From NCBI RefSeq assembly GCF_019038465.1, contig NZ_JAFKRH010000015.1:124001-188000 (forward strand): a stretch of DNA of 64,000 nucleotides, in the 5' to 3' direction. This document shows positions 1-64,000 of this stretch, piece by piece. The notes beneath the pieces were generated by a model, which saw only the letters and a program-made list of their open reading frames with translations, was not told the DNA's origin and made no database searches. Every line of letters begins with the position of its first letter. The stretch's first letter is position 1. Position numbers and translations under genes: made by a program. Source of the DNA: Synechococcus sp. CCY 0621. Its GTDB lineage: Bacteria; Cyanobacteriota; Cyanobacteriia; PCC-6307; Cyanobiaceae.

Positions 1-1059
1 GCCAACGTGCTGCTCACCGCCGATGCGGGCACCGGCCGCCTCAGCCTCACGGGCTTCGATCTCAGCCTCGGCATCCAGACGAGCCTGCCCGCCGCCGTCG
101 AGACCAGCGGTGCCATCACCCTGCCGGCGAAGATGTTCGGCGAGATCGTGGCCCGCCTGGCCACCGACAGCCCCATCAGCCTCAGCTGCCCGGAAGGCGA
201 GGAGCAGCTGGAGCTGACCAACCTTTCCGGCAGCTACCGGATGCGGGGGATGCCTGCCGACGACTACCCGGATCTGCCACTGGCCCAGAGCGGCACGCCG
301 ATCCGCTTCCACGCCGAGTCCCTGGTGAAGGGGCTGCGGGCCACCCTGTTCGCCAGCAGCCCGGATGAGAACAAGCAACTGCTGACCGGCGTGCACCTGC
401 GCCTGGATGGCGAGGGTCTGGAGTGCGCCGCCACCGATGGCCACCGGCTGGCCGTGCAGCGCCTCTCCCATGCGGTGGAGGCCGGTGGCGCCGAGGGTGC
501 GGATTTTGCCGTCACGGTGCCGGCCCGCTCGCTGCGGGAGCTGGAGCGGATCCTCTCGGGTCGCGGCTCGCAGGAGCCCCTGAGCCTGTTCTGCGAGCGC
601 GGCCAGGTGGTGGTGCTCTCCGCCGACCAGGTGCTCACCAGCCGCAGCCTCGATGGCACCTACCCCAACTACCGCCAGCTGATTCCCCCCGCGTTCCAGC
701 GCCGGCTGGTGCTCGACCGGCGCGCCTTCATCGCCGCCCTGGAGCGGGTGGCCGTGCTGGCCGACCAGCACAACAACGTGGTCAAGATCAGCGCCGACCC
801 TGCCGCCGGCACGGCCACGATCCGGGCCGACGCCCAGGACGTGGGCAGCGGCTCGGAATCGCTGGCGGCCACGATCGAGGGGGAGGCGATCGAGATAGCC
901 TTCAACGTCCGCTACCTGCTCGATGGCCTCAAGGCCATGGCCTCCGACCAGGTTGTGCTGCAGTGCAATGCCGCCACCACCCCGGCCGTGCTGGCGCCGG
1001 TGGGGGCCGACGAGGCCTTCACCTACCTGGTGATGCCGGTCCAGATCCGCACCAGCTGA
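1..1059 (+). CDS. dnaN: DNA polymerase III beta sliding clamp, 5' end cut by window
   Basis: This is the processivity clamp that encircles DNA and tethers the replicative polymerase. The reading frame is already open at base 1. The residues there (ANVLLTADAGTGRLSLTGFD) match the interior of the first clamp domain, so roughly 25-30 N-terminal residues lie left of the window. Three repeated clamp domains follow, and the C-terminus ends in the usual VMPVQIR form. The stop is TGA at 1057-1059, four bases before the next gene. The internal GTG at 7 should not be taken as a true start. dnaN heading purL and purF is a familiar picocyanobacterial order. Confidence 0.95.
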   Translation, partial: ANVLLTADAGTGRLSLTGFDLSLGIQTSLPAAVETSGAITLPAKMFGEIVARLATDSPISLSCPEGEEQLELTNLSGSYRMRGMPADDYPDLPLAQSGTPIRFHAESLVKGLRATLFASSPDENKQLLTGVHLRLDGEGLECAATDGHRLAVQRLSHAVEAGGAEGADFAVTVPARSLRELERILSGRGSQEPLSLFCERGQVVVLSADQVLTSRSLDGTYPNYRQLIPPAFQRRLVLDRRAFIAALERVAVLADQHNNVVKISADPAAGTATIRADAQDVGSGSESLAATIEGEAIEIAFNVRYLLDGLKAMASDQVVLQCNAATTPAVLAPVGADEAFTYLVMPVQIRTS

Positions 1060-1063
1060 GCGC

Positions 1064-1942
1064 GTGAGTCTTCCCGAGCAGCTGCTGCTGAGCGATCTGT
1101 TGCGGCGGCAGGTGCGTTGTGATCAGGGCCTTGAGCGCGGCGCGGGGGTGCTGGCCTGGATGCATCCACCGGTGCATCGGCTGCTGGGCTGGGCCAGCCG
1201 GCCCTCGGCCTTCGCCCAGAAGCGGCTGGTCTGGCGGCTCGACCAGCTGCGGGGGCTGGGGGAGCAGGAGGTGTTCGTGAAGGGGGAGCCGGCGGAAACG
1301 GACGCGGCCACCCTCGAGCGGCTGCCGACCCTGATCGATGCGGCCCTCACAGGTGCCGATGATGTGCCCCTGGGGCTGGTGGCCGACGCTGCCGTGGAAC
1401 TGCGCAGTGGCCGCATCCTGCACTACCTGGTGGCCCGCAGCGATCCGCGGCTGCCGGGCTCCAGTCGCTGGCGCCTGAGCCCCGACCGGATCGTCGACCA
1501 GCAGCCCGGCCGGGTGTTCACCGCCCTGCGGGGGCTGGATGATCTGCCCGTGGCCCGCGCCAGCGTGCGCCAGAAGCTGCTGCGCCGATCCCAACGCTGG
1601 AAGGAGCAGGTGCAGCAGGTGGGCGGCCGCGTCGAGGAGCGGCTGGAGGGCTGGCTGGAGGAGCCTCCCTGGCCGGAGGCCTTGCGCGAGGAGATCCCCT
1701 GGCCCGAGCGTGAGCGGGACCCCGAGCCGGACCCCCGCGACCGCTACGACCGCGACCCCTATCCGGACCAGCGCTACACCGACGACCGCGACGAGCCGGA
1801 CCCGCTCGAGGATTGGCCCGAGGAGGAGGAACCGGAGGAGCTGCCCGAACCGCCCCGCCAGCCGCCGCCGGAGGAGCCGGCGCCCCGCCGTGATCGCTAC
1901 CGGGGCCGGGAGCCCCGCGAAGCCGACGACCCCTGGATCTGA
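1064..1942 (+). CDS. PRC-barrel-like protein with charged, proline-rich tail
   Basis: This is a 292-residue protein starting at GTG, four bases after the dnaN stop. The first 170 or so residues contain two beta-rich segments of PRC-barrel type. The second runs from about residue 105 ([20 protein letters not shown]) and ends in an RLSPDRI-like strand. A coiled, charged segment follows near 165-195. The last 90 residues are low complexity, with Asp/Glu/Arg/Pro repeats and many DRYDRD-like units, so they are probably disordered. PRC barrels often bind RNA, ribosome-associated or photosynthetic partners. The exact role here is unknown. The position between dnaN and purL suggests co-transcription, and nothing more specific can be said. 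Confidence 0.75.
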
Positions 1943-1955
1943 TACTGGAGGGCCG

Positions 1956-4340
1956 TTGCCGCGCCCCCCGGTGGTTCCTGCCTCGACCCCGTCCTTCTCG
2001 GTGCCCGAGGCCCTGCGCAAGGAGGGCCTGAGCCAGGGCGATTACGACGAGATCGTGCGTCGTCTCGGCCGGCCCCCCAACAGGGCCGAACTGGGCATGT
2101 TCGGGGTGATGTGGTCGGAACACTGCTGCTACCGCAACTCCCGCCCCCTGCTGGGCCAGTTCCCCACCAGCGGCCCCCGCATCCTGGTGGGACCGGGCGA
2201 GAACGCCGGCGTGGTGGACCTGGGCGAGGGCCAGCGGCTGGCCTTCAAGATCGAGAGCCACAACCACCCCTCGGCCGTGGAGCCCTTCCAGGGGGCGGCC
2301 ACCGGGGTGGGGGGCATCCTGCGGGACATCTTCACCATGGGGGCGCGCCCGATCGGCCTGCTCAACGCCCTGCGCTTCGGGCCGCTGGAGGACGAGCGCA
2401 ACGTGGGCCTGATGGAGGGGGTGGTGGCCGGCATCGCCCACTACGGCAACTGCGTCGGCGTGCCGACGGTGGGCGGTGAGGTGGCCTTCGACCCCAGCTA
2501 CGGCGGCAACCCGCTGGTGAACGCCATGGCCCTGGGCCTGATGGAGACCGACGACATCGTCTGCTCAGGGGCGGTGGGTGTGGGCAATCCGGTGGTCTAC
2601 GTGGGCAGCACCACGGGCCGCGACGGCATGGGCGGCGCCAGTTTCGCCAGCGCCGAGCTCACCGAGGCCTCCCTCGACGACCGGCCCGCCGTGCAGGTGG
2701 GTGATCCGTTCCTGGAAAAGGGGCTGATCGAGGCCTGCCTGGAGGCCTTCCAGAGCGGCGATGTGGTGGCGGCCCAGGACATGGGCGCCGCCGGCCTCAC
2801 CTGCAGCTGCTCGGAGATGGCCGCCAAGGGGGGCCTGGGCATCGAGCTCGACCTCGACCGGGTGCCGGCGCGGGAGAGCGGCATGACGGCCTACGAATTC
2901 CTGCTGAGCGAATCCCAGGAGCGGATGCTGTTCGTGGTGGCGGCCGGCCGGGAGGAGCCCCTGATGGAGCGATTCCGCCGCTGGGGCCTGCAGGCGGCGG
3001 TGGTGGGCCGGGTGCTGCAGGAGAACGTGGTGCGGGTGCTGCAGCACGGCGAGGTGGCGGCCGAGGTGCCCGCCAGTGCCCTGGCGGACGACACGCCGAT
3101 CAACCACCACGAGCTGCTGGCCGAACCCCCGGCCGACCTCCAGGCCCACTGGACCTGGAGCGAAGCCGAGCTGCCGCCGGCCTCGAATGCCGGCGGCCTG
3201 GAGATGGCCGCTGGCCCGCTGGGCTGGGGTGACGCCCTGCTGCGCCTGCTCGATGACCCCACCATCGCCAGCAAGCGCTGGGTGTACCGCCAGTACGACC
3301 ACCAGGTGCAGGCCAACACCGTGGTGCTGCCCGGCGGTGCCGATGCGGCCGTGATCCGACTGCGGCCCCAGCAGGGGGAGGGGGCGATGGCGGCGGCGAC
3401 GCGCGGCGTGGCGGCGACGGTGGACTGCCCCAACCGCTGGGTGGCCCTCGATCCGGAGCGGGGTGCCATGGCGGCGGTGGCCGAGGCGGCCCGCAACCTT
3501 TCCTGCACGGGCGCCGAGCCCCTGGCCGTCACCGACAACCTCAATTTCCCCTCGCCCGACACCGCCACCGGCTACTGGCAGCTGGCGATGGCCTGCCGGG
3601 GCCTGTCGGCGGCCTGCAGCGCCCTGGCCGCGCCGGTCACCGGCGGCAATGTCTCGCTGTACAACGAGACCCGCCTGCCCGATGGCCGCATGCAGCCGAT
3701 CCACCCCACCCCGGTGGTGGGCATGGTGGGGCTGGTGCACGACCTGACCCACGTGACGGGGCTGGCCTGGCTCCAGGCCGGTGATGCCATCTGGCTGCTG
3801 GGGGTGCCGCTGGAGGAAAACGGCGACGACCGCCTTGGGCTGGGGGCCAGCAGCTACCTGGAGGTGGTGCACGGCCGGCTCACGGGCCGCCCGCCTCAGG
3901 TGGATCTGGCCCTGGAGGGGCGGGTGCAGGGTTTCCTGCGCCAGGCGATCGCGGCGGGCCTGGTGCGCTCCGCCCACGACCTCTCCGATGGTGGCCTGGC
4001 GGTGGCGCTTGCGGAGGCCTGCATCGCCTCCGGCCTGGGCGCCCGCCTGGAGCTGCCCGCTGGTGCGTCGCGGCCCGACCGGCTGCTGTTCGCCGAGGGC
4101 GGGGCGCGGCTGCTGGTGAGTGTGGCCCCCGCGCAGGAGGCGGCCTGGCAGGCCGCCCTGGCAGAGGCTGGTGCGTCGGTGCCGGCCCAGCTCCTGGGCA
4201 CCGTGACGGCGGAATCCCGCCTGGTGGTGGCGAGGGGCGGCCAGCCGCTGCTGGAGCTGGCGGTGGAGCAGCTGCGCGACACCTACGAGCAGGCGATCCC
4301 CAGCCGGTTGCGGAAAGCCGGGCCCCCACCCGACAGGTAA
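1956..4340 (+). CDS. purL: Phosphoribosylformylglycinamidine synthase subunit PurL
   Basis: PurL converts FGAR to FGAM using ATP and ammonia delivered by PurQ/PurS, the fourth step of purine synthesis. The length of about 794 residues fits the small PurL type without its own glutaminase domain. The conserved start of the catalytic domain ([12 protein letters not shown]) and the substrate loop ([20 protein letters not shown]) are present. The TTG at 1956 has GGAGG at 1947-1951 in a good position. GTG at 1971 or 2001 are alternatives, and alignment to relatives would favour a start near 1971-2001. The open frame runs further left, but that part has no family similarity. The TAA stop overlaps the ATG of purF by one base. 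Confidence 0.95.
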
Positions 4341-5875
4341 TGGGCGAAGATGAACCTTCCCCCATCGTGAGACGCCCCGTGCCCTGCGCCGATCAACGCG
4401 ATGCGCAGAACACGGCAATCACCGAGAGCGAACGCCCCGACAAGCCGGAGGAGGCCTGCGGTGTGTTCGCCGTACTGGCGCCGGGTCAGGCGGTGGCCAA
4501 CCTCACCTACTTCGGGCTGTATGCCCTGCAGCACCGGGGACAGGAGTCGGCCGGCATCGCCGTCTTCGATGACGTGAAGGTGCGGCTGCACAAGGACATG
4601 GGCCTGGTGAGCCAGGTGTTCGATCAGGATGTGCTGGAGCGGATGCCGGGCCAGCTGGCGGTCGGCCATAACCGCTATTCCACCACCGGCAGCAGCAAGG
4701 TCTGCAACGCCCAGCCGGTGGTGCTGATGACGCGCCTGGGGCCGCTGGCCCTGGCCCACAACGGCAACCTGGTGAATGCGGCGGAGCTGCGGGCCTCGCT
4801 CGATCACATGGCCGGGGAGTTCACCTCCACCACCGACTCGGAGCTGATCGCCTTCGCGCTGCAGGAGGCGGTGGATTCCGGCCTGGGCTGGAACGCGGCG
4901 ATCCGGGCGGCGGCGGCCCGCTGCCGTGGCGCCTTCAGCCTGGTGATCGGCACCCCGGACGGCCTGTTCGCCCTGCGGGACGGCCACGGCATCCGGCCCC
5001 TGGTGTTCGGGATGCTGGGCGAACCGGAGCAGGGCCAGTGGGTGGCCAGCAGCGAGAGCTGCGGCCTCGACATCATCGGCGCCACGTTCGTTGACGATGT
5101 CCAGCCCGGCGAGCTGATCCATTTCCGCCAGGCCGATCCGATTCCCGAGCGGCAGCGCTGGTGTGAGGAGCCCAGCAAGCTGTGCGTCTTCGAGATGATC
5201 TACTTCGCCCGGCCCGACAGCCGCTTCTTCGGCGAATCGCTCTACAGCTATCGGGTGCGGATCGGTGAGGTCCTGGCCCGGGAGAACCCGGTGGCGGCCG
5301 ACATCGTCATCGGTGTGCCCGATTCGGGCATTCCGGCGGCGATCGGCTATTCACACACCAGCGGCATCCCCTTCGCCGATGGCCTGATCAAGAACCGCTA
5401 TGTGGGCCGCACCTTCATCCAGCCCACCCAGGCGATGCGGGAGGCGGGCATCCGGGTGAAGCTCAACCCCCTGCCGGATGTGCTCTCCGGCAAACGGGTG
5501 GTGGTGATCGACGACTCGATCGTGCGCGGCACCACCAGCCGCAAGCTGGTGGCGGCCCTGCGGGATGCCGGTGCCACCGAAGTGCACATGCGGATCAGCT
5601 CTCCCCCCGTCACCCACCCCTGCTTCTACGGCATCGACACCGACACCCAGGACCACCTGATCGCCGCCCGGCTGACGCTGGAGGAGATCGAGCGGCACCT
5701 GGGCGTCGACTCGCTCAGCTATCTGAGCAAGGAGGGCATGGTGGAGGCGGCCCAGGCCAACTCCAGCCATTTCTGCACCGCCTGCTTCGACGGCAACTAC
5801 CCGATCGAGATGGATGAGGAGGTGCGCAACAGCAAGCTGATGCTCGAGCCCACCGGCCTGGCGGCGCGGGTGTAG
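4340..5875 (+). CDS. purF: Amidophosphoribosyltransferase
   Basis: PurF makes phosphoribosylamine from PRPP and glutamine, the committed step of purine synthesis. The protein has 511 residues. The N-terminal nucleophile Cys is at residue 40 (PEEACGVFAV), which implies removal of a 39-residue propeptide, as in the Bacillus-type enzyme. The glutaminase loop GHNRYSTTGSS is present. The PRPP loop VVVIDDSIVRGTTSRK lies in the C-terminal domain. Cysteines near the C-terminus (HFCTACFDG) fit the 4Fe-4S ligands of this subclass. Its ATG overlaps the purL stop (TAATG), so translation is probably coupled. Confidence 0.96.
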   Translation: MGEDEPSPIVRRPVPCADQRDAQNTAITESERPDKPEEACGVFAVLAPGQAVANLTYFGLYALQHRGQESAGIAVFDDVKVRLHKDMGLVSQVFDQDVLERMPGQLAVGHNRYSTTGSSKVCNAQPVVLMTRLGPLALAHNGNLVNAAELRASLDHMAGEFTSTTDSELIAFALQEAVDSGLGWNAAIRAAAARCRGAFSLVIGTPDGLFALRDGHGIRPLVFGMLGEPEQGQWVASSESCGLDIIGATFVDDVQPGELIHFRQADPIPERQRWCEEPSKLCVFEMIYFARPDSRFFGESLYSYRVRIGEVLARENPVAADIVIGVPDSGIPAAIGYSHTSGIPFADGLIKNRYVGRTFIQPTQAMREAGIRVKLNPLPDVLSGKRVVVIDDSIVRGTTSRKLVAALRDAGATEVHMRISSPPVTHPCFYGIDTDTQDHLIAARLTLEEIERHLGVDSLSYLSKEGMVEAAQANSSHFCTACFDGNYPIEMDEEVRNSKLMLEPTGLAARV

Positions 5876-5895
5876 GCCGGGCGGCCGCCCGCACC

Positions 5896-7002
5896 ATGCG
5901 TATCGCCTTTCTCGATTCCTGGCTGCAGGACGTGGCCGAGGGCAGCGGCACGGCGGCGGCCATCGGTGGCCTGGCCGGGGCCCTGATCGCCCGGGGCCAC
6001 ACGGTGGAGCGGCTGGTGCCCGAGGGGGCCTGGCCCCGCAACCTGCTGCTGCGCCGGCTCTGGTTCAACCTCACCCTGCCCCGGCGCCTGGCCGCCGCCG
6101 AGGGCCGCTACGACCTGGTGGTGGGCTTCGACATCGACGGCTTCCGGGTGGCGCACCGCTGCCCGGTGCCCTACGTGTGCTGCATCAAGGGGGTGCTGGC
6201 GGAGGAGTCGCGCTGCGAGAGCGGCTGGCCGCGGCTGATGCTCTGGGGACTGTCGCGGCTGGAGCGGCTCAACGCCCGCCGGGCGCCGCGGGTGCTCTCC
6301 ACCAGCGGCTACTGCTGCGAGCGCATCGAGGCGCACTACGGGGTGCCGGCCGAGCGGCTGCGACTGGTGCCGGAGGGGATCGACACCCGTCTCTGGAACC
6401 CGGCGGGCGGGGACGTCGCCGCTCTGGCCGTCATCGACGGAGCCCGCGAGCCCCAGACAGTGCTGTGCGTGGCGCGCCAGTACCCGCGCAAGCGGGTGGC
6501 CGATCTGATCACCGCGTTCCGGAGCGTGCACGAGCGGCTGCCGGGTGCCCGGCTGGTGGTGATCGGCGATGGCCCGGAGCACGTGGCGCTGCGGGAGCTG
6601 GTGGAACGGCTGGGGCTGGTGGAGGTGGTGCAGCTGCTGGGAGCCCTAGCCGACGACGGTGCCGTACGGGACTGGTACCGCCGCAGTGCGGTGTTCTGCC
6701 TGCCGTCGATCCAGGAGGGGTTCGGCATCGTGTTCCTCGAGGCGATGGCCAGCGGACTGCCGGTGGTGAGCACCACGGCCACGGCGATCCCTGAGGTGGT
6801 GCCCCACGGACGGGCCGGGCTGCTGGTGCCGCCGCGGAATCCGGCGGCGCTGGCCGAGGCCCTTGTGACGTTGCTCACCGATCCTGCGCTGCAGGCACGG
6901 CAGCGGGCCTACGGCCGCCAGCACGTGGGGCCGTTCAGCTGGGACCGGGTGGCGGAACGCTTCCTGGAGGCGGTGTCGTCCCCGGAGCCCGCCGGATCGT
7001 GA
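5896..7002 (+). CDS. GT4 family glycosyltransferase
   Basis: This 368-residue protein is a GT-B fold glycosyltransferase of family 4. The N-terminal half opens with a strand like MRIAFLDSWLQDV and an acceptor domain. The C-terminal half carries the nucleotide-sugar site, including RQYPRKRV, VIGDGPE and the E-x7-E motif in EGFGIVFLEAMASGLPVV. Sugar donor and acceptor cannot be told from sequence. A cell-surface or lipid glycan is most likely. It lies 20 bases after purF on the same strand. Its last 68 bases overlap the 3' end of the convergent peptidase gene. Confidence 0.85.
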   Translation: MRIAFLDSWLQDVAEGSGTAAAIGGLAGALIARGHTVERLVPEGAWPRNLLLRRLWFNLTLPRRLAAAEGRYDLVVGFDIDGFRVAHRCPVPYVCCIKGVLAEESRCESGWPRLMLWGLSRLERLNARRAPRVLSTSGYCCERIEAHYGVPAERLRLVPEGIDTRLWNPAGGDVAALAVIDGAREPQTVLCVARQYPRKRVADLITAFRSVHERLPGARLVVIGDGPEHVALRELVERLGLVEVVQLLGALADDGAVRDWYRRSAVFCLPSIQEGFGIVFLEAMASGLPVVSTTATAIPEVVPHGRAGLLVPPRNPAALAEALVTLLTDPALQARQRAYGRQHVGPFSWDRVAERFLEAVSSPEPAGS

Positions 7003-7699
7003 CCAGGCCGCGGCTGCGTCCCGAAGTGCGATCAAGGCTGCGGATCGCGGCCCAGAGGTCAGCCACGGGCACCCACACCGAGGGGTAGCGGTAGCGGGCC
7101 ACATCGAGGATCAGCACCCGGTCGCTGGTGGCGTGGAAGGCTGCTACAGGGGCGATGTGGCCGCCGCCGGCCTGGCCGAGGGAGGGCCGGTCGTAGTTGG
7201 CGAGAAGGCGGTCGCCGGGCTGGCTGAGGTTGGTCCGCAGCAGGGCGCGGAACTGCTCCAGGCTCAGCTGGTCGCCGTGGATCGCTTCGGCTTTCACCCC
7301 GTGGGCCGCCAGCAGGCCGGCCAGCTCGGCCAGGGTCATGCCCTGGCGCCGTACCACCTCGGCGCTCACCACCTGGCTGCTGGCCGGCACCTGGAAGACA
7401 TTCTCCTGGGTCCAGAAGCGGTAACGGCCGTAGCCCGGCACGGCCGGGGCGGGCACGGCCAGGCTGTTCAGCACCATGGCGGCGCTCGCCACACCGCAGT
7501 AGGCGAGGTTGGCCTGGGTGAGGAACTGCTCGGCCAGGGGGCCGTAGTCGGCCCGGGCGCCACTGCCCACCAGCAGCTCCATGCCGGCGGGCTCCATCAG
7601 GGGGATCGGGGCGGCCCTGAGGTGCCCGGCCGTGAGCGGTGCCGCCAGGGCCAGCGACAACAGCACCAGGCCGGGGAACGGGGATGGGGGGCGCGTCAT
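6935..7699 (-). CDS. Phytochelatin-synthase-like papain-fold peptidase
   Basis: The protein has 254 residues and a hydrophobic N-terminal signal segment (about residues 9-25), so it is probably exported. The catalytic triad of the phytochelatin synthase domain is visible: Cys68 in AYCGVASAAM, His181 in GGGHIAPVAAF and Asp199 in VLILDVARYRYP. It lacks the plant-type C-terminal domain. It therefore resembles the short cyanobacterial forms known mainly to hydrolyse glutathione to gamma-Glu-Cys. The ATG at 7699 fits the signal peptide, and a GTG lies one codon upstream. No strong ribosome site is seen. It is convergent with the glycosyltransferase and overlaps it. Confidence 0.85.
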   Translation of the reverse strand: MTRPPSPFPGLVLLSLALAAPLTAGHLRAAPIPLMEPAGMELLVGSGARADYGPLAEQFLTQANLAYCGVASAAMVLNSLAVPAPAVPGYGRYRFWTQENVFQVPASSQVVSAEVVRRQGMTLAELAGLLAAHGVKAEAIHGDQLSLEQFRALLRTNLSQPGDRLLANYDRPSLGQAGGGHIAPVAAFHATSDRVLILDVARYRYPSVWVPVADLWAAIRSLDRTSGRSRGLVTIRRAPGTTPPPGSVPPPGPS

Positions 7700-7797
7700 C
7701 ACGGCGGCTGCGGGCGCTGGGGTGGGGCGGCTCTGGTTGGAAGGTAGGGGAGCCTTCGCTGGGGTGGGTGGGGGCCGCCGGAGTGCACCGCCCGTGA

Positions 7798-8703
7798 TCA
7801 GCCGAGCTCCAGGCAGGCCAGGCCGTAGACGTCCGCCAGCGACACCGCCGGCGGGGCGCCCCGGTACATGCGCAGGGTGCGGGAGACAGGCGCGAACCCC
7901 AGCGACGCCAGCAGCGGGGCGGCGGCGGCATTGGCGCCGGGGGCATCGATCAGCACCGTGCCGGGGTGGCGCTGCAGCAGGCCCTCCAGCAGGGCCCGGG
8001 CGGCGGCGGCGCCATCGGCCACCAGGGGCCCGACGCGCCAGCCTTCGCCAGCGGCCAGCAGGCAGGGCCGCACCCGGCCGAAGCCGTGGCAGGCGCCGCT
8101 GCGGTCCACCAGGGCCAGCACCGTGCCGGCCGGATGGCGCAGCCACTGGCGCAGGAAGTGGGGGCGGGGCGAGGGTTCCCGCTCGGCATCGAAGCGCTGC
8201 ACGGCGTCCGCCGGGATGGCGCCACCCTCCAGCAGGCACCAGGGGGGCTCCGGCGCGACGGACACCGGTGCCGGGTTGCCGGCGGCGGCGAGCCGCTGCC
8301 AGCGGGTGGTGGGGGAGGCGGGCGCAAAGCCCCAGCCGGCGTAGTCGTCGATACGGTCGGGGGCGGCCTCCAGGCCGATGCAGGGCACGTCAGCCAGGTG
8401 CTGGAGGGCGTGGCGCCACAGCTGCAGGCCGTAGCCCCGGCCCCGCTGGGCCGGCACCACCAGGAACAGGCCGATGAAGCCGTAGGAGGCGTTGTAGCGG
8501 ACCCCGGCGATGCACCCCACCGGCTTATCGCCGAACCAGCCCACCCAGAGGCCCTGGCGGTCGGTCTGGCGGTAGATGGCTACATCGCCCACGCCCGGCG
8601 CGAAGCCCTCCTGGCGGGCCCAGGCGGTGATGGTGGGGATGTCGGCGCTCTGCAGGGGGCGGATCGTGAGGGGGGAGGGGCTGCTCCGGTCGGGCGCGCT
8701 CAC
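7798..8703 (-). CDS. Tandem GNAT-domain acetyltransferase
   Basis: This 301-residue protein contains an N-terminal GNAT domain with the acetyl-CoA loop motif QRGRGYGLQLW near residue 86. A second, weaker GNAT-like domain occupies the C-terminal half. Two-domain forms of this kind (with a YitH-like C-terminal part) are common in bacteria and act on small amines or proteins, but the substrate here cannot be predicted. The GTG start at 8703 overlaps the TGA stop of the PIN toxin gene (GTGA), so the two are probably translated together. The last 250 residues are typical of the host genome in base use. Confidence 0.8.
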   Translation of the reverse strand: MSAPDRSSPSPLTIRPLQSADIPTITAWARQEGFAPGVGDVAIYRQTDRQGLWVGWFGDKPVGCIAGVRYNASYGFIGLFLVVPAQRGRGYGLQLWRHALQHLADVPCIGLEAAPDRIDDYAGWGFAPASPTTRWQRLAAAGNPAPVSVAPEPPWCLLEGGAIPADAVQRFDAEREPSPRPHFLRQWLRHPAGTVLALVDRSGACHGFGRVRPCLLAAGEGWRVGPLVADGAAAARALLEGLLQRHPGTVLIDAPGANAAAAPLLASLGFAPVSRTLRMYRGAPPAVSLADVYGLACLELG

Positions 8704-9101
8704 CAGATCGTCTCCAGCTCCGGAATGGCGTGGAGCTTTTCGTCGGCGCTGATCAGGGGCCGGCGACCCTGCAGGGCCGTGGCGCCGATGAGACGGTCGA
8801 CCGGGTCGCCATGGCGGAACTGGGGGCCCCTGGAGAGCAGGGCGATCTCGGCGGTGATCGGCAGCACCTCCAGCCGCAGGGCTTCGAGCAAGCGGCGCAG
8901 GTAGAGGGCCGGGGGCACGGTTTCCGGCAGGCTCAGTCGTCCGCGTTCGTGCAGCAGGGCCAGTTCCCAGAGGCTGATGTCGGCGATGGCCAGCTGGCCC
9001 TGGGCGCGCCCCTGCTCCAGAGCTGCTGCGGCGCGCCGGGACAGCCGGGCCGGCGCATGGGCCCAGAACAGCAGGACATGGGTGTCACAGATGGTCAGCA
9101 T
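8700..9101 (-). CDS. PIN-domain toxin (VapC-like)
   Basis: This is a 133-residue PIN ribonuclease. Conserved acidic residues are Asp6 in the opening ICDTHVLLFW, the Glu in ISLWELALL, and the Asp pair in RHGDPVDRLIGATA. PIN toxins cut RNA, often tRNA or mRNA, and are held in check by their antitoxin. The ATG at 9101 lies inside the end of the antitoxin gene (17-base overlap), the usual layout for such pairs. The stop overlaps the start of the acetyltransferase gene. The open frame extends further upstream, but only inside the antitoxin. Confidence 0.88.
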   Translation of the reverse strand: MLTICDTHVLLFWAHAPARLSRRAAAALEQGRAQGQLAIADISLWELALLHERGRLSLPETVPPALYLRRLLEALRLEVLPITAEIALLSRGPQFRHGDPVDRLIGATALQGRRPLISADEKLHAIPELETIW

Positions 9102-9339
9102 CACCGGTGCCTTCGAGATCGGCGTCGCCAGCGGCGATCGAGGTGATGACATCCCCCAGCGTGACGCTGCCGCCCAGCCCTTCCAGCCAGAGGCGGGCCT
9201 CTTCGGCCGGGTCCTGTTCCGGCTCGATGCGGGCAATCACCCGGCCGTGGGAGGTGACTTGAATGGCTTCCCCGGCCTGAACCCGCTTGAGCCAGGCCGG
9301 CAGGTTCTGGCGCAGGTGGGTTACCGAGACGCGCGCCAT
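9085..9339 (-). CDS. Phd/YefM-type antitoxin
   Basis: The protein has 84 residues, starting at ATG 9339. The N-terminal half fits the Phd/YefM DNA-binding fold: MARVSVTHLRQNLPAWLKRV, followed by GEAIQVTSHGRVIARI. The C-terminal half is the toxin-neutralising tail. It is encoded immediately upstream of and overlapping the PIN toxin, so it is expected to bind the toxin and repress the pair. A perfect 10-base palindrome and a second copy of its core lie 9-31 bases upstream of the start and are the likely operator. An in-frame ATG further upstream (9444) would run through that operator and is unlikely. Confidence 0.85.
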   Translation of the reverse strand: MARVSVTHLRQNLPAWLKRVQAGEAIQVTSHGRVIARIEPEQDPAEEARLWLEGLGGSVTLGDVITSIAAGDADLEGTGDADHL

Positions 9340-9347
9340 GGAGAGCG

Positions 9348-9370
9348 TCTGTACATGAGATCTGTACAGA
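9348..9370 (-). promoter_or_regulatory. Likely antitoxin operator: two TGTACA palindromes
   Basis: TCTGTACA occurs twice in direct orientation, at 9348-9355 and 9361-9368, 13 bases apart. The second copy extends to the perfect 10-base palindrome TCTGTACAGA (9361-9370). The spacing is a little over one helical turn, so two antitoxin dimers could bind side by side. Phd/YefM antitoxins use short palindromes containing TGTAC in several known systems. The operator role is inferred from position and symmetry. Confidence 0.6.
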
Positions 9371-9442
9371 TTAGGGCTTCTGTGGATGGGGATTGGGTCC
9401 GGGGTGGGAACTCTCAAGAGTCCCCACCACACTCTCGAGGCC

Positions 9443-10333
9443 ATGGTCGACGCCTGCCGCTCCCCCGGTCTGATCCAGCGCTTTCGCTAGCAGCTGCAGG
9501 TGCGCCATGACGCCCGCCGCACCGTGAACACCTAGGAGCAGTGACTGCGGCGCTTCCTGCGGTTTCACGGCAGATGCCACCCCCGCGAGATGGGCAGCGC
9601 TGCTGTTTCTGTACCGGGAGCTGCTGGAGCGGGACCTGGAGCTGGAGGGGGTGGTGCGGGCACGGACACGGCGCCGGCTGCCGGTCGTGCTCAGCGAAGT
9701 GGAGGTGCGGGCGGTGCGCCAACGACTGGAGGGAGAGGCGGCCCTGGTGGTGGGGTTGCTGTGCGGAAGCGGGCTCAGGCTGATGGAGGCGCTTCGACTC
9801 CGGGTCAAGGATCTCGATGTTCAGCGGTGTGAGCTCACGGTGCGCGACGGCAAGGGCGGCAAGGACCGGCTGACGGTGCTGCCCCAGAGCCCGGTGCCTC
9901 AACTGCAGGAGCATCTGCTGAAGGTGCGCCAGTTGCATCAGGGTGATCTGGCGGCGGGCTTGGGCGGGTGGTGATGCCCTATGCCCTGGCGAGGATGTAT
10001 CCGAGGGCGGCTCGGGAGTGGGCCTGGCAGTGGGTGTTTCCCCAACAGAACCGCTGGCAAGACCGGGCCTCAGGAACCCAGGGCCGCCATTACTCCGATC
10101 CGAGCGTGGTGCAGAATATGGTGAAGCGGGCAGTGGCCAAGGCGGGCCTTACGAAGGCGGCCAGTTGCCATATCTTCCGCCACTCGTTCGCGACCCGCCT
10201 GCTGGAAAGGAGGCAGGACATCCGCATGATCCAGGAATTTCTGGGACATCGGGACGTGAGTACTACCATGATCTACACCCATGTGTTGAACCGTGTGCTG
10301 ATCGGTGTTTGCAGCCCAGCGGACATGATGTAG
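9443..10333 (+). pseudogene. intI: Integron integrase (IntI-type tyrosine recombinase), inactivated
   Basis: The C-terminal part has the tyrosine recombinase residues: Arg in CGSGLRLMEAL, His-x-x-Arg in FRHSFAT, His in LGHRDVSTTM and the Tyr of IYTHVLN. Between patch and catalytic blocks it carries the extra helix found only in integron integrases (ALARMYPRAAREWAWQWVFP). The N-terminal core-binding domain can be followed from ATG 9443 but has in-frame stops at 9488-9490, 9533-9535 and 9542-9544. About 25-30 residues are missing with a frame change near 9597-9603. Another frame change lies near 9961-9968. The gene is therefore dead. It can no longer move cassettes unless a second integrase exists elsewhere. 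Confidence 0.9.
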
Positions 10334-10345
10334 CCATGGCTACAT
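10328..10345. repeat. 18-bp perfect palindrome at the integrase 3' end
   Basis: ATGTAGCCATGGCTACAT reads the same on both strands. It contains the TAG stop of the integrase relic (10331-10333). No thymine run follows, so it is not a typical terminator. It could be a protein-binding site or chance. Confidence 0.6.
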
Positions 10346-10850
10346 GTGGTTATCGGACCCGTGAACCGCTGCCCACGACTTGGCCTTCTAACTAAGATCG
10401 CTGTGCAGGAAAGGATTCTCGTCCGATGTTTCACAAGTGCCAGCTGTGGTTCACAGAATGGAGCGGAATAAGGTCCGTGGTTCACGGAACTTCCCAAATA
10501 TGGAGTTCGAAGAATCGCGCCATCGTTCATGAGAGTCTGAACAGATGAGTTACGCGATCTTACCCGATGCGCTACCTTGCGTAATGGTCGAAATCCGTGA
10601 AATGGAGCTGTCTTCTCTTTGGTTTGATCGCCGTAATCTAGCGCCGCGAGCGCAGATTCAAGCATGGATTGACGTCTAACAAGTATATAACGTCTGCTGG
10701 GTTGATCGGTACTCAAGTCTGTTCACGCCGCCTCATTCCCGCCCCGGCAGGTTGCGCGGGTCCAGCAACGCTGCAATCATTTTCCAATAGGGTGATTGCC
10801 AAGATTGCAAATTTCTATGGTACTATGGCGAGTATCATGCATGAAAAACA
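10334..10850. other. Gene-free stretch between integrase relic and methyltransferase
   Basis: There is no convincing coding sequence on either strand. Short open frames here have no recognisable domain and no ribosome site. Two sequences resemble integron half-sites: CTTCTAACTAAGATC at about 10386-10400, and GTCTAAC at 10674-10680, which fits the RYYYAAC form of an attC left core. No matching GTTRRRY right core was found at attC distance from either. The last 100 bases become AT-rich and probably hold the promoter for the methyltransferase. Confidence 0.45.
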
Positions 10851-11618
10851 GTGGCGCACGAGCAGCAACTCTATTTTGTTTCTTGTGTACAAAAGAGCTT
10901 TCCTCAGTTCTTTGCGGATGCTAAAGTTCTTGAAATTGGATCCCTGGATATTTGTGGATCTGTGCGCAAATTCTTCAGTAACTGTTCCTATATTGGTGTC
11001 GATGTAGCCCCAGGCGAAGGGGTTGACGTGGTATGTCAAGGTCAAGACTATGATGCCCAAGATGGCAGCTTTGATCATGTTATATCTTGCGAAGCCATGG
11101 AACACAACCCTATGTGGAAAGAAACTTTTATAAACATGGTTCGTCTTGTCAAGCCTGGAGGTCTCCTTACAATGACCTGCGCATCTTACTGCCGCCCAGA
11201 ACACGGAACCACTAGAACATCATCGGTCGAATCATCACCGTTGTCAGTCTCAATTGGATGGGAGTATTACCGCAACCTAGGCATCGCGGATTTTAAATCC
11301 GTAATCGACTTCGACTCCCGCTTCAGCTTTTATAGATTCTGGACCAACTGGAAGAGCAAGGATCTCTATCTAGTGGCCATTCGCAGGAATGGACCTAACA
11401 ATATGCAAATTGAAAAAACTTTCAGCGAGGTTGACCGATGGATAGCCATTGAGGCCCAAGCCGTTATCTACAGATTTGCTTCACTCGCAGCATCCCTTGC
11501 AGGCGAGAGAGGTGCGAATATTGTTCTGCGGAAACCTCTATCTAGCATTATTTGGCAAGTAGAAGCATCATATTACAAAGCTCTGGGTTGGGCATCTAGA
11601 CTGATTAAGGGTTCATAA
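10851..11618 (+). CDS. SAM-dependent methyltransferase, class I
   Basis: This 255-residue protein has the Rossmann SAM-binding opening VLEIGSLDICGSV at residues 26-38, an acidic strand end (YIGVDVAPG) and a post-motif block near SFDHVISCEAMEHN. A LVKPGGLLTMT strand lies in the methyltransferase core. The target is unknown. Relatives of this shape are often found among glycan or natural-product genes. The start used is GTG 10851, because the following residues (AHEQQLYFV) fit the family. The nearby ATG at 10837 is in another frame. The gene is clearly AT-richer than the flanking chromosome, with different codon use, which suggests recent transfer. Confidence 0.8.
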   Translation: MAHEQQLYFVSCVQKSFPQFFADAKVLEIGSLDICGSVRKFFSNCSYIGVDVAPGEGVDVVCQGQDYDAQDGSFDHVISCEAMEHNPMWKETFINMVRLVKPGGLLTMTCASYCRPEHGTTRTSSVESSPLSVSIGWEYYRNLGIADFKSVIDFDSRFSFYRFWTNWKSKDLYLVAIRRNGPNNMQIEKTFSEVDRWIAIEAQAVIYRFASLAASLAGERGANIVLRKPLSSIIWQVEASYYKALGWASRLIKGS

Positions 11619-11631
11619 TTGCTGGCCTAGC

Positions 11632-11890
11632 ATGGTTGCTGCAACAGCCTATCTAGAGGTTTGAATCAAGGAGTCTGATGGTGATGCTGTATTCATCGCC
11701 AAAGCACGTGGTGAAATCGCTTGGGCGAAGGAGATAACAATGGATGCGCGGGATACGGGTCTATCAAGGGAAAGCATGTACAATGCTCTTCTGGAGACAG
11801 AAGCCTGAGTTTAGGCAGTATCCTGAAACTAGCCCGCTCTTGGTATGAGGTTGAGCGTTCATGTGAGGCAAGAGCCGGAGATTATATGGA
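11632..11890 (+). pseudogene. HigA-type addiction-module antidote relic
   Basis: From ATG 11632 the frame reads MVAATAYLEV and then a stop, followed in the same frame by a helix-turn-helix region with DAVFIAKARGEIAWAKEI and GLSRESMYNAL. After a stop near 11805 the remainder is recoverable only by shifting frame: PEFRQ, then ILKLAR, then ALGMRLSVHV. This is the order of the small antidote proteins of HigA/XRE type (the family also called putative addiction module antidote). Several frame changes make it non-functional. No recognisable toxin partner remains upstream. Confidence 0.7.
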
Positions 11891-12317
11891 TTCTGATATT
11901 GATGCATAGCTCCGCGCACGTTGTCTGTTGCGAGGCGACACCTCGAACAAGCTCCTCGAGTGGACAGGCCCAGCCCCTTCTGGTATCAGATACTCTTTGC
12001 CTGCTACTCAGGGGCAGTGTTAGGCTGAAAGTTAGCTAAAGTACAGTCAGCACAAAATCAATCTGACTTCTTTCAGTTGGAATCAATGTTGAGGCGAATA
12101 TGGCTAACTCTCTAGAGAATATCATACCATTGTTGAGTTGTGTGACTCGTACATCGTTAGGAACTGTTTGCATTTCTTCGGGAATTCGTGACGACTGCCG
12201 AACTGGAGAAGGCGAAGTTTATCCGCTTGTCGATCTTGCTACGATGGTTAGACACGCTATTGGTCATGTAATTGTCCTCGGTCTGAACCGCCATCAGACC
12301 TTTCTTCTCCGAGTTCC
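11891..12317. other. Decayed stretch with one attC-like right core
   Basis: No intact gene is seen. AGTGTTAGGC at 12016-12025 repeats exactly at 14410-14419 and contains the consensus right core GTTAGGC. From 12100 a short frame reads MANSLENIIPLL. This weakly resembles the linker upstream of cyclic-nucleotide domains in NTP/NDP-translocase-like HEAT proteins, which would fit the relic just downstream. That link is tentative. GTTAGAC also occurs near 12248. Confidence 0.4.
12016..12025 (+). other. attC-like right core (R' box)
   Basis: AGTGTTAGGC contains GTTAGGC (12019-12025), which matches the GTTRRRY consensus of integron attC right cores. It lies about 110 bases after the last recoverable stop of the antidote relic. 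The same 10 bases occur at the end of the clear attC-like element at 14340-14419. A matching left core was not found, so the site may be eroded. Confidence 0.4.
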
Positions 12318-12755
12318 ATGGCCAGCACGGCCCTGCATGACAAGATTCAGAGGCTCAGGCGAGCCAGTATCTTTGCCTCAACTCCCGACAATGTGTTGAC
12401 CGCTGTGGCTGATGCTGTGGAAGAAGTGCAGCTTGCGCCCAACCAGCAACTGTTAGCCAAAGGAGATCTCGGCACCTCAATGTACGTGATCGTTTCCGGA
12501 TTGGTGCGGGTACATATTGGCGACTAGACCATAGTCGAACTTACGGACGGTGAGATCGTGGGTGAGCTCGCCGCTCTCGACCCAGAACCTCGCTCTGCCT
12601 CGGTGAGCACGATCGATCCGAGTACTCTCTACAAGATTGAGCAGTCGACCCTACAGATCTTAATGGCCGAACACCCCGAGATCGTGCAAGGGATAATCAA
12701 GGAGCTGGCCCACCGCTTGCGTGTAACCACCGCTCCCTACGGATTCAGCTTCTGA
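12318..12755 (+). pseudogene. Cyclic-nucleotide-binding domain protein, one in-frame stop
   Basis: The frame from ATG 12318 encodes a cNMP-binding beta roll (CRP-like). Recognisable segments are LHDKIQRLRRASIF, GDLGTSMYVIVSGLVRVHIG, then after the stop at 12525-12527 the same frame continues with TIVELTDGEIVGELAALDPE and PRSASVSTID. GELAALDPEPRSA is the phosphate-binding cassette. Only a single TAG separates the halves. The relic resembles the C-terminal cNMP domain of larger transporter-like HEAT proteins, with the rest lost. No helix-turn-helix follows, so it is not a CRP-type regulator. Confidence 0.75.
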
Positions 12756-13152
12756 ATGTCCTACAGGCAATGGTTACTGTGTAGCGATGGTCTGGTAAAT
12801 ATGAAGATACAGAAGCCGTGATCAATGCGTAGGTATTCATCAGTACAAAGGCGTGATCGCTTCTGATCTTGGGCGTTAGTCTTCTTGAACTCCTGTTATC
12901 CCAAGCTCAATTTTTTTAGGGAGAATCTTCTACATAAAAAAGACGCGTTTTATTGCATTCTACGAACATGATCGCAGGGTGTTTTAGACGCCAGCAGAAA
13001 CTTCAGAAATCTACCCTCGATGACCATCGAATTGCGGGCCCCGCTCGTTTTAATGGTGCTGATCGCTAGCACTAGTTGCGGCACGCTGTTGCCCCCCTGT
13101 AGTTGATGTAAGTACCAGTTCGTCCGCGCCTGGAAAGGATTGTTTTGTTCCT
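12756..13152. other. Gene-free stretch with attC-like right end
   Basis: No convincing gene is present. Bases 12862-12881 read TCTGATCTTGGGCGTTAGTC and match the end of the attC-like element at 14400-14419 in 16 of 19 aligned positions. An AT-rich patch follows near 12905-12960. At about 13020-13100 a short hydrophobic frame may be the start of the membrane-protein relic downstream. Confidence 0.45.
12862..12881 (+). other. attC-like right end, second copy
   Basis: TCTGATCTTGGGCGTTAGTC aligns with GCTGATCTTGAGTGTTAGGC at 14400-14419 (16 of 19 positions after the first base). It ends in GTTAGTC, close to GTTRRRY. It is about 120 bases past the stop of the cyclic-nucleotide relic, which is where an attC site would sit. 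Repeated right ends downstream of successive genes are a hallmark of cassette arrays. Confidence 0.5.
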
Positions 13153-13686
13153 TGGCAGCTGGCCGCGTTCTATCTGCTGTTGGGAATTACGTTGCTACTT
13201 AGAGCCTCGATGCTGCTCGACACGTTGCAGGAGGCGGGACATACACAACCACTGAGGATCGCTTAGCTGGCCGTCGGTATCGGACTGATGGCTCTCGGTC
13301 TACGAATGGAGCCTTGGAGGAAAGTGGGCAAGGAGCGTCGCGGCATTCGCCGACCGGAACATTGGTCCGCACCGGCCCAAGCCTCCTTGTGCGGATGCTG
13401 CGGCATGTGATTGATGCGTCGGCCCCCGTCGGCGCCGTCATCGAATTCGCGTTGCCGACGTGCGATCGACGCTTTAACCGCATCGGAGTTGTCACTACTG
13501 GGGCGCAGTATGGTGCTCTTCGGTTATTGTCTGATGATGATCACAATAGCGCTATTGCTTCTGTTGGCGCGGCTTTTGCTACCTTGTTATGTTTAGCCTG
13601 TCTTGACAAAGCTGGAGGTGCTTCTGTCCCGTAGTGGCAACGAGGCGATGGCCAGAGTGTTTCTTTTGATTGGCCAGGGCCTGTGA
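13153..13686 (+). pseudogene. Decayed integral membrane protein, GAP/Sap-like
   Basis: Hydrophobic segments can be read in changing frames. WQLAAFYLLLGITLLLRAS comes first, then an in-frame stop and LAVGIGLMALGLR. A later frame gives MVLFGYCLMMITIALLLLLA, and near the end KLEVLLSRSGNEAMARVFLL. The last segment resembles the C-terminal helix of GAP-family (Sap) membrane proteins, where a WL-x-R-N/H element precedes the final helix. Several frame changes and stops rule out a functional protein. Family assignment is tentative. It is upstream of and on the same strand as the SnoaL-like gene. Confidence 0.35.
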
Positions 13687-13814
13687 CCGTCAACTGATCT
13701 ACCTATTCATTCAAACGGACGTCCGTCCCGTACGAAGAGTAAACTGGCGTTGTCAGCGGCGGCTGCTGCTGCGATCAAACGCTTGGCGACCTTAAGCTTG
13801 GGATAGGAGACAGG

Positions 13815-14345
13815 ATGAGCAAACAGGATAGTCACGCGAAACTGGATGCGATCTTCCAAGCGCATCTCCAAGCCGAATTGGCTGGCGACCTCGATGAGAC
13901 GCTGGCGACCATGTCGCCAGATCCCCATCTCGTGAATGTGCCGACCATGGTGGGCGGTCAAGGTCCGCAGAGTGTTCGTAGGTTCTATTCCAAACGGCTC
14001 ATTGGTCAGTTTTTCCCGCCCGATGTCATTTTTGAAACGGTTTCGCGAACGTATGGCGAGGAACGCCTCGTGGATGAACTGATCATCTCGTTCACGCATA
14101 CGATCAAGATGGACCACATCCTGCCCGGGATTGAACCCACGGGCCGGAAGGTTGAAGCTGTGTTTGTTGTGATCGTTGGAATCGAAAACGATAAGGTCGC
14201 CTATGAACACATCCTCTGGGATCAGGCGAGTGTTCTGGTGCAGTTGGGTTTGCTCGATCCGAAGGGTCTCCCCGTCGTTGGCGCGGGTGCTGCAGCAAAG
14301 TTGAGAAATCCGGCGCTGCCGGATCCCTTCTTCCATGAGGGCTAA
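13815..14345 (+). CDS. SnoaL-like / NTF2-fold protein
   Basis: This intact 176-residue ORF starts at ATG 13815 with an AGGAGA ribosome site just upstream. The N-terminal helix (LDAIFQAHLQAELAGDLDET) is followed by strand segments such as DPHLVNVPTM and VAYEHILWDQASVLVQLGLL, as in SnoaL-like polyketide cyclase/ester hydrolase relatives of the NTF2 fold. The substrate is unknown. Its TAA stop lies inside the left core of an attC-like element (GGCTAAC, 14340-14346), exactly where integron cassette genes often end. It is the best-preserved candidate cassette gene in the island. Confidence 0.75.
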   Translation: MSKQDSHAKLDAIFQAHLQAELAGDLDETLATMSPDPHLVNVPTMVGGQGPQSVRRFYSKRLIGQFFPPDVIFETVSRTYGEERLVDELIISFTHTIKMDHILPGIEPTGRKVEAVFVVIVGIENDKVAYEHILWDQASVLVQLGLLDPKGLPVVGAGAAAKLRNPALPDPFFHEG

Positions 14346-14419
14346 CTGCCGTGACCTGCACCTACCCTCACCAAGCAGCTGACAGCGCAGCGCGCTGCAG
14401 CTGATCTTGAGTGTTAGGC
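14340..14419 (+). other. attC-like recombination site
   Basis: The 80-base element runs from GGCTAAC (14340-14346, overlapping the SnoaL stop) to GTTAGGC (14413-14419). The two cores are complementary at six of seven positions. Inside is a 12-bp hairpin with left arm 14376-14388, loop AGC at 14389-14391 and right arm 14392-14403. It has one unpaired A at 14382, like the extrahelical bases that orient real attC sites. Outer AAG/CTT and CTC/GAG pairs extend the stem. No thymine run follows, which argues against a terminator. Confidence 0.6.
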
Positions 14420-14471
14420 CGGGAGTGCAGGGTCGGCATGACACGACGCAATGCCATGAAGGCCACTCCTG

Positions 14472-14612
14472 GTGTGCTGGCTGATTGCTGTCGCCATCGA
14501 CTTGGTCCTGGCGGTGGTCTTCGTCCTGATCGCGCACCGGCGCGGTTGGGGTGATCTGCCTGCCCTACTCGAGCCGATGGTGCCCGTCTCCCGTGGTTCC
14601 CGTCACCTGTAG
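14472..14612 (+). CDS. Small single-helix membrane ORF, uncertain
   Basis: From GTG 14472 a 46-codon frame reads a hydrophobic helix (WLIAVAIDLVLAVVFVLIA), a basic turn HRRG and a short tail, ending at TAG 14610-14612. Eight bases later is GTTAGGC (14620-14626). It could be a tiny cassette gene or the N-terminal fragment of a DUF3054-like membrane protein. No ribosome site is evident. It lies in the 344 bases between the SnoaL gene and the next methyltransferase, which otherwise hold only the attC-like element. Confidence 0.3.
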   Translation: MCWLIAVAIDLVLAVVFVLIAHRRGWGDLPALLEPMVPVSRGSRHL

Positions 14613-14619
14613 AGAACGA

Positions 14620-14626
14620 GTTAGGC
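14620..14626 (+). other. Isolated attC-like right core
   Basis: GTTAGGC occurs here on the + strand, the third exact copy within 2.6 kb of the island. There is no clear left core or hairpin. It may mark the eroded end of a short cassette that begins after 14413. Confidence 0.3.
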
Positions 14627-14689
14627 TGATTTGGTGAGTGAATCATTCAACAGTCAAGCCCCCTTCTGCATTCCAACTGGCGATAGAAG

Positions 14690-15521
14690 ATGGAATATGA
14701 AATTCTGAAGCAGGCACTTCAAGGCATTTCCAGCAAGGATCTTGAACAGATAAAGAGTTGGTACTCCCCCGCCGCCGAGGCCTATCACTCCACGAGGCCC
14801 CGATACCCTGCCGAACTGATTGACAAGGTTGTCAACGCAGCCCAGTTGTCTTGGTCATTCAGACTTCTTGAAGTTGGTTGTGGCCCGGGAACCGCAACCG
14901 TTTCATTGGCAGAACTCGGCTAGCCGGATGGTCTGCATCGAACCGAACCCAGACTTTTATGAGATGGCCCTGGCGAATTGCACATCCTATCCATTGGTAG
15001 AAGTGATCAATAAGTCCTTTGAAGAATGGGATCTGGAGCCTGAATCCTTTGATGCCGTTGTGGCGGCAAGCTCCATGCATTGGATTCCTGCCGAGATTGG
15101 CTATGCCAAAGCCAGCAGTGCACTGAAAAGGGATGGCTATCTAATTCTTTTGTGGAACAAAGAATTGCAGCCCAGCAAGTCCATGCAGGATGCGCTTTCT
15201 GATGTCTATCGACGAGAGGCTCCATCTCTTGGCAGATACGAAGACAGGGCAACACAGCAGGGCATTCTGAACGGCCTCGGCCAGATGATGCTTGACTCTG
15301 GACTGTTCCGAAACCTTGTGACGGCAACGGTTGAAACCTCGTTGACCTATGCGGCTGACCACTACCTATCCCTGCTCACGACGGACTCCTCGTACCTGCA
15401 GTTTGATCACCGCACGGGGCAGGCCTTGTTGGCTGGGCTAAGGCAATGCATCATGGAGAAGGGAGGTGGTGACATTCAACTCTCCTATCTCTCCGCCTAT
15501 CACATTGCCCAGAAGATCTAG
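14690..15521 (+). pseudogene. SAM-dependent methyltransferase with one frameshift
   Basis: From ATG 14690 the first frame gives WYSPAAEAYHSTRPRYP and the SAM motif LLEVGCGPGTATVSLAELG, then a TAG near 14921. The +1 frame continues at once with RMVCIEPNPDFYEMAL, SFDAVVAASSMHWI and YLILLWNKE, ending at 15521. Together they make a complete class I methyltransferase of about 276 residues. The total length is one base over a multiple of three, so a single inserted base (or two lost) explains it. This could be real decay or a sequencing error. It ends three bases before the next ORF. Confidence 0.8.
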
Positions 15522-15524
15522 AAC

Positions 15525-16175
15525 ATGTTGGCAATTAAGTTCACCGAAGGACGTCAACGCATGCCGACCAGCCTCCCCCTGCCACTAGGTTCATCCCAGC
15601 CATCGGTGATGGTTGAACCAGCGATCGACATCAGCCCAGATCTTATCTCCGTTCAATTCTGTGAAAATCAGAAACGCTGCAAGCAGTTTGATGTCTCAGT
15701 CAACAACTGGGGACCTGTCGGAGACACGGGTGCCATGGGTTATCTGTATGTCGGAGTCCAACAGGGAAGCGACAGGATCGCATTGGGTGCCATGGCAAGT
15801 CTGCAGTTCGGTGGCATCCTCTTGTCGTCCGGAAAAATTATCAAACTGGCCCCATCCTTTCCCAGCGGCGACAACCCCATCCTGAGCATCACTGTTCGCG
15901 GAGCCCAGCCTCGTCTGGAGATGCCTTCTCCCAGTCTCTCCCTGTCCTATGGCGCTGAGCTTCGTGAATTTCACCCCCAGCTCGCTCTAGGCAGGAACCG
16001 GATTCTTGCGAGCGGTAGCGTGGATGGATCCCCGCTCCTCAGAGCAGGGGTCAGATTGCTGATCTCTGGCGTGGGTATCACCTTTGATGGCCATTATGCG
16101 GTTACCGAAACAACGCATCAATATGATCTTTCTGGATATCGCACTAGCTTCCTCTGTGAGAAGCGCATCCCTTAG
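15525..16175 (+). CDS. Shrunken phage protein D / injection-system hub-like ORF
   Basis: This is an open 216-codon frame. The N-terminal third matches the start of phage protein D (VgrG/gpD-like hub of tails and contractile injection systems): ISPDLISVQFCENQKRCKQF, then LAPSFPSGDNPILSITVRG. The last 80 residues match its C-terminus: LSYGAELREFHPQLAL, RAGVRLLISGVG, then HYAVTETTHQYDLSGYRTSF. Between these blocks about 100 or more residues are missing, and more are missing before RILASGS. The full protein is normally over 300 residues. The frame stayed open despite the deletions. ATG 15561 is an alternative start. No other tail genes are nearby. Confidence 0.65.
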   Translation: MLAIKFTEGRQRMPTSLPLPLGSSQPSVMVEPAIDISPDLISVQFCENQKRCKQFDVSVNNWGPVGDTGAMGYLYVGVQQGSDRIALGAMASLQFGGILLSSGKIIKLAPSFPSGDNPILSITVRGAQPRLEMPSPSLSLSYGAELREFHPQLALGRNRILASGSVDGSPLLRAGVRLLISGVGITFDGHYAVTETTHQYDLSGYRTSFLCEKRIP

Positions 16176-16261
16176 CCGCCGCCTCGGGCTGCTGCGGACA
16201 GGCAGGAGTCCTTCTCCTTGTCAGACTGGACTCACAGGATCGATGGAAGGAGTTGTTGATC

Positions 16262-16998
16262 ATGCGTCTGGCTATCGTGGGTGCGGGCCGACTGGGCGGC
16301 TATTTCGGTGCCCGTCTATGCAGGGGCGGAGCCGATGTGCTCTTCATCGCCTGCGGAGCACACCTTCAGGCCATGAAGACCGATGGCCTGCGGATCGAGT
16401 GCCCCGATCCGTTCCACATCGCCTCAGTCGGGGCGAGGACGATCCGCGTGTCGTCGGCATCGTCGATGTCGTGATGCTCTGGGACACCGTGGCCGCGCCA
16501 CAACAGATCTGACCATTGGTCGGGCCGAGCACTGCGATCCTTTCGCCCCAGAATGGTGTTCTGAAGGACTAGGACCTGCAGGCGGCCCTCGGCCCATCGC
16601 AGATCGTGGACGGCGTCAGTTAGATCGCCGCGACCCTTGACAGGCCTGGCGTCATTCGCCGGGCAGGTCCCCTGCAGAAGCTGGTGTTCGGTGAGTTCTA
16701 TGGGTCCCGATCCTCTCGAGGTGAGGCACTGCTGCAGGCCTGCCTCGCTGGTGGCATCGAGGCCGAGCTCTCCGGCGACATCCTGCACGACACGTGGCGG
16801 AAGTTCGTGTTTCTGGTGAGGCTCTCGGGCACCACCACCACGATCTGCAAGACCATCGTTGTGATTCGTGGCAATCCGCGGACCCGTACCTACCTGCTGG
16901 ATGTCTTGCGCGAAGTGGTGGCGGTCGGCCGTGTCCACGGAGTGGATCCGGCTGAGCACGAAGCGGAGGAGGCCCTGCAACGAACGCGCCGCCATTGA
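16262..16998 (+). pseudogene. panE: Ketopantoate reductase (PanE/ApbA) relic
   Basis: The start at ATG 16262 has a GGAAGGAG ribosome site. It encodes the Rossmann opening MRLAIVGAGRLGGYFGARLC followed by ADVLFIACGAHLQAM. After about 60 residues the frame breaks. Later pieces in other frames match the family: LVGPSTAILSPQNGV, LQKLVFGEFYGS, AELSGDILHDTWRKFVFLV and LLDVLREVVAVGRVHGVD. Several stops and frame changes are present and the C-terminal domain is truncated. PanE reduces ketopantoate in pantothenate synthesis, but PanE-like proteins have other substrates too. The region 16999-17175 has no clear gene. Confidence 0.75.
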
Positions 16999-17175
16999 CT
17001 ACATGCTCAACGCGTGTAGCAGCCAACCACGAGATTTTCTGTAACCACGCCTGCTGTGGATGCCGGGGTTGTTGCCGTCGTGCCAGAAGCTCTGAGCAGT
17101 CTCGGAGGAGATAGCTTTCTGGACGCCGTGTCCCGTGCACTGGATTCCACGCGAGTCTGAGTTGTGTCGCTTGCC

Positions 17176-17568
17176 ATGAAGTTCGGCTACACGATCATCT
17201 ACGTCCCGGATGTGGCCCAGTCGCTTGCCTTCTTCGAAGCCGCCTTCGGTCTGAGGCGCCGGTTTCTGCATGAATCGGGCACCTATGGCGAGCTGGACAC
17301 GGGGGAGACGACCCTGGCCTTCGCCGACCACGCCCTCGGGGATGCGAATGTCCCCGGCGGCCTTGTCCGAGCCGATGGATCCCAGCAACCCCTGGGTGTC
17401 GAGATCGCCCTGGTGACGGAGGATGTGGCGGCCGCGCACCTCCAGGCTCTGCAGGAGGGCGCAACGGAGCTCGCTGCTCCCCTGATCAAGCCCTGGGGCC
17501 AGACGGTCTCCTACGTCCGGGCCCCTGACGGCACCCTCATCGAACTCTGCACCCCGGTGGCAGGCTGA
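17176..17568 (+). CDS. VOC family (glyoxalase/bleomycin-resistance-like) protein
   Basis: The protein has 130 residues from ATG 17176. Two beta-alpha-beta-beta-beta modules are visible, starting MKFGYTIIYVPDVAQSLAFF and ending YVRAPDGTLIELCTP. The Glu of LIELC is the usual C-terminal metal ligand. An N-terminal His ligand is not obvious, so metal binding is uncertain. Functions in this superfamily range from glyoxalase I to antibiotic binding. A GTG at 17164 would add four residues. The ORF is intact, unlike its upstream neighbours. Confidence 0.85.
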   Translation: MKFGYTIIYVPDVAQSLAFFEAAFGLRRRFLHESGTYGELDTGETTLAFADHALGDANVPGGLVRADGSQQPLGVEIALVTEDVAAAHLQALQEGATELAAPLIKPWGQTVSYVRAPDGTLIELCTPVAG

Positions 17569-17652
17569 GGGCGCCCTGCTTTGCCGAAACCCGTAGCGGT
17601 GGTCCCTGATCACGGATGTGTGCCACGTTGGCAGGCGCTGTGGTGAGCTTCC

Positions 17653-18146
17653 GTGAACGCACCGCCCCTGACAGTGCGCCGAGCGACGCACGCCGACCTG
17701 ACGGTGCTGGCCCGCTTCGGCTTCGCCCTTGGTCAGCTGCATGTCGGTTTTGATGGGGCTCGCTTCGCCGTGCCGCCCGGTGCGGTGGCGAGGGCGCCTG
17801 TGCGGCGTTCTTCCGGGCGGAGCTCCAGCGTCCGGAGGTCGTGCTGCTGATCGCCCAGGCGGGTTCCCAACCCGTGGGTTATGCCTTCGTGCGGATGGAG
17901 CCGATGAGCTTGGTGGAGCTGCGCGGCGCTGGAGCCTGGCTTCACGACATCTACGTGGATCCCCAGGCCAGGAGCGGCGGCATCGGCCGCCGGCTGCTCG
18001 AGGCGGCCAAGGAGGTGGCCCTCGCCCTGGGCTCCACCAGCCTGATGCTCAGTGCGTCGACGCACAATGCCGCCGCCCGTCAACTGTTCGAGCGCTCCGG
18101 ACTCCGCCCGACCATGGTCGAGATGCGGATCGAACTGGGGGCGTGA
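17653..18146 (+). pseudogene. GNAT acetyltransferase with one frameshift
   Basis: The first frame from GTG 17653 reads PLTVRRATHADLTVLARFGF and LGQLHVGFDGARFAVPPG. Around 17785-17800 the reading must shift to continue with AAFFRAELQRPEVVLLIAQ. The acetyl-CoA region DIYVDPQARSGGIGRRLLEA and the end ARQLFERSGLRPTMVEMRI follow. The total of 494 bases is two over a multiple of three. A single missing base or a sequencing error would explain it. The stop overlaps the GTG of the next gene (GTGA). Confidence 0.8.
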
Positions 18147-18481
18147 AGCGGGAGCTCCCCCTTGAGGACGCCGCCGAGATCGAACGCCTTGTCCGCGATT
18201 TCGAAGCCCTGTCGCTTCCGCGAGCCAACTGGACGCACCGCGCCCATCTTGCTGTCGGCGTTCACTACGTTCGCCACTGGGGCCTGGATGGCGCCCTGCA
18301 GCGGATGCGGGAGCGCCTCCAGGCCTACAACCTGGCCTGCGGCGACCCCGTCGGTTACAGCGAGACGATCACAGCTGCCTATCTCGCCAGCATCGCTGCT
18401 GAAATCAGCAGCGACGGCCGTGCTGTGAGCATGGCCGACCAGGTCGCTCGGCTGGAGAAGCGTGTGCTGACCGTCCGCTGA
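18143..18481 (+). CDS. Conserved WTH-motif protein of unknown function
   Basis: The 112-residue ORF starts at GTG 18143, overlapping the GNAT stop. It is helical, with a central motif NWTHRAHLAVGVHYV and a later block GYSETITAAYLASIA. Small proteins with the W-T-H-x-x-H-L pattern are found in many bacteria, often next to acetyltransferases or enzymes of small-molecule metabolism. Their function is not established to my knowledge. The His pairs could bind a metal, which is inference. It is the last gene of the island and is followed six bases later by the convergent topoisomerase gene. Confidence 0.65.
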   Translation: MKRELPLEDAAEIERLVRDFEALSLPRANWTHRAHLAVGVHYVRHWGLDGALQRMRERLQAYNLACGDPVGYSETITAAYLASIAAEISSDGRAVSMADQVARLEKRVLTVR

Positions 18482-18486
18482 CCGGC

Positions 18487-20955
18487 CTACGGCCCGCCGA
18501 TCAAGGGCACCAGTTGCTGCACCGCATCGCCGGGCTTCAGCGCCAGCAAGGTGCCTGAGCCGCCGCAGTCTTCCGGTGCCAGCTGGGGGGCCTTCAGCCG
18601 CAGGCTGCGGCCCTCGCTGCCCTCCAGCGTCACGCCGATCACAGGGGCGTCGCCGGCCTGCAGGTCCACCAGGACATCCTCGCGCTCCAGGAAGCGCAGG
18701 CCGATCTGGCCCATGGCGCCCCGCTGGCAGGGCCGCAGGCTCTCGAGCTGCAGCCGTTTCACCTGGCCGCGGCGGCTGGCCAGCAGCACGTCGCCGCCGG
18801 CGGCCGCCCGCGCCGCCCCCACGATCCGTTCGCCCGGCAGCAGGCGCAGCAGCATCGGCCCCTGGGCGGTGCGGCCCAGCACCGGCAGGTTGGGGTCGTT
18901 GATCGCCAGCCGCAGCACCCGCCCCGTGCTGGTGGCCACCACCAGATCCTCCCCCTCCAGGCAGGGCACCACCCGCTGCAGCGCCACGCCTTCCTTGAGC
19001 TTCAGCACGGTGGCAGGCCGGCCCGAAAGCTCCAGGAAATCCTCGATCGGCAGCCGCTTGAAGCGTCCATCGGTGCTCAGCAGCCCCAGGCTGCCGCTGG
19101 CGGGCTGCGGCAGAGGCAGCACCTGCACCACCTGCTCCCCCTGCAGGCTGTCGGGCAGGAAGCGCTCCAGCTTGCCGGGGTGCTGGCCGGCGAATTCCCA
19201 GCGCAGCAACGCCACCTTGCCGCCGGCACTGAAAGCCAGCAGGGCCGGCTGCTCGGCCACCGGCAGGATCAGTCGCGCCGGCGGCGGCAGCTCGCCCAGC
19301 TCGGCGGCGTCATCGAGGTGCAGCCGCCCCAGCACCTGGGGCGTCACGATCCGCACGGCGCCGTCGGTCTGGATCAGGAGCCGGCCATCGCTGGCCAGGG
19401 CCTCGAAGGCCTGCTGCCGCTGCAGTTCGGTGTTGGGCCGCACCGCCGCCGCCCGCTGGGCCACCAGGGCATCGCCGCCCTCCACCAGGCGGGTGCGGCG
19501 GGGCGTCGCATAGCGCTTCTTGAGCCCCTTGAGCTCGCTCACCATCGTGTCGAGCAGGGTGTCGCGGTCGTCGAGCAGGTGCCGCAGCCGGGTGCGTTCC
19601 TGCTCCAGTTCCGCCGCCTCCTTGCGCAGCCCCTCCTGCTCCAGGCCCGTGAGCCGCCGCAGCGGCATGGCCAGCACCGCATCGGCCTGGCGTTCGCTCA
19701 GGTCCAGGTGCACCTGCAGGCTGGCCCGCGCCGTGGCGGCATCCCGTGCCTCGCTGATCATCTCGATCACCCGCTTCAGGTCGTCGAGGGCCTTGATCAG
19801 CCCCTGCACCACCTCCAGTCGGTCTTCGCAGCGTTTCAGCGCATGGTTGGTGCGCCGCAGGATCGTCAGCTCCCTGTACTCCAGGAACCGCAGCAGCAGC
19901 TGGCGCAGGTTCAGCTGCTGGGGCTGGCCGTTCACCAGCGTCAGCAGGATGGCGCCGAAATTGCTCTGCAGGGCCGTGCGGCGCTGCAGTTCCTCCAGCA
20001 CCTTCTGGGGTTCGGCATCGCGCCGCAGTTCGATCACCACCCGCATCCCGTCGCGGTCGCTCTCGTCGCGGATGTCGGCGATGCCGCCGATCTTGCCGTC
20101 GTTGACCTGCTCGGCCAGCTTCTCGATCCAGCCCGCCTTGCTCAACTGGTACGGCAGCTCCGTCACCACCACGGCACCGCGGCGGTGGCGCCCCTTGCCC
20201 GGTTGCACTTCCTCGATGTGGGCCACACCCCGCATCGGGATGCTGCCCCGCCCCGTGGCGTAGGTGTCGCGCACGCCGCTGCCCAGCAGCACCTCGCCGC
20301 CGGTGGGGAAGTCCGGGCCCGGCACCATCGCCAGCAGCTTCTCCTCGGGCAGGTCGGGCTTGCGGATCAGGGCGATCAGCGCATCCACCACCTCGCCCAG
20401 GTTGTGGGGGGGGATGCTGGTGGCCATGCCCACGGCGATGCCGGTGCAGCCGTTCAGCAGCAGGAAGGGCAGCTGGGCCGGCAGCACCGTCGGCTCCTGC
20501 TGGGAGCCATCGAAGTTGGGGGCGAAATCGACCGTGTCGCTGCCGATCTCATCGAGCATCGCCTCGTTGGCGATCGGCGCCAGCCGGGTTTCCGTGTACC
20601 GCATCGCCGCCGGCGGATCGTCGTCCACCGAGCCGAAGTTGCCGTGGCCGTCCAGCAGCGGGTGGCGGCTGGCGAAGGTCTGCACCAGTCGCACCAGGGC
20701 GTCGTAGACGGCCTGGTCACCGTGGGGGTGGTACTTGCCCAGCACGTCGCCCACCACCCGGGCGCACTTGCGGTACGGCCGGTCGGGGGTCAGCCCCAGC
20801 TCGTGCATCGCGAACAGGATGCGGCGCTGCACCGGCTTGAGCCCGTCGCGCACGTCCGGCAGGGCCCGTCCCACGATCACGCTCATCGCGTACTCGAGGT
20901 AGGAGCGCTGCATCTCCTGATGCAGGGCGATCGGTTGGACGCGCTCGTCCGGCAT
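18487..20955 (-). CDS. Type II topoisomerase subunit A (ParC/GyrA-like)
   Basis: The 822-residue DNA-cleaving subunit has the catalytic Tyr in [10 protein letters not shown] and the N-terminal winged-helix region with [17 protein letters not shown]. The quinolone-determining helix reads [12 protein letters not shown], with Gln where enteric GyrA and ParC have Ser. The C-terminal pinwheel is present, but the gyrase-specific box is degraded (QRGAMGQ instead of QRRGGKG). This fits a topoisomerase IV-like role, or decatenation, rather than classical supercoiling. Picocyanobacteria usually carry a separate gyrA. The ATG at 20955 begins [11 protein letters not shown]. Confidence 0.88.
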
Positions 20956-21017
20956 CCGGTCCTGGGGGTCTGCGGCTCAGGGCGCTCAGCCTACAGATGG
21001 TGCCCGTGGCAACCAGA

Positions 21018-21923
21018 TCAGGAGTCGTCGCTGCTGCCACCGTTGCCGTCACCGGCGGTGGCATTGGCCTGGGCCCGCTCCACCGCGGCCTTCAGCTCCG
21101 GCAGGGCCAGCAGCTGGGCGGTCACCGCCCGCAGCCGCGGCCCCCACAGCTGCTCCTTCTGGAAGCTGTCCTTCACGTAGTTGGGCTCCTCAGCCAGGGC
21201 GGTTTCGGCCAGCTTCAGGGCCTGGGCCCGCTCCGCCGGTCCGCGCTCAAACAGGGCCGCCGCCAGGGCCAGGGAGGTTTCGGCGATGTCCGGCTTGATC
21301 TTCAGCACCCGCTGCCAGCGGCCGATGGCGTCGGCGGTGCGGCCGCTCTCGAACAGCACCAGGCCCTGGTTGTTGATCGCTTCCCAGAAGTCCTTGCGCA
21401 GCCCCGCAGCCTTCTCGAACGAGCCCAGGGCCGCGTCGGTGTTGCCCAGCAGGATCTGGGCATTGCCCAGATCGAAGTAGGCACCGGCGTTCTTGCCGTC
21501 CAGTTCAATGCCTTTGCGCAGCAGGCCGATGGCGTCCTGGGGCTTGCCATTGCGCAGGGCCAGGGAGCCTTCGGCGAACCAGATGCCGGCATTGTTGGGA
21601 TCCAGCTGCTTGGCCCGGGCCAGGGCCACCACCGCCTTCTCCATCTGGTTGCTGCGCAGTTCCGCCTCCGCCAGCAGCACCCAGCCGCGGGGGTCGTCCG
21701 GCAGCAGCCGCACGGTCAGTTCCGCCAGCCGGGCGGCGTCCTCCGCCTGGCCGAGCCGCAGCAACCGTGCCGCCGCCTGGGCGATGCCCAGCCCCGCCCC
21801 CTCCAGTTCCTTTTCCTGGGGCAGGTACACGAAAGGCACCAGTGCCTTGGCCGGAGCGGGAAGCACCGTCAGTGGCAAGGCCAGGCAGAGGGAGGAAAAC
21901 AGTCGCCAGAACCGCCGGCCCAC
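21018..21923 (-). CDS. Exported tetratricopeptide-repeat protein
   Basis: The protein has 301 residues. Residues 1-28 look like a Sec signal peptide (LFSSLCLALPLTVLPAPAKA), so it is probably periplasmic or thylakoid-lumenal. About five TPR units follow. Clear ones begin near DPRGWVLLAEAELRSNQMEK, NAGIWFAEGSLALRNGKPQD and NAGAYFDLGNAQILLGNTDA. TPR proteins are scaffolds, and this one is of cyanobacterial type with no known partner. It lies between queG and the topoisomerase gene on the same strand. Confidence 0.8.
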   Translation of the reverse strand: MGRRFWRLFSSLCLALPLTVLPAPAKALVPFVYLPQEKELEGAGLGIAQAAARLLRLGQAEDAARLAELTVRLLPDDPRGWVLLAEAELRSNQMEKAVVALARAKQLDPNNAGIWFAEGSLALRNGKPQDAIGLLRKGIELDGKNAGAYFDLGNAQILLGNTDAALGSFEKAAGLRKDFWEAINNQGLVLFESGRTADAIGRWQRVLKIKPDIAETSLALAAALFERGPAERAQALKLAETALAEEPNYVKDSFQKEQLWGPRLRAVTAQLLALPELKAAVERAQANATAGDGNGGSSDDS

Positions 21924-21947
21924 GGAATCACCCCGAATCCTCCCAGC

Positions 21948-22940
21948 CTAGGGAGCCGTCCCCCGTTGTCCCCCACCGCCCGCCAGCGCCGCCCGGATGT
22001 TGCGCCGCCACATGGCCGGCCGGATCCGCCGCAGGGCCGAAGCCCGCAGCCGCTCGTCCCAGTCGGCGTCGCTCCAGTCCAGGGCCTCCTCGCCCCGCAG
22101 ATCCAGCAGCCACGGGCGCGGCTGCACGTCCACGTCGCCGGCGATGGGCAGGGCCTGGTGGTTCCAGGGGCAGACCTCCTGGCAGATGTCGCAGCCGGCC
22201 ACCCAGCCCTGCAGGCGCCCGGCGATCGGCGCCGGCAGGGCTTCGTCCCGGTTCTCGATTGTGTGATACGCCAGGCAGCGGCGGGCATCGACCACGAAGG
22301 GCTCGTCGATGGCGCCGGTGGGGCAGGCGTCGATGCAGGCGGTGCAGGCGCCGCACAGGGGTTCGGCCGGGTGGTCGGGCGGCAGGTCGAGGCTGGTGAG
22401 CAGGTGGCCCAGCAGCATCCAGGAGCCGCGGCGGCGATCGATCAGGTTGCCGTTCTTGCCGATCCAGCCCAGGCCCGCCTCCTCCGCCCAGGCCTTGTCG
22501 AGCAGGGGCGCACTGTCGACGCAGGCCCGCCAGGTGGTGCCCGGCGCGGCCTCCTCCAGCCAGCGCCCCAGCTGTCGCAGGCGCCCATCGATCACCCGGT
22601 GGTAGTCGCGCCCCCAGCCGTAGCGGGCCACCCGCAGGCTGCCCGGTGCCTGCTCCCGGGCCACGTGGTAGTTCCAGCCCACGGCCAGCACGCTGCGCAC
22701 CCCCGGCAGCAGCGCCTCGATCCGCTGGCGGCGCGGGTCGTTCATCCAGCCCATCCCCGCCTGGTGACCCGCCGCCAGCCAGCGCTCCAGGGCGGCGTTG
22801 CGCAGGGGCAGCCGGCCCCCCCCCGGCACCGCCGCCAGGCCCACAGGCGCGAAGCCCAGTGCCTCGGCCCGGGCCCGCAGTGCCGCCGCTAGCGCGCTGG
22901 GGGAGCCGGGAACGTTCAAGGGCTGCCGGTAGAGTCCCAC
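21948..22940 (-). CDS. queG: Epoxyqueuosine reductase
   Basis: QueG reduces epoxyqueuosine to queuosine in tRNA, using cobalamin and two 4Fe-4S clusters. The 330-residue protein has both cluster motifs: CGACTACIDACPTGAID and CDICQEVCPW. The N-terminal cobalamin-binding domain contains RVARYGWGRDYH. The length is slightly short of proteins that carry an extra C-terminal HEAT domain, so this is the compact form. It starts at GTG 22940. It and the HpsJ-like gene diverge with 18 bases between starts. Confidence 0.92.
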   Translation of the reverse strand: MGLYRQPLNVPGSPSALAAALRARAEALGFAPVGLAAVPGGGRLPLRNAALERWLAAGHQAGMGWMNDPRRQRIEALLPGVRSVLAVGWNYHVAREQAPGSLRVARYGWGRDYHRVIDGRLRQLGRWLEEAAPGTTWRACVDSAPLLDKAWAEEAGLGWIGKNGNLIDRRRGSWMLLGHLLTSLDLPPDHPAEPLCGACTACIDACPTGAIDEPFVVDARRCLAYHTIENRDEALPAPIAGRLQGWVAGCDICQEVCPWNHQALPIAGDVDVQPRPWLLDLRGEEALDWSDADWDERLRASALRRIRPAMWRRNIRAALAGGGGQRGTAP

Positions 22941-22958
22941 GAATCCGACCCTCCCTGA

Positions 22959-23609
22959 GTGGCTGCCGTTTCCTCCTCCCGTTTCAGCCCGCTGTTGCGC
23001 TGGATGGGCCTCACCCTGGTGGTGCTGCTTGTCCTGCAGCTGGTCGCCGTCCTCAGCCTCTGGGACTGGGAAGAGGAGGCGTTCCGCCAGCTGGTGGTGG
23101 AGCGGCTGATCAGCCAGGCCCCCATGGGTCTGATCGGTCTGCTGCTCATGTACCTCTCCTCCCGCCTGGAAGACCAGTCGGAGGGGCGCACGCCCGTCCT
23201 CTGGACGGTCTGCATCATCAGTGGTCTGCTGGCTGTTCTGCTGACCGCCTCGCTGCCGATCACGTTCGGTGGTGACCAGCAGATGCAGCAGCAGAACGAC
23301 CAGCAGATCGCCGCCAAGCGCGGCCAGCTGGAGATGGCCCGCCAGCAGAGCAAGGATCCCGCCCTGCTGCAGCAGCTGATCCGCCAGGCCGAAGCCACCG
23401 GCCAGGTGCCCCCCGGCGCCACCGAGGCCCAGAAGACCCAGTCGGCCCGGGCCTTCATCGATCGCCAGCTCGACCAGCTCGAAACCCAGTTCAAGCAGAC
23501 CGAGCAGACCGGCAAGGTCACCCTCAGCCAGCGCCGCTATGGCGGATCGCTTGGCGCGGTGGTGCTGATCATCGCGTTCACCATCCTTTGCCTCGGCAGT
23601 GTCCTGTAA
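22959..23609 (+). CDS. HpsJ-like two-end membrane protein
   Basis: The 216-residue protein has helices at about residues 14-35, 53-68 and 79-98. A long Gln-rich soluble segment follows with MARQQSKDPALLQQLI and coiled-coil character, then a final helix (GAVVLIIAFTILCLG). This layout matches the cyanobacterial HpsJ-B family linked to hormogonium polysaccharide export. Unicellular species also have it, so that role may not apply. It starts at GTG 22959. It is followed by the DUF502 gene. Confidence 0.65.
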   Translation: MAAVSSSRFSPLLRWMGLTLVVLLVLQLVAVLSLWDWEEEAFRQLVVERLISQAPMGLIGLLLMYLSSRLEDQSEGRTPVLWTVCIISGLLAVLLTASLPITFGGDQQMQQQNDQQIAAKRGQLEMARQQSKDPALLQQLIRQAEATGQVPPGATEAQKTQSARAFIDRQLDQLETQFKQTEQTGKVTLSQRRYGGSLGAVVLIIAFTILCLGSVL

Positions 23610-23663
23610 GACCCCCGTGGATCGTTACCGTTAGGGTTTCGCCCCTACGGACCCCTTCTTCCA

Positions 23664-24395
23664 TTGGTCCCATCCAGTAGTCCCAGTTCCGACCAGCCCC
23701 TGGGCAACCGGCTGCAGCAGGATCTCAAGAACGATCTGATCGCCGGCCTGCTGGTGGTCATTCCGTTGGCCACCACGATCTGGCTCGCCACCACGGTGAG
23801 CCGCTTCGTGCTGGCCTTCCTCACCTCGATTCCCAAGCAGTTCAACCCGTTCAACACCCTCAACCCCCTCCTCCAGGACCTGATCAACCTGGGGGTGGGG
23901 CTGCTGGTGCCCCTGCTGGGCATCCTGTTGATCGGCCTGATGGCCCGCAACATCGTCGGCCGCTGGCTGCTGGAGTTCGGTGAGGGCACCCTGCTGCGCA
24001 TCCCCCTGGCGGGCTCCGTCTACAAGACCCTCAAGCAGCTGCTGGAAACCTTCCTGCAGGGCAACTCCAGCCGCTTCCGGCGGGTGGTGCTGGTGGAGTA
24101 TCCCCGCGAAGGGCTCTACGCCGTGGGCTTCGTCACCGGAGTGATCGGCACCGCCATCCAGTCCGATTTCGGCGAGAAGATGCTCAGCGTCTTCATTCCC
24201 ACCGCCCCCAACCCCACCACCGGTTGGTACGCGGTGGTGCCCGAGCGCCTGGTGAAGGATCTGGAGCTGAGCGTGGAGGATGCCTTCCGCACGATCATCT
24301 CCGCCGGCATCGTCAGCCCGGACGAGCGGGAACCCAACTCCAACCGCAGCTTTGCCAGCCTCCTGGCCCAGCTGCGCGCCCCCCAAACCTCCTGA
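23664..24395 (+). CDS. DUF502 membrane protein
   Basis: The 243-residue protein has two transmembrane helices (about 27-52 and 73-95) and a soluble domain with VVLVEYPREGLYAVGFVTG and SVFIPTAPNPTTGWYAVVP. These are the signatures of the DUF502 family, found in bacteria and plants, with no settled biochemical function. TTG 23664 is the only reasonable start. A hairpin, CCGTTAGGG/CCCTACGG, lies at 23628-23650 just upstream. The TGA stop overlaps the ATG of nusB by one base. Confidence 0.85.
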   Translation: MVPSSSPSSDQPLGNRLQQDLKNDLIAGLLVVIPLATTIWLATTVSRFVLAFLTSIPKQFNPFNTLNPLLQDLINLGVGLLVPLLGILLIGLMARNIVGRWLLEFGEGTLLRIPLAGSVYKTLKQLLETFLQGNSSRFRRVVLVEYPREGLYAVGFVTGVIGTAIQSDFGEKMLSVFIPTAPNPTTGWYAVVPERLVKDLELSVEDAFRTIISAGIVSPDEREPNSNRSFASLLAQLRAPQTS

Positions 24396-25021
24396 TGCAG
24401 AGTCGCACCCTTGCCCGTGAACTGGCCCTGCTGATGCTGGGTCAGGTGAGCGATCGCGGCAGTGGGGCCGAAGCCCCCACCGGCTCTTTTGATGTTCTGT
24501 TGCAGCAGGCCGTCACCACCCTCAGCCAGCACGTGCGCGAGGCCCTCGACCGCTCCGCCGAGGATCTGCAGCAGGCCCAGCAGCGGCTGCTCGACAGCGA
24601 GCTGCAGGACCAGGGCGAGAAGCAGCTGCCCACGGTGCGGCGCCACCTGCAGGACGGCCTCACCCATGCCGAGCAGGCCCTCAATCGCCTCTCGGCCAGC
24701 CTGGAGCTGCCGCGTCTGCTGCTCCTGGCCGACCAGGACGCCGTGCGGCTTGATGCCATCGCCCGCGCCAAGGCGGTGCTGCGCGACCGTGAAAGCCTCG
24801 ATCGCCGTATCGACGCGGTGATGGAAGGCTGGCGGCTCACCCGCCTGCCCCGGGTCGACCGCGACATCCTGCGACTGGCGGTGGTGGACCTCGAGGATTT
24901 CGCCACGCCCGCCGCCGTGGCCTGCAACGAAGCGGTGGAACTGGCCAACCGCTACAGCGACGACCAGGGGCGACGCATGATCAACGGTGTGCTGCGGCGC
25001 TTCACCGCCGCCAGGGTTTAG
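24395..25021 (+). CDS. nusB: Transcription antitermination factor NusB
   Basis: NusB pairs with NusE (S10) in rRNA antitermination. The 208-residue protein has the family C-terminal bundle with DRDILRLAVVDLEDFA and ACNEAVELANRYSDDQGRRM. It also has the N-terminal start SRTLARELALLMLGQV. It is longer than the roughly 140-residue enteric form because of a helical insertion in the middle, a known cyanobacterial feature. The ATG overlaps the DUF502 stop (TGATG). Confidence 0.92.
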   Translation: MQSRTLARELALLMLGQVSDRGSGAEAPTGSFDVLLQQAVTTLSQHVREALDRSAEDLQQAQQRLLDSELQDQGEKQLPTVRRHLQDGLTHAEQALNRLSASLELPRLLLLADQDAVRLDAIARAKAVLRDRESLDRRIDAVMEGWRLTRLPRVDRDILRLAVVDLEDFATPAAVACNEAVELANRYSDDQGRRMINGVLRRFTAARV

Positions 25022-25032
25022 GCAGGAACGCG

Positions 25033-26553
25033 ATGGTCTTCGATTGGTTCAAACGGACGCTGGCCCAGCCCGCCCCGGAGCCCGAACCGCAGCCCGCTCC
25101 CGAGGCCGAGCCGGAGCCCGCAGCGGCGGCGCCTGCTGAGCCCCCGGTGGAACCCTCTGAGCCCGTGGGGGCTCCCACGCCAGCCCCAGCCGCTCCGGCC
25201 GGCGCCGGCGTCGACGAGGACGCCCTGGCCTGGGCGCGCCAGGCCTACGCCCGCCTCAAGGCCCAGCAGGAGGCGGCCAGCCCGGTGATGGCGGCGCCCG
25301 AGCCCGCCCCTCCGGCCGCCATCGAGCCGCCGTCAACCCCTGAGCCGGCGCCAGCGCCCGAGCCCGCACACCCTGCTGCTCCGCCCGTGGCCACGGGCCT
25401 GTCCCTGCTGGAGCAGGCCGCCGCCCAGCGCCAGCAGCGCCTCCAGGAGATCACCGCCCCCGCCGAGCCCGAGCCGGCCGCGGCGCCTGCCGCCGCAGCG
25501 ACTCCCTTGGCCGCAGAGGCCGATGCCGCCGACCCCAGCCTCGGGGCCTTTGATGCCACCTTCACCTGGTCGGCCGAGGTGCTGGCGGCCCAGGGACGGC
25601 GCGTCGAGGAGGTGTCCCTGGAGGAGATCGACTGGCTGGGCCGGTTGCGCCGCGGCCTGGAGAAGACCCGCAAGGGCTTCGTCACCCAGCTGCTGGAGAA
25701 CCTCGGCGACGATCCCCTCACCCCGGCGGTGCTCGACGATCTCGAGTCCACCCTGCTGCGCGCCGATGTGGGCGTGAAGGCCACCGACCAGGTGCTCGAA
25801 GCCCTGCGCCGCCGCCTCAACGAGGAGGTGGTGGATCCGGCCGAAGGCCTGCGCTTCCTCAAGGAGCAGCTGCGCGGCCTGCTGGACGCCCCCATCCGGG
25901 CCGGTGACACTGTCGTGCTGGCCCCCCAGCGCGAGCGGCTCAACGTCTGGCTGCTGGTCGGGGTGAACGGGGTCGGCAAGACCACCACCCTTGGCAAGCT
26001 GGCCAACCTGGCGGTGCGCAGCGGCTACACCTGCCTGATCGCTGCCGCCGACACCTTCCGGGCTGCAGCGGTGCAGCAGGTGAGCGTCTGGGGCGAGCGC
26101 AGCGGTGTGGCGGTGGTGGCCAACCCCAGCGCCAATGCCGATCCGGCGGCCGTCGTCTACGACGCCATCGGCGCCGCCCGCTCCAAGGGCACCGAGCTGG
26201 TGCTGGTGGACACGGCTGGCCGGCTGCAGACCAAGCACAACCTGATGGAGGAACTGGGCAAGGTGCGGCGCACCATCACCAAGCTGGCGCCGGAAGCGGT
26301 GGTGGAGTCGTTGCTGGTGCTCGATGCCAGCCAGGGCCAGAACGGACTGCGACAGGCCATGGCCTTCGCCAGCGCCGCCGGCCTCACCGGGGTGGTGCTC
26401 ACCAAGCTCGATGGCAGCGCCCGCGGCGGCGTTGCCCTGGCGGTGGCCTCCGAGGCGGGGCTGCCGATCCGCTTCATCGGGGCCGGGGAGGGCATCCGCG
26501 ACCTGCGGCCTTTCAACAGCTTCGAGTTCGTCGAGGCGCTGCTGGCCTCCTGA
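25033..26553 (+). CDS. ftsY: Signal recognition particle receptor FtsY
   Basis: FtsY docks SRP-ribosome complexes at the membrane. The 506-residue protein has a long acidic, Pro/Ala-rich A domain (about residues 10-165). The NG GTPase domain follows, with G1 GVNGVGKTTTLGKLA, DTFRAAAVQQ, G3 DTAGRLQTKHN and G4 TKLDGSARGG. The extreme N-terminus MVFDWFKRTL is an amphipathic membrane-targeting helix. It begins 11 bases after nusB on the same strand. Confidence 0.96.
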   Translation: MVFDWFKRTLAQPAPEPEPQPAPEAEPEPAAAAPAEPPVEPSEPVGAPTPAPAAPAGAGVDEDALAWARQAYARLKAQQEAASPVMAAPEPAPPAAIEPPSTPEPAPAPEPAHPAAPPVATGLSLLEQAAAQRQQRLQEITAPAEPEPAAAPAAAATPLAAEADAADPSLGAFDATFTWSAEVLAAQGRRVEEVSLEEIDWLGRLRRGLEKTRKGFVTQLLENLGDDPLTPAVLDDLESTLLRADVGVKATDQVLEALRRRLNEEVVDPAEGLRFLKEQLRGLLDAPIRAGDTVVLAPQRERLNVWLLVGVNGVGKTTTLGKLANLAVRSGYTCLIAAADTFRAAAVQQVSVWGERSGVAVVANPSANADPAAVVYDAIGAARSKGTELVLVDTAGRLQTKHNLMEELGKVRRTITKLAPEAVVESLLVLDASQGQNGLRQAMAFASAAGLTGVVLTKLDGSARGGVALAVASEAGLPIRFIGAGEGIRDLRPFNSFEFVEALLAS

Positions 26554-26598
26554 GTTCCGCCAGCCGCTGCTACCTTGCGTGTCCTTTGCGGCCGCTCG

Positions 26599-28008
26599 GT
26601 GAGCAGCCAGCCGCCCCCGCAGCCCCTCTCCACCTCCGCACCGTCCCCGTCACCCGATCGGGGGGCGTCGCTCACGGCCTCGCTGCGCCAGCTGCTCGAC
26701 AGCCTCGGCCGGGAACAGCGCCGCAACCAGGAGCTGCTGGCGTCGCTGGCGTTCGCCCTGCGCAGCTACACCAACCTCAAGCGTTTCCTTGAGCTGGTGC
26801 CCCTGGTGGCCGCCCGGCTGGTGGAGGCCGAAGGCAGCCTGCTGGTGGTGTTCCATGCCGATGGCCGGCTCTGGCGCGAGCAGCTCCAGGCCACCGCCGG
26901 TGAGCGCAGTGCCGAGGTGCTGCGCCAGCTGGCCGCCCTGCCCGATGGCCAGCTCCAGAACCAGGAGGGTGATGAGGCCGTCGCGGTGCTGCTCGACCCC
27001 CTGGTCCAGCGCCTGCTCGGCGCCCAGCAGGTCTTCGCCACTTCCGTGGTGGCCCGCAGTCGCCAGCGGGGCCGGCTGTACGTGTTCAGCGGCCGGCGCG
27101 GCTACAGCTGGAGCGACGTGCGCCGCCGCCACCTCCAGCTGGTGGCCGACCTCACCGGCGTGGCCCTCGAGAACGAGGTGCTGCAGCAGGACCGGCGCCG
27201 CCATGAACGGCTCGACCGCCAGCTGAGCATTGGCGCCGAAGTCCAGTCCCAGCTGCTCCCTGACCACTGCCCGGTGATCGATGGCGTCGAGCTGGCGGCC
27301 CTCTGCCGTCCGGCCTTCCAGGTGGGCGGCGACTACTACGACTTCATCCCCACCCAGCCCCAGCTCACCGGCCACCGGCGCGAGCAGGCCCCCTGGGCGC
27401 TGGTGATGGGAGATGTGATGGGCAAGGGGGTGCCGGCCGGCCTGCTGATGACCCTGCTGCGGGGCATGCTGCGGGCCGAGGTGCTCAGCGGCCTGCCCCC
27501 GGATCGCATCCTCCACGACCTCAACCAGCTGGCCCAGGAGGACCTGGCCCATTCGCACCGCTTCGTCACCCTCTTCTATTCCGACTACGACCCCCGCACC
27601 CGTCTGTTGCGTTACGCCAACGCCGCCCACAACCCGCCGCTGGTGTGGCGGCGCCAGATGGGCCGGGTGGAGCGGCTCGACACCCCCGGCCTGCTGATCG
27701 GTCTGCAGAGCGAGGCGGAATACGGCTGCGGCGAACTGCAGCTGGAGCCGGGTGATGTGATCCTGTACTACACGGATGGCGTCACCGAAGCCAGTGGCTT
27801 CAGCGGTGAGCGCTTCGATGAGGAGCGGCTGGTGCGGGCCTTCCATGGCGCCTGCCGGGCGGCCCATGAGGCCCAGACGATCCTGGACCGGCTGTTCGAG
27901 CGCCTCGACCGTTTCGTCGGCAGCGACCGCCGCCTCGAGGACGATGCCTCGATGGTGGTGCTGAAGGTGCGAGACGGGGTGGTGCTGCCCTCCCTGCCCC
28001 CGACCTGA
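26599..28008 (+). CDS. PP2C-type (RsbU/SpoIIE) phosphatase with GAF-like sensor
   Basis: The protein has about 469 residues. The N-terminal 200 residues form a GAF-like sensor with LVEAEGSLLVVFHADGRLW. The C-terminal domain is a SpoIIE/RsbU phosphatase: GGDYYDF, MGDVMGKGVPAGLLMTLLRG, YANAAHNPP and the acidic metal-binding end YYTDGVTEASG. Such proteins dephosphorylate anti-sigma antagonists in partner-switching pathways. Synechococcus relatives start near GTG 26599, chosen here. TTG 26575 would add eight residues. Confidence 0.85.
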   Translation: MSSQPPPQPLSTSAPSPSPDRGASLTASLRQLLDSLGREQRRNQELLASLAFALRSYTNLKRFLELVPLVAARLVEAEGSLLVVFHADGRLWREQLQATAGERSAEVLRQLAALPDGQLQNQEGDEAVAVLLDPLVQRLLGAQQVFATSVVARSRQRGRLYVFSGRRGYSWSDVRRRHLQLVADLTGVALENEVLQQDRRRHERLDRQLSIGAEVQSQLLPDHCPVIDGVELAALCRPAFQVGGDYYDFIPTQPQLTGHRREQAPWALVMGDVMGKGVPAGLLMTLLRGMLRAEVLSGLPPDRILHDLNQLAQEDLAHSHRFVTLFYSDYDPRTRLLRYANAAHNPPLVWRRQMGRVERLDTPGLLIGLQSEAEYGCGELQLEPGDVILYYTDGVTEASGFSGERFDEERLVRAFHGACRAAHEAQTILDRLFERLDRFVGSDRRLEDDASMVVLKVRDGVVLPSLPPT

Positions 28009-28046
28009 GACGAATGGCAAGCTGAAGGGCTGCCCGGAACCCCGTG

Positions 28047-29447
28047 ATGGCTGCTGACCCCTCCCCCACCACCTGGAGCGATCGCTTTGAGCAGGGTCTG
28101 CATCCGGCGATCGAGCGGTTCAACGCCTCGATCGGTTTCGACATCGCCTTGCTGCAGGAGGATCTCGACGGCTCCATCGCCCATGCCCGCATGCTGGGCC
28201 GCTGTGGCGTCATCACCGCCCAGGAAGCCGAGCGCCTGATCGAGGGGCTCGAGGCGATCCGGGCCGAGGCGGCCGCCGGCAGCTTCACGCCGGGCCTCGA
28301 GGCGGAGGACGTGCATTTCGCCGTGGAGCGGCGGCTGATCGAACGGCTCGGCTCCCTCGGCAAGAAGCTGCACACGGGCCGCAGCCGCAACGACCAGGTG
28401 GGCACCGACCTGCGCCTGTGGCTGCGGCGCCGCATCGACCACATCGATGCCGCCCTGGTGCGCTTCGAGCGGGCCCTGCTGGCCCAGGCCGACGCCCACC
28501 CCGACACCCTCATCCCCGGCTACACGCACCTGCAGCGGGCCCAGCCGGTCTGCCTGGCCCACCACCTGCTGGCCTACGTCGAGATGGCCGAACGTGACCG
28601 CCAGCGTCTGGCCGACGTGCGTCGCCGCGTCAACATCTGCCCCCTCGGGGCGGCGGCCCTGGCGGGGACCTCGGTGCCGATCGATCGCCGCCAGACCGCC
28701 GCCGAGCTGGGCTTCGAGGCGATCTACGCCAACAGCCTCGATGCGGTGAGTGATCGCGACTTCACCGTCGAGACAATGGCGGCCCTGTCTCTGGTGATGG
28801 CCCACCTCAGCCGCCTGGCGGAGGAGGTGATCCTCTGGGCCAGCGAGGAATTCGGCTTCGTGGGGCTCACCGACCGCTGCGCCACCGGCAGCAGCCTGAT
28901 GCCCCAGAAAAAGAACCCCGATGTGCCCGAACTGGTGCGCGGCAAGAGCGGCCGCGTCTTCGGCCATCTGATGGGGCTTCTCACGATGATCAAGGGTCTG
29001 CCCCTCGCCTACAACAAGGACTTCCAGGAAGACAAGGAAGCCCTGTTCGATGGGGTGCGCACCTGCCTTGATTGTCTTGAGGCGATGGCCGTGCTGTTCG
29101 AGGAAGGGCTCGCGTTCCGCCCCGCCCGGCTGGAGGCCGCCGTGGCCGCCGATTATTCCAACGCCACCGACGTCGCCGACTATCTGGTGGCCCGCGGGGT
29201 GCCCTTTCGGGAGGCTTATCAGCTGGTCGGAGGGCTGGTGAAGGCCTGCCTGGCGGAACAGCGGCTGCTGGCCGATCTGCCCCTGGAGCGCTGGCAGGAG
29301 CTGCATCCCTCCTTCGAGGCGGACATCCATGCCGTGATCGCGCCGCGGCAGGTGGTGGCCGCACGGCGCAGCGAAGGTGGCACGGGCTTCGAGCGGGTGG
29401 CCGAGCAGCTGCGGCACGCCCGGGAGCGGCTGGATTCGACCCCCTGA
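28047..29447 (+). CDS. argH: Argininosuccinate lyase
   Basis: ArgH splits argininosuccinate into arginine and fumarate. The 466-residue protein contains the superfamily signature [13 protein letters not shown], with its catalytic Ser loop. Conserved regions [16 protein letters not shown] and [12 protein letters not shown] are also present. ATG 28047 follows a GTG at 28044 by one codon. The gene is 38 bases after the phosphatase on the same strand. Confidence 0.96.
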
Positions 29448-29577
29448 GGCGCGCCCCCCATCCTCCCCTGGCCCCCTGGCGCTGGCTGGGCGGGCAGGCG
29501 TTGGAATCGCGCGTCTCCGTCTAACCTTGGCGGGTCTCAGGCGCCTGCGCGCGCCATCGGTTCCCCCTCATCGGTCA

Positions 29578-30099
29578 GTGAGTATTTTCGTCGGCAATCT
29601 TCCCTTCCGCGCTGAGCAGGAGGACGTGGCTGAGTTGTTCGCTCCCTTTGGAGCCGTGGTCAACTGCTCCCTGCCGCTGGAGCGTGACACCGGCCGCAAG
29701 CGCGGCTTCGCCTTCGTCGAGATGGCCGACGCTGAGACCGAGACCCGGGCCATTGATGCCCTCCAGGGCGCTGAGCTGATGGGCCGTCCCCTGCGCATCA
29801 ACAAGGCCGAACCCCGTAGTGGTGGCGGTGGTGGTGGCGGTGGCGCCCCGCGCCGGGGTGGCGGTGGCTACGGCGGTGGTGGTGGCGGTTATGGCGGCGG
29901 CGGTTACGGCGGTGGTGGCGATCGGGGTTCCGGTGCCAAGGGCTGGGAAGACCGCAGCTACGGCGGTGGCGGCGGTGCTGCAGGCGCTGGCGGTGCCGCC
30001 CCCGACGCCTTTGAAGCGGGTCGTTCGCGCCGGCGCCGCACCGGTGGCAGTGGTGGTGAGTATGGCGGTGGCGGCGATTACGGCGGCGCCGAGGGCTGA
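29578..30099 (+). CDS. Glycine-rich RRM RNA-binding protein
   Basis: The 173-residue protein has one RNA recognition motif (residues 1-80). RNP2 is SIFVGNLPF and RNP1 is KRGFAFVEM. The tail is a low-complexity Gly/Tyr/Arg region with repeated YGGGG units. Cyanobacterial Rbp proteins of this type respond to cold and bind mRNA. The GTG start at 29578 gives the normal family N-terminus. The 130 bases between argH and this start may hold a regulatory leader, but no motif was identified. Confidence 0.9.
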   Translation: MSIFVGNLPFRAEQEDVAELFAPFGAVVNCSLPLERDTGRKRGFAFVEMADAETETRAIDALQGAELMGRPLRINKAEPRSGGGGGGGGAPRRGGGGYGGGGGGYGGGGYGGGGDRGSGAKGWEDRSYGGGGGAAGAGGAAPDAFEAGRSRRRRTGGSGGEYGGGGDYGGAEG

Positions 30100-30127
30100 A
30101 GCGAGCGGGAACCCAGGCTGATCGGCG

Positions 30128-31150
30128 TCACAGGCCCCGTTCCTCCAGCTGCCTGGCGGCGGCCTCCAGCACCTCTGGGCCGGCGCCGGCCTTCGCGGCC
30201 TCCCGGGTCAGCCAGCCGCGCCAGCCGCGCGCCCCGCTGACCCCTTCCACCACCTGCACCAGGTGCCGGGCGATCGGCCACAGCCGTCCGCCCGCGACGC
30301 ACCAGCGCTCCGTGTGGGGCAGCACCCCCCGGAGCACCGTCGAGGCCCGGGCCTCCTCGGCGCCCCCATCCCCGAAGATCTGCCGGTCCACACCCGCCCA
30401 GCGCAGGGGGTGGGCGTAGGCGGCCCTTCCCACCATCACCCCATCCACCCAGGCCAGCTGCTCCCGGCAGGGTGCAAGCTCCTCAAGGCCGCCGTTCAGT
30501 TCGATCCGCAGCGCCGGCCGCTCCTGTTTGAGGCGGTGCACCAGATCCCAGCGCAGGGGAGGCACGGTGCGGTTCTGCTTCGGATCGAGGCCGTTCAGCC
30601 AGGCCTTGCGGGCATGGACGGCGAAGCGGGCGGCGCCGGCCGCGGCCAGGGTGTCCACGAAGGCCAGCAGTTCGGCGTAGGAATCCCGCTCGTCGATGCC
30701 GATGCGGTGCTTCACCGTCACCGGCAGGGGCGTGGCTGCCGCCATCGCCGCCACGCAGCGGGCCACCCGCTCCGGCTCCGCCATCAGGCAGGCCCCGAAG
30801 CGGCCCTGCTGCACCTTTTCGCTGGGGCAGCCCAGGTTCAGGTTGATTTCGTCATAGCCCCAGGCGGCCCCCATCCGGGCGGCCTCCGCCAGCAGCTCCG
30901 GGTCGTCGCCCCCCAGCTGCAGCACCAGCGGGTGCTCGATCGGATCGAACCCCAGCAGCCGCTCCAGCCGCTGCTGCCGCTCCCCCATCCGGGAGGCGGA
31001 ACCGTCTCGGGCGATGTGGTGCAGCGCCCGGGCCACCACCATCTCGGAATAGAGCAGGCAGTGCCGGCTGACCTGCCGCATCAGCACCCGGAAGTGCCGA
31101 TCGGTGCAGTCCAGCATGGGCGCCACACTGAAGCGGTAGTTGTGCTCCAT
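30128..31150 (-). CDS. dusA: tRNA-dihydrouridine synthase (DusA-type)
   Basis: Dus enzymes reduce uridines in the tRNA D loop using FMN and NADPH. The 340-residue protein starts NYRFSVAPMLDCTDRHFRVL and contains LNLGCPSEKVQQGRFGACL, whose Cys is the proton donor. KHRIGIDERDSYAEL is also present. The ATG at 31150 is six bases from the start of the divergent flavoprotein. The open frame continues upstream, but the family start fits here. Confidence 0.9.
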   Translation of the reverse strand: MEHNYRFSVAPMLDCTDRHFRVLMRQVSRHCLLYSEMVVARALHHIARDGSASRMGERQQRLERLLGFDPIEHPLVLQLGGDDPELLAEAARMGAAWGYDEINLNLGCPSEKVQQGRFGACLMAEPERVARCVAAMAAATPLPVTVKHRIGIDERDSYAELLAFVDTLAAAGAARFAVHARKAWLNGLDPKQNRTVPPLRWDLVHRLKQERPALRIELNGGLEELAPCREQLAWVDGVMVGRAAYAHPLRWAGVDRQIFGDGGAEEARASTVLRGVLPHTERWCVAGGRLWPIARHLVQVVEGVSGARGWRGWLTREAAKAGAGPEVLEAAARQLEERGL

Positions 31151-31156
31151 CGCCCC

Positions 31157-32443
31157 ATGCTGCCCAGCCGTGCCTCCGTGGTGGTGGTGGGAGGTGGTCC
31201 GGCAGGCTTCATGGCCGCCATTGCGGCGGCCGAAGCGGCCGGTGGCCGCTTCCCCGGGGGCGTGCTGCTGCTGGAGTCCACCCCCGAACCGCTGCACAAG
31301 GTGCTGATCAGCGGCGGTGGTCGCTGCAACGTCACCCACGCCTGCTGGGATCCGCGGCTGCTGGTGGATCACTATCCCCGTGGCGGCAAGGCCCTGCGGG
31401 GGCCCTTCTCGCGTTTCGCCACCGGCGACACGGTGGCCTGGTTCCAGGCCCACGGCCTTGAGCTGGTGGAGGAGCCCGACGGCCGCCTGTTTCCCCGCTC
31501 CAACCGCTCTAGCTCGGTGGTTGAGACCCTGCGCCGGGCGGCGATCGCCACCGGGGTGGTGCTGCACACGGCCCAGGCGGGCCAGACGGCCCAGGCCCTC
31601 CCCGGCGGGGGCTTCCGGCTGCGGTTGCGCTCGGGGGCCGAGCTGGAGGCCGAGCACCTGGTGCTGGCCACGGGCAGCCACCCCAGCGGCCTCCGCATCG
31701 CCGCCTCCCTGGGCCATGGCCTGGTGGCGCCGGTGCCCTCCCTGTTCACCCTCACCCTGGCCGATCACCCCCTGGTGGACCTGGCCGGGGTGGCCATGGA
31801 CCCGGTGCAGCTGGAGCTGCTGCTCACGCCCCTGCCGGGAATCGCCGCCACCGCCACCAAGCCCCAGCGGCAACGGGGGCCGGTGCTGATCACCCACTGG
31901 GGTCTCAGCGGTCCGGCCACCCTGCGGCTCACGGCCTTCGCCGCCCGCGCCCTGCGGGAACGCCGCTACCGGGCCGGGCTCCGGGTCGACTGGACCGGTG
32001 GCCGCAAGCCGGCGGAGCTGGAGGGGTGGTTCGCCGATGCCCGCCTTGAACAGGCCCGCCGTCAGCTTGGCAACTGGCGCCCGTGGCCCGACCTCAGCCG
32101 CCGCCTCTGGCTGCACCTGCTGGCCCTGGTAGGCGTCGACGCCAGCCTGCGCTGGGCCGATCTGCCCCGCCGCAGCGAGCAGGCCCTGATCACCGCCCTG
32201 CGGGACAGCCGCTACCAGATCTCAGGCCGGGGACCCTTCGGCGAGGAGTTCGTGACCGCCGGGGGTATCCCCCTGTCGGAAGTCAACCTGGCCACGATGG
32301 AGAGCCGGGTTCAGCCGGGGCTGTTCCTGGTGGGGGAGCTGCTGGATGTGGACGGGGTGACAGGTGGCTTCAATTTCCAGCACTGCTGGAGTTCGGGCTG
32401 GCTGGCGGGGCAGGCGCTGGCGGCTCAGCGCACGTGCTCGTAG
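31157..32443 (+). CDS. BaiN/HI0933-like NAD(P)/FAD-dependent oxidoreductase
   Basis: This is a 428-residue flavoprotein. The FAD dinucleotide motif is VVVVGGGPAGFMAAI. SGGGRCNVTHACWD and a C-terminal GVTGGFNFQHCWSSGWLAG, which closes over FAD, are typical of this family. The substrate is not established for most members. The last 19 bases overlap the convergent pilC gene. Its start is only six bases from dusA, so both promoters must lie inside the opposing gene. Confidence 0.88.
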   Translation: MLPSRASVVVVGGGPAGFMAAIAAAEAAGGRFPGGVLLLESTPEPLHKVLISGGGRCNVTHACWDPRLLVDHYPRGGKALRGPFSRFATGDTVAWFQAHGLELVEEPDGRLFPRSNRSSSVVETLRRAAIATGVVLHTAQAGQTAQALPGGGFRLRLRSGAELEAEHLVLATGSHPSGLRIAASLGHGLVAPVPSLFTLTLADHPLVDLAGVAMDPVQLELLLTPLPGIAATATKPQRQRGPVLITHWGLSGPATLRLTAFAARALRERRYRAGLRVDWTGGRKPAELEGWFADARLEQARRQLGNWRPWPDLSRRLWLHLLALVGVDASLRWADLPRRSEQALITALRDSRYQISGRGPFGEEFVTAGGIPLSEVNLATMESRVQPGLFLVGELLDVDGVTGGFNFQHCWSSGWLAGQALAAQRTCS

Positions 32444-33675
32444 ATCGAGAACATCGGCAGGTACATCGCCAGCAACACCGATCCGACGATGATGCCCACC
32501 AGCACGATCATGGCTGGCTCAAGCATGGACGTCATGGCTTTCACCATGGTGGTCACCTCGTCTTCGTAGAAGTCGGCCACCTTGGAGAGCATGGCGTCCA
32601 TCTCGCCGGTTTCTTCACCGATAGCGAGCATGTTGACGCACATCTCTGGGAACACGTTCTTCAACCGCAGGGCGGCGCTGAGTGGCATGCCTTCGCTCAC
32701 CTCATTCTTGCAGGAAATGATGGCATCGGAAATCACGGAATTGGTGGCCGTTTCCCTCACGATCTCCAGGGAAAGAAGAATCGGAACACCAGCCTTGGAG
32801 AGGGAGCTCAGGGTGCGGCAGAACTGGGCACTCGCCGTTTTTACGAGCAGCTCCCCGAACAGAGGCAGCTTCAGCATCAGACCATCAATCTGACGTCGCC
32901 CGATCGGCGTTTTGTAGGTGGCCACCACCCAGAAGGCAAAGCCCACCAGACCCCCGAGCAGGATCAGGGCCTTCCAGGAGCGCAGAAACTCACTGAGGTT
33001 CAGCATCATCTGGGTGAACAGGGGCAACTCTGCCCCCAGCTGATCGAAGACGCTGGAAAAGGTCGGGATCAGGAAGATGGTCATGCCCAGGAACACCGCG
33101 ATCGCGATCACCAGCACGGTGACTGGATAGCTCATGGCTCCCTTGATCTGATTCTGGAGCTTGGCGTTGTCCTCCAGCAGCTTGGCCAGGCGCTTGAGGG
33201 TGTCGTCAAGGACGCCGCCGGCTTCCCCCGCTTCCACCAGGGCGATGCTGAGGTTGTCGAACACCTTCGGCCAGCGGCGCATCGAATTGCCCAGGCTGTC
33301 CCCCTGGTTCACGTCCTGGGTCATGCCTGCCAGGGCCATGCGCATCTTTTTCGAGCGCTGCTGCATCCGCATCAGGTCGAGGCTGCGCAGGATGGGCACG
33401 CCTGCGTCCACCAGGGCAGAGAGCTTGTTGGCGAACAGGGCCTTGTCCCGGATCGTCACCGGGCCCTCCAGCAGGTCAGCCAGGCCGCTGAAGGAGGAGG
33501 TCGCTTTCTTGGCGCCCCCCTGGGGAATCTTCGGCGCCTCCTTGCGCACCAGGGTGTTCGGCAGGATGCCGCGGCGGCGAAGCTCCCGCCGGGCCACCGA
33601 AGGGTTGTCCGCCGTGAGCGTCATTTCCCGGCGCTGGCCGGACTTGGTGGTGTAGGTGACGACGAAGGCGGTCAT
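32425..33675 (-). CDS. pilC: Type IV pilus inner-membrane platform protein PilC
   Basis: PilC (GspF family) anchors the pilus motor ATPases at the inner membrane. The 416-residue protein has the N-terminal KFVVTYTTKSG-like domain and two copies of the GspF cytoplasmic domain (GVPILRSLDLMRMQ and GVPILLSLEIVRET). Transmembrane helices lie near 165-190, 215-238 and the C-terminus. It is the last gene of the pilB-pilT-pilC set, 55 bases after pilT. Confidence 0.93.
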   Translation of the reverse strand: MTAFVVTYTTKSGQRREMTLTADNPSVARRELRRRGILPNTLVRKEAPKIPQGGAKKATSSFSGLADLLEGPVTIRDKALFANKLSALVDAGVPILRSLDLMRMQQRSKKMRMALAGMTQDVNQGDSLGNSMRRWPKVFDNLSIALVEAGEAGGVLDDTLKRLAKLLEDNAKLQNQIKGAMSYPVTVLVIAIAVFLGMTIFLIPTFSSVFDQLGAELPLFTQMMLNLSEFLRSWKALILLGGLVGFAFWVVATYKTPIGRRQIDGLMLKLPLFGELLVKTASAQFCRTLSSLSKAGVPILLSLEIVRETATNSVISDAIISCKNEVSEGMPLSAALRLKNVFPEMCVNMLAIGEETGEMDAMLSKVADFYEDEVTTMVKAMTSMLEPAMIVLVGIIVGSVLLAMYLPMFSIYEHVR

Positions 33676-33730
33676 GGCGGCGCTCGGGTGAAACGGGGAT
33701 CGGCGTCCGGGGCAGGGGATCAGGGGACCA

Positions 33731-34810
33731 TCATCGGTCGAGAAGCCTGACCAGCTCATCCGGTTTGGTGGTTTTCAGCAGGGCCTCGTCGCGGCTGACT
33801 TTGCCGTCTTCCACCAGATTGGCGAGGGCGCGTTCAAGCGTCTGCATGCCCTGGTTGGCGCCGGTCTGGATCTGGGAATAGAGCTGGGAGCTCTTGCCTT
33901 CCCGGATCAGGTTGGCGATGGCTGGGGTGTTGATCATGATCTCCTGGGCCATCACCCGGCCGAAGGCCCCATTGCTGGTGGGCTCGGCGCTTTTGCAGAG
34001 GGTCTGGGAGAAGACCGCCAGCAGGCTGCCGCTGAGCTGCACCCGGATCTGGGTCTGCTGGCCGGCGGGGAACACGTCCACCATCCGGTCCACGGTCTGG
34101 GAGGCGGAACTGGTGTGCAGGGTGCCGAAGACGAGGTGGCCGGTTTCGGCAGCGGTGATGGCCAGCTGGATCGTTTCCAGGTCGCGCAGTTCGCCCACAA
34201 GGATCACATCGGGATCTTCACGCAGGGCCGCCCGCAGGGCATTGGAGAAACTGCGGGTGTCCTCGTTGAGCTCCCTCTGGTGAATGATCGACTTGACGTT
34301 CTTGTAGGTGAATTCGATCGGATCCTCGATCGTGAGGATGTGTTCCGAACGGGTGGCGTTGATGTGCTCGATCAGCGCGGCCAGGGTGGTGGTCTTGCCG
34401 GAACCGGTGGGACCGGTGACCAGGACGAGACCCTTGGGTTTGTTGCTGATCTCCTCGACGATCGGCGGCAGCCCGAGTTTCTCCAGGCTGGGGATCGAGT
34501 TGCCGAGGGCCCGCAGGCAGGCGGCATAGGTGCCCCGCTGGCGGTAGACGTTGATGCGGAAACGGGCGACACCCTTGAGGCCGTAGGAGCAGTCCAGTTC
34601 CCAGTTCTGCTCGAGGTTCTTGCGCTGGGCGTTGTTGAGCAGGGAGAAGATCAGTCGGTTGCAGCTCTCCTCGCTGAGGTTCGTGTCCTGGACGATGGGC
34701 CTCAGCTGACCGCTGAAGCGGCCATAGGGTGGATTCCCCGCGGACAGGTGCAGGTCGCTGCCTCCGGCCTTCACCAGTTCCTGCATCAGGTCCTCGATCA
34801 GAAGGTCCAT
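33731..34810 (-). CDS. pilT: Type IV pilus retraction ATPase PilT
   Basis: PilT powers pilus retraction for twitching and phototaxis. The 359-residue protein has Walker A GPTGSGKTTTLAAL, the Asp box EDPIEF, Walker B ILVGELRDLE and His box HLVFGTLHTSS, plus AIRNLIREGK-like AIANLIREGKSSQL. ATG 34810 gives MDLLIEDLMQEL and follows the pilB stop by five bases. An ATG at 34855 would overlap pilB and is less likely. Confidence 0.94.
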   Translation of the reverse strand: MDLLIEDLMQELVKAGGSDLHLSAGNPPYGRFSGQLRPIVQDTNLSEESCNRLIFSLLNNAQRKNLEQNWELDCSYGLKGVARFRINVYRQRGTYAACLRALGNSIPSLEKLGLPPIVEEISNKPKGLVLVTGPTGSGKTTTLAALIEHINATRSEHILTIEDPIEFTYKNVKSIIHQRELNEDTRSFSNALRAALREDPDVILVGELRDLETIQLAITAAETGHLVFGTLHTSSASQTVDRMVDVFPAGQQTQIRVQLSGSLLAVFSQTLCKSAEPTSNGAFGRVMAQEIMINTPAIANLIREGKSSQLYSQIQTGANQGMQTLERALANLVEDGKVSRDEALLKTTKPDELVRLLDR

Positions 34811-34815
34811 TCCGC

Positions 34816-36273
34816 TCAGCTCCGAACGCTCAGACAGTAGGGACATTCCAACCATTCGTCCTCCAGCCCGGCTCCGCAGCTGCGGCAGGTGAGGGTGCTC
34901 AGGGCCCGGGCCCGCCGTTCCGATTCCAGGCCGGTGTCGGTGAGCAGCATCCGTTCCACCTCCTCGAGGGTGGTCAGCCCCTGCCGCACCAGGTCGAGGC
35001 CGTAGCCCAGGAGGGTTTTCATGCCGCTTTCCAGGGCCAGACGCCGCAGCTCCTCGGTCGTCGCCCGCTTGGCCACGGCGGCGGAGAGCGTCTCATTCAT
35101 GCGCAGGATCTCGTAGACCCCCACCCGGCCTTTGTAGCCCCGTCCCTGGCAGGCGCTGCAGCAACCCTCCGAGCCGGGCGACACCGTGTTGGCGTGATAA
35201 AACGAAATCTCGCTTTCATCGGACGCCACCAGGCCGAAGCGAGCCAGCTCGACGTGGTTGGGGTGGTAAGAGACGCGGCACTCTCCGCACAGGCGCCGCA
35301 GCAATCGCTGCGACACCACCCCCAGCAGCGAAGCGCTGACCAGGAAGGGCTCCATGCCCATCTCATCGAGCCGCGCGAAGGCGCTGGCGGCGTCGTTGCA
35401 GTGCAGGGTGGTGAGCACCAGGTGGCCCGTCAGGGCCGCCTCGATGGCGGTGCGCGCGGTTTCCAGGTCGCGCGTCTCCCCCACCAGCAGCACGTCCGGG
35501 TCCTGCCGCATGAAGGCCCGCAGGGCTGAGCTGAAGTCGTAACCCTTTTCCCGGTTCACCTGCGTCTGGGTGATGCCCTGGAGGGTGTACTCGATCGGAT
35601 CCTCCACGGTGGAGATGTTGATCGTGGGGTCGTTGCGCTCCGAGAGCAGGGCGTAGAGGGTGGTCGATTTGCCGGAACCGGTCGGTCCGGTGACCAGAAT
35701 CATGCCGAACGGCTTGGAGCCGATGTCCCGCAGGGTCCTCCTGGCTTCGTCGTCGGTGATCAGGCTGTCCAGGCCCAGCTGGGTGGCGCCACTGTCGAGC
35801 AGCCGCAGCACCACCTTCTCGCCATAGCGACCCGGCAGGGTGCTGACACGGAAATCCATGGTGCGGCCGCGGAAGTTGCGGCGGATTCTTCCGTCCTGGG
35901 GCATCCGTCGCTCGGCGATGTCCAGGTCGGCCATGATCTTGAAGCGAGAGGTCACCGCCGGGATCAGGGTGCGGGGCAGCTTGTCGATGCTGCGCAGGAC
36001 GCCGTCCTGGCGGAACCGGACCAGCAGGCCATCCTCCTGGGGCTCGACGTGGATGTCACTGGCACCGGTGGTGAGCGACTCGATCAGAATGCGGTCCACC
36101 AGGCTCATCACCGGGGAGATGCCCTCGCCAGAGCTGCTGGCTTCGAGGTCCTCGGTTTCCGGAGTCAGTTGTCCCTGGGGAGTGGCGGCCTGACCCAGAT
36201 CGAGACCGCGGAACAGAGAGGTGTGCTCCGCTCCGGTGACCTGCGGACGTTGGGTGAGACCTTCTGATGGCAT
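34816..36273 (-). CDS. pilB: Type IV pilus extension ATPase PilB
   Basis: PilB drives pilus assembly. The 485-residue protein has Walker A GPTGSGKSTTLYAL, EDPIEY, Walker B DPDVLLVGETRD and HLVLTTLHCNDA. The zinc-binding block C-x2-C and CCSACQGRGYKG is typical of GspE/PilB. It lacks the large N-terminal MshEN domain of most cyanobacterial PilB. It ends with an unusual extra C-x2-C-x10-C-x2-C motif near the C-terminus. ATG 36273 was chosen over 36348 because the added residues do not resemble the family. Confidence 0.9.
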   Translation of the reverse strand: MPSEGLTQRPQVTGAEHTSLFRGLDLGQAATPQGQLTPETEDLEASSSGEGISPVMSLVDRILIESLTTGASDIHVEPQEDGLLVRFRQDGVLRSIDKLPRTLIPAVTSRFKIMADLDIAERRMPQDGRIRRNFRGRTMDFRVSTLPGRYGEKVVLRLLDSGATQLGLDSLITDDEARRTLRDIGSKPFGMILVTGPTGSGKSTTLYALLSERNDPTINISTVEDPIEYTLQGITQTQVNREKGYDFSSALRAFMRQDPDVLLVGETRDLETARTAIEAALTGHLVLTTLHCNDAASAFARLDEMGMEPFLVSASLLGVVSQRLLRRLCGECRVSYHPNHVELARFGLVASDESEISFYHANTVSPGSEGCCSACQGRGYKGRVGVYEILRMNETLSAAVAKRATTEELRRLALESGMKTLLGYGLDLVRQGLTTLEEVERMLLTDTGLESERRARALSTLTCRSCGAGLEDEWLECPYCLSVRS

Positions 36274-36384
36274 CGAGGGAAGGATCGGGTGCGAAGCCTG
36301 GATCCGAGGTGCGGGCTTCCACCGCTTGTGGAGAGGGCTCCTCGGCATTCAACATAACTGGATCTGACATCCCTGCCAGAACGC

Positions 36385-37101
36385 ATGACCGGCGACATCA
36401 CTCCCCCCCATGAGGAACGGATCGATCCCCGGGAGGGCGCGGTCGACGCGGCCCGGGTGGAAGCCCTCCTCGAGACCCTGCAGGCGACCGCCGATGGCGA
36501 GGCCGACGCCACCACGGCTGATCCAGGCCCCCAGGTGACCCCATCCGAAGCGGAACCCGTCGATCGCCTTGGCCAGCTCGAGGCTGAACTGGCCAGCCTG
36601 CGCAGCGAAAACGAGTCGCTGCGCGGCCAGTACATGCGCATCGCCGCCGACTTCGACAACTTCCGCAAGCGCCAGAGCCGCGACAAGGAGGACCAGCGCC
36701 TGCACATCACCTGCACCACCCTCACCGAGATCCTGCCGGTGGTGGACAACTTCGACCGGGCCCGCCAGCAGCTCAACCCCCAGAGCGAAGAGGCCCAGAC
36801 CCTGCACCGCAGTTACCAGAACCTCTATAAGCAGCTGGTTGACGTGTTCAAGCAGCTGGGGGTTTCGCCGATGCGGGTGGAAGGGGAACCCTTCGACCCC
36901 AGCCTTCACGAAGCCGTGCTGCGCGAACCCAGTGAAGACCATCCGGAGGATGTGGTGATCGAGGAGCTGCAGCGGGGCTACCACCTGGACGGCCGCGTGC
37001 TCAGGCACGCCCTGGTGAAGGTGTCCATGGGCCCCGGTCCTGCCGGTGGGTCCAGCCCTGCCGAAGCCTCGGCCCCCCCCAGTGAGGGGCAATCCGACTG
37101 A
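36385..37101 (+). CDS. grpE: Nucleotide exchange factor GrpE
   Basis: GrpE releases ADP from DnaK. The 238-residue protein has a charged N-terminal extension, the long coiled-coil helix ([20 protein letters not shown]), [14 protein letters not shown] and the C-terminal beta domain with [14 protein letters not shown]. The N-terminal 70 residues are acidic and longer than in enteric GrpE. It diverges from pilB, with 111 bases between. No CIRCE repeat was found upstream. The stop overlaps dnaJ (TGATG). Confidence 0.93.
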
Positions 37102-38225
37102 TGGCCGATTACTACGAGCTGCTCGGTGTCAGCCGGGACGTGGACGCCGACAGCCTCAAGAAGGCCTATCGGCGCCTGGCCCGCCAGTACCACCCGGATG
37201 TCAACAAGGATCCGGCCGCAGAGGACCGCTTCAAGGAGATTGGCCGGGCCTACGAGGTGCTCAGTGATCCCCAGGCCCGGGCCCGCTACGACCAGTTCGG
37301 CGAGGCCGGCCTGGGTGGGGGCGGTGGCATGCCCGACATGGGCGACATGGGTGGCTTCGCCGACCTGTTCGAAACCTTTTTCAGCGGTTTCGGTGGGGCC
37401 GGCGGCGGTGCCGCCGGTGGCGCACGCCGCCGGGGGCCTCGCCAGGGCGACGACCTGCGCCTCGATCTCACCATCAGCTTCAGCGAGGCCGTTTTCGGCA
37501 GTGAGAAGGACGTCCAGATCCGCCACCTCGAAACCTGCTCCACCTGCAGCGGCTCGGGGGCCAAGGCGGGCAGCGGCCCCACCACCTGCGGCACCTGCGG
37601 CGGCGCCGGCCAGGTGCGACGGGCCACCCGCACCCCCTTCGGCAACTTCACCCAGGTGGCGCCCTGCCCCACCTGCGAAGGCAGCGGCCAGGTGATTGCC
37701 GATCCCTGCTCCGCCTGCGGCGGCCAGGGCCTGCAGCAGGTGCGCAAGAAGCTGCGCATCAACATTCCCGCCGGTGTCGACTCGGGCACCCGGCTGCGGG
37801 TCGGCCAGGAGGGCAACGCCGGCCAGCGGGGTGGACCCGCGGGTGATCTCTATGTGTTCCTTACGGTCCAGGCCCACCCGCACCTGCGCCGGGATGGGGT
37901 CACGGTGCTGTCGGAGGTGTCGCTCAATTACCTCCAGGCGATCCTCGGCGACACGATCGAAGTGGAGACCGTCGATGGTCATGAGCCCCTGGAGATCCCC
38001 CCCGGCACCCAGCCAGGGGCCGTGATCACCTTGCAGGGCAAGGGGATTCCCCGCCTGGGCAATCCGGTGGCCCGCGGCAATCACCAGTTCACCATCAAGG
38101 TGCAGCTGCCCACCAAGCTCAATGGTGAGGAGCGGCAACTGCTCGAGCAGCTGGCCGGACACCACACCAGCAAGGGCCAGCGCCACCACCACAAGAGCGG
38201 CCTGTTCGGCGGCCTGTTCGGTTGA
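37101..38225 (+). CDS. dnaJ: Chaperone protein DnaJ
   Basis: DnaJ stimulates DnaK ATPase. The 374-residue type I protein has a J domain with the HPD motif in [11 protein letters not shown], a Gly/Phe-rich segment, and four zinc repeats: [24 protein letters not shown] and [10 protein letters not shown]-terminal substrate domain follows, containing [13 protein letters not shown]. The length fits DnaJ1-type cyanobacterial proteins. It is translationally coupled to grpE and to the next gene. Confidence 0.95.
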
Positions 38226-38467
38226 ACGACCCGGTCGCCCTCGATCTGCGGGGCACCGCCTGCCCGGTGAACTTCATCCGGGCCCGTCTGGCGCTCGAAA
38301 CGCTGCCACCGGGAGGTTGGCTCCAGATCGACCTGGACGGGGGCGAACCGGAGCAGATGGTGGCTGAGGGTCTGCGCTCCGAGGGTCACGCCGTGGAGCT
38401 GGTCGTCCCTTCGCCGTTCGCCCCAGGGGACGGGGTGCGGCTACGGGTGCAACGGGATGGGGACTGA
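38222..38467 (+). CDS. TusA-like sulfurtransferase
   Basis: This 81-residue TusA/SirA family protein has the reactive Cys in [17 protein letters not shown] and the hydrophobic strand WLQIDLDGG. TusA members carry persulfide sulfur for tRNA thiolation or cofactor synthesis. The TTG start overlaps the dnaJ stop and the end overlaps the rsgA start, so it is a link in a coupled operon. The specific acceptor is not known. Confidence 0.85.
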
Positions 38468-39530
38468 TCCGCTGCCGGGTCGGGTGGTGGCCTTGCAGGC
38501 CAACTACTGCCTGGTGGATCTCGATGGGCCCTCCGAGCTCGGCACCGATGGCTCCGAGCCGGGCAGGGGCGGCCGCCTGCTGTGCACCCGCCGCACCCGC
38601 CTCGACAAGAGCGGCCTGCAGGTGTGTGTCGGTGATCGGGTCACGGTGGCGTCCGTTGACTGGCGGGCGCGACGGGGTTCGGTGGTGGGCCTCGAACCCC
38701 GCCACAACCTGCTGCAGCGGCCGGCGGTCGCCAACGTCAGCCGGGTGGTGGTGGTGGTGGCCCTGGCCGAGCCGGGCCTCGATCCCCTGCAACTCACCCG
38801 CTTCCTGATCACCGCGGAGGCCACCGGCCAGCCTGTGCAGGTGGTGCTGAGCAAGGCCGACCTGTTGCCGGCGGCCGCGGTGGAGGCGTGGTGCCGGCGG
38901 CTGCAGGGCTGGGGCTACGCCACGTTGGCCGTTTCCACCCGCACCGGGGCAGGCCTGGCGGCGTTGCGGAGTGATCTGGAGCAGCCGGGCATCGCCGTGC
39001 TCTGCGGCCCCTCCGGCGTCGGCAAGAGCAGCCTGCTCAATGCCCTGGCCCCCGCCCTGGAGCTCCGTATCGCCGCCGTGTCCGGACGGCTGCGGCGGGG
39101 ACGCCACACGACGCGGCATGTCGAACTGTTTCCCCTGGCTCCGGGGGCCCTGGTGGCCGATTCACCGGGCTTCAACACCCCCGCCCTGCCGGGCGATCCC
39201 CAGACCCTTGCCGCCGCTTTCCCGGAGCTGCTGGCCCGGCTCAGGGCGTCCCCCTGCCGGTTCGCCAACTGCCGCCACCAGGGGGATCCCGGCTGTGCCA
39301 TGGGAGGCACCTGGGACCGTCATGGCATCTATGGCCGCTGTCTGGAGGAGGTGGAGGCCCTGGTTGGGGCCCGCTCCCGTGGCGGTCAGGGGCGCCAGGG
39401 GGAAGGGGGGATGCGTCGGCGGGGTGATCGCCTTGAGCCCCTGCTCGATCCCCAGCTGCGCCGCTCCTCCCGCAGCACCCTGCGTCAGGCGCTGGAAGGG
39501 GAGCTCAGTTCCCCAGACCGGGAAGATTGA
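38457..39530 (+). CDS. rsgA: Ribosome small-subunit assembly GTPase RsgA
   Basis: RsgA is a circularly permuted GTPase that checks late 30S assembly. In this 357-residue protein the permuted order is visible: G4 LSKADLL near residue 138 precedes G1 [14 protein letters not shown] near 185 and G3 [10 protein letters not shown]. An N-terminal OB fold precedes the GTPase. A C-terminal zinc knuckle is present ([14 protein letters not shown]). The Arg/Gly-rich tail is not family specific. It begins inside the tusA-like gene and its last bases overlap ybaB from the other strand. Confidence 0.93.
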
Positions 39531-39846
39531 GATCCAGGCCACCGGTGAGGGTTTCCATCCGCTCGCGCATGGTGGTGGTGGAGAGCTCGTAGGCGTTGCA
39601 AAGGGCCGCCAGCACCGCAGCTTCCACGGTTTCGGCCGGTTCGCCGAGCAGCTCGGGGCTCAGCGTGACCCGCAGCGGCTGCTGGTTGCCGGTGAGCCAG
39701 ACGCTGGCCCGGCCCTCGGGATCGCTGCCCTGCAGCTCCATCGCATCAAGCTCCTCCTGGAGCTTCTGGGCGTCCTGCTGAATCTGCTGGGCCTTGCGGA
39801 AGGCCTCGGTCAGCTGTCCGAAGTTGGGAAGTCCGAAGCCGGCCAT
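39505..39846 (-). CDS. YbaB/EbfC family nucleoid-associated protein
   Basis: The 113-residue protein has the family signature of a long helix ([20 protein letters not shown]) followed by a three-strand region with VSLTGNQQ-like [20 protein letters not shown]. YbaB dimers bind DNA and may shape the nucleoid. ATG 39846 gives [12 protein letters not shown]. The 3' end overlaps rsgA by 26 bases. It is next to murB on the same strand. Confidence 0.9.
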
Positions 39847-39872
39847 GCCAGGTGGTCAACGTTGCCAGCAGG

Positions 39873-40766
39873 CTAGAACCCCAAGCGTTTGACCTCCGGG
39901 TGCAGTTGCACGCCGCGGCCTTCCAGAACCCTTTGCTGAACCAGCCGGATCAGGGCGTCAATGTCGGCGGCGGTGGCGGAACCGGTGTTGACGATGAAAT
40001 TGGCGTGGATCGGTGACACCTGGGCATCGCCGACGCTCAGCCCCTTGAGGCCGAGGGATTCGATCAGCTGGCCCGCCTTGAGCGGTTCTGGGTTGCGGAA
40101 GACGCTGCCGCAGCTGGGTTGCTGGTAGGGCTGGGTGCTGGTGCGGCTGTGCAGGTTGGCGCTGGTGCGGGCCGTGAGGGTGGCAGGGTCATGCCCTGGT
40201 TCCAGGCGGAACCGGGCCGAGAGCACCAGGAGCGGTTCGTCCTGCAGACGGCTGTGGCGGTAGGCGAAGGCCAGATCGGCGGCCTCCAGACGGAAGGGGG
40301 CCTCGGGCCGGCGGGGATCCAGCACCCACACCGAGTCCAGCCACTCCGCCGTGCAGCCCCCCTGGGCGCCGGCGTTCATCACCACGGCCCCACCCACTGT
40401 GCCGGGGATGCCCACGGCCCACTCCAGCCCCCGCAGGCCGCTCCGGGCGGCCTTGCGAGCCAGGGTGGGGATCGGTTCCCCCGCCTCCGCCTCCACCCAG
40501 CCCTCGGCCAGGTCCAGGCGGCTGCCCTGCAGGCGGCGGTTGCAGAGGGTGAGGCCGTCGAGGCCGCCATCGGCGATCAGCAGGTTGGAGCCGGCGCCGA
40601 TGCAGCGGAAGGCAAGGCCTGCGGCCGCCGCCCAGGCGGCGTGGGCGATCAGGGCCTCCTGGTCGGCGGGTTCGGCGAACCAGGCGGCGGGCCCGCCCAC
40701 CTTCCAGCTGGTGAACTCCCTTAGGGAGACCGAGGGGCGGGGCTGGCTGGACGGGGCCGCGACCAT
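39873..40766 (-). CDS. murB: UDP-N-acetylenolpyruvoylglucosamine reductase
   Basis: MurB reduces UDP-GlcNAc-enolpyruvate to UDP-MurNAc with FAD and NADPH. The 297-residue protein has a FAD-binding region with [20 protein letters not shown] and [19 protein letters not shown]. The catalytic Ser is in [14 protein letters not shown] 40766 is four bases after the murC stop, so the two genes are coupled on the - strand. Confidence 0.94.
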
Positions 40767-40770
40767 CCGC

Positions 40771-42210
40771 TCAGGCCACCAGTGCTGAAGGTCGTTCGTG
40801 CCCGTCCAGGGCCCCCAGGCGCTCCCAGAGGCTGTTGATGTCGCCGGCCCCCATGGCCAGCACCAGGTCGCCTGGGCCGGTGCCGCTGGCCACCAGCTGC
40901 GCCAGCGCCTCCATGCTGGCCGCCACCGCCACCGGCAGGTCGGGGGCGAGGGTCCGCACGGCTTCGGCCAGGGCCGGGCTGGAGATCCCCGCCATCGGTG
41001 CCTCTCCGGCGGCGTACAGCGGCGCCAGCAGCACCGCGTCGGCCTGGGTCAGGGCGGCGGCGAAGTCGTCCAGAAACTGGGCGGTGCGGGTGTAGCGATG
41101 GGGCTGGAACACCGCCACCAGCCGGAGGGGCACCAACGGCAGTGGGCTGCGGCCGCTCTCCACCATCAGCCGGGCCATGGCCAGGGTGGCGGCCACTTCG
41201 CTGGGGTGGTGGGCGTAGTCGTCGACGATGGCCCGCTCCTGCCAGAGGCCGCGGCAGTCGAAGCGGCGCCCGGGGGGGCGCAGGCCCGCCACCGCCAGTC
41301 GCAGGGCCTCGAAGGGCACGCCCTCGAGACGACAGGCCGCCATCGCCGCCACGGTGTTGCTCAGGTTGTGGCGGCCGGGCAGGGGCACCTCCAGGGTGCC
41401 GAGGGCCACCCCCTGCTCGTACCAGGTGGCCAGGGTGCCGTCACCCCGCTCCTCCAGGGGAATGGCGGCGAAATCCGCCGCCTCGCTGCTGCCGGTGGAC
41501 CACCAGCTGGTGGCCTTGAAGTGCTCCCGCAGCACCGGGCAGTCCCCGTTGGCCAGCAGGGTCGTGCAGCCACTCGCGAAGCGCTGCAGGGTGGCCACCA
41601 GGGAGGCCAGGTCCGGGTAGTGGTCGGTGTGGTCAAGTTCGACGTTGGTGAGCAGCCCGAGCCGGGGTGTGAACTTCACCAGGGAGCCGTCCGATTCGTC
41701 GGCTTCCGCCACCAGCAACCGCCCCTGGCCATGGCGGCCGTTGCTGCCGAAGGCCGGCACGATGCCGCCGATCACGGCGGTGGGGTCTTCGCCGACGGCC
41801 TCCAGCAGGGTGGCGATCAACGTGCTGGTGGTGGTTTTGCCGTGACTGCCGGCCACGGCGATCGAGGCTTGGTCATTGATCAGGGCCGCCAGCACGTCCG
41901 AGCGGTGCACCACCGACAGCCCGCGCCGCCTGGCCTCGGCCAGCTCCTCGTTGGTGGCGGGCACTGCCGAGCTGATCACCACCATGGGGGCGCCTTCGGC
42001 CGCCATCACCGCGGCGATGGTGGCGGCGGTCTGCTCCTGAAACACCCGTACCCCAGCGGACCGCAGCCTCTCCAGCACTGGATTCGGGCGGGGATCGGAG
42101 CCGCTGACCAGGAAGCCCCGTTCCGCCAGGATCCCCGCCAGGGCAGACATGCCGATGCCACCGGCTCCGATGAAATGGAGCGGTTGACGGCGATCGAGCT
42201 TTGGGATCAA
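40771..42210 (-). CDS. murC: UDP-N-acetylmuramate--L-alanine ligase
   Basis: MurC adds L-Ala to UDP-MurNAc. The 479-residue protein has the Mur ligase N-terminal motif [18 protein letters not shown], the ATP loop [12 protein letters not shown] and [13 protein letters not shown]. Its ATG at 42210 leaves 178 bases to the divergent gap2 start. murC is upstream of murB on the same strand. Confidence 0.95.
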
Positions 42211-42335
42211 GGGGGACTCCTGGCCTTGCCGAAAATAACGTCAGGTCCGCCCTCCCCCCTTTGCGGGATACTGCGCTTTGCCGACCGTCCGATCCGGGGC
42301 CTGTGGCTGCGGGAAAGAGCAGGACCCCATTTCTG

Positions 42336-42341
42336 TATGAT
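42336..42341 (+). promoter_or_regulatory. Possible -10 box upstream of gap2
   Basis: TATGAT at 42336-42341, within TGTATGAT, lies 47 bases before the gap2 ATG and is the best -10-like sequence in the 178-base divergent region. No good -35 box is seen 17 bases upstream. The assignment is weak. Confidence 0.3.
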
Positions 42342-42388
42342 CGGCAGCCAAAATCCCCTCTTGCTAGCGGGTTCCACCGCTTTCTGCC

Positions 42389-43411
42389 ATGACCTTGCGC
42401 GTTGCGATCAATGGATTTGGCCGAATCGGTCGGAATTTCATGCGCTGCTGGCTCAGCCGTGGTGAGAACACCGGCATCGAAGTGGTCGGTCTGAACGACA
42501 CGTCCGATCCGAAGACCAACGCTCACCTGCTCCAGTACGACACGATGCTCGGCCACATCCGCAACGCGGAAGTGAGCTACACCGACGACACCATTGTCGT
42601 CAATGGCAAGCCGATCAAATGCTTCTCCGATCGCAATCCCCTCAACCTCCCCTGGAAGGAGTGGGGCGTGGATCTGGTGATCGAAGCCACCGGTGTTTTC
42701 ATTGATCAGAAAGGGGCCGGTAAGCACATCGAAGCCGGCGCCAGCAAGGTGCTGATCACGGCTCCGGGCAAGGGCGAAGGTGTCGGCACCTTCGTGATTG
42801 GCGTGAATGCCGACCAGTACCGGCACGAGGATTACGACATCATCAGCAACGCCAGCTGCACCACCAACTGCATGGCGCCGCTCGTCAAGGTTCTCGACCA
42901 GAGCTTTGGGATCGTCAAGGGGATGATGACCACCACCCACAGCTACACCGGTGACCAGCGCATCCTCGATGCCAGCCATCGCGACCTGCGCCGTGCCCGT
43001 GCCGCTGCGGTCAACATCGTTCCCACCTCCACCGGTGCCGCCACGGCCGTGGCGCTCGTCTACCCGCCGATGAAGGGCAAGCTCAACGGCATCGCTTTGC
43101 GCGTTCCCACCCCCAACGTTTCGGTGGTCGACCTCGTCCTCGAAGTCAGCCGCGGCACCACCAAGGAGGAGGTCAATTCTGTTCTTCAGGAAGCCTCCAA
43201 GAACGGGATGAAAGGGATCATCAAGTACTGCGATCTTCCTCTGGTTTCCACCGACCACGCCGGCACCGATGAATCCACGATCGTGGATGCCGACCTCACC
43301 CTGGTGATGGGCGAGAACATGGTCAAAGTGATTGCCTGGTATGACAACGAGTGGGGCTACAGCCAGCGCGTCGTCGATCTGGCCGAAGTGGTCGCCCGCA
43401 ACTGGAAGTGA
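42389..43411 (+). CDS. gap2: Glyceraldehyde-3-phosphate dehydrogenase (Gap2 type)
   Basis: Gap2 works in the Calvin cycle, using NADPH to reduce 1,3-bisphosphoglycerate. The 340-residue protein has the Rossmann start [16 protein letters not shown], catalytic Cys in [13 protein letters not shown], and the phosphate-site block [12 protein letters not shown]. The sequence [19 protein letters not shown] is of the cyanobacterial Gap2 type. The frame is clean and typical of the core genome. Convergent thiL follows 14 bases later. Confidence 0.93.
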
Positions 43412-43425
43412 GCTGCAGGCCCGAT

Positions 43426-44448
43426 TCAGCCGAAGTGCTGGAAGCTGGCTGACGGGGCGGGGATCGCTTCCCCCCCGTCCGACCAGACCAGGGGGCCCTC
43501 CGGTAGGGGGCTCTCCATGTGGCCGATGCAACGGGTTCCTGGCAGCTGCTCCACCAGCGCTGCCGCCCAGGTCGGCTCCAGTGCCAGCACCAGCTCGAAA
43601 TCCTCGCCCCCCCAGAGGCACCAGTCTTCGGCGGCGGCCAGGCCCTCCAGCTCCGGGGCCAGGGGAAGGGTTTGGCGCTTGATCAGGGCTGTGCAGCCAC
43701 TGGCCAGCGCCAGGCAGCTCGCCGCCGCCGCCAGACCGTCGCTGCTGTCGCAGCCAGCCACGCGCCAGGGCAGCCCCACGGGCCGGCTGACGCCCAGGGC
43801 CACCACAGCATCGAAGCGGGGCACGGGCCGCCGGTGGGCACGAATGGCCCGCTCCTGCACGGCCGGCGCCAAAGCCGGTAGGGCCTCGCCCCGCAGCACC
43901 GCCAGGCCCAGGCGGCTCAGACCATGGGCGCCGGTGCACACCAGCTGATCGCCCGGTTGGGCGTCGCGGCGGCGGATCGGCCCGCCGTGGTCGACCGGGA
44001 GCCTGCCGATCGCGGTGATCGCCAGTAGCCGCTGGCGGCCGCCGCTGCAGTCGCCCCCCAGCAGCACGCCCCCATGGGCGCCCAGCAGCTGCGTCAGGCC
44101 GGCGTAGGCCTCCTCCACCCACTGCCAGGGGGTGTCCCCCGGGGCCACCAGACCCACGGTGAGCCCCACGGCATCACGGCAGCCCATGGCCGCCAGGTCG
44201 GAGAGGTTGGCGGCGGCGGCCCGCCAGCCCACATCCCAGGCGCCCATCGTGGCGGCGCTGAAATGGACGTCCTCCACCAGCACGTCCGTGTTCAGCACCA
44301 GCTGAAGATCCCCCCCGCCGGTCGGGCCGAGCAGGGCCGGACCCAGCAGGGCGGCATCGTCGCCGAACTGGCCCAGGGGGGCGAAGGCGCCGAGGCACCG
44401 GATCAGCTCCGTTTCTCCCAGCTCCGCCAGGGTTGGCCCCTCAGGCAT
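43426..44448 (-). CDS. thiL: Thiamine-monophosphate kinase
   Basis: ThiL phosphorylates thiamine monophosphate to the active pyrophosphate. The 340-residue protein has the N-terminal metal/ATP site [32 protein letters not shown] and [12 protein letters not shown], then a C-terminal domain with [19 protein letters not shown]. The ATG lies within the last bases of the upstream cyclophilin gene (8-base overlap), so the pair is co-transcribed. Confidence 0.93.
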
Positions 44449-45532
44449 GGGGGCGCAGGTTGTCGGCTCCTTCGATCACCGTCGCCTTGACGATGCCGTC
44501 ATCGGCGGTGAGCTCCTCGAGCACATCCAGACCATCCACCACGTAGCCGAAGGCGGCATAGCGCCCATCGATCAGGTTGAGGCCGGCGGGTGTGAGTTCC
44601 GGCTCAAACAGGAACAGGAAGAACTGGGAGGAGCCGTCGCCCAGGGCTTCGTCGGAGTGGGCCCATCCCAGGGTCCCCTTGCTGGCGAAGGGCAGCACCG
44701 GTTCGGCCTTGAACATCCCCAGGTCCTCGAAGGTCTGGTTGTAGAAGGGGGCTTCTTCGCCGGGCACCTTGATCTCCAGGGGCACCTGGCGTTCCTGCTT
44801 GGTGGCCGGATCCACGTAGCCCGTCAGCGGGCCGGCGGGATCACCGGTCTGCAGCACGTAAAAGTCTTCGGCGCGGTTGAAGGGCAGGCCGTCGTAGAAG
44901 CCGCGCTGGGCCAGATCGACGAAGGCGCCGGCGGTGAGGGGCGCGTTGTAACCGTCCACGACGGTGATCAGGTCGCCTTTGGTGGTGGTCAGCCGCACGC
45001 TGGCGCGGCCGAGCAGCCGCGGCAGTGCATCGAACTCAGACGGGATGGCGAAGGGGAACTCCCCCACCAGCAGACCTTCGGCGCGGCCGATGGCGGCCAG
45101 GGCTTCCCGGCGGGCCGCCAGGAACCCGTCCCGGTCCTGGGCTTCGCCGGCGGCGGCCAGATCCTGCAGATGGGTGGCGGCGTCGGTGAGCAGGGCCTCG
45201 GCGGTGGCCCGGTCGGCGGGCTCGAAGCTGGCCAGGATCCGCTCCCGGCTGTTGCCCAGCTGGGACTCGGCCCGGCGCACGGAGCCGGTGAGGCTGGTCC
45301 AGCGCTTGGCCCGCAGGTCGTCGCTGGTGTCCTCCAGCCGGTGCTGCAGCTTCTGAAGATCGCCCTGGTCGATGGGCAGGGCGTTACGCAGCAGGGCGGT
45401 GGGGTCGCTGACGGCGTTGCCCTGGGGCAGGTAGGCCCAGGCGGCGGGGACCGCCAGCAGCAGGGTGAGCAGGAGGGCCAGGCTGGCCCCCAGCGTGGTG
45501 GTGAACCCGATGGGCCTGCGTCGCCGGTCCAT
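44441..45532 (-). CDS. CYP38/TLP40-like lumenal peptidyl-prolyl isomerase
   Basis: The 363-residue protein has an N-terminal signal segment ([14 protein letters not shown]). A helical domain covers residues about 30-170, with [19 protein letters not shown]. The C-terminal half is a degraded cyclophilin barrel with [20 protein letters not shown] and [19 protein letters not shown]. This layout matches CYP38/TLP40 of cyanobacteria and chloroplasts, which assists photosystem II assembly. The cyclophilin active site is only partly conserved, so isomerase activity may be weak. The ATG at 45532 was chosen for the signal peptide. Confidence 0.88.
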
Positions 45533-45616
45533 GCTTCCCTTGTGACTGCCTGGACTTTGGCACAAACGGCCCTGGCCTCCCCTGCCACGGCTCGCAGGCG
45601 TGCCTGTAGCCAGACG

Positions 45617-45622
45617 TACAAT
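45617..45622 (+). promoter_or_regulatory. Possible -10 box upstream of efp
   Basis: TACAAT at 45617-45622 is 21 bases before the efp start and is the best -10-like hexamer in the short divergent region with the cyclophilin gene. No clear -35 box was seen. Confidence 0.3.
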
Positions 45623-45643
45623 CCCCCGATCCGATCCGCCGGA

Positions 45644-46204
45644 ATGATCTCCAGCAACGACTTTCGTACCGGCACAACCATCGAACTGGATGGCCAGGTC
45701 TGGCGCGTTGTCGAGTTCCTGCACGTCAAGCCCGGCAAGGGCTCGGCCTTCGTGCGCACCAAGCTCAAGGGCGTGCAGAGCGGCAACGTGGTGGAGAAGA
45801 CCTTCCGCGCCGGGGAGACCATGCCCCAGGCCCAGCTGGAGAAGGCGACGCTCCAGCACACTTACATGGAAGGCGACGATTACGTCTTCATGGACATGGC
45901 CTCCTACGAGGAGACCCGTCTGACCGCCAAGCAGATCGGTGACGGACGCAAATACCTCAAGGAAGGCATGGAGGTGAGCGTGGTCTCCTGGAACGGCAAG
46001 CCCCTTGAGGTGGAGCTGCCCAATTCGGTGGTGCTCGAAGTCACCCAGACCGATCCCGGCGTCAAGGGCGACACCGCCACCGGCGGCACCAAGCCCGCCA
46101 TTGTCGAGACCGGCGCCCAGGTGATGGTGCCCCTGTTCATCACCATCGGCGAGAAGATCAAGGTCGACACCCGTACCGACAGTTATCTGGGCCGGGAGTC
46201 CTGA
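45644..46204 (+). CDS. efp: Elongation factor P
   Basis: EF-P rescues ribosomes stalled at polyproline. The 186-residue protein starts [20 protein letters not shown] and has the modifiable loop [14 protein letters not shown]. The C-terminal signature is near [16 protein letters not shown]. The Lys in KPGKG is the position modified in some bacteria, but no modification enzyme is seen here. It is five bases upstream of accB. Confidence 0.95.
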
Positions 46205-46209
46205 TCGCC

Positions 46210-46704
46210 ATGCAGCTCGATCACGACCAACTGCGCCAGTTGCTGGCCCTGCTCGGGGACAGCGACATCCAGGAGCTCAAGCTCGAAGGCGACGATTTCC
46301 GACTGGAGGTGCGCCGCAACCTGCCGTCGCCGGCACCGGCGACGGTCACCATGGTGCAGGCCCCGGCCGGGCCGGCTCCGCTCGCCCCCATGCCCGTCGC
46401 CCCGGTGGGTGCCGCCCCCGGTCCCTCGGCGCCACCGCCACCGGCCGCCTCGGTGAGGAGCGACCTTCAGGCCGTCACCGCCCCGATGGTGGGCACGTTC
46501 TACCGCTCCTCGGCACCGGGTGAGGCCCCCTTTGTGGAGGTTGGCAGCCGCATCAGCGCCGGCCAGCCGGTCTGCATCCTCGAAGCCATGAAGCTGATGA
46601 ACGAGCTGGAGTGTGAGTTCAGCGGCGAAGTGGTGGAGATCCTGGTGGAGAACGGCACCCCGGTGGAATTCGGTCAGGTGCTGATGCGGATCAAGGCGGC
46701 CTAG
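46210..46704 (+). CDS. accB: Biotin carboxyl carrier protein of acetyl-CoA carboxylase
   Basis: AccB carries biotin between the carboxylase and transferase parts of acetyl-CoA carboxylase, for fatty acid synthesis. The 164-residue protein has a Pro/Ala-rich linker (about 45-85). The C-terminal biotinyl domain has the biotin Lys in ILEAMKLMNELE. The last four bases overlap the convergent pdxA gene. The efp-accB order is common in cyanobacteria. Confidence 0.95.
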   Translation: MQLDHDQLRQLLALLGDSDIQELKLEGDDFRLEVRRNLPSPAPATVTMVQAPAGPAPLAPMPVAPVGAAPGPSAPPPPAASVRSDLQAVTAPMVGTFYRSSAPGEAPFVEVGSRISAGQPVCILEAMKLMNELECEFSGEVVEILVENGTPVEFGQVLMRIKAA

Positions 46705-47696
46705 CCCAGCTCCCAGGCGGTGCGGATCGCCGCCGCCATGCTGTCGGCCCGGGCCACGCCCCGGCCGGCGATTCCGAAGGCGGTGCCGTGGTCGGGGGAG
46801 GTGCGCAGGAAGGGCAGCCCCAGGGTGGTGTTGACGGCGGCGTCGAAGGCCAGCAGCTTCACGGGGATCAGACCCTGATCGTGATAGAGCGCCAGATAGC
46901 CGTCCGCCCCGGCGCCTTCTCCTTTCCAGGCCGCTGCCGCCTCCAACCAGCAGGTGTCCGGCGGCACGGGCCCCTCCAGCCGCACCTCCGGATGCAGGCT
47001 CTGCCACCGCTGCAGGGTGGCGATCAGCCAGTCCTGCTCCTCCCGGCCCAGATGCCCCCCTTCGCCGGCATGGGGGTTGAGGCCGGCCACCACCAGCCGT
47101 GGCTGGCCCTCGAACCGACGGCAGAAGGCCAGCAGGGCCTCCAATCGCCGGCTCACCAGCTCCGGAGTGAGCCGGCCGCTCACCTCGGCCAGGGGGATGT
47201 GGGTGGTGGCCAGCAGGGTGTTGAGCCGCCAGCCGCCGCCGGGCGCCAGGGCGGTGAACAGCATGCCGGCGTCGGTGCTGCCGGTGAGTTCCGCCAGCCG
47301 CTCCGTCTGGCCGGGATAGGCATGGCCGGCTGCCTGCCAGCTGGCCTTGGCGATCGGGGCGGTCACCAGGGTCCGGCCGCCGCCGGCCGCCACCAGCGCC
47401 ACGGCCCGGGTCAGCCAGGCGAAACTCGCGGCGCCGGCGGCAGCGCTGCTGACCCCCGGGACGACCGGCTGCTCCAGCGGCACGTCCTCCAGGCTGAAGT
47501 CGTCGGGGTCGGCCAGGGGCGTGTTGCTGCACGCCAGCAATCGACGGTGGCAGTCGCGCAGCCAGCGGCCGCAGCCCACCAGCACCACCTCCTGGCCGGC
47601 GGGGCGCGGCTGGGCGAGGGCCTTGAGGGTCACCTCGGCGCCGATGCCGGCGGGATCCCCCAGGGCGATGACAAGGCGATCCGCTGTAGTTTTCAT
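46701..47696 (-). CDS. pdxA: 4-hydroxythreonine-4-phosphate dehydrogenase
   Basis: PdxA acts in vitamin B6 synthesis. The 331-residue protein has LVIALGDPAGIGAEVTLKAL at the start. NPHAGEGGHLGREEQDW and YHDQGLIPVKLLAF are the metal and substrate regions. The last part, RTSPDHGTAFGIAGRGVAR, closes the active site. ATG 47696 was chosen. Confidence 0.93.
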   Translation of the reverse strand: MKTTADRLVIALGDPAGIGAEVTLKALAQPRPAGQEVVLVGCGRWLRDCHRRLLACSNTPLADPDDFSLEDVPLEQPVVPGVSSAAAGAASFAWLTRAVALVAAGGGRTLVTAPIAKASWQAAGHAYPGQTERLAELTGSTDAGMLFTALAPGGGWRLNTLLATTHIPLAEVSGRLTPELVSRRLEALLAFCRRFEGQPRLVVAGLNPHAGEGGHLGREEQDWLIATLQRWQSLHPEVRLEGPVPPDTCWLEAAAAWKGEGAGADGYLALYHDQGLIPVKLLAFDAAVNTTLGLPFLRTSPDHGTAFGIAGRGVARADSMAAAIRTAWELG

Positions 47697-47723
47697 GCGA
47701 TCGGGGGTTGTCGGGGTCGGTCC

Positions 47724-47906
47724 ATGGTCCGCTTGCTGCTACTGGGTGCGCTGCTGCTGGGGGGAGGGGTCGCTTTCCGCAACGAATGGGTCGTGGTGGA
47801 CTGGCAGAAGATGGGCAAGGACACGGGAATCTCCAAGCTGATCGACCCCTCGATCTTCGGCGCTCAGAAGAAGTCCTCTGAACAAGACGACAAGCCCTCC
47901 CGGTAG
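47724..47906 (+). CDS. Small membrane-anchored protein
   Basis: The 60-residue ORF has an N-terminal hydrophobic helix (VRLLLLGALLLGGGVAF), then WVVVDWQKMGKDTGISKLID and a short charged tail. Cyanobacterial genomes have similar short ORFs at this site, and none has a known function. The last 43 bases overlap the convergent SDR gene. It is 27 bases past the pdxA start and divergent from it. Confidence 0.55.
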   Translation: MVRLLLLGALLLGGGVAFRNEWVVVDWQKMGKDTGISKLIDPSIFGAQKKSSEQDDKPSR

Positions 47907-48799
47907 GTGGGATAGAGCAGGCGGTAGCCGAGATCCTCCCGGAGCCTTCGGCTGCTGGTGCGTCGATTCTCGCTCCAGAAGCTGCGGGCCATCGGTCCCA
48001 TGCTGGGCGCCACGTCGGCGTAGCGCTGCACGTCCGGCAGCTTGCAGCCCAGCAGGTGGGCGGCCAGGCCCAGGATCTCGCTGGAGGGGCACGGGAAGGT
48101 GTCCGCCAGGATCAGGGTGTCGGGTCTGGCCTGGGGCGGCAGGGCGATGGTGTGCAGCACAGCCCCGACGATGTCGTCGACATGTACCCGGGAGAACACC
48201 TGGCCGGGCTTGTGGATCAGCCGCGCCGTGCCGTTGCGCAGGTTCAGCATCGGATTGCGGCCGGGGCCGTAGATGGCCGGCAGGCGCAGCAGCTGCACCG
48301 GCAGGCCGCTGCGGCGCCAGGCCTGCTCACAGGCCAGCCGGGCCTGGCTGCGCTCCAGCAGCGGCCGGGTGGGACTCGTCTCGTCCACCCAGGCACCATC
48401 GGTGTCGCCGTAGACCCCGGTGGTGGAGAGGTAGCCCACCCAGGCGGGATCGAGGCGCCGCAACTGGGCCTCCAGCGACTCGAGCACCGGATCCCGGCCG
48501 CCGGCATTGGGCGGGATCGTCACCAGCACATGGCTCACCCCGGCCAGGTCCGCCGGGGTGGGCAGTGCCCCCTGGTCGGGATCGAAGTGCAGCCAGCCCG
48601 GCTCGTTGGCGCTTGGGGAGGGCTGGCGGTGGGTGAGCAGCACCGGCACGCCGGCCGCCTCCAGCGCCTGGGCCACACGCCGCCCGGTGTAGCCCCCGCC
48701 GAGCACCAGCAGCCGGCCGATGGCAGCGGCGGCAGCGGCAAGGGCCGGGTGGTCGATCCGATCGGTAACGGCCACCGGGTTGACAGATTCCATCGACAT
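47864..48799 (-). CDS. SDR-family nucleoside-diphosphate-sugar epimerase-like protein
   Basis: The 311-residue Rossmann protein has LLVLGGGYTGRRVAQAL, a dinucleotide-binding motif of the extended SDR type. YLSTTGVYGDTDGAW and VHVDDIVGAV match the YeeZ-like/atypical SDR group. Substrate and role are unknown. ATG 48799 (MSMESV) was chosen, though an upstream frame continues. Confidence 0.75.
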   Translation of the reverse strand: MSMESVNPVAVTDRIDHPALAAAAAAIGRLLVLGGGYTGRRVAQALEAAGVPVLLTHRQPSPSANEPGWLHFDPDQGALPTPADLAGVSHVLVTIPPNAGGRDPVLESLEAQLRRLDPAWVGYLSTTGVYGDTDGAWVDETSPTRPLLERSQARLACEQAWRRSGLPVQLLRLPAIYGPGRNPMLNLRNGTARLIHKPGQVFSRVHVDDIVGAVLHTIALPPQARPDTLILADTFPCPSSEILGLAAHLLGCKLPDVQRYADVAPSMGPMARSFWSENRRTSSRRLREDLGYRLLYPTYREGLSSCSEDFF

Positions 48800-48947
48800 C
48801 AGTACATCTGTATCACTGTCTGATCCCCATCCCGTGACCACCTCCTCGTTCCAGGCCAGTCTCCCTGTCGGCCTCGCACCGGCGCCTACCACGGGCCGTC
48901 CCCACAGCCGCCCCCTCCCCAGTGGCGGCGGCAACCGCCTGGGCTCG

Positions 48948-49091
48948 ATGCCCCGGGCCCGGACCACCACGCCCCTGCTGCTGGCGGTTGGGCTGGTGCT
49001 CGGGGCCGTGCTGCTGGCGCCGGAGCAGCCCCGCGATCAGGAGGCTATCTGCCACCGCCACAACGGCGTGGAGGCCTGCCGGGTCTGGTGA
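48948..49091 (+). CDS. Small cyanobacterial protein with C-terminal CRVW
   Basis: The 47-residue ORF has a hydrophobic segment (LLLAVGLVLGAVLLAP) and a tail ICHRHNGVEACRVW. Short picocyanobacterial proteins with this Cys-x6-8-Cys-x-VW ending are familiar, so it is probably real despite its size. It is likely membrane-anchored or exported, with a disulfide. Its 3' end overlaps the convergent HNH gene by 55 bases. Confidence 0.55.
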   Translation: MPRARTTTPLLLAVGLVLGAVLLAPEQPRDQEAICHRHNGVEACRVW

Positions 49092-49474
49092 GTCACTTCG
49101 GCCTCGGCCGCCGTGGCTGTCTCCGCTTCAACGGGCGCCACCCATTGCAGCAGCCGCAGTGCCAGGCGCAGGTCACCATCGGTCCAGGCCCGCAGGGCCA
49201 TCGCCCGGCGCGGGTCGTAGAAGGGCTGGCTTCGGTACCAGGTGAAGGCATCGCTGTCGCCCTTGCGGCCGTTGCAGCCCAGGCAGGCCGGCACACAGTT
49301 TTCGGTGATGCTCTGGCCGCCGCGGCTCAGCGGATGCACGTGGTCGATGGATTCGGAGGCCTCGCCGCAATAGAGGCACCGACGGCCGGTCATCCGGTGC
49401 AGCGACTGTCGCCATCGTCGCGCTCGCAGCTTGGGGCAGAGATCTTCGAGAAAGACTCCATCCCTGGCCTGCAT
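49037..49474 (-). CDS. HNH endonuclease
   Basis: The 145-residue protein has an HNH nuclease fold: RRCLYCGEASESIDHVHPL, with the DH pair, then CVPACLGCNGRKGD. Two C-x2-C pairs bind the structural zinc. The rest is helical. Similar stand-alone HNH proteins occur in cyanobacteria. It diverges from the SNF2-type helicase with 60 bases between, and a shared function is possible but unproven. Confidence 0.85.
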   Translation of the reverse strand: MQARDGVFLEDLCPKLRARRWRQSLHRMTGRRCLYCGEASESIDHVHPLSRGGQSITENCVPACLGCNGRKGDSDAFTWYRSQPFYDPRRAMALRAWTDGDLRLALRLLQWVAPVEAETATAAEAEVTHQTRQASTPLWRWQIAS

Positions 49475-49534
49475 CAGCGCGCCTCGGTTGGCGGAAGTTT
49501 GCCCTCAGCGCCCCGGCTGTCAATGTGTTCTTGA

Positions 49535-51139
49535 TTGCTTTTTGCCGCATTGGCCACCCCCCTGGTGCAGATGCGCCTGGGCGCCTCGGGTCTGATCGAA
49601 GTTGTCAGTCCCTTCGATGCGGTGACCCAGGCGCACCTGCGGGCGATCCGCCCCCGCGGGCAGTGGCTCAGCCGACGCGGCTGCTGGCAGTTTCCCCTCG
49701 AGGCGGCCGCCGCGTTGCAGCAGCAGTGCGCCGGCCGCTTTCCGGTCACACCGGAGTTGGAGCAGTGGTTCGCCTGGCTGTCGCAGCCCCTGCCGCCCCT
49801 GCCCCCGCACCGGGCCCTGGTGGCGGCGGCCGCCGCCGAGGAGGACATGCCCGATGGCCGCCGGTTGTTCCGCCATCAGCGGCAGGCGGTGCGCTGGTTG
49901 CTGGCCCGGCGCGGGGCTGTGCTGGCCGATGCGATGGGCCTCGGCAAGACCCTCAGTGCCCTGGTGGCCGGCCGTGCCCTGGTGCGCCTGGCCGACTGCC
50001 GGCTGGTGGTGGTGGCCCCGGCGGGGCTGCATCATCACTGGCGGCAGGAGGCGGCGGGGCTGGGTCTGCGGCTGGAGCTGCACAGCTGGGCCCGGTTGCC
50101 TGCCGAGCTGCCGGACGCCGGCACGGTGTTGATCGCCGATGAGGCCCACTTCGCCCAGACGATCCACGCCGCCCGCACCCAGGCGTTCCTGCGGCTGGCC
50201 CGCCATCCACGCCTGCGGGCGATCTGGCTGCTCACCGGTACGCCGATGAAGAATGGCCGGCCGGTCCAGCTGTTTCCCCTGCTGGCGGCCATCGGCCACC
50301 CCCTGGGAGCCGACCAGCGCCACTTTGAGGAGCGCTACTGCCAGGGGCACTGGCGCGAGCAGGGGGGGCGGCGGATCTGGCAGGCCAGCGGCGCCAGCCA
50401 GCTGGAGGAGCTGCAGCGGTTGGTGCGGCCCCTGGTGCTGCATCGGCGTAAGGGGCAGTGCCTCGACCTGCCGCCCAAGCAGCGGCTGGAGCGGCCCGTG
50501 AGCCTCGACGCCGCCGAGGCCGTGGCCTTCGAGCGGGCCCTGCAGGAGCGGATCGACGACTACCGCCGCCGGGCCTGGGCCGGTGAGGTGCGCCGCGATG
50601 CCGAAGCCCTGGCCGTGTTCACGGCCCTGCGCCAGATCGCTTCGCGCCACAAGCTGGCCGCCACCTCCGAACTGGTCGCCGACCTGCGGGACCGTGGCGA
50701 AGCGGTGGTGGTGTTCACGGCCTTCGTGGCCACCGCCCTGGCCCTGCACCGGCAGATCGGCCACGGTGACGACGGGGGGCCCCTGGTCGGCGCCGTGCCC
50801 CCGGCCCAGCGGCAGAGGCTGGTGGATGCCTTTCAGTCGGGGCGCAGCCCCGTGCTGATCGCCACTTACGGCACCGGGGGCCTGGGGTTCACCCTGCACC
50901 GGGCCAGGCACGTGGTGCTGGTCGAACGGCCCTGGACCCCGGGCGACGCCGAGCAGGCCGAAGACCGCTGCCACCGGATCGGCATGGGCGCCGCGCTCAC
51001 CAGCCACTGGCTGCAACTGGGCGTCGCCGATCGACTGGTGGACGACCTGATCGCCAGCAAGGCCGAACGGATTTCCCTGCTGCTGCAGCGCCAGCGGGCC
51101 CTGCCGGCGCTGGTGCGCCAGTGGCTCGACAGCGTCTAG
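49535..51139 (+). CDS. SNF2-family helicase with HARP-like N-terminus
   Basis: The protein has about 534 residues. The N-terminal 70 residues (IRPRGQWLSRRGCWQFPLEA) resemble the HARP domain of SMARCAL1-type annealing helicases. The two SNF2 lobes follow: Walker A ADAMGLGKTLSALV, DEAH-like IADEAHFAQTI, LLTGTPMKNG, and motif V/VI TYGTGGLGFTLH with QAEDRCHRIG. It probably remodels stalled forks or protein-DNA contacts, which is inferred from family. The start is uncertain: TTG 49535, TTG 49550, GTG 49565 or ATG 49571. Confidence 0.85.
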   Translation: MLFAALATPLVQMRLGASGLIEVVSPFDAVTQAHLRAIRPRGQWLSRRGCWQFPLEAAAALQQQCAGRFPVTPELEQWFAWLSQPLPPLPPHRALVAAAAAEEDMPDGRRLFRHQRQAVRWLLARRGAVLADAMGLGKTLSALVAGRALVRLADCRLVVVAPAGLHHHWRQEAAGLGLRLELHSWARLPAELPDAGTVLIADEAHFAQTIHAARTQAFLRLARHPRLRAIWLLTGTPMKNGRPVQLFPLLAAIGHPLGADQRHFEERYCQGHWREQGGRRIWQASGASQLEELQRLVRPLVLHRRKGQCLDLPPKQRLERPVSLDAAEAVAFERALQERIDDYRRRAWAGEVRRDAEALAVFTALRQIASRHKLAATSELVADLRDRGEAVVVFTAFVATALALHRQIGHGDDGGPLVGAVPPAQRQRLVDAFQSGRSPVLIATYGTGGLGFTLHRARHVVLVERPWTPGDAEQAEDRCHRIGMGAALTSHWLQLGVADRLVDDLIASKAERISLLLQRQRALPALVRQWLDSV

Positions 51140-51150
51140 GGCGGCGTGAC

Positions 51151-51567
51151 TCAGCCCCCCGCCTTGGCGGGTTCCTCCTCGGTGCAGCTGCGCTGCCGCA
51201 CCTCCAGGTCCTGGCGCAGGATCGGATCCAGCTTGCCCTTGGGCGCCGCGGCGGCCAGGGTGGTGGCCTGGGCGATGTCCCGGCAGGCGGCGGCGGTGTT
51301 CCCGGCCAGGGTGTGCAGCAGGAAGCGTTCGTTCAGGGGGCCGGGATCCTTCGGGAAGGCCGCCACCACCTTGTCGCACTGCTGCAGCGCGCTGGGCAGG
51401 TCCTCCAGCTTCACGGTGCGCAGGCAGTCCTCGCGGGTGATCGGTCGCTGGGGAAGGGGCTGCTCGACGCAGCCGCCGAGCACCAGGGCCAGCAGCAGCA
51501 CAAGGGGCGGTCGCCGCTGGCGCGCGGTGGGGGCGTGCACGCCGGCCCGCTCAGTTGTAACGCTCAC
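51151..51567 (-). CDS. Putative lipoprotein of unknown function
   Basis: The 138-residue ORF has a lipobox-like LALVLGGC at about residues 26-33. The remainder is helical, with QPLPQRPITREDCL and a final Cys. It is likely membrane-anchored in the periplasm. No domain was recognised. It overlaps the start of the neighbouring - strand ORF by 17 bases, so the two may be co-transcribed. Confidence 0.6.
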   Translation of the reverse strand: MSVTTERAGVHAPTARQRRPPLVLLLALVLGGCVEQPLPQRPITREDCLRTVKLEDLPSALQQCDKVVAAFPKDPGPLNERFLLHTLAGNTAAACRDIAQATTLAAAAPKGKLDPILRQDLEVRQRSCTEEEPAKAGG

Positions 51568-52003
51568 TCCGGGTCATGCCGCTGCCACCAGCCTTACCAC
51601 CGCCGACGACCGAGATGGCGGTGGGGCTGGGTTCGGGGCTGGTCGCGGAGCTGCTGGGGGTGCGCGGCGCATACAGATCGCCCAGGAACCGGCCGCAATC
51701 GGGGAAGGTGCCGGGGTTCTGAACCACGGCCTCGGTGATCATCACCGCGGCATGTTCAGGGGAGGTCTTGAACAGACCGGCGCTCTGGCGCTTGATCAGG
51801 GCATAGGAGGCCGTCCAGCTGACTTCGTGGACGTTGCCGTTGTTGCGCATGAAGCAGTACACCTGGGCGCCCTTGCCCCCGGGCCCCTCGATGTCATTGC
51901 CGGCGCGGGCGCTCTGTGCTGTGCCGGCGGTGGCGAGCAGGCCGGCTGCCGCCGCCAGGACGAGGGGGCCCAGTCGGCGAAGGAGAAAGTGGCGTGTGGC
52001 CAT
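51551..52003 (-). CDS. Exported cyanobacterial protein, DUF6554-like
   Basis: The 150-residue protein has a signal peptide (LVLAAAAGLLATAGTAQSA). A conserved core follows: AQVYCFMRNNGNVHEVSWTA, then FKTSPEHAAVMITEAV and FPDCGRFLGDLY. I associate this sequence type with a picocyanobacterial family called DUF6554, but the name was recalled, not searched. The tail is Ser/Pro-rich and less conserved. Function unknown. Confidence 0.6.
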   Translation of the reverse strand: MATRHFLLRRLGPLVLAAAAGLLATAGTAQSARAGNDIEGPGGKGAQVYCFMRNNGNVHEVSWTASYALIKRQSAGLFKTSPEHAAVMITEAVVQNPGTFPDCGRFLGDLYAPRTPSSSATSPEPSPTAISVVGGGKAGGSGMTRSERYN

Positions 52004-52066
52004 CGGACCGCAAGGGAAGAACGAGGTGGCCCAACGTATCGACCCCTGCGCGGCTGTCCAGGGTGG

Positions 52067-52594
52067 TCAGCCGCCCGGCGGGGCGGCGGCGGCGGGGAGC
52101 ACCAGCTTCACCACCAGCGGCAGGATCACCAGCACGGTGATCAGCCGCACCGCATGCAGGCTGGCCACGGCCGCCCCGACGCCGAACTCCGCCCCGACCA
52201 GGCTCATGCCGCTGATGCCCCCCGGGGCCGCCCCCAGCAGGGCCACCACCGGGTCGACGCCCATCAGGCGGCTGCAGCCAAAGCCCACCACCAGACCGGT
52301 GACCACCAGGGTGACCGTGATCAGCAGCGCGGGCCGCCACAGCTGGCGCAGCTCCAGCAGGGCCGTGCCGGTGAGGCCCGTGCCGATCACCGTGCCGATG
52401 CCGATTTCCAGCAGGGTGCGGGACCCGACCGGCCACTGGGCCACCTCGAGCCGTCCGGTCACGCTGACCAGGGCGGCCCCCAGCAGGGCCCCGGCCAGCG
52501 GCGCCGCCGGGATGCCGGTGCGCAGGGCCAGCAGGCCGCCGGTGAGTCCCGCCATCAGATACAGCAACAGATGCCAGGGCTGGTGCATCGTCAT
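52067..52594 (-). CDS. AbrB-type membrane protein (half-length)
   Basis: The 175-residue protein has about five transmembrane helices, with LYLMAGLTGGLLALRTGIPA and a later ALLGAAPGGISGMSLVGAE. The PGGISGM motif is typical of the AbrB/COG3180 membrane family, in which many members have two repeats. This protein has one repeat, so it may dimerise. Function is not established. Do not confuse it with the DNA-binding AbrB. Confidence 0.75.
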   Translation of the reverse strand: MTMHQPWHLLLYLMAGLTGGLLALRTGIPAAPLAGALLGAALVSVTGRLEVAQWPVGSRTLLEIGIGTVIGTGLTGTALLELRQLWRPALLITVTLVVTGLVVGFGCSRLMGVDPVVALLGAAPGGISGMSLVGAEFGVGAAVASLHAVRLITVLVILPLVVKLVLPAAAAPPGG

Positions 52595-52699
52595 GGAGCC
52601 CGATCAACAGGGCCCACTCTGGGAGATCGCTGCCGCTGATGCTTGAGGCGGCCGTCCGGGTGTGTTGTCATGCGGCACAGCCCCGTTGCTTTCCCCGCC

Positions 52700-52984
52700 A
52701 TGGCCCCCGCCTCGGTGTCGTTCCGCATCAGCCGCAATGCTGAAGATCTCGCCGAAACCATCCATGCCCTTTCCCAGCGCCTGGTGACCCTGGAGCAGCG
52801 TCTGGCGGCGATGGAACTTCAGGCGTCGAACCAGGCCCGCCCGGAGCCGGAAGAACTGGCCAGCCTCGACAACGTCGAGCGTCTGCTGCAGGACTGCCGC
52901 CATCTGCTGGAGATCGGCGTCAGCTCCGAGGCACCCCCTGTGGTCGCCAGCATCGACGACGTTCCCTACCCTTCCGCCGCCTGA
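52700..52984 (+). CDS. Small coiled-coil protein of unknown function
   Basis: The 94-residue ORF from ATG 52700 has a helical core, NAEDLAETIHALSQRLVTLE, which is likely a coiled coil. ATG 52670 would add ten residues. The family is unknown. It follows the - strand AbrB-like gene by about 105 bases. Confidence 0.55.
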   Translation: MAPASVSFRISRNAEDLAETIHALSQRLVTLEQRLAAMELQASNQARPEPEELASLDNVERLLQDCRHLLEIGVSSEAPPVVASIDDVPYPSAA

Positions 52985-53034
52985 GGCCGCGCATCCCCCT
53001 GGTCAGGGGTGTCAAAATGAAAAGAAAGGTGGTC

Positions 53035-53286
53035 ATGGCCTTCCCCACTTCCCCTTACCAGTCTTCTTCCAACAACCTGCATGGGCAAGGTGCCGCCTCT
53101 CGCGCGGCCATCCCTGCCCCCCACTGCCAGTTACGCCGCCACTCCCAGGAGGAAGGTGATCACCAGCTCGAGAAGCTGGAGTTCGCCCTCGCCGTTGCCC
53201 TCACCCGCGGCGATCAGCAGCGCTCCGACCAGCTGCGCTCCCAGATCGCAGCCCTGGGTGGGAATCAGGAAGAACCGGGCACCTGA
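53035..53286 (+). CDS. Small UVR-motif-like protein
   Basis: The 83-residue ORF from ATG 53035, with AGGTGG just upstream, ends in a helix HQLEKLEFALAVALTRGDQQ followed by RSDQLRSQIAAL. This spacing of acidic and basic residues resembles the UVR helical hairpin of UvrB/C. The match is loose, so a role in repair is only a suggestion. The N-terminal half is low complexity. Confidence 0.5.
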   Translation: MAFPTSPYQSSSNNLHGQGAASRAAIPAPHCQLRRHSQEEGDHQLEKLEFALAVALTRGDQQRSDQLRSQIAALGGNQEEPGT

Positions 53287-53309
53287 ACAGCCCGGGCGAC
53301 AACCATGGG

Positions 53310-53348
53310 GGGGAGATCATTCAAAACCTCCCCAATCATTTCTTTTTT
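53310..53348 (+). terminator. Possible Rho-independent terminator after UVR-like ORF
   Basis: GGGGAG (53310-53315) pairs with CTCCCC (53328-53333) over a 12-base loop, and a thymine-rich run follows at 53339-53348. The five-base gap before the run and the 6-bp stem make it a moderate match. Confidence 0.4.
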
Positions 53349-53473
53349 GTGCCAGAGGCCTCCTGATGGCTCTGGACCATATGTTGTGCAGTAAGATCCC
53401 AAAACGAAGGGGACTGTTGGATGCCAACGGACCCGTTGTGAATGTCTTTGATAGTGCGACATCCTCGCCGGCC

Positions 53474-53740
53474 ATGATTGTCTTCAACCCGACTGCCCCC
53501 GTCACCTTGACGCTGGACCCTCCACTGCGTGCAAGGTCCAGCGTCTCGCCGCTGTCCGATCCCACCGCTCGCCAGCGCCTGCTGCTCCAGGCGGCCACCC
53601 TCAACGAACAGGCGCGTGCGGCGGCCACCGGAGGTGATCTGGAAGGCTCGGCGCGGGCGATCCTGGAGGCCCTTGATTGTGAGCGGCGTGCCGGTGGCCT
53701 TGGTCTGCAGGTGCTCCAGCTGATCAAGCCTCGCGCCTGA
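53474..53740 (+). CDS. Small helical protein of cyanobacterial type
   Basis: The 88-residue ORF from ATG 53474 reads MIVFNPTAPVTLTLDPPLRA. Its helical body is RLLLQAATLNEQARAAATGG, followed by LDCERRAGGLGLQVLQLIK. The last part is repeated across picocyanobacterial ORFs of this kind. The frame continues upstream to an ATG at 53366 and a GTG at 53440, so the start is uncertain. Function unknown. Confidence 0.55.
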   Translation: MIVFNPTAPVTLTLDPPLRARSSVSPLSDPTARQRLLLQAATLNEQARAAATGGDLEGSARAILEALDCERRAGGLGLQVLQLIKPRA

Positions 53741-54048
53741 GCGCGCTTGTTCAGCCCCTTGGAGGCATCGCTCTTGCCCACGTTGTCGGGCGGGAGAACC
53801 ACCTGTGCATCCGTTGGCGCCGCCACACCACCACAAGGGCCGGCCGTTTTGCCCCGGTACCGCCAATGGAGCTGAATGGGGCTCCTGAGCAACATCGACG
53901 CGAGTTTCAATCGATTGGAGTGCAAGCAGAGACAGGGCCTTAATCGGTGTCACAGCGACGTCTTGGCTCGTGCTGCTTGATGCAGACCATGAGGAAAGTC
54001 CGCAAGCTCGCTGCTTTTCAAGTCTTCTTTTTGTTAAGGCTTTGCCAA
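53741..54048. other. Gene-free stretch before tRNA-Gly
   Basis: No convincing gene is present. TGAGGAAAGTCCG near 53990 resembles a universal RNase P RNA motif, but the flanks do not fold or match, so it is not called. The sequence is slightly AT-richer near the tRNA end. Confidence 0.5.
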
Positions 54049-54119
54049 GCGGGTGACCGGATTCGAACCGGCGACGTTCAGCTTGGGAAGCTGACATTCT
54101 ACCACTGAATTACACCCGC
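54049..54119 (-). tRNA. tRNA-Gly(CCC)
   Basis: The - strand folds into a 71-base cloverleaf. The acceptor stem GCGGGTG/CACCCGC is perfect. The D stem is ATTC/GAAT. The anticodon stem is TCAGC/GCTGA with loop TTCCCAA, giving anticodon CCC, which reads GGG. The T arm has the standard TTCGAAT loop. CCA is not encoded. Confidence 0.93.
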
Positions 54120-54181
54120 ATTTGATCACACTAGCAAGGCTCTGGGCGGCTTTCGGGCGCCCAGAGCCACTGCACCGCCTG

Positions 54182-54649
54182 TCAGGGCTTGCTGGGGGCC
54201 GCTGGAGCCGGCTCCTCGCACTGCACCGCCGCGGAGAGCGCCCTGCGGGCGGCAATCACGGCCAGGGCCTTGGGCTTCAGCTCATTGGCGGCCTGTTCAA
54301 GCGTCTGTGTCTTGTTGGCGGAGGCTGTGGCCACCTCCCCACGGAAGCCTTCAAGCACCTTGCGGAAGGCCTCCACCCGCAGTTTCTGCAGCTGGTTCTC
54401 CGAGGTCTGCAGGGCCGCGATCGACTGCTCCAGCTTCTGCTGGGCCGCCTTGGCTTCACCCACGGTGGAGGTGGGTGTCAGGGCGGCCACCTGCTCCAGG
54501 GCCTGATTCACCGTGGTCAGCTCGGTGCAGATCCTGGCTTCGGTCTTCTTGGTCTGCTGGGAAAGGTCGGCGCGCTGGCAACCGGCCGTCGCCAGACCCA
54601 GGCAGAGGGCGGCAGCAAGGGGAAGGTGCCTGTGGGCAGCAAGGTTCAT
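54182..54649 (-). CDS. Putative lipoprotein with coiled-coil body
   Basis: The 155-residue ORF has a lipobox LATAGC around residue 23. The body is a long helix with ALEQVAALTPTSTVGEAKAA and KLEQSIAALQTSENQLQKL, probably coiled coil. No domain is recognised. ATG 54649 was chosen over an upstream frame start because it gives a normal lipoprotein signal. Likely envelope anchored. Confidence 0.65.
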   Translation of the reverse strand: MNLAAHRHLPLAAALCLGLATAGCQRADLSQQTKKTEARICTELTTVNQALEQVAALTPTSTVGEAKAAQQKLEQSIAALQTSENQLQKLRVEAFRKVLEGFRGEVATASANKTQTLEQAANELKPKALAVIAARRALSAAVQCEEPAPAAPSKP

Positions 54650-54709
54650 GGCGTCAAAAGCGTCCACCATGAACCTAATTCGGCCCTCGCCACCCCGCCG
54701 TCTGGGCGT

Positions 54710-55861
54710 TCAGCCGGCCAGGGCCGCCGCCGCCGCCGCCACGCCAGCTCCGGTGGGCACCTTGGCCAGGCCCAGGTCCTGCAGGGTGGCCTCGATGGCC
54801 GCCACGGCGGTGAGCACGTCGCGGTCGCAGACGAAGCCCAGGTGGCCGATGCGGAACACCTTGCCCTTGAGGTGGTCCTGGCCGCCGGCCAGCAGGATGT
54901 CGAAACGCTCCTTGACGTGCTTGCGCAGGACCTCGGCATCGATGCCTTCCGGGGCCACCGCCGTGATCGCCGGGCTGCCATGGCCCTCGGCCGCGTAGAG
55001 CGGCAGGCCGATCGCCTTCATCGCCGCCTGGGTGGCGCGCCGATGGCGATCGTGGCGGGCGAAGATCGCCTGCAGGCCCTCCTTCTGCATCATCCCCAGG
55101 GCGGCCTCAAGGGCGAAGTAGAGATTGATCGCCGGAGTGAACGGGTTGCTGTCGTCGTCGGCGGCTTTGCGGTACTTGCCCAGATCCAGATAGAACTTGG
55201 GCAGATCGGAGCGCTCGTAGGCCGTCCAGGCCCGCTCGCTCATGGCCACGAAGCTCAGGCCGGGCGGCATCATGTAGCCCTTCTGGGAGCCGGAGCCCAC
55301 CACGTCCACGCCCCAGGCGTCCATGGGCACGTCGCAGGCCCCCAGGCTGGTGACGCAGTCGGCGATCGTGAGCGCCGTGCCGTGGGCTTTCACATGGCCG
55401 GCGATGGCCTGCAGGTCGTTGATCACCCCGGTGGAGGTTTCCGAGTGGGTGAGGATCACGCCCCGGATCTCCTTGGCGGTGTCGGCCTCAAGGGCGGCGC
55501 GGAAGGCCTCCGGATCGAGGGGCTGGCCCCATTCCGCCTTGATCACCTCGACGCGCAGCCCGTAGGCCTTCGCCACCTTCACCCAGCGTTCGCCGAACTT
55601 GCCGTTGTCGCCGCAGAGCACCTTGTCGCCGCGGCTGAGGGTGTTCACGATCGCCGCCTCCATCGCCGCGGTGCCGCTGCCGGTGAGCACCAGCACGTGG
55701 CCCTTGGTCTGGTGCAGCCACTGCAGCTGCTCGGTGGTACGCCGCACGATCTTCTGGAAATCGCCGCTGCGGTGGCCGATCGGATGGCGGGCCATGGCCT
55801 GCAGGACGGTCTCCGGCACCGGGGTGGGGCCGGGGATCATCAGAGTGAGCTTGTCCTGCAT
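54710..55861 (-). CDS. Class V aminotransferase (alanine/serine--glyoxylate type)
   Basis: The 383-residue PLP enzyme has the PLP Lys in GSGSQKGYMMPPGLSF, with the Asp in ALTIADCVTSLGA. It matches the cyanobacterial group annotated as soluble hydrogenase small subunit or alanine--glyoxylate aminotransferase. In photorespiration it could transaminate glyoxylate, but the true substrate is uncertain. ATG 55861 (MQDKLTLMIPGPTP) is the family start. Confidence 0.9.
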   Translation of the reverse strand: MQDKLTLMIPGPTPVPETVLQAMARHPIGHRSGDFQKIVRRTTEQLQWLHQTKGHVLVLTGSGTAAMEAAIVNTLSRGDKVLCGDNGKFGERWVKVAKAYGLRVEVIKAEWGQPLDPEAFRAALEADTAKEIRGVILTHSETSTGVINDLQAIAGHVKAHGTALTIADCVTSLGACDVPMDAWGVDVVGSGSQKGYMMPPGLSFVAMSERAWTAYERSDLPKFYLDLGKYRKAADDDSNPFTPAINLYFALEAALGMMQKEGLQAIFARHDRHRRATQAAMKAIGLPLYAAEGHGSPAITAVAPEGIDAEVLRKHVKERFDILLAGGQDHLKGKVFRIGHLGFVCDRDVLTAVAAIEATLQDLGLAKVPTGAGVAAAAAALAG

Positions 55862-55992
55862 GAGCGGTGGGGAATGAAGGAGCGCGGGCCCGGCGAAGGC
55901 AAGGCGATCGACCACCATAAAAAACAGCGTTCCCGCCGGCCATCGATTCCCTGCGCCCCCCCTCCGCGCCCCCGCGGGGATTCACCCTGCCG

Positions 55993-57075
55993 GTGTGGCT
56001 GGCGGCGGCGGCCCGCGCCGCCCTCGGGGCTTTGCAAGGGGAGCCCTTCAACGCCGCCGTGCCCCTGGAACTCCTGCAGCCGCAGGGGGTGGTAGCGATC
56101 CCGGTGCGGGCCGCCGCGCCGCTGGGGGATGGTCTGGCCCTGGGGGAGAGCTGCTGTGATCCGGGCGAGGGGCTGGACCTCACCCGTGGGCTGGTGGTCT
56201 GGGTGCTGGCCCGCTGGCTCCCCGGCGACGGGCCCTGGCTCCAGCTGGAGCCAGGCGAGGGGGTGGGGGTCCACGCGGCGACCGGGGAGGCCTGCCTCTC
56301 TGCCTATGCCCAGCAGCTGCTGGAGGCGAACCTGCGACCCCTGCTGCCGGCCGGCCGCCGACTGGGGCTCACCCTGGTGCTCCCCGACGGCCGCCGTCTG
56401 GCGGAGCGCACCAGCAATGCGGCTTTCGGGGTGGTGGAGGGGCTGGCCCTGATCGGCACCCAGGCCGAGGTGCAGGCGGGCGCCGATCCGGACCAGCTCA
56501 GCCGCACCCTGGCCGAGCTGGCCGGGCGGGTGGCCGCGCCGGGATTCGACGGCGACCTGGTGCTGGTGATCGGCGAGAACGGTCTCGATCTGGCCCCGCG
56601 GCTGGGACTGCCGCCGCAGCTGCTGCTCAAGGCGGGCAACTGGCTCGGGCCGGTGCTGGTGGCGGCCGCCGAAGCGGGGGTGCAACGGCTGCTGCTGTTC
56701 GGCTACCAGGGCAAGCTGATCAAGCTGGCCGGCGGCATCTTCCACACCCACCACCACCTGGCCGATGGCCGCGCCGAGGTGCTCACCGCCCTGGCCGCCC
56801 TGGAGGGGGCCACCGGATCCACGCTCGAAGCCCTGCATGGGGCCGCCACGGTGGAGGCCGCCCTGGCTGGCCTGGAGCAGCACGATCCCGACCTGGCCGC
56901 GCGCCTGCGGGCGCGCATCGCCGCCAGCATCGAAAGTCGTTGCCAGGCCTACCTGGCCAGCCATGGCGCCCCGCCGGTCGCGGTGGGGGCTGCCCTGTTC
57001 GACCGCGGCCGCCAGGTGAGGGTCTGCGGTCCGGTGGGGGTGGAGCTGATGGAGCGTTTCAGGGGCGCGACCTAG
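55993..57075 (+). CDS. cbiD: Cobalt-precorrin-5B methyltransferase CbiD
   Basis: CbiD methylates C1 of cobalt-precorrin-5B in the anaerobic cobalamin pathway. The protein has [36 protein letters not shown] and [20 protein letters not shown]. The called GTG 55993 leaves off the family start, because the upstream codons in frame ([11 protein letters not shown]) are part of CbiD. The only open codons upstream that could start are CTG 55951 or ATC 55942. The true start is therefore probably near 55942-55951, with a non-standard codon. Confidence 0.9.
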
Positions 57076-57122
57076 GGTGCAGGCACCGATACCGGGCCCT
57101 GGCCCTGCCCGCCTTCGAGCCG

Positions 57123-58742
57123 ATGTCCCAAACGCCGCAGACCGCTCCATCGGGTTCGGATCGGGACCATGCCAGCGGTTCCAGCCGTCCCCCGGCCATC
57201 GTCATCCTGGATTTCGGTTCCCAGTACTCCGAGTTGATTGCCCGCCGGGTGCGGGAAACGGAGGTGTTCTCCCTGGTGATGGGCTACGCCACCACCGCCG
57301 CGGAACTCAAGGCCCTGGCTCCGAAAGGGATCATCCTCAGCGGGGGGCCGAGCTCTGTGTACGAAGAGGGTGCGCCCTCCTGCGACCCGGGCCTCTGGGA
57401 GCTGGGTATCCCTGTGTTGGGGGTCTGCTACGGCATGCAGCTGATGGTGCAGCAACTGGGCGGATCGGTGGTCGCGGCCGGCCGGGCTGAATACGGCAAG
57501 GCGCCGCTCCATGTCGACGACCCGGTCGATCTGCTCACCAACGTCGCCAGTGGCTCGACGATGTGGATGAGCCATGGTGATTCGGTGGAGGCGCTGCCGG
57601 ACGGCTTCGTGCGCCTCGCCCACACCGACAACACCCCCGAGGCTGCGGTGGCCGACCATGCCCGCCGCCTGTACGGGGTGCAGTTCCATCCCGAGGTGGT
57701 GCATTCCACCTGCGGCATGGTGATGATCCGCAACTTCGTTTATCACATCTGCGGCTGCATCCCCGACTGGACCACGGCCGCCTTCATCGACGAGGCCATC
57801 GGCGAGGTGCGCGCCCAGGTGGGCGAGAAGCGGGTGCTGCTGGCCCTCTCGGGCGGGGTCGATTCCTCCACCCTGGCCTTCCTGCTGCACCAGGCAATCG
57901 GTGATCGCCTCACCTGCATGTTCATCGACCAGGGCTTCATGCGCAAAGGCGAGCCGGAGTTCCTGATGGAGTTCTTCGATCACCAGTTCCACATCAACGT
58001 GGAATACATCAATGCCCGTGAACGCTTCATCTCCAAGCTCGCCGGCATCACCGACCCGGAAGAGAAGCGCAAAATCATCGGCACCGAGTTCATCCGGGTG
58101 TTCGAGGAGGAAAGCCGCCGCCTCGGCCCCTTCGACTATCTGGCCCAGGGCACGCTGTATCCGGATGTGATCGAATCGGCCGGCACCAACGTCGACCCCA
58201 AGACCGGCGAACGGGTGGCGGTGAAGATCAAGAGCCACCACAACGTGGGCGGCCTGCCCAAGGATCTGCAGTTCAAGCTGGTGGAACCGCTGCGCCGCCT
58301 GTTCAAGGATGAGGTGCGCAAGGTGGGCCGCAGCCTGGGGCTGCCCCAGGAGATCGTCGGGCGCCACCCGTTCCCGGGCCCCGGCCTGGCGATCCGCATC
58401 CTGGGGGAGGTCACCGACGACAAGCTCGACATCCTGCGGGACGCCGATCTGATCGTGCGCGAGGAGGTGCGAGACGCCGGCCTTTACGACGAGATCTGGC
58501 AAGCCTTCGCCGTGCTGCTGCCGGTGCGCAGCGTCGGGGTGATGGGTGACAAGCGCACCTACGCCTATCCGATCGTGCTGCGCTGCGTTTCCTCCGAGGA
58601 CGGCATGACCGCCGACTGGTCGCGCCTGCCCTACGACCTGCTGGAGCTGATCTCCAACCGCATCGTCAACGAGGTGCGGGGGGTGAACCGGGTGGTGCTC
58701 GACATCACCAGCAAGCCCCCCGGCACGATCGAGTGGGAGTAG
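57123..58742 (+). CDS. guaA: GMP synthase (glutamine-hydrolysing)
   Basis: GuaA converts XMP to GMP. The 539-residue protein has an N-terminal glutaminase domain with Cys in [12 protein letters not shown] and the His-Glu pair in VQFHPEV. The ATP-binding P-loop [13 protein letters not shown] and the C-terminal dimerisation domain with [18 protein letters not shown] follow. ATG 57123 is typical. A cyanobacterial N-terminal extension of about 24 residues is Ser/Gln-rich. It follows cbiD by 47 bases. Confidence 0.95.
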
Positions 58743-58805
58743 GCGGGTCCCCAGGCTGGCCCCAGGGGGCCAACTTCGATAACGTCGGCGCCCGGCCTTT
58801 GCTCC

Positions 58806-59447
58806 GTGCCTTCCGTCTCCCCCGTCGTCGCTGGCAGCCCTGCCGGGGCTGAGCACGACCCCCAGCTGCACCGCCGTCTGCAGCAGGACAGCATCCTGCT
58901 GGCCGGCAAGACCGTTTTCCTCAATCCCTTCCTTTACTGGCGTCGGTTCGATGCCAACACCGACCGCTGGCTGCGGGAGCCCGGCCAGCTGCCGGAGGAG
59001 CAGATCCTCAGCAACCGCCTGCGCTTCTATCCCGAACTCGACTGGGAGGGGCTGGATCCTGCTGACCTGGCGGTGAAGGAGGGGGCGGTGGAGATGTTTC
59101 TCAAGAGCCTGGAGCTGATCAGCACCTTCAACCCCGACCTCAGCGCCGGCCACCTGCTGGAGGTGGAGCGCAAGATGGCCGTCACCAAGAAGAAGGCCTT
59201 CGAGCGCTGGGTGGCACGGGCCCTCGACCGGCGCGGCAAGGAAAGCCTGCGGGAGCGGCGCCGCTTCGACCGTGACCGCCTGCTGCGGGGCTGGATGGAG
59301 TGGCTCTCCCTCGAGGGCACCCGCCAGGCGCTGCTGCCCTTCAGCGTCCTGCTGGTGCTGGCCGTCGCCGGTGGCTGGTGGCTCGGCAGCACCCGCTTCT
59401 GCAGCCAGGTGATCGTCGATCCCGGGGTGCAGCGTCCCGCACCCTGA
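58806..59447 (+). CDS. Cyanobacterial protein with C-terminal helix, unknown
   Basis: The 213-residue protein is mainly helical. It contains AGKTVFLNPFLYWRRFDANT, EGAVEMFLKSLELISTFN and a basic stretch RRGKESLRERRRF. One transmembrane helix ends the protein (LLPFSVLLVLAVAGGWWLG). Similar proteins follow guaA in picocyanobacteria. No enzyme motif is seen. The start is GTG 58806. Confidence 0.65.
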   Translation: MPSVSPVVAGSPAGAEHDPQLHRRLQQDSILLAGKTVFLNPFLYWRRFDANTDRWLREPGQLPEEQILSNRLRFYPELDWEGLDPADLAVKEGAVEMFLKSLELISTFNPDLSAGHLLEVERKMAVTKKKAFERWVARALDRRGKESLRERRRFDRDRLLRGWMEWLSLEGTRQALLPFSVLLVLAVAGGWWLGSTRFCSQVIVDPGVQRPAP

Positions 59448-59499
59448 AGCGAGCCGTTCGGCACGTCAGACTGACAGGGCTGGTCCCGTTGGCGACGTC

Positions 59500-59910
59500 A
59501 TGGCTGCCGATCCTCTCGATTCCCTGCGTCTGGCCCTGATGCAGGACGTGCTGCCGTTGGGATTGGCGGTGGTGGAGCGGGCCCGTAAGGGGGGACCGGC
59601 CGAAGTGCTTGCCGCCTTCAACGGCACCAGTGCCGATCCCCTCGCCCAGCTGCGCCAGGAGGGTGAACCCGCGGCCAGCCAGGTGCGGGAGAACCTCGAC
59701 CGCTTCCAGCCCGGTCTGGGCAACCCGGTGATGAAGGTGGAGGTGCGCGACGTCGCCGCCGAGGACGCCCAGGTCGTCAGCGGGCCCGAGGCGGCCCCTC
59801 CCGCCTGGGACATCCCAGCCCCGCCCACCCCCGCCGACCCGGCCGAACTGCTGGCCGCCCTGGGGCGCATCGAGGAGCGGCTGGCCCTGCTCCAGAGCCG
59901 GATCGCCTGA
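59500..59910 (+). CDS. Small hypothetical protein upstream of PBP2
   Basis: The 136-residue ORF has a helical N-terminus (DPLDSLRLALMQDVLPLGLA), a Pro/Ala-rich middle and a final helix ELLAALGRIEERLALLQSRI. The TGA stop overlaps the ATG of mrdA by one base. The role is unknown, but the tight coupling suggests cell-envelope work. Confidence 0.6.
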   Translation: MAADPLDSLRLALMQDVLPLGLAVVERARKGGPAEVLAAFNGTSADPLAQLRQEGEPAASQVRENLDRFQPGLGNPVMKVEVRDVAAEDAQVVSGPEAAPPAWDIPAPPTPADPAELLAALGRIEERLALLQSRIA

Positions 59911-61691
59911 TGGTCCGCGCTGTCGGCGGCGGGGTCGGCCCTTCCACCACCCGCCACACCGGGACGGGGCACCAGGCCGCCCTCCTGCTCTCGGTCATGC
60001 TGCTGATCCTGGCGGCGATCCTCGGCCGGCTGGCCTGGCTGCAGCTGCTGCATGGGGCTGAGAACCGGGCCATGGCCGACGAGAACCGGATCCGGCTGCT
60101 GCCGCGCAACCCCGTGCGGGGGCGCCTGCTGGATCGCAAGGGCCGGGTGCTGGCCACCAATCGCCTCACCTACAACCTGTACCTTCAGCCCCTCCAGGTC
60201 GACGACCGCCGCTGGCCCGAGCTGCGCGACCGGCTCGCTGGCCTGCTGGGGATCCCCGCCGACCGGCTGGAGGCCCAGCGCCGGAGCGGCGCCAACGCCG
60301 AGGGCTTCCGCATCCCGCTGGCGCTCTCGCTCACGCCCGTGCAGGTGCTGCGCTTCCGGGAGCAGGCCGGCCGCCTGCAGGGGGCGGAGGTGTCCGAGGA
60401 CGTGCTGCGGGCCTACCCCGACGGCAGCCTGGGGGCCCATGTGATGGGCTACACCAGCAGCATCACCGAGGAGGAGTACGCCGCCCTCAAGGATCACGGC
60501 TACCGCATCAGCGACCGCATCGGCCGCAGCGGGCTGGAGAAGGTCTACGAAACCCACCTGCGTGGCGAGTGGGGCGGACAGCAGCTGGAGGTGAATGCCG
60601 AGGGCCAGGTGCAGCGCGTGCTGGGGGACAAGCCCGCCAAGGCCGGCAAGGATCTGCGCCTCACCCTCGATCTCGACCTGCAGCGGGCCGCCGAGAAGGC
60701 CCTCGACGGGGTGCGCAAGGGGGCGATCGTGGCGATGGACCCCCAGACCGGGGCCGTGCGGGCCATGGCCAGCCGGCCCAACTTCGATCCCAACATCTTC
60801 TCCGACGGCCCCACCACCGCCCAGTGGAACAGCCTCAACCGGCCGGAGGCGCCGATGCTGAACCGGGCCTTCCAGGGCTTCCCTCCGGCCAGCACCTTCA
60901 AGATCGTCACCACCATCGCCGGCATCGAGTCCGGCAAGCTCAACGAGAACTCCACCGTGCCGACGGTGGGCTCCTTCTGCTACTACGGCCAGTGCTACGC
61001 CGACCATGGCTCCTTCGGCAGCATCGGCTTCCCCTTCGCCCTCGGGGTGAGCAGCAACAGCTTCTTCTACAAGGTGGGGCTGATGGTCGGTCCGGACGAG
61101 CTGTTCAAGGCCGCCCGCCGCCTGGGCTACGGCAGCCGCACCGGCAGTGAGCTGGCGGCCGAGGAATCCCCTGGACTGCTGGGGGATCCGGCCTGGAAGA
61201 AGGAGGTGCTGGGCGAACCCTGGACCCCGGTCGATACGATCACCTCCTCCATCGGCCAGGGCGCGGTGACCGTCACCCCGCTGCAGATGGCCCGCCTCTA
61301 CGCGGCCGTGGCCAATGGCGGCTGGCTGGTGACGCCCCACCTGGTGGAGCGCGACTACCCCCGCAAGTGGCTGGGGCTAAAGCCGGCCACCCTGCGGGTG
61401 CTGCATGCCGGCCTGCGCCAGGCGGTCACCACCGGCACGGCCACCATCCTCAACGACCCCAGCCTGCCGCCGGTGGCCGGCAAGACCGGCACCGCCGAGG
61501 ACCCCCCCCGTCCCGACCACGCCTGGTTCGGCGGCTATGCCCCGGCCACCGCCAAGCCCACCCTGGTGATCGTCGCCTTCGGCGAGAACTCCGGTGGGTA
61601 CGGCGGCACTGTGGCGGCGCCGATGGTGAAGGCGCTGATGACCGTCTGGTTCCGGGGGGTGAAGCCGCCGGCGCCGCTCAAGGCGGGCTGA
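59910..61691 (+). CDS. mrdA: Penicillin-binding protein 2 (transpeptidase)
   Basis: PBP2 cross-links peptidoglycan during cell elongation. The 593-residue protein has one N-terminal transmembrane helix (about 23-47), a dimerisation domain with RGRLLDRKGRVLATN, and the transpeptidase motifs. These are SxxK in PASTFKIVTT, SxN in SSNSFFYKVG and KTG in GKTGTAEDPPRPD. It is a class B PBP without the transglycosylase domain. The SxxK Ser is intact. Confidence 0.94.
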   Translation: MVRAVGGGVGPSTTRHTGTGHQAALLLSVMLLILAAILGRLAWLQLLHGAENRAMADENRIRLLPRNPVRGRLLDRKGRVLATNRLTYNLYLQPLQVDDRRWPELRDRLAGLLGIPADRLEAQRRSGANAEGFRIPLALSLTPVQVLRFREQAGRLQGAEVSEDVLRAYPDGSLGAHVMGYTSSITEEEYAALKDHGYRISDRIGRSGLEKVYETHLRGEWGGQQLEVNAEGQVQRVLGDKPAKAGKDLRLTLDLDLQRAAEKALDGVRKGAIVAMDPQTGAVRAMASRPNFDPNIFSDGPTTAQWNSLNRPEAPMLNRAFQGFPPASTFKIVTTIAGIESGKLNENSTVPTVGSFCYYGQCYADHGSFGSIGFPFALGVSSNSFFYKVGLMVGPDELFKAARRLGYGSRTGSELAAEESPGLLGDPAWKKEVLGEPWTPVDTITSSIGQGAVTVTPLQMARLYAAVANGGWLVTPHLVERDYPRKWLGLKPATLRVLHAGLRQAVTTGTATILNDPSLPPVAGKTGTAEDPPRPDHAWFGGYAPATAKPTLVIVAFGENSGGYGGTVAAPMVKALMTVWFRGVKPPAPLKAG

Positions 61692-61709
61692 TCGGCTTCT
61701 GGTGCAGCT

Positions 61710-62846
61710 TTAGGCGACCTGCTGCAGCCGGCCCCGGTTGAGCACCTGGCGGTAGTAGCCCTGGAGCTGGGCGGTGGCGCTGGGCCAGCCCCAGCGTTCG
61801 GCCTCTTCGCGGGCGGCCAGGCGCAGCTGGCGGCGGGCGGCCGGGTCGCCCAGCAGCCGTTCGACGGCCGTCGGCAGGCTGGCGGGCTGGTCGGGGTCGT
61901 ACAGGCAGCCGTTGACGCCATCACTGACGATGTCGGGGATGCCGCCCCGGTTGGCCCCCACCACCGGACAGCCGGCGGCCATGGCCTCGAGCAGCACCAG
62001 GCCGAGGGTTTCCGTGCTGGAGGGGAACAGGAAGGCATCACCGCTGGCATAGGCCGAGGCCAGCTCTTCGCCGGCCAGGTAGCCCACGAAGGTGGTGGCG
62101 GTGCCCTCGAAATGGCGCTCCAGCTGCTGGCGGTGGGGACCGTCCCCCACCAGGGCCAGGCGGGTCTGGGGCATCGCTTCCAGCACCGGCCGGATCCGGT
62201 CGATCTGCTTCTCCGCCGAGAGCCGGCCGATGTACAGCAGCAGGTGGCCGGTGTCGTCATGGCCGCCGTGCAGCCGCTGGCGCATGGCGGCGGAGGCCAG
62301 TTCGGGGCGGAACAGGTCGGTGTCCACGCCGCGCTGCCAGAGGGCCGTGTGCTGGATGCCCCGGGAGGCCAGCTCCTCCACCATGGCGGTGGAAGTGCAG
62401 AGATTGAGCTGGGCCTGGTTGTGGGCGGCCTTGAGCAGTTCCCACAACAGGGGCTCCAGCATCCCCATGCCGTAGTGCTCCAGGTACTTGGGCAGGTGGG
62501 TGTGGTAGCTGGCCACCAGCGGCAGGCCGCGGCTGCGGGCCAGCCAGATGCCCCCCAGGCCGAGCACGGCGGGGTTGACCACGTGGACCAGATCGGGACC
62601 GAAGCGATCCAGGGCTTCGGAGACCGCCGGCCGCGGCAGGGCCAGTTTCAGCTCGGGGTAGAGGGGCAGCGGCAGCGCCGGCACCCCCACCACCCGGGCG
62701 CCCATGTAGGTGTCGGGAGCCCCCTCGGGGCAGAAGATCAGCACCTCATCGCCGGCCGCCACCAGTTGCTGCACCGTCTTGGTGAGCCGCGTGACGATGC
62801 CATCCACCTTCGGAAGGAAGGTTTCCGTGAAAAAGGCGATCTTCAC
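61710..62846 (-). CDS. sqdX: Sulfoquinovosyltransferase SqdX
   Basis: SqdX moves sulfoquinovose from the UDP sugar to diacylglycerol, making the sulfolipid SQDG of thylakoids. The 378-residue GT4 protein has KIAFFTETFLPKVDGIVTRL at the start, LLLYIGRLSAEKQIDRIRPV and the E-x7-E-like SSTETLGLVLLEAMAAGCPV. The start at GTG 62846 fits the family N-terminus. It is 10 bases downstream of sqdB, the usual order. It is convergent with mrdA. Confidence 0.93.
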   Translation of the reverse strand: MKIAFFTETFLPKVDGIVTRLTKTVQQLVAAGDEVLIFCPEGAPDTYMGARVVGVPALPLPLYPELKLALPRPAVSEALDRFGPDLVHVVNPAVLGLGGIWLARSRGLPLVASYHTHLPKYLEHYGMGMLEPLLWELLKAAHNQAQLNLCTSTAMVEELASRGIQHTALWQRGVDTDLFRPELASAAMRQRLHGGHDDTGHLLLYIGRLSAEKQIDRIRPVLEAMPQTRLALVGDGPHRQQLERHFEGTATTFVGYLAGEELASAYASGDAFLFPSSTETLGLVLLEAMAAGCPVVGANRGGIPDIVSDGVNGCLYDPDQPASLPTAVERLLGDPAARRQLRLAAREEAERWGWPSATAQLQGYYRQVLNRGRLQQVA

Positions 62847-62856
62847 AGGCGGGTGA

Positions 62857-64000
62857 TCAGGCGAAGGCCTTGATCGCTTCGGCCTGGCGCTGGGTCCAGG
62901 CCGAGACGCAGGGGATCTTGGAGCGGTCGCAGCGGTCGGCCCAGCGGCGGGCCACGTCCACCACCTCCGCCAGAAGGCCGTCATCGAGGGTCGTGGGCTT
63001 GAGGCCCAGCTCGATGAAGCAGCGGTTGTCGACGATCAGATCGTTCTCGATCGCCTCCTTGCGGGGGTTGGGCAGGTAGTTGATCTCGGCGTCGGTGAGG
63101 GCCGCCACCTTGCGGGCCAGTTCGCCCACCTGGTGGCTCTCGGTCATCTGGTTGAAGATCTTCACCTTCTCGCCGGGCTCGGGGGGGTGCTCCAGGGCCA
63201 GCTGGACGCAGCGCACCGAATCGCGGATGTGGATGAAGGCCCGCGTCTGGCCGCCGGTGCCGTGCACGGTGAGGGGGTAGCCGATCGCGGCCTGCATCAG
63301 GAAGCGATTCAGCACCGTGCCGTAGTCGCCGTCGTAGTCGAAGCGGTTGGTGAGCCGCGGATCCCGTTGGGTGAGGTCGGTGTTGGTGCCCCAGACGATG
63401 CCCTGGTGCAGGTCGGTGACCCGGATCGCGTCGTTCTTGTTGTAGTAGAAGAACAGCAGCTGATCCAGCGTCTTGGTCATGTGATAGACGCTGCCCGGAT
63501 CCGTGGGGTGCAGGATCTTCTCGGTGAAGCAGGTGCCGTCGGGCTGGGGCACCTCCACCGTGAGGTAGCCCTCCGGAATCGTGGCGCCGCGGTGCGATCC
63601 GTAGCCGTAGACGCCCATGGTGCCGAGGTGCACGATGTGGACATCAAGGCCGCTGTCGACAATGGCCGCCAGCAGGTTGTGGGTGCCGTTGACGTTGTTA
63701 TCGACGGTGTAGCGCTTGGTGGCGCTGCTCTTCATCGAGTAAGGGGCGGCCCGCTGCTCGGCGAAGTGGACGATGGCCGAGGGGCGCTCGCTGCGCAGCA
63801 ACTCCACCAGCCGGTCGTACTCCCGGGCGATGTCGAGGTGCACGAAGGTCATCGTGCGGCCGCCCACCTGGTCCCAGGCCCGCAGGCGGTCCTGGATGGT
63901 GGAGATCGGCGTCAGCGACTCGACGCCCAGGTCGATGTCGATCTTGCGCCGACTGAGGTTGTCGACGATGACAACGTCATGTCCGGCTTCGGCCAGGTTC
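62857..64000 (-). CDS. sqdB: UDP-sulfoquinovose synthase SqdB, cut by right edge
   Basis: SqdB makes UDP-sulfoquinovose from UDP-glucose and sulfite. The frame is open to the right edge, where residues NLAEAGHDVVIVDN correspond to the early Rossmann fold, so about 10-15 N-terminal residues are missing. Later motifs match: YSMKSSATKRYTVDNNVNGT, HLGTMGVYGYGSHRGATIP and the Y-x3-K catalytic pair in YHMTKTLDQLLFFY. The internal ATG at 63867 is not the true start. It lies upstream of sqdX on the same strand. Confidence 0.95.
   Translation of the reverse strand, partial: NLAEAGHDVVIVDNLSRRKIDIDLGVESLTPISTIQDRLRAWDQVGGRTMTFVHLDIAREYDRLVELLRSERPSAIVHFAEQRAAPYSMKSSATKRYTVDNNVNGTHNLLAAIVDSGLDVHIVHLGTMGVYGYGSHRGATIPEGYLTVEVPQPDGTCFTEKILHPTDPGSVYHMTKTLDQLLFFYYNKNDAIRVTDLHQGIVWGTNTDLTQRDPRLTNRFDYDGDYGTVLNRFLMQAAIGYPLTVHGTGGQTRAFIHIRDSVRCVQLALEHPPEPGEKVKIFNQMTESHQVGELARKVAALTDAEINYLPNPRKEAIENDLIVDNRCFIELGLKPTTLDDGLLAEVVDVARRWADRCDRSKIPCVSAWTQRQAEAIKAFA

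Follow-up and report, generated by a model that had tools for sequence, protein, structure and literature searches.

A decayed short-form attC, very probably the end of the SnoaL segment in the relic of a sedentary chromosomal integron of a Cyanobium-type picocyanobacterium

Cyanobacterial integrons and covariance models of attC, pseudogenes of the integrase gene intI, and clusters of attCs without an integrase have already been described (PMC2426708, PMC8352920, PMC3108266, PMC9024848). The attCs of cyanobacteria in particular have been modelled (PMC8352920). Types of attC without an identifiable AAC have been reported, as have the integrons of Treponema, in which intI is transcribed toward attI, an atypical orientation (PMC3607928). 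Integrons with an intI pseudogene are known as 'pseudo-integrons' (PMC2426708), and 43-46% of intI genes are predicted to be inactive (PMC3108266).

The locus described here lies in a window, the whole 64,000-nucleotide stretch of DNA that was analysed, from a genus that groups with Cyanobium, Vulcanococcus and freshwater Synechococcus by its matches to named genomes. This Cyanobium-type picocyanobacterium very probably carries the relic of a sedentary chromosomal integron, with a SnoaL segment that ends in a decayed attC of the short form. The integron contains the following features before that site:

9443 to 10333, forward strand: pseudogene of the integron integrase gene intI, recognised by TIGR02249 in two frames
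10480 to 10507, forward strand: attI, with a tail ...TGGTTCACGGAACC..CCAATAAAGAGTT that is conserved in relatives and followed by divergence
10851 to 11618, forward strand: methyltransferase-like ORF occupying the first cassette position (Pfam Methyltransf_11, 3.9e-7)
11942 to 12025, reverse strand: attC, the best preserved of three, CTCGAAC ... GTTAGGC (covariance model, E 2.4e-12)
12793 to 12881, reverse strand: attC with a decayed R'' (covariance model, E 1.4e-5)
13815 to 14345, forward strand: SnoaL-like gene, the last before the attC at 14360-14419 (Pfam SnoaL, 2.8e-6, slightly below the gathering score)

The intI gene belongs to the integron integrase family, though as a pseudogene, and its two main segments are 85-92% identical to an intact IntI of the genus. 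Compared with the intact intI of L045, it is interrupted by three in-frame stops (9488, 9533 and 9542) and has lost 80 bp near 9600, in a deletion flanked by short repeats, as well as a single nucleotide near 9965, and it cannot be counted as an intact integrase. A profile search found no other integron integrase in the genome of the window. intI is transcribed toward attI. In relatives, the sequence past intI is conserved through ...CCAATAAAGAGTT and then diverges, the pattern expected where the cassettes that follow attI differ, and the crossover triplet GTT would lie at about 10505-10507. attI is followed by three attCs in one orientation, of which the site at 14360-14419 is the third, and relatives repeat this layout of intI, attI and attCs. 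All three attCs lie inside an island of low GC (about 46-60% at roughly 10400-16250, where the chromosome has about 70%). Broken genes fill the island (window 12400-16998); they include a cNMP-binding-like stretch around 12400-12750, recognised by reading alone, a methyltransferase with a break at about 14922, and pieces of a ketopantoate reductase around 16262-16998. An ORF at 15525-16175 in the island has a weak VgrG-related match (NCBIfam NF033848, 6e-8).

The attC family of the genus was characterised from 20 stretches of up to 20 kb surrounding the intI genes of relatives. In these stretches, the attCs are mostly 83-102 nt long and lie 3' of intI in a single orientation, and no significant attC was found upstream of intI. 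A covariance model was trained on an alignment of 56 attCs from 16 related genomes. The stem of these attCs consists of standard pairs in 97.7% of cases, with changes on both sides in 12 of 16 pairs, and sliding one partner lowers the pairing to 36-45% (44-45% for a slide of one column). Run unfiltered on window 5000-25000, the model returned attCs at 11943-12025 (55.5 bits), 12795-12881 (28.5 bits) and 14361-14419 (23.3 bits, E 2.7e-4 in 20 kb), and nothing else above 8 bits except the reverse strand of the first attC (13.9 bits). The third score is above background in this comparison with a genus-built model, although genome-wide it is weak (E 0.045). A simple scan for cores plus fold, with AAC required in R'', missed all three attCs of the window because their left cores are unusual or decayed; profile and covariance searches recovered them. 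Rfam at gathering thresholds gave tRNA only, and a DNA-similarity search of the rest of the genome found no convincing copy of the site.

An earlier note, made from the letters of the window, had called a complete attC at 14340-14419, with cores GGCTAAC and GTTAGGC around a hairpin and with the stop of the SnoaL gene inside the left core. The elements that bear on this call are as follows:

14340 to 14346, forward strand: GGCTAAC, the end of the SnoaL gene and not an attC core
14360 to 14419, reverse strand: decayed attC of the short (60-nt) form
14360 to 14366, forward strand: R'' core ACCTACC, decayed, where RYYYAAC is expected
14413 to 14419, forward strand: R' core GTTAGGC, intact

GGCTAAC and GTTAGGC are present where the note had placed them, and the SnoaL stop codon TAA at 14343-14345 does fall within GGCTAAC. 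The hairpin also reads as it was described: CAGCTG-a-CAGCGC / agc / GCGCTG-CAGCTG, with a stem of 12 bp, a single unpaired A and a loop of 3 nt. Its fold is more stable than all 200 shuffles (z -3.5 for the bottom strand, -4.3 for the top strand). The bottom-strand hairpin carries L boxes and an extrahelical base, and GTTAGGC, which agrees with GTTRRRY by direct reading and in the model alignment, is a regular R' core. The short attC form has this 12-bp stem, with its unpaired base and 3-nt loop, as its upper part.

These features together had been regarded as unusual by chance. A core pair like GGCTAAC/GTTAGGC at attC-like distance is expected about 0.25 times and occurs at least once in 23% of simulated sequences as long as the low-GC island; a 40-mer of equal stability arose in 3 of 40 simulations. 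The core pair and hairpin are therefore only moderately unusual and not decisive alone, which is what a palindrome adjoining the SnoaL gene by accident would have in its favour. Such an accident is scarcely credible against the covariance match, the homologous site in the relative L077 (described below), the array context and the R'-L' arm, which is identical at 20 of 22 bases to the genus attC L057:179-265. The part that chance does not explain is that the site belongs to the genus attC family, with a left core at 14360.

A stable hairpin shortly 3' of a stop codon could in principle be a Rho-independent terminator or another RNA hairpin ending the SnoaL gene. The T-run of a terminator is absent, and the terminator scan that followed up this alternative was negative. 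In addition, the arm of the hairpin matches attCs of unrelated loci. The sequences after the SnoaL orthologs of L074, L055 and L075 contain neither the hairpin nor a recognisable attC. A terminator or other RNA hairpin of the SnoaL gene is very improbable. The absence of the attC in these three relatives may reflect either loss there or gain on few branches.

The left boundary of the attC was decided by several comparisons. The covariance model sets R'' at ACCTAC(C), 14360-14366, with its match beginning at 14361 and not at 14340. The SnoaL orthologs of six relatives (L073, L074, L075, L055, L076 and L077) end in GGCTGA or GGTTGA, with TGA at the position of the stop codon in GGCTAAC, which indicates that TAA here is merely a stop codon. 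Homology with relatives that have no attC continues past the SnoaL stop up to 14358-14360, where the attC starts. L077, a relative without intI at the locus, has an ungapped 60-nt homolog of 14360-14419 in the same place, identical at 41 of 60 positions, in which R'' is intact (ACCTAAC at 14360, with identical spacing) and R' is mutated (GCTGGGC). In the same genome as the window, L087:10276-10334 is an intact short attC of 51.4 bits with the same 12-bp stem, single unpaired base and 3-nt loop, and its R'' stands two bases after the lower stem. The stems of this attC and of the window site differ in two pairs, both by compensatory changes. The model, the orthologs, the end of homology, L077 and L087 all agree on a boundary at 14360.

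These data bear directly on an 80-nt attC in which GGCTAAC at 14340 would be the true R'', separated from the hairpin by some 20 inserted nt. GGCTAAC agrees with RYYYAAC in 6 positions out of 7, a genuine attC from the genus (in L044) uses it as R'', and stops in or near R'' are frequent in cassette genes. In contrast, the sequence between the stop and 14358-14360 is common to relatives without attC, and an insertion of this kind is improbable given the TGA of the orthologs and the R'' of L077. The cores GGCTAAC and GTTAGGC are complementary at 6 of 7 positions, with the seventh mismatched, and they lie 29 nt and 9 nt from the hairpin, respectively, so the core at 14340 misfits the attC geometry of the genus. 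The call of an attC was thus right in kind, given the model match and the array behind an intI pseudogene and attI, and its extent is 14360-14419. The site is not complete, because its true R'' is decayed and GGCTAAC lies outside it, and the stop inside the supposed left core is a coincidence. With ACC where the AAC triplet is expected beside L'', the site can only be filed as a decayed attC and not as a working one. In other respects, it is typical of the known attC family.

Close relatives have SnoaL orthologs that are 79-95% identical, and there too the gene has the array on one side and the right chromosomal flank (from window position 17629) on the other. From these positions, SnoaL would fit the role of a last array member that became fixed long ago. 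In L042 (G002), a strong attC lies 28 bp upstream of the SnoaL ortholog. L042 was considered as a clean SnoaL cassette and dropped, because the site after the gene is weak (19.4 bits) and may be chance. In this weak attC-like site (L042:1347-1395), the SnoaL stop codon falls inside the R' core, and it is possibly a new attC-like site born from the gene's own end.

By analogy with known integron biology, the bottom strand of the intact site would have folded into a hairpin whose R and L boxes would be bound by IntI. IntI would then cleave at the R' core (G^TT) and link it with attI, and the cassette would be inserted or excised in single-stranded form. On the same grounds, the site is presumably inactive today. 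With R'' damaged and intI reduced to a pseudogene, the SnoaL segment is most likely immobile and would now be fixed in place. The genome retains about 20 further attCs but no intact integrase, so the site is probably immobile.

The covariance model found 19 further attCs (E <= 1) on seven other contigs, and a local search found 23, most of them strong. Their loci, L086 (C46), L087 (C35), L088 (C16), L089 (C31), L090 (C21), L091 (C10) and L092 (C26), have no intact integrase and are integrase-less attC clusters. Many of these attCs score equal to those from arrays with intact intI. It is conceivable, though rather doubtful, that the roughly 20 attCs form a cassette reserve mobilised in trans by the integrases of neighbouring strains, in which the SnoaL site would be all but dead. 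Across the genus, a high-scoring integron integrase (over the family cut-off) occurs in 28 of 42 genomes, and attC matches occur in all 42, with 1 to 63 in each, including genomes without detectable intI.

These results correct the left boundary of the attC call by 20 bases and show the erosion of an attC after loss of its integrase. Within the genus, the arrays form a clear series that runs from those whose integrase appears intact (in those 28 genomes) to dead ones like that of the window, and this series comes from bacteria little noted for integrons.

The site at 14360-14419 is a decayed member of a described kind. It resembles the attCs of sedentary chromosomal integrons (PMC8352920) in its R' and R'' cores, L boxes, extrahelical base and bottom-strand hairpin, as well as in its place after a cassette gene in an array behind intI. 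It differs from them in that R'' is decayed, a second extrahelical base is not clear and the variable loop is very short (3 nt). As in the Treponema integrons (PMC3607928), intI points to attI and the cassettes, whereas the host here is a picocyanobacterium and the integrase is broken. The locus shares with pseudo-integrons (PMC2426708; PMC3108266) an integrase broken by stops and frameshifts, and is set apart from them by several lesions in one gene and by the 20 or so further attCs left in the genome.
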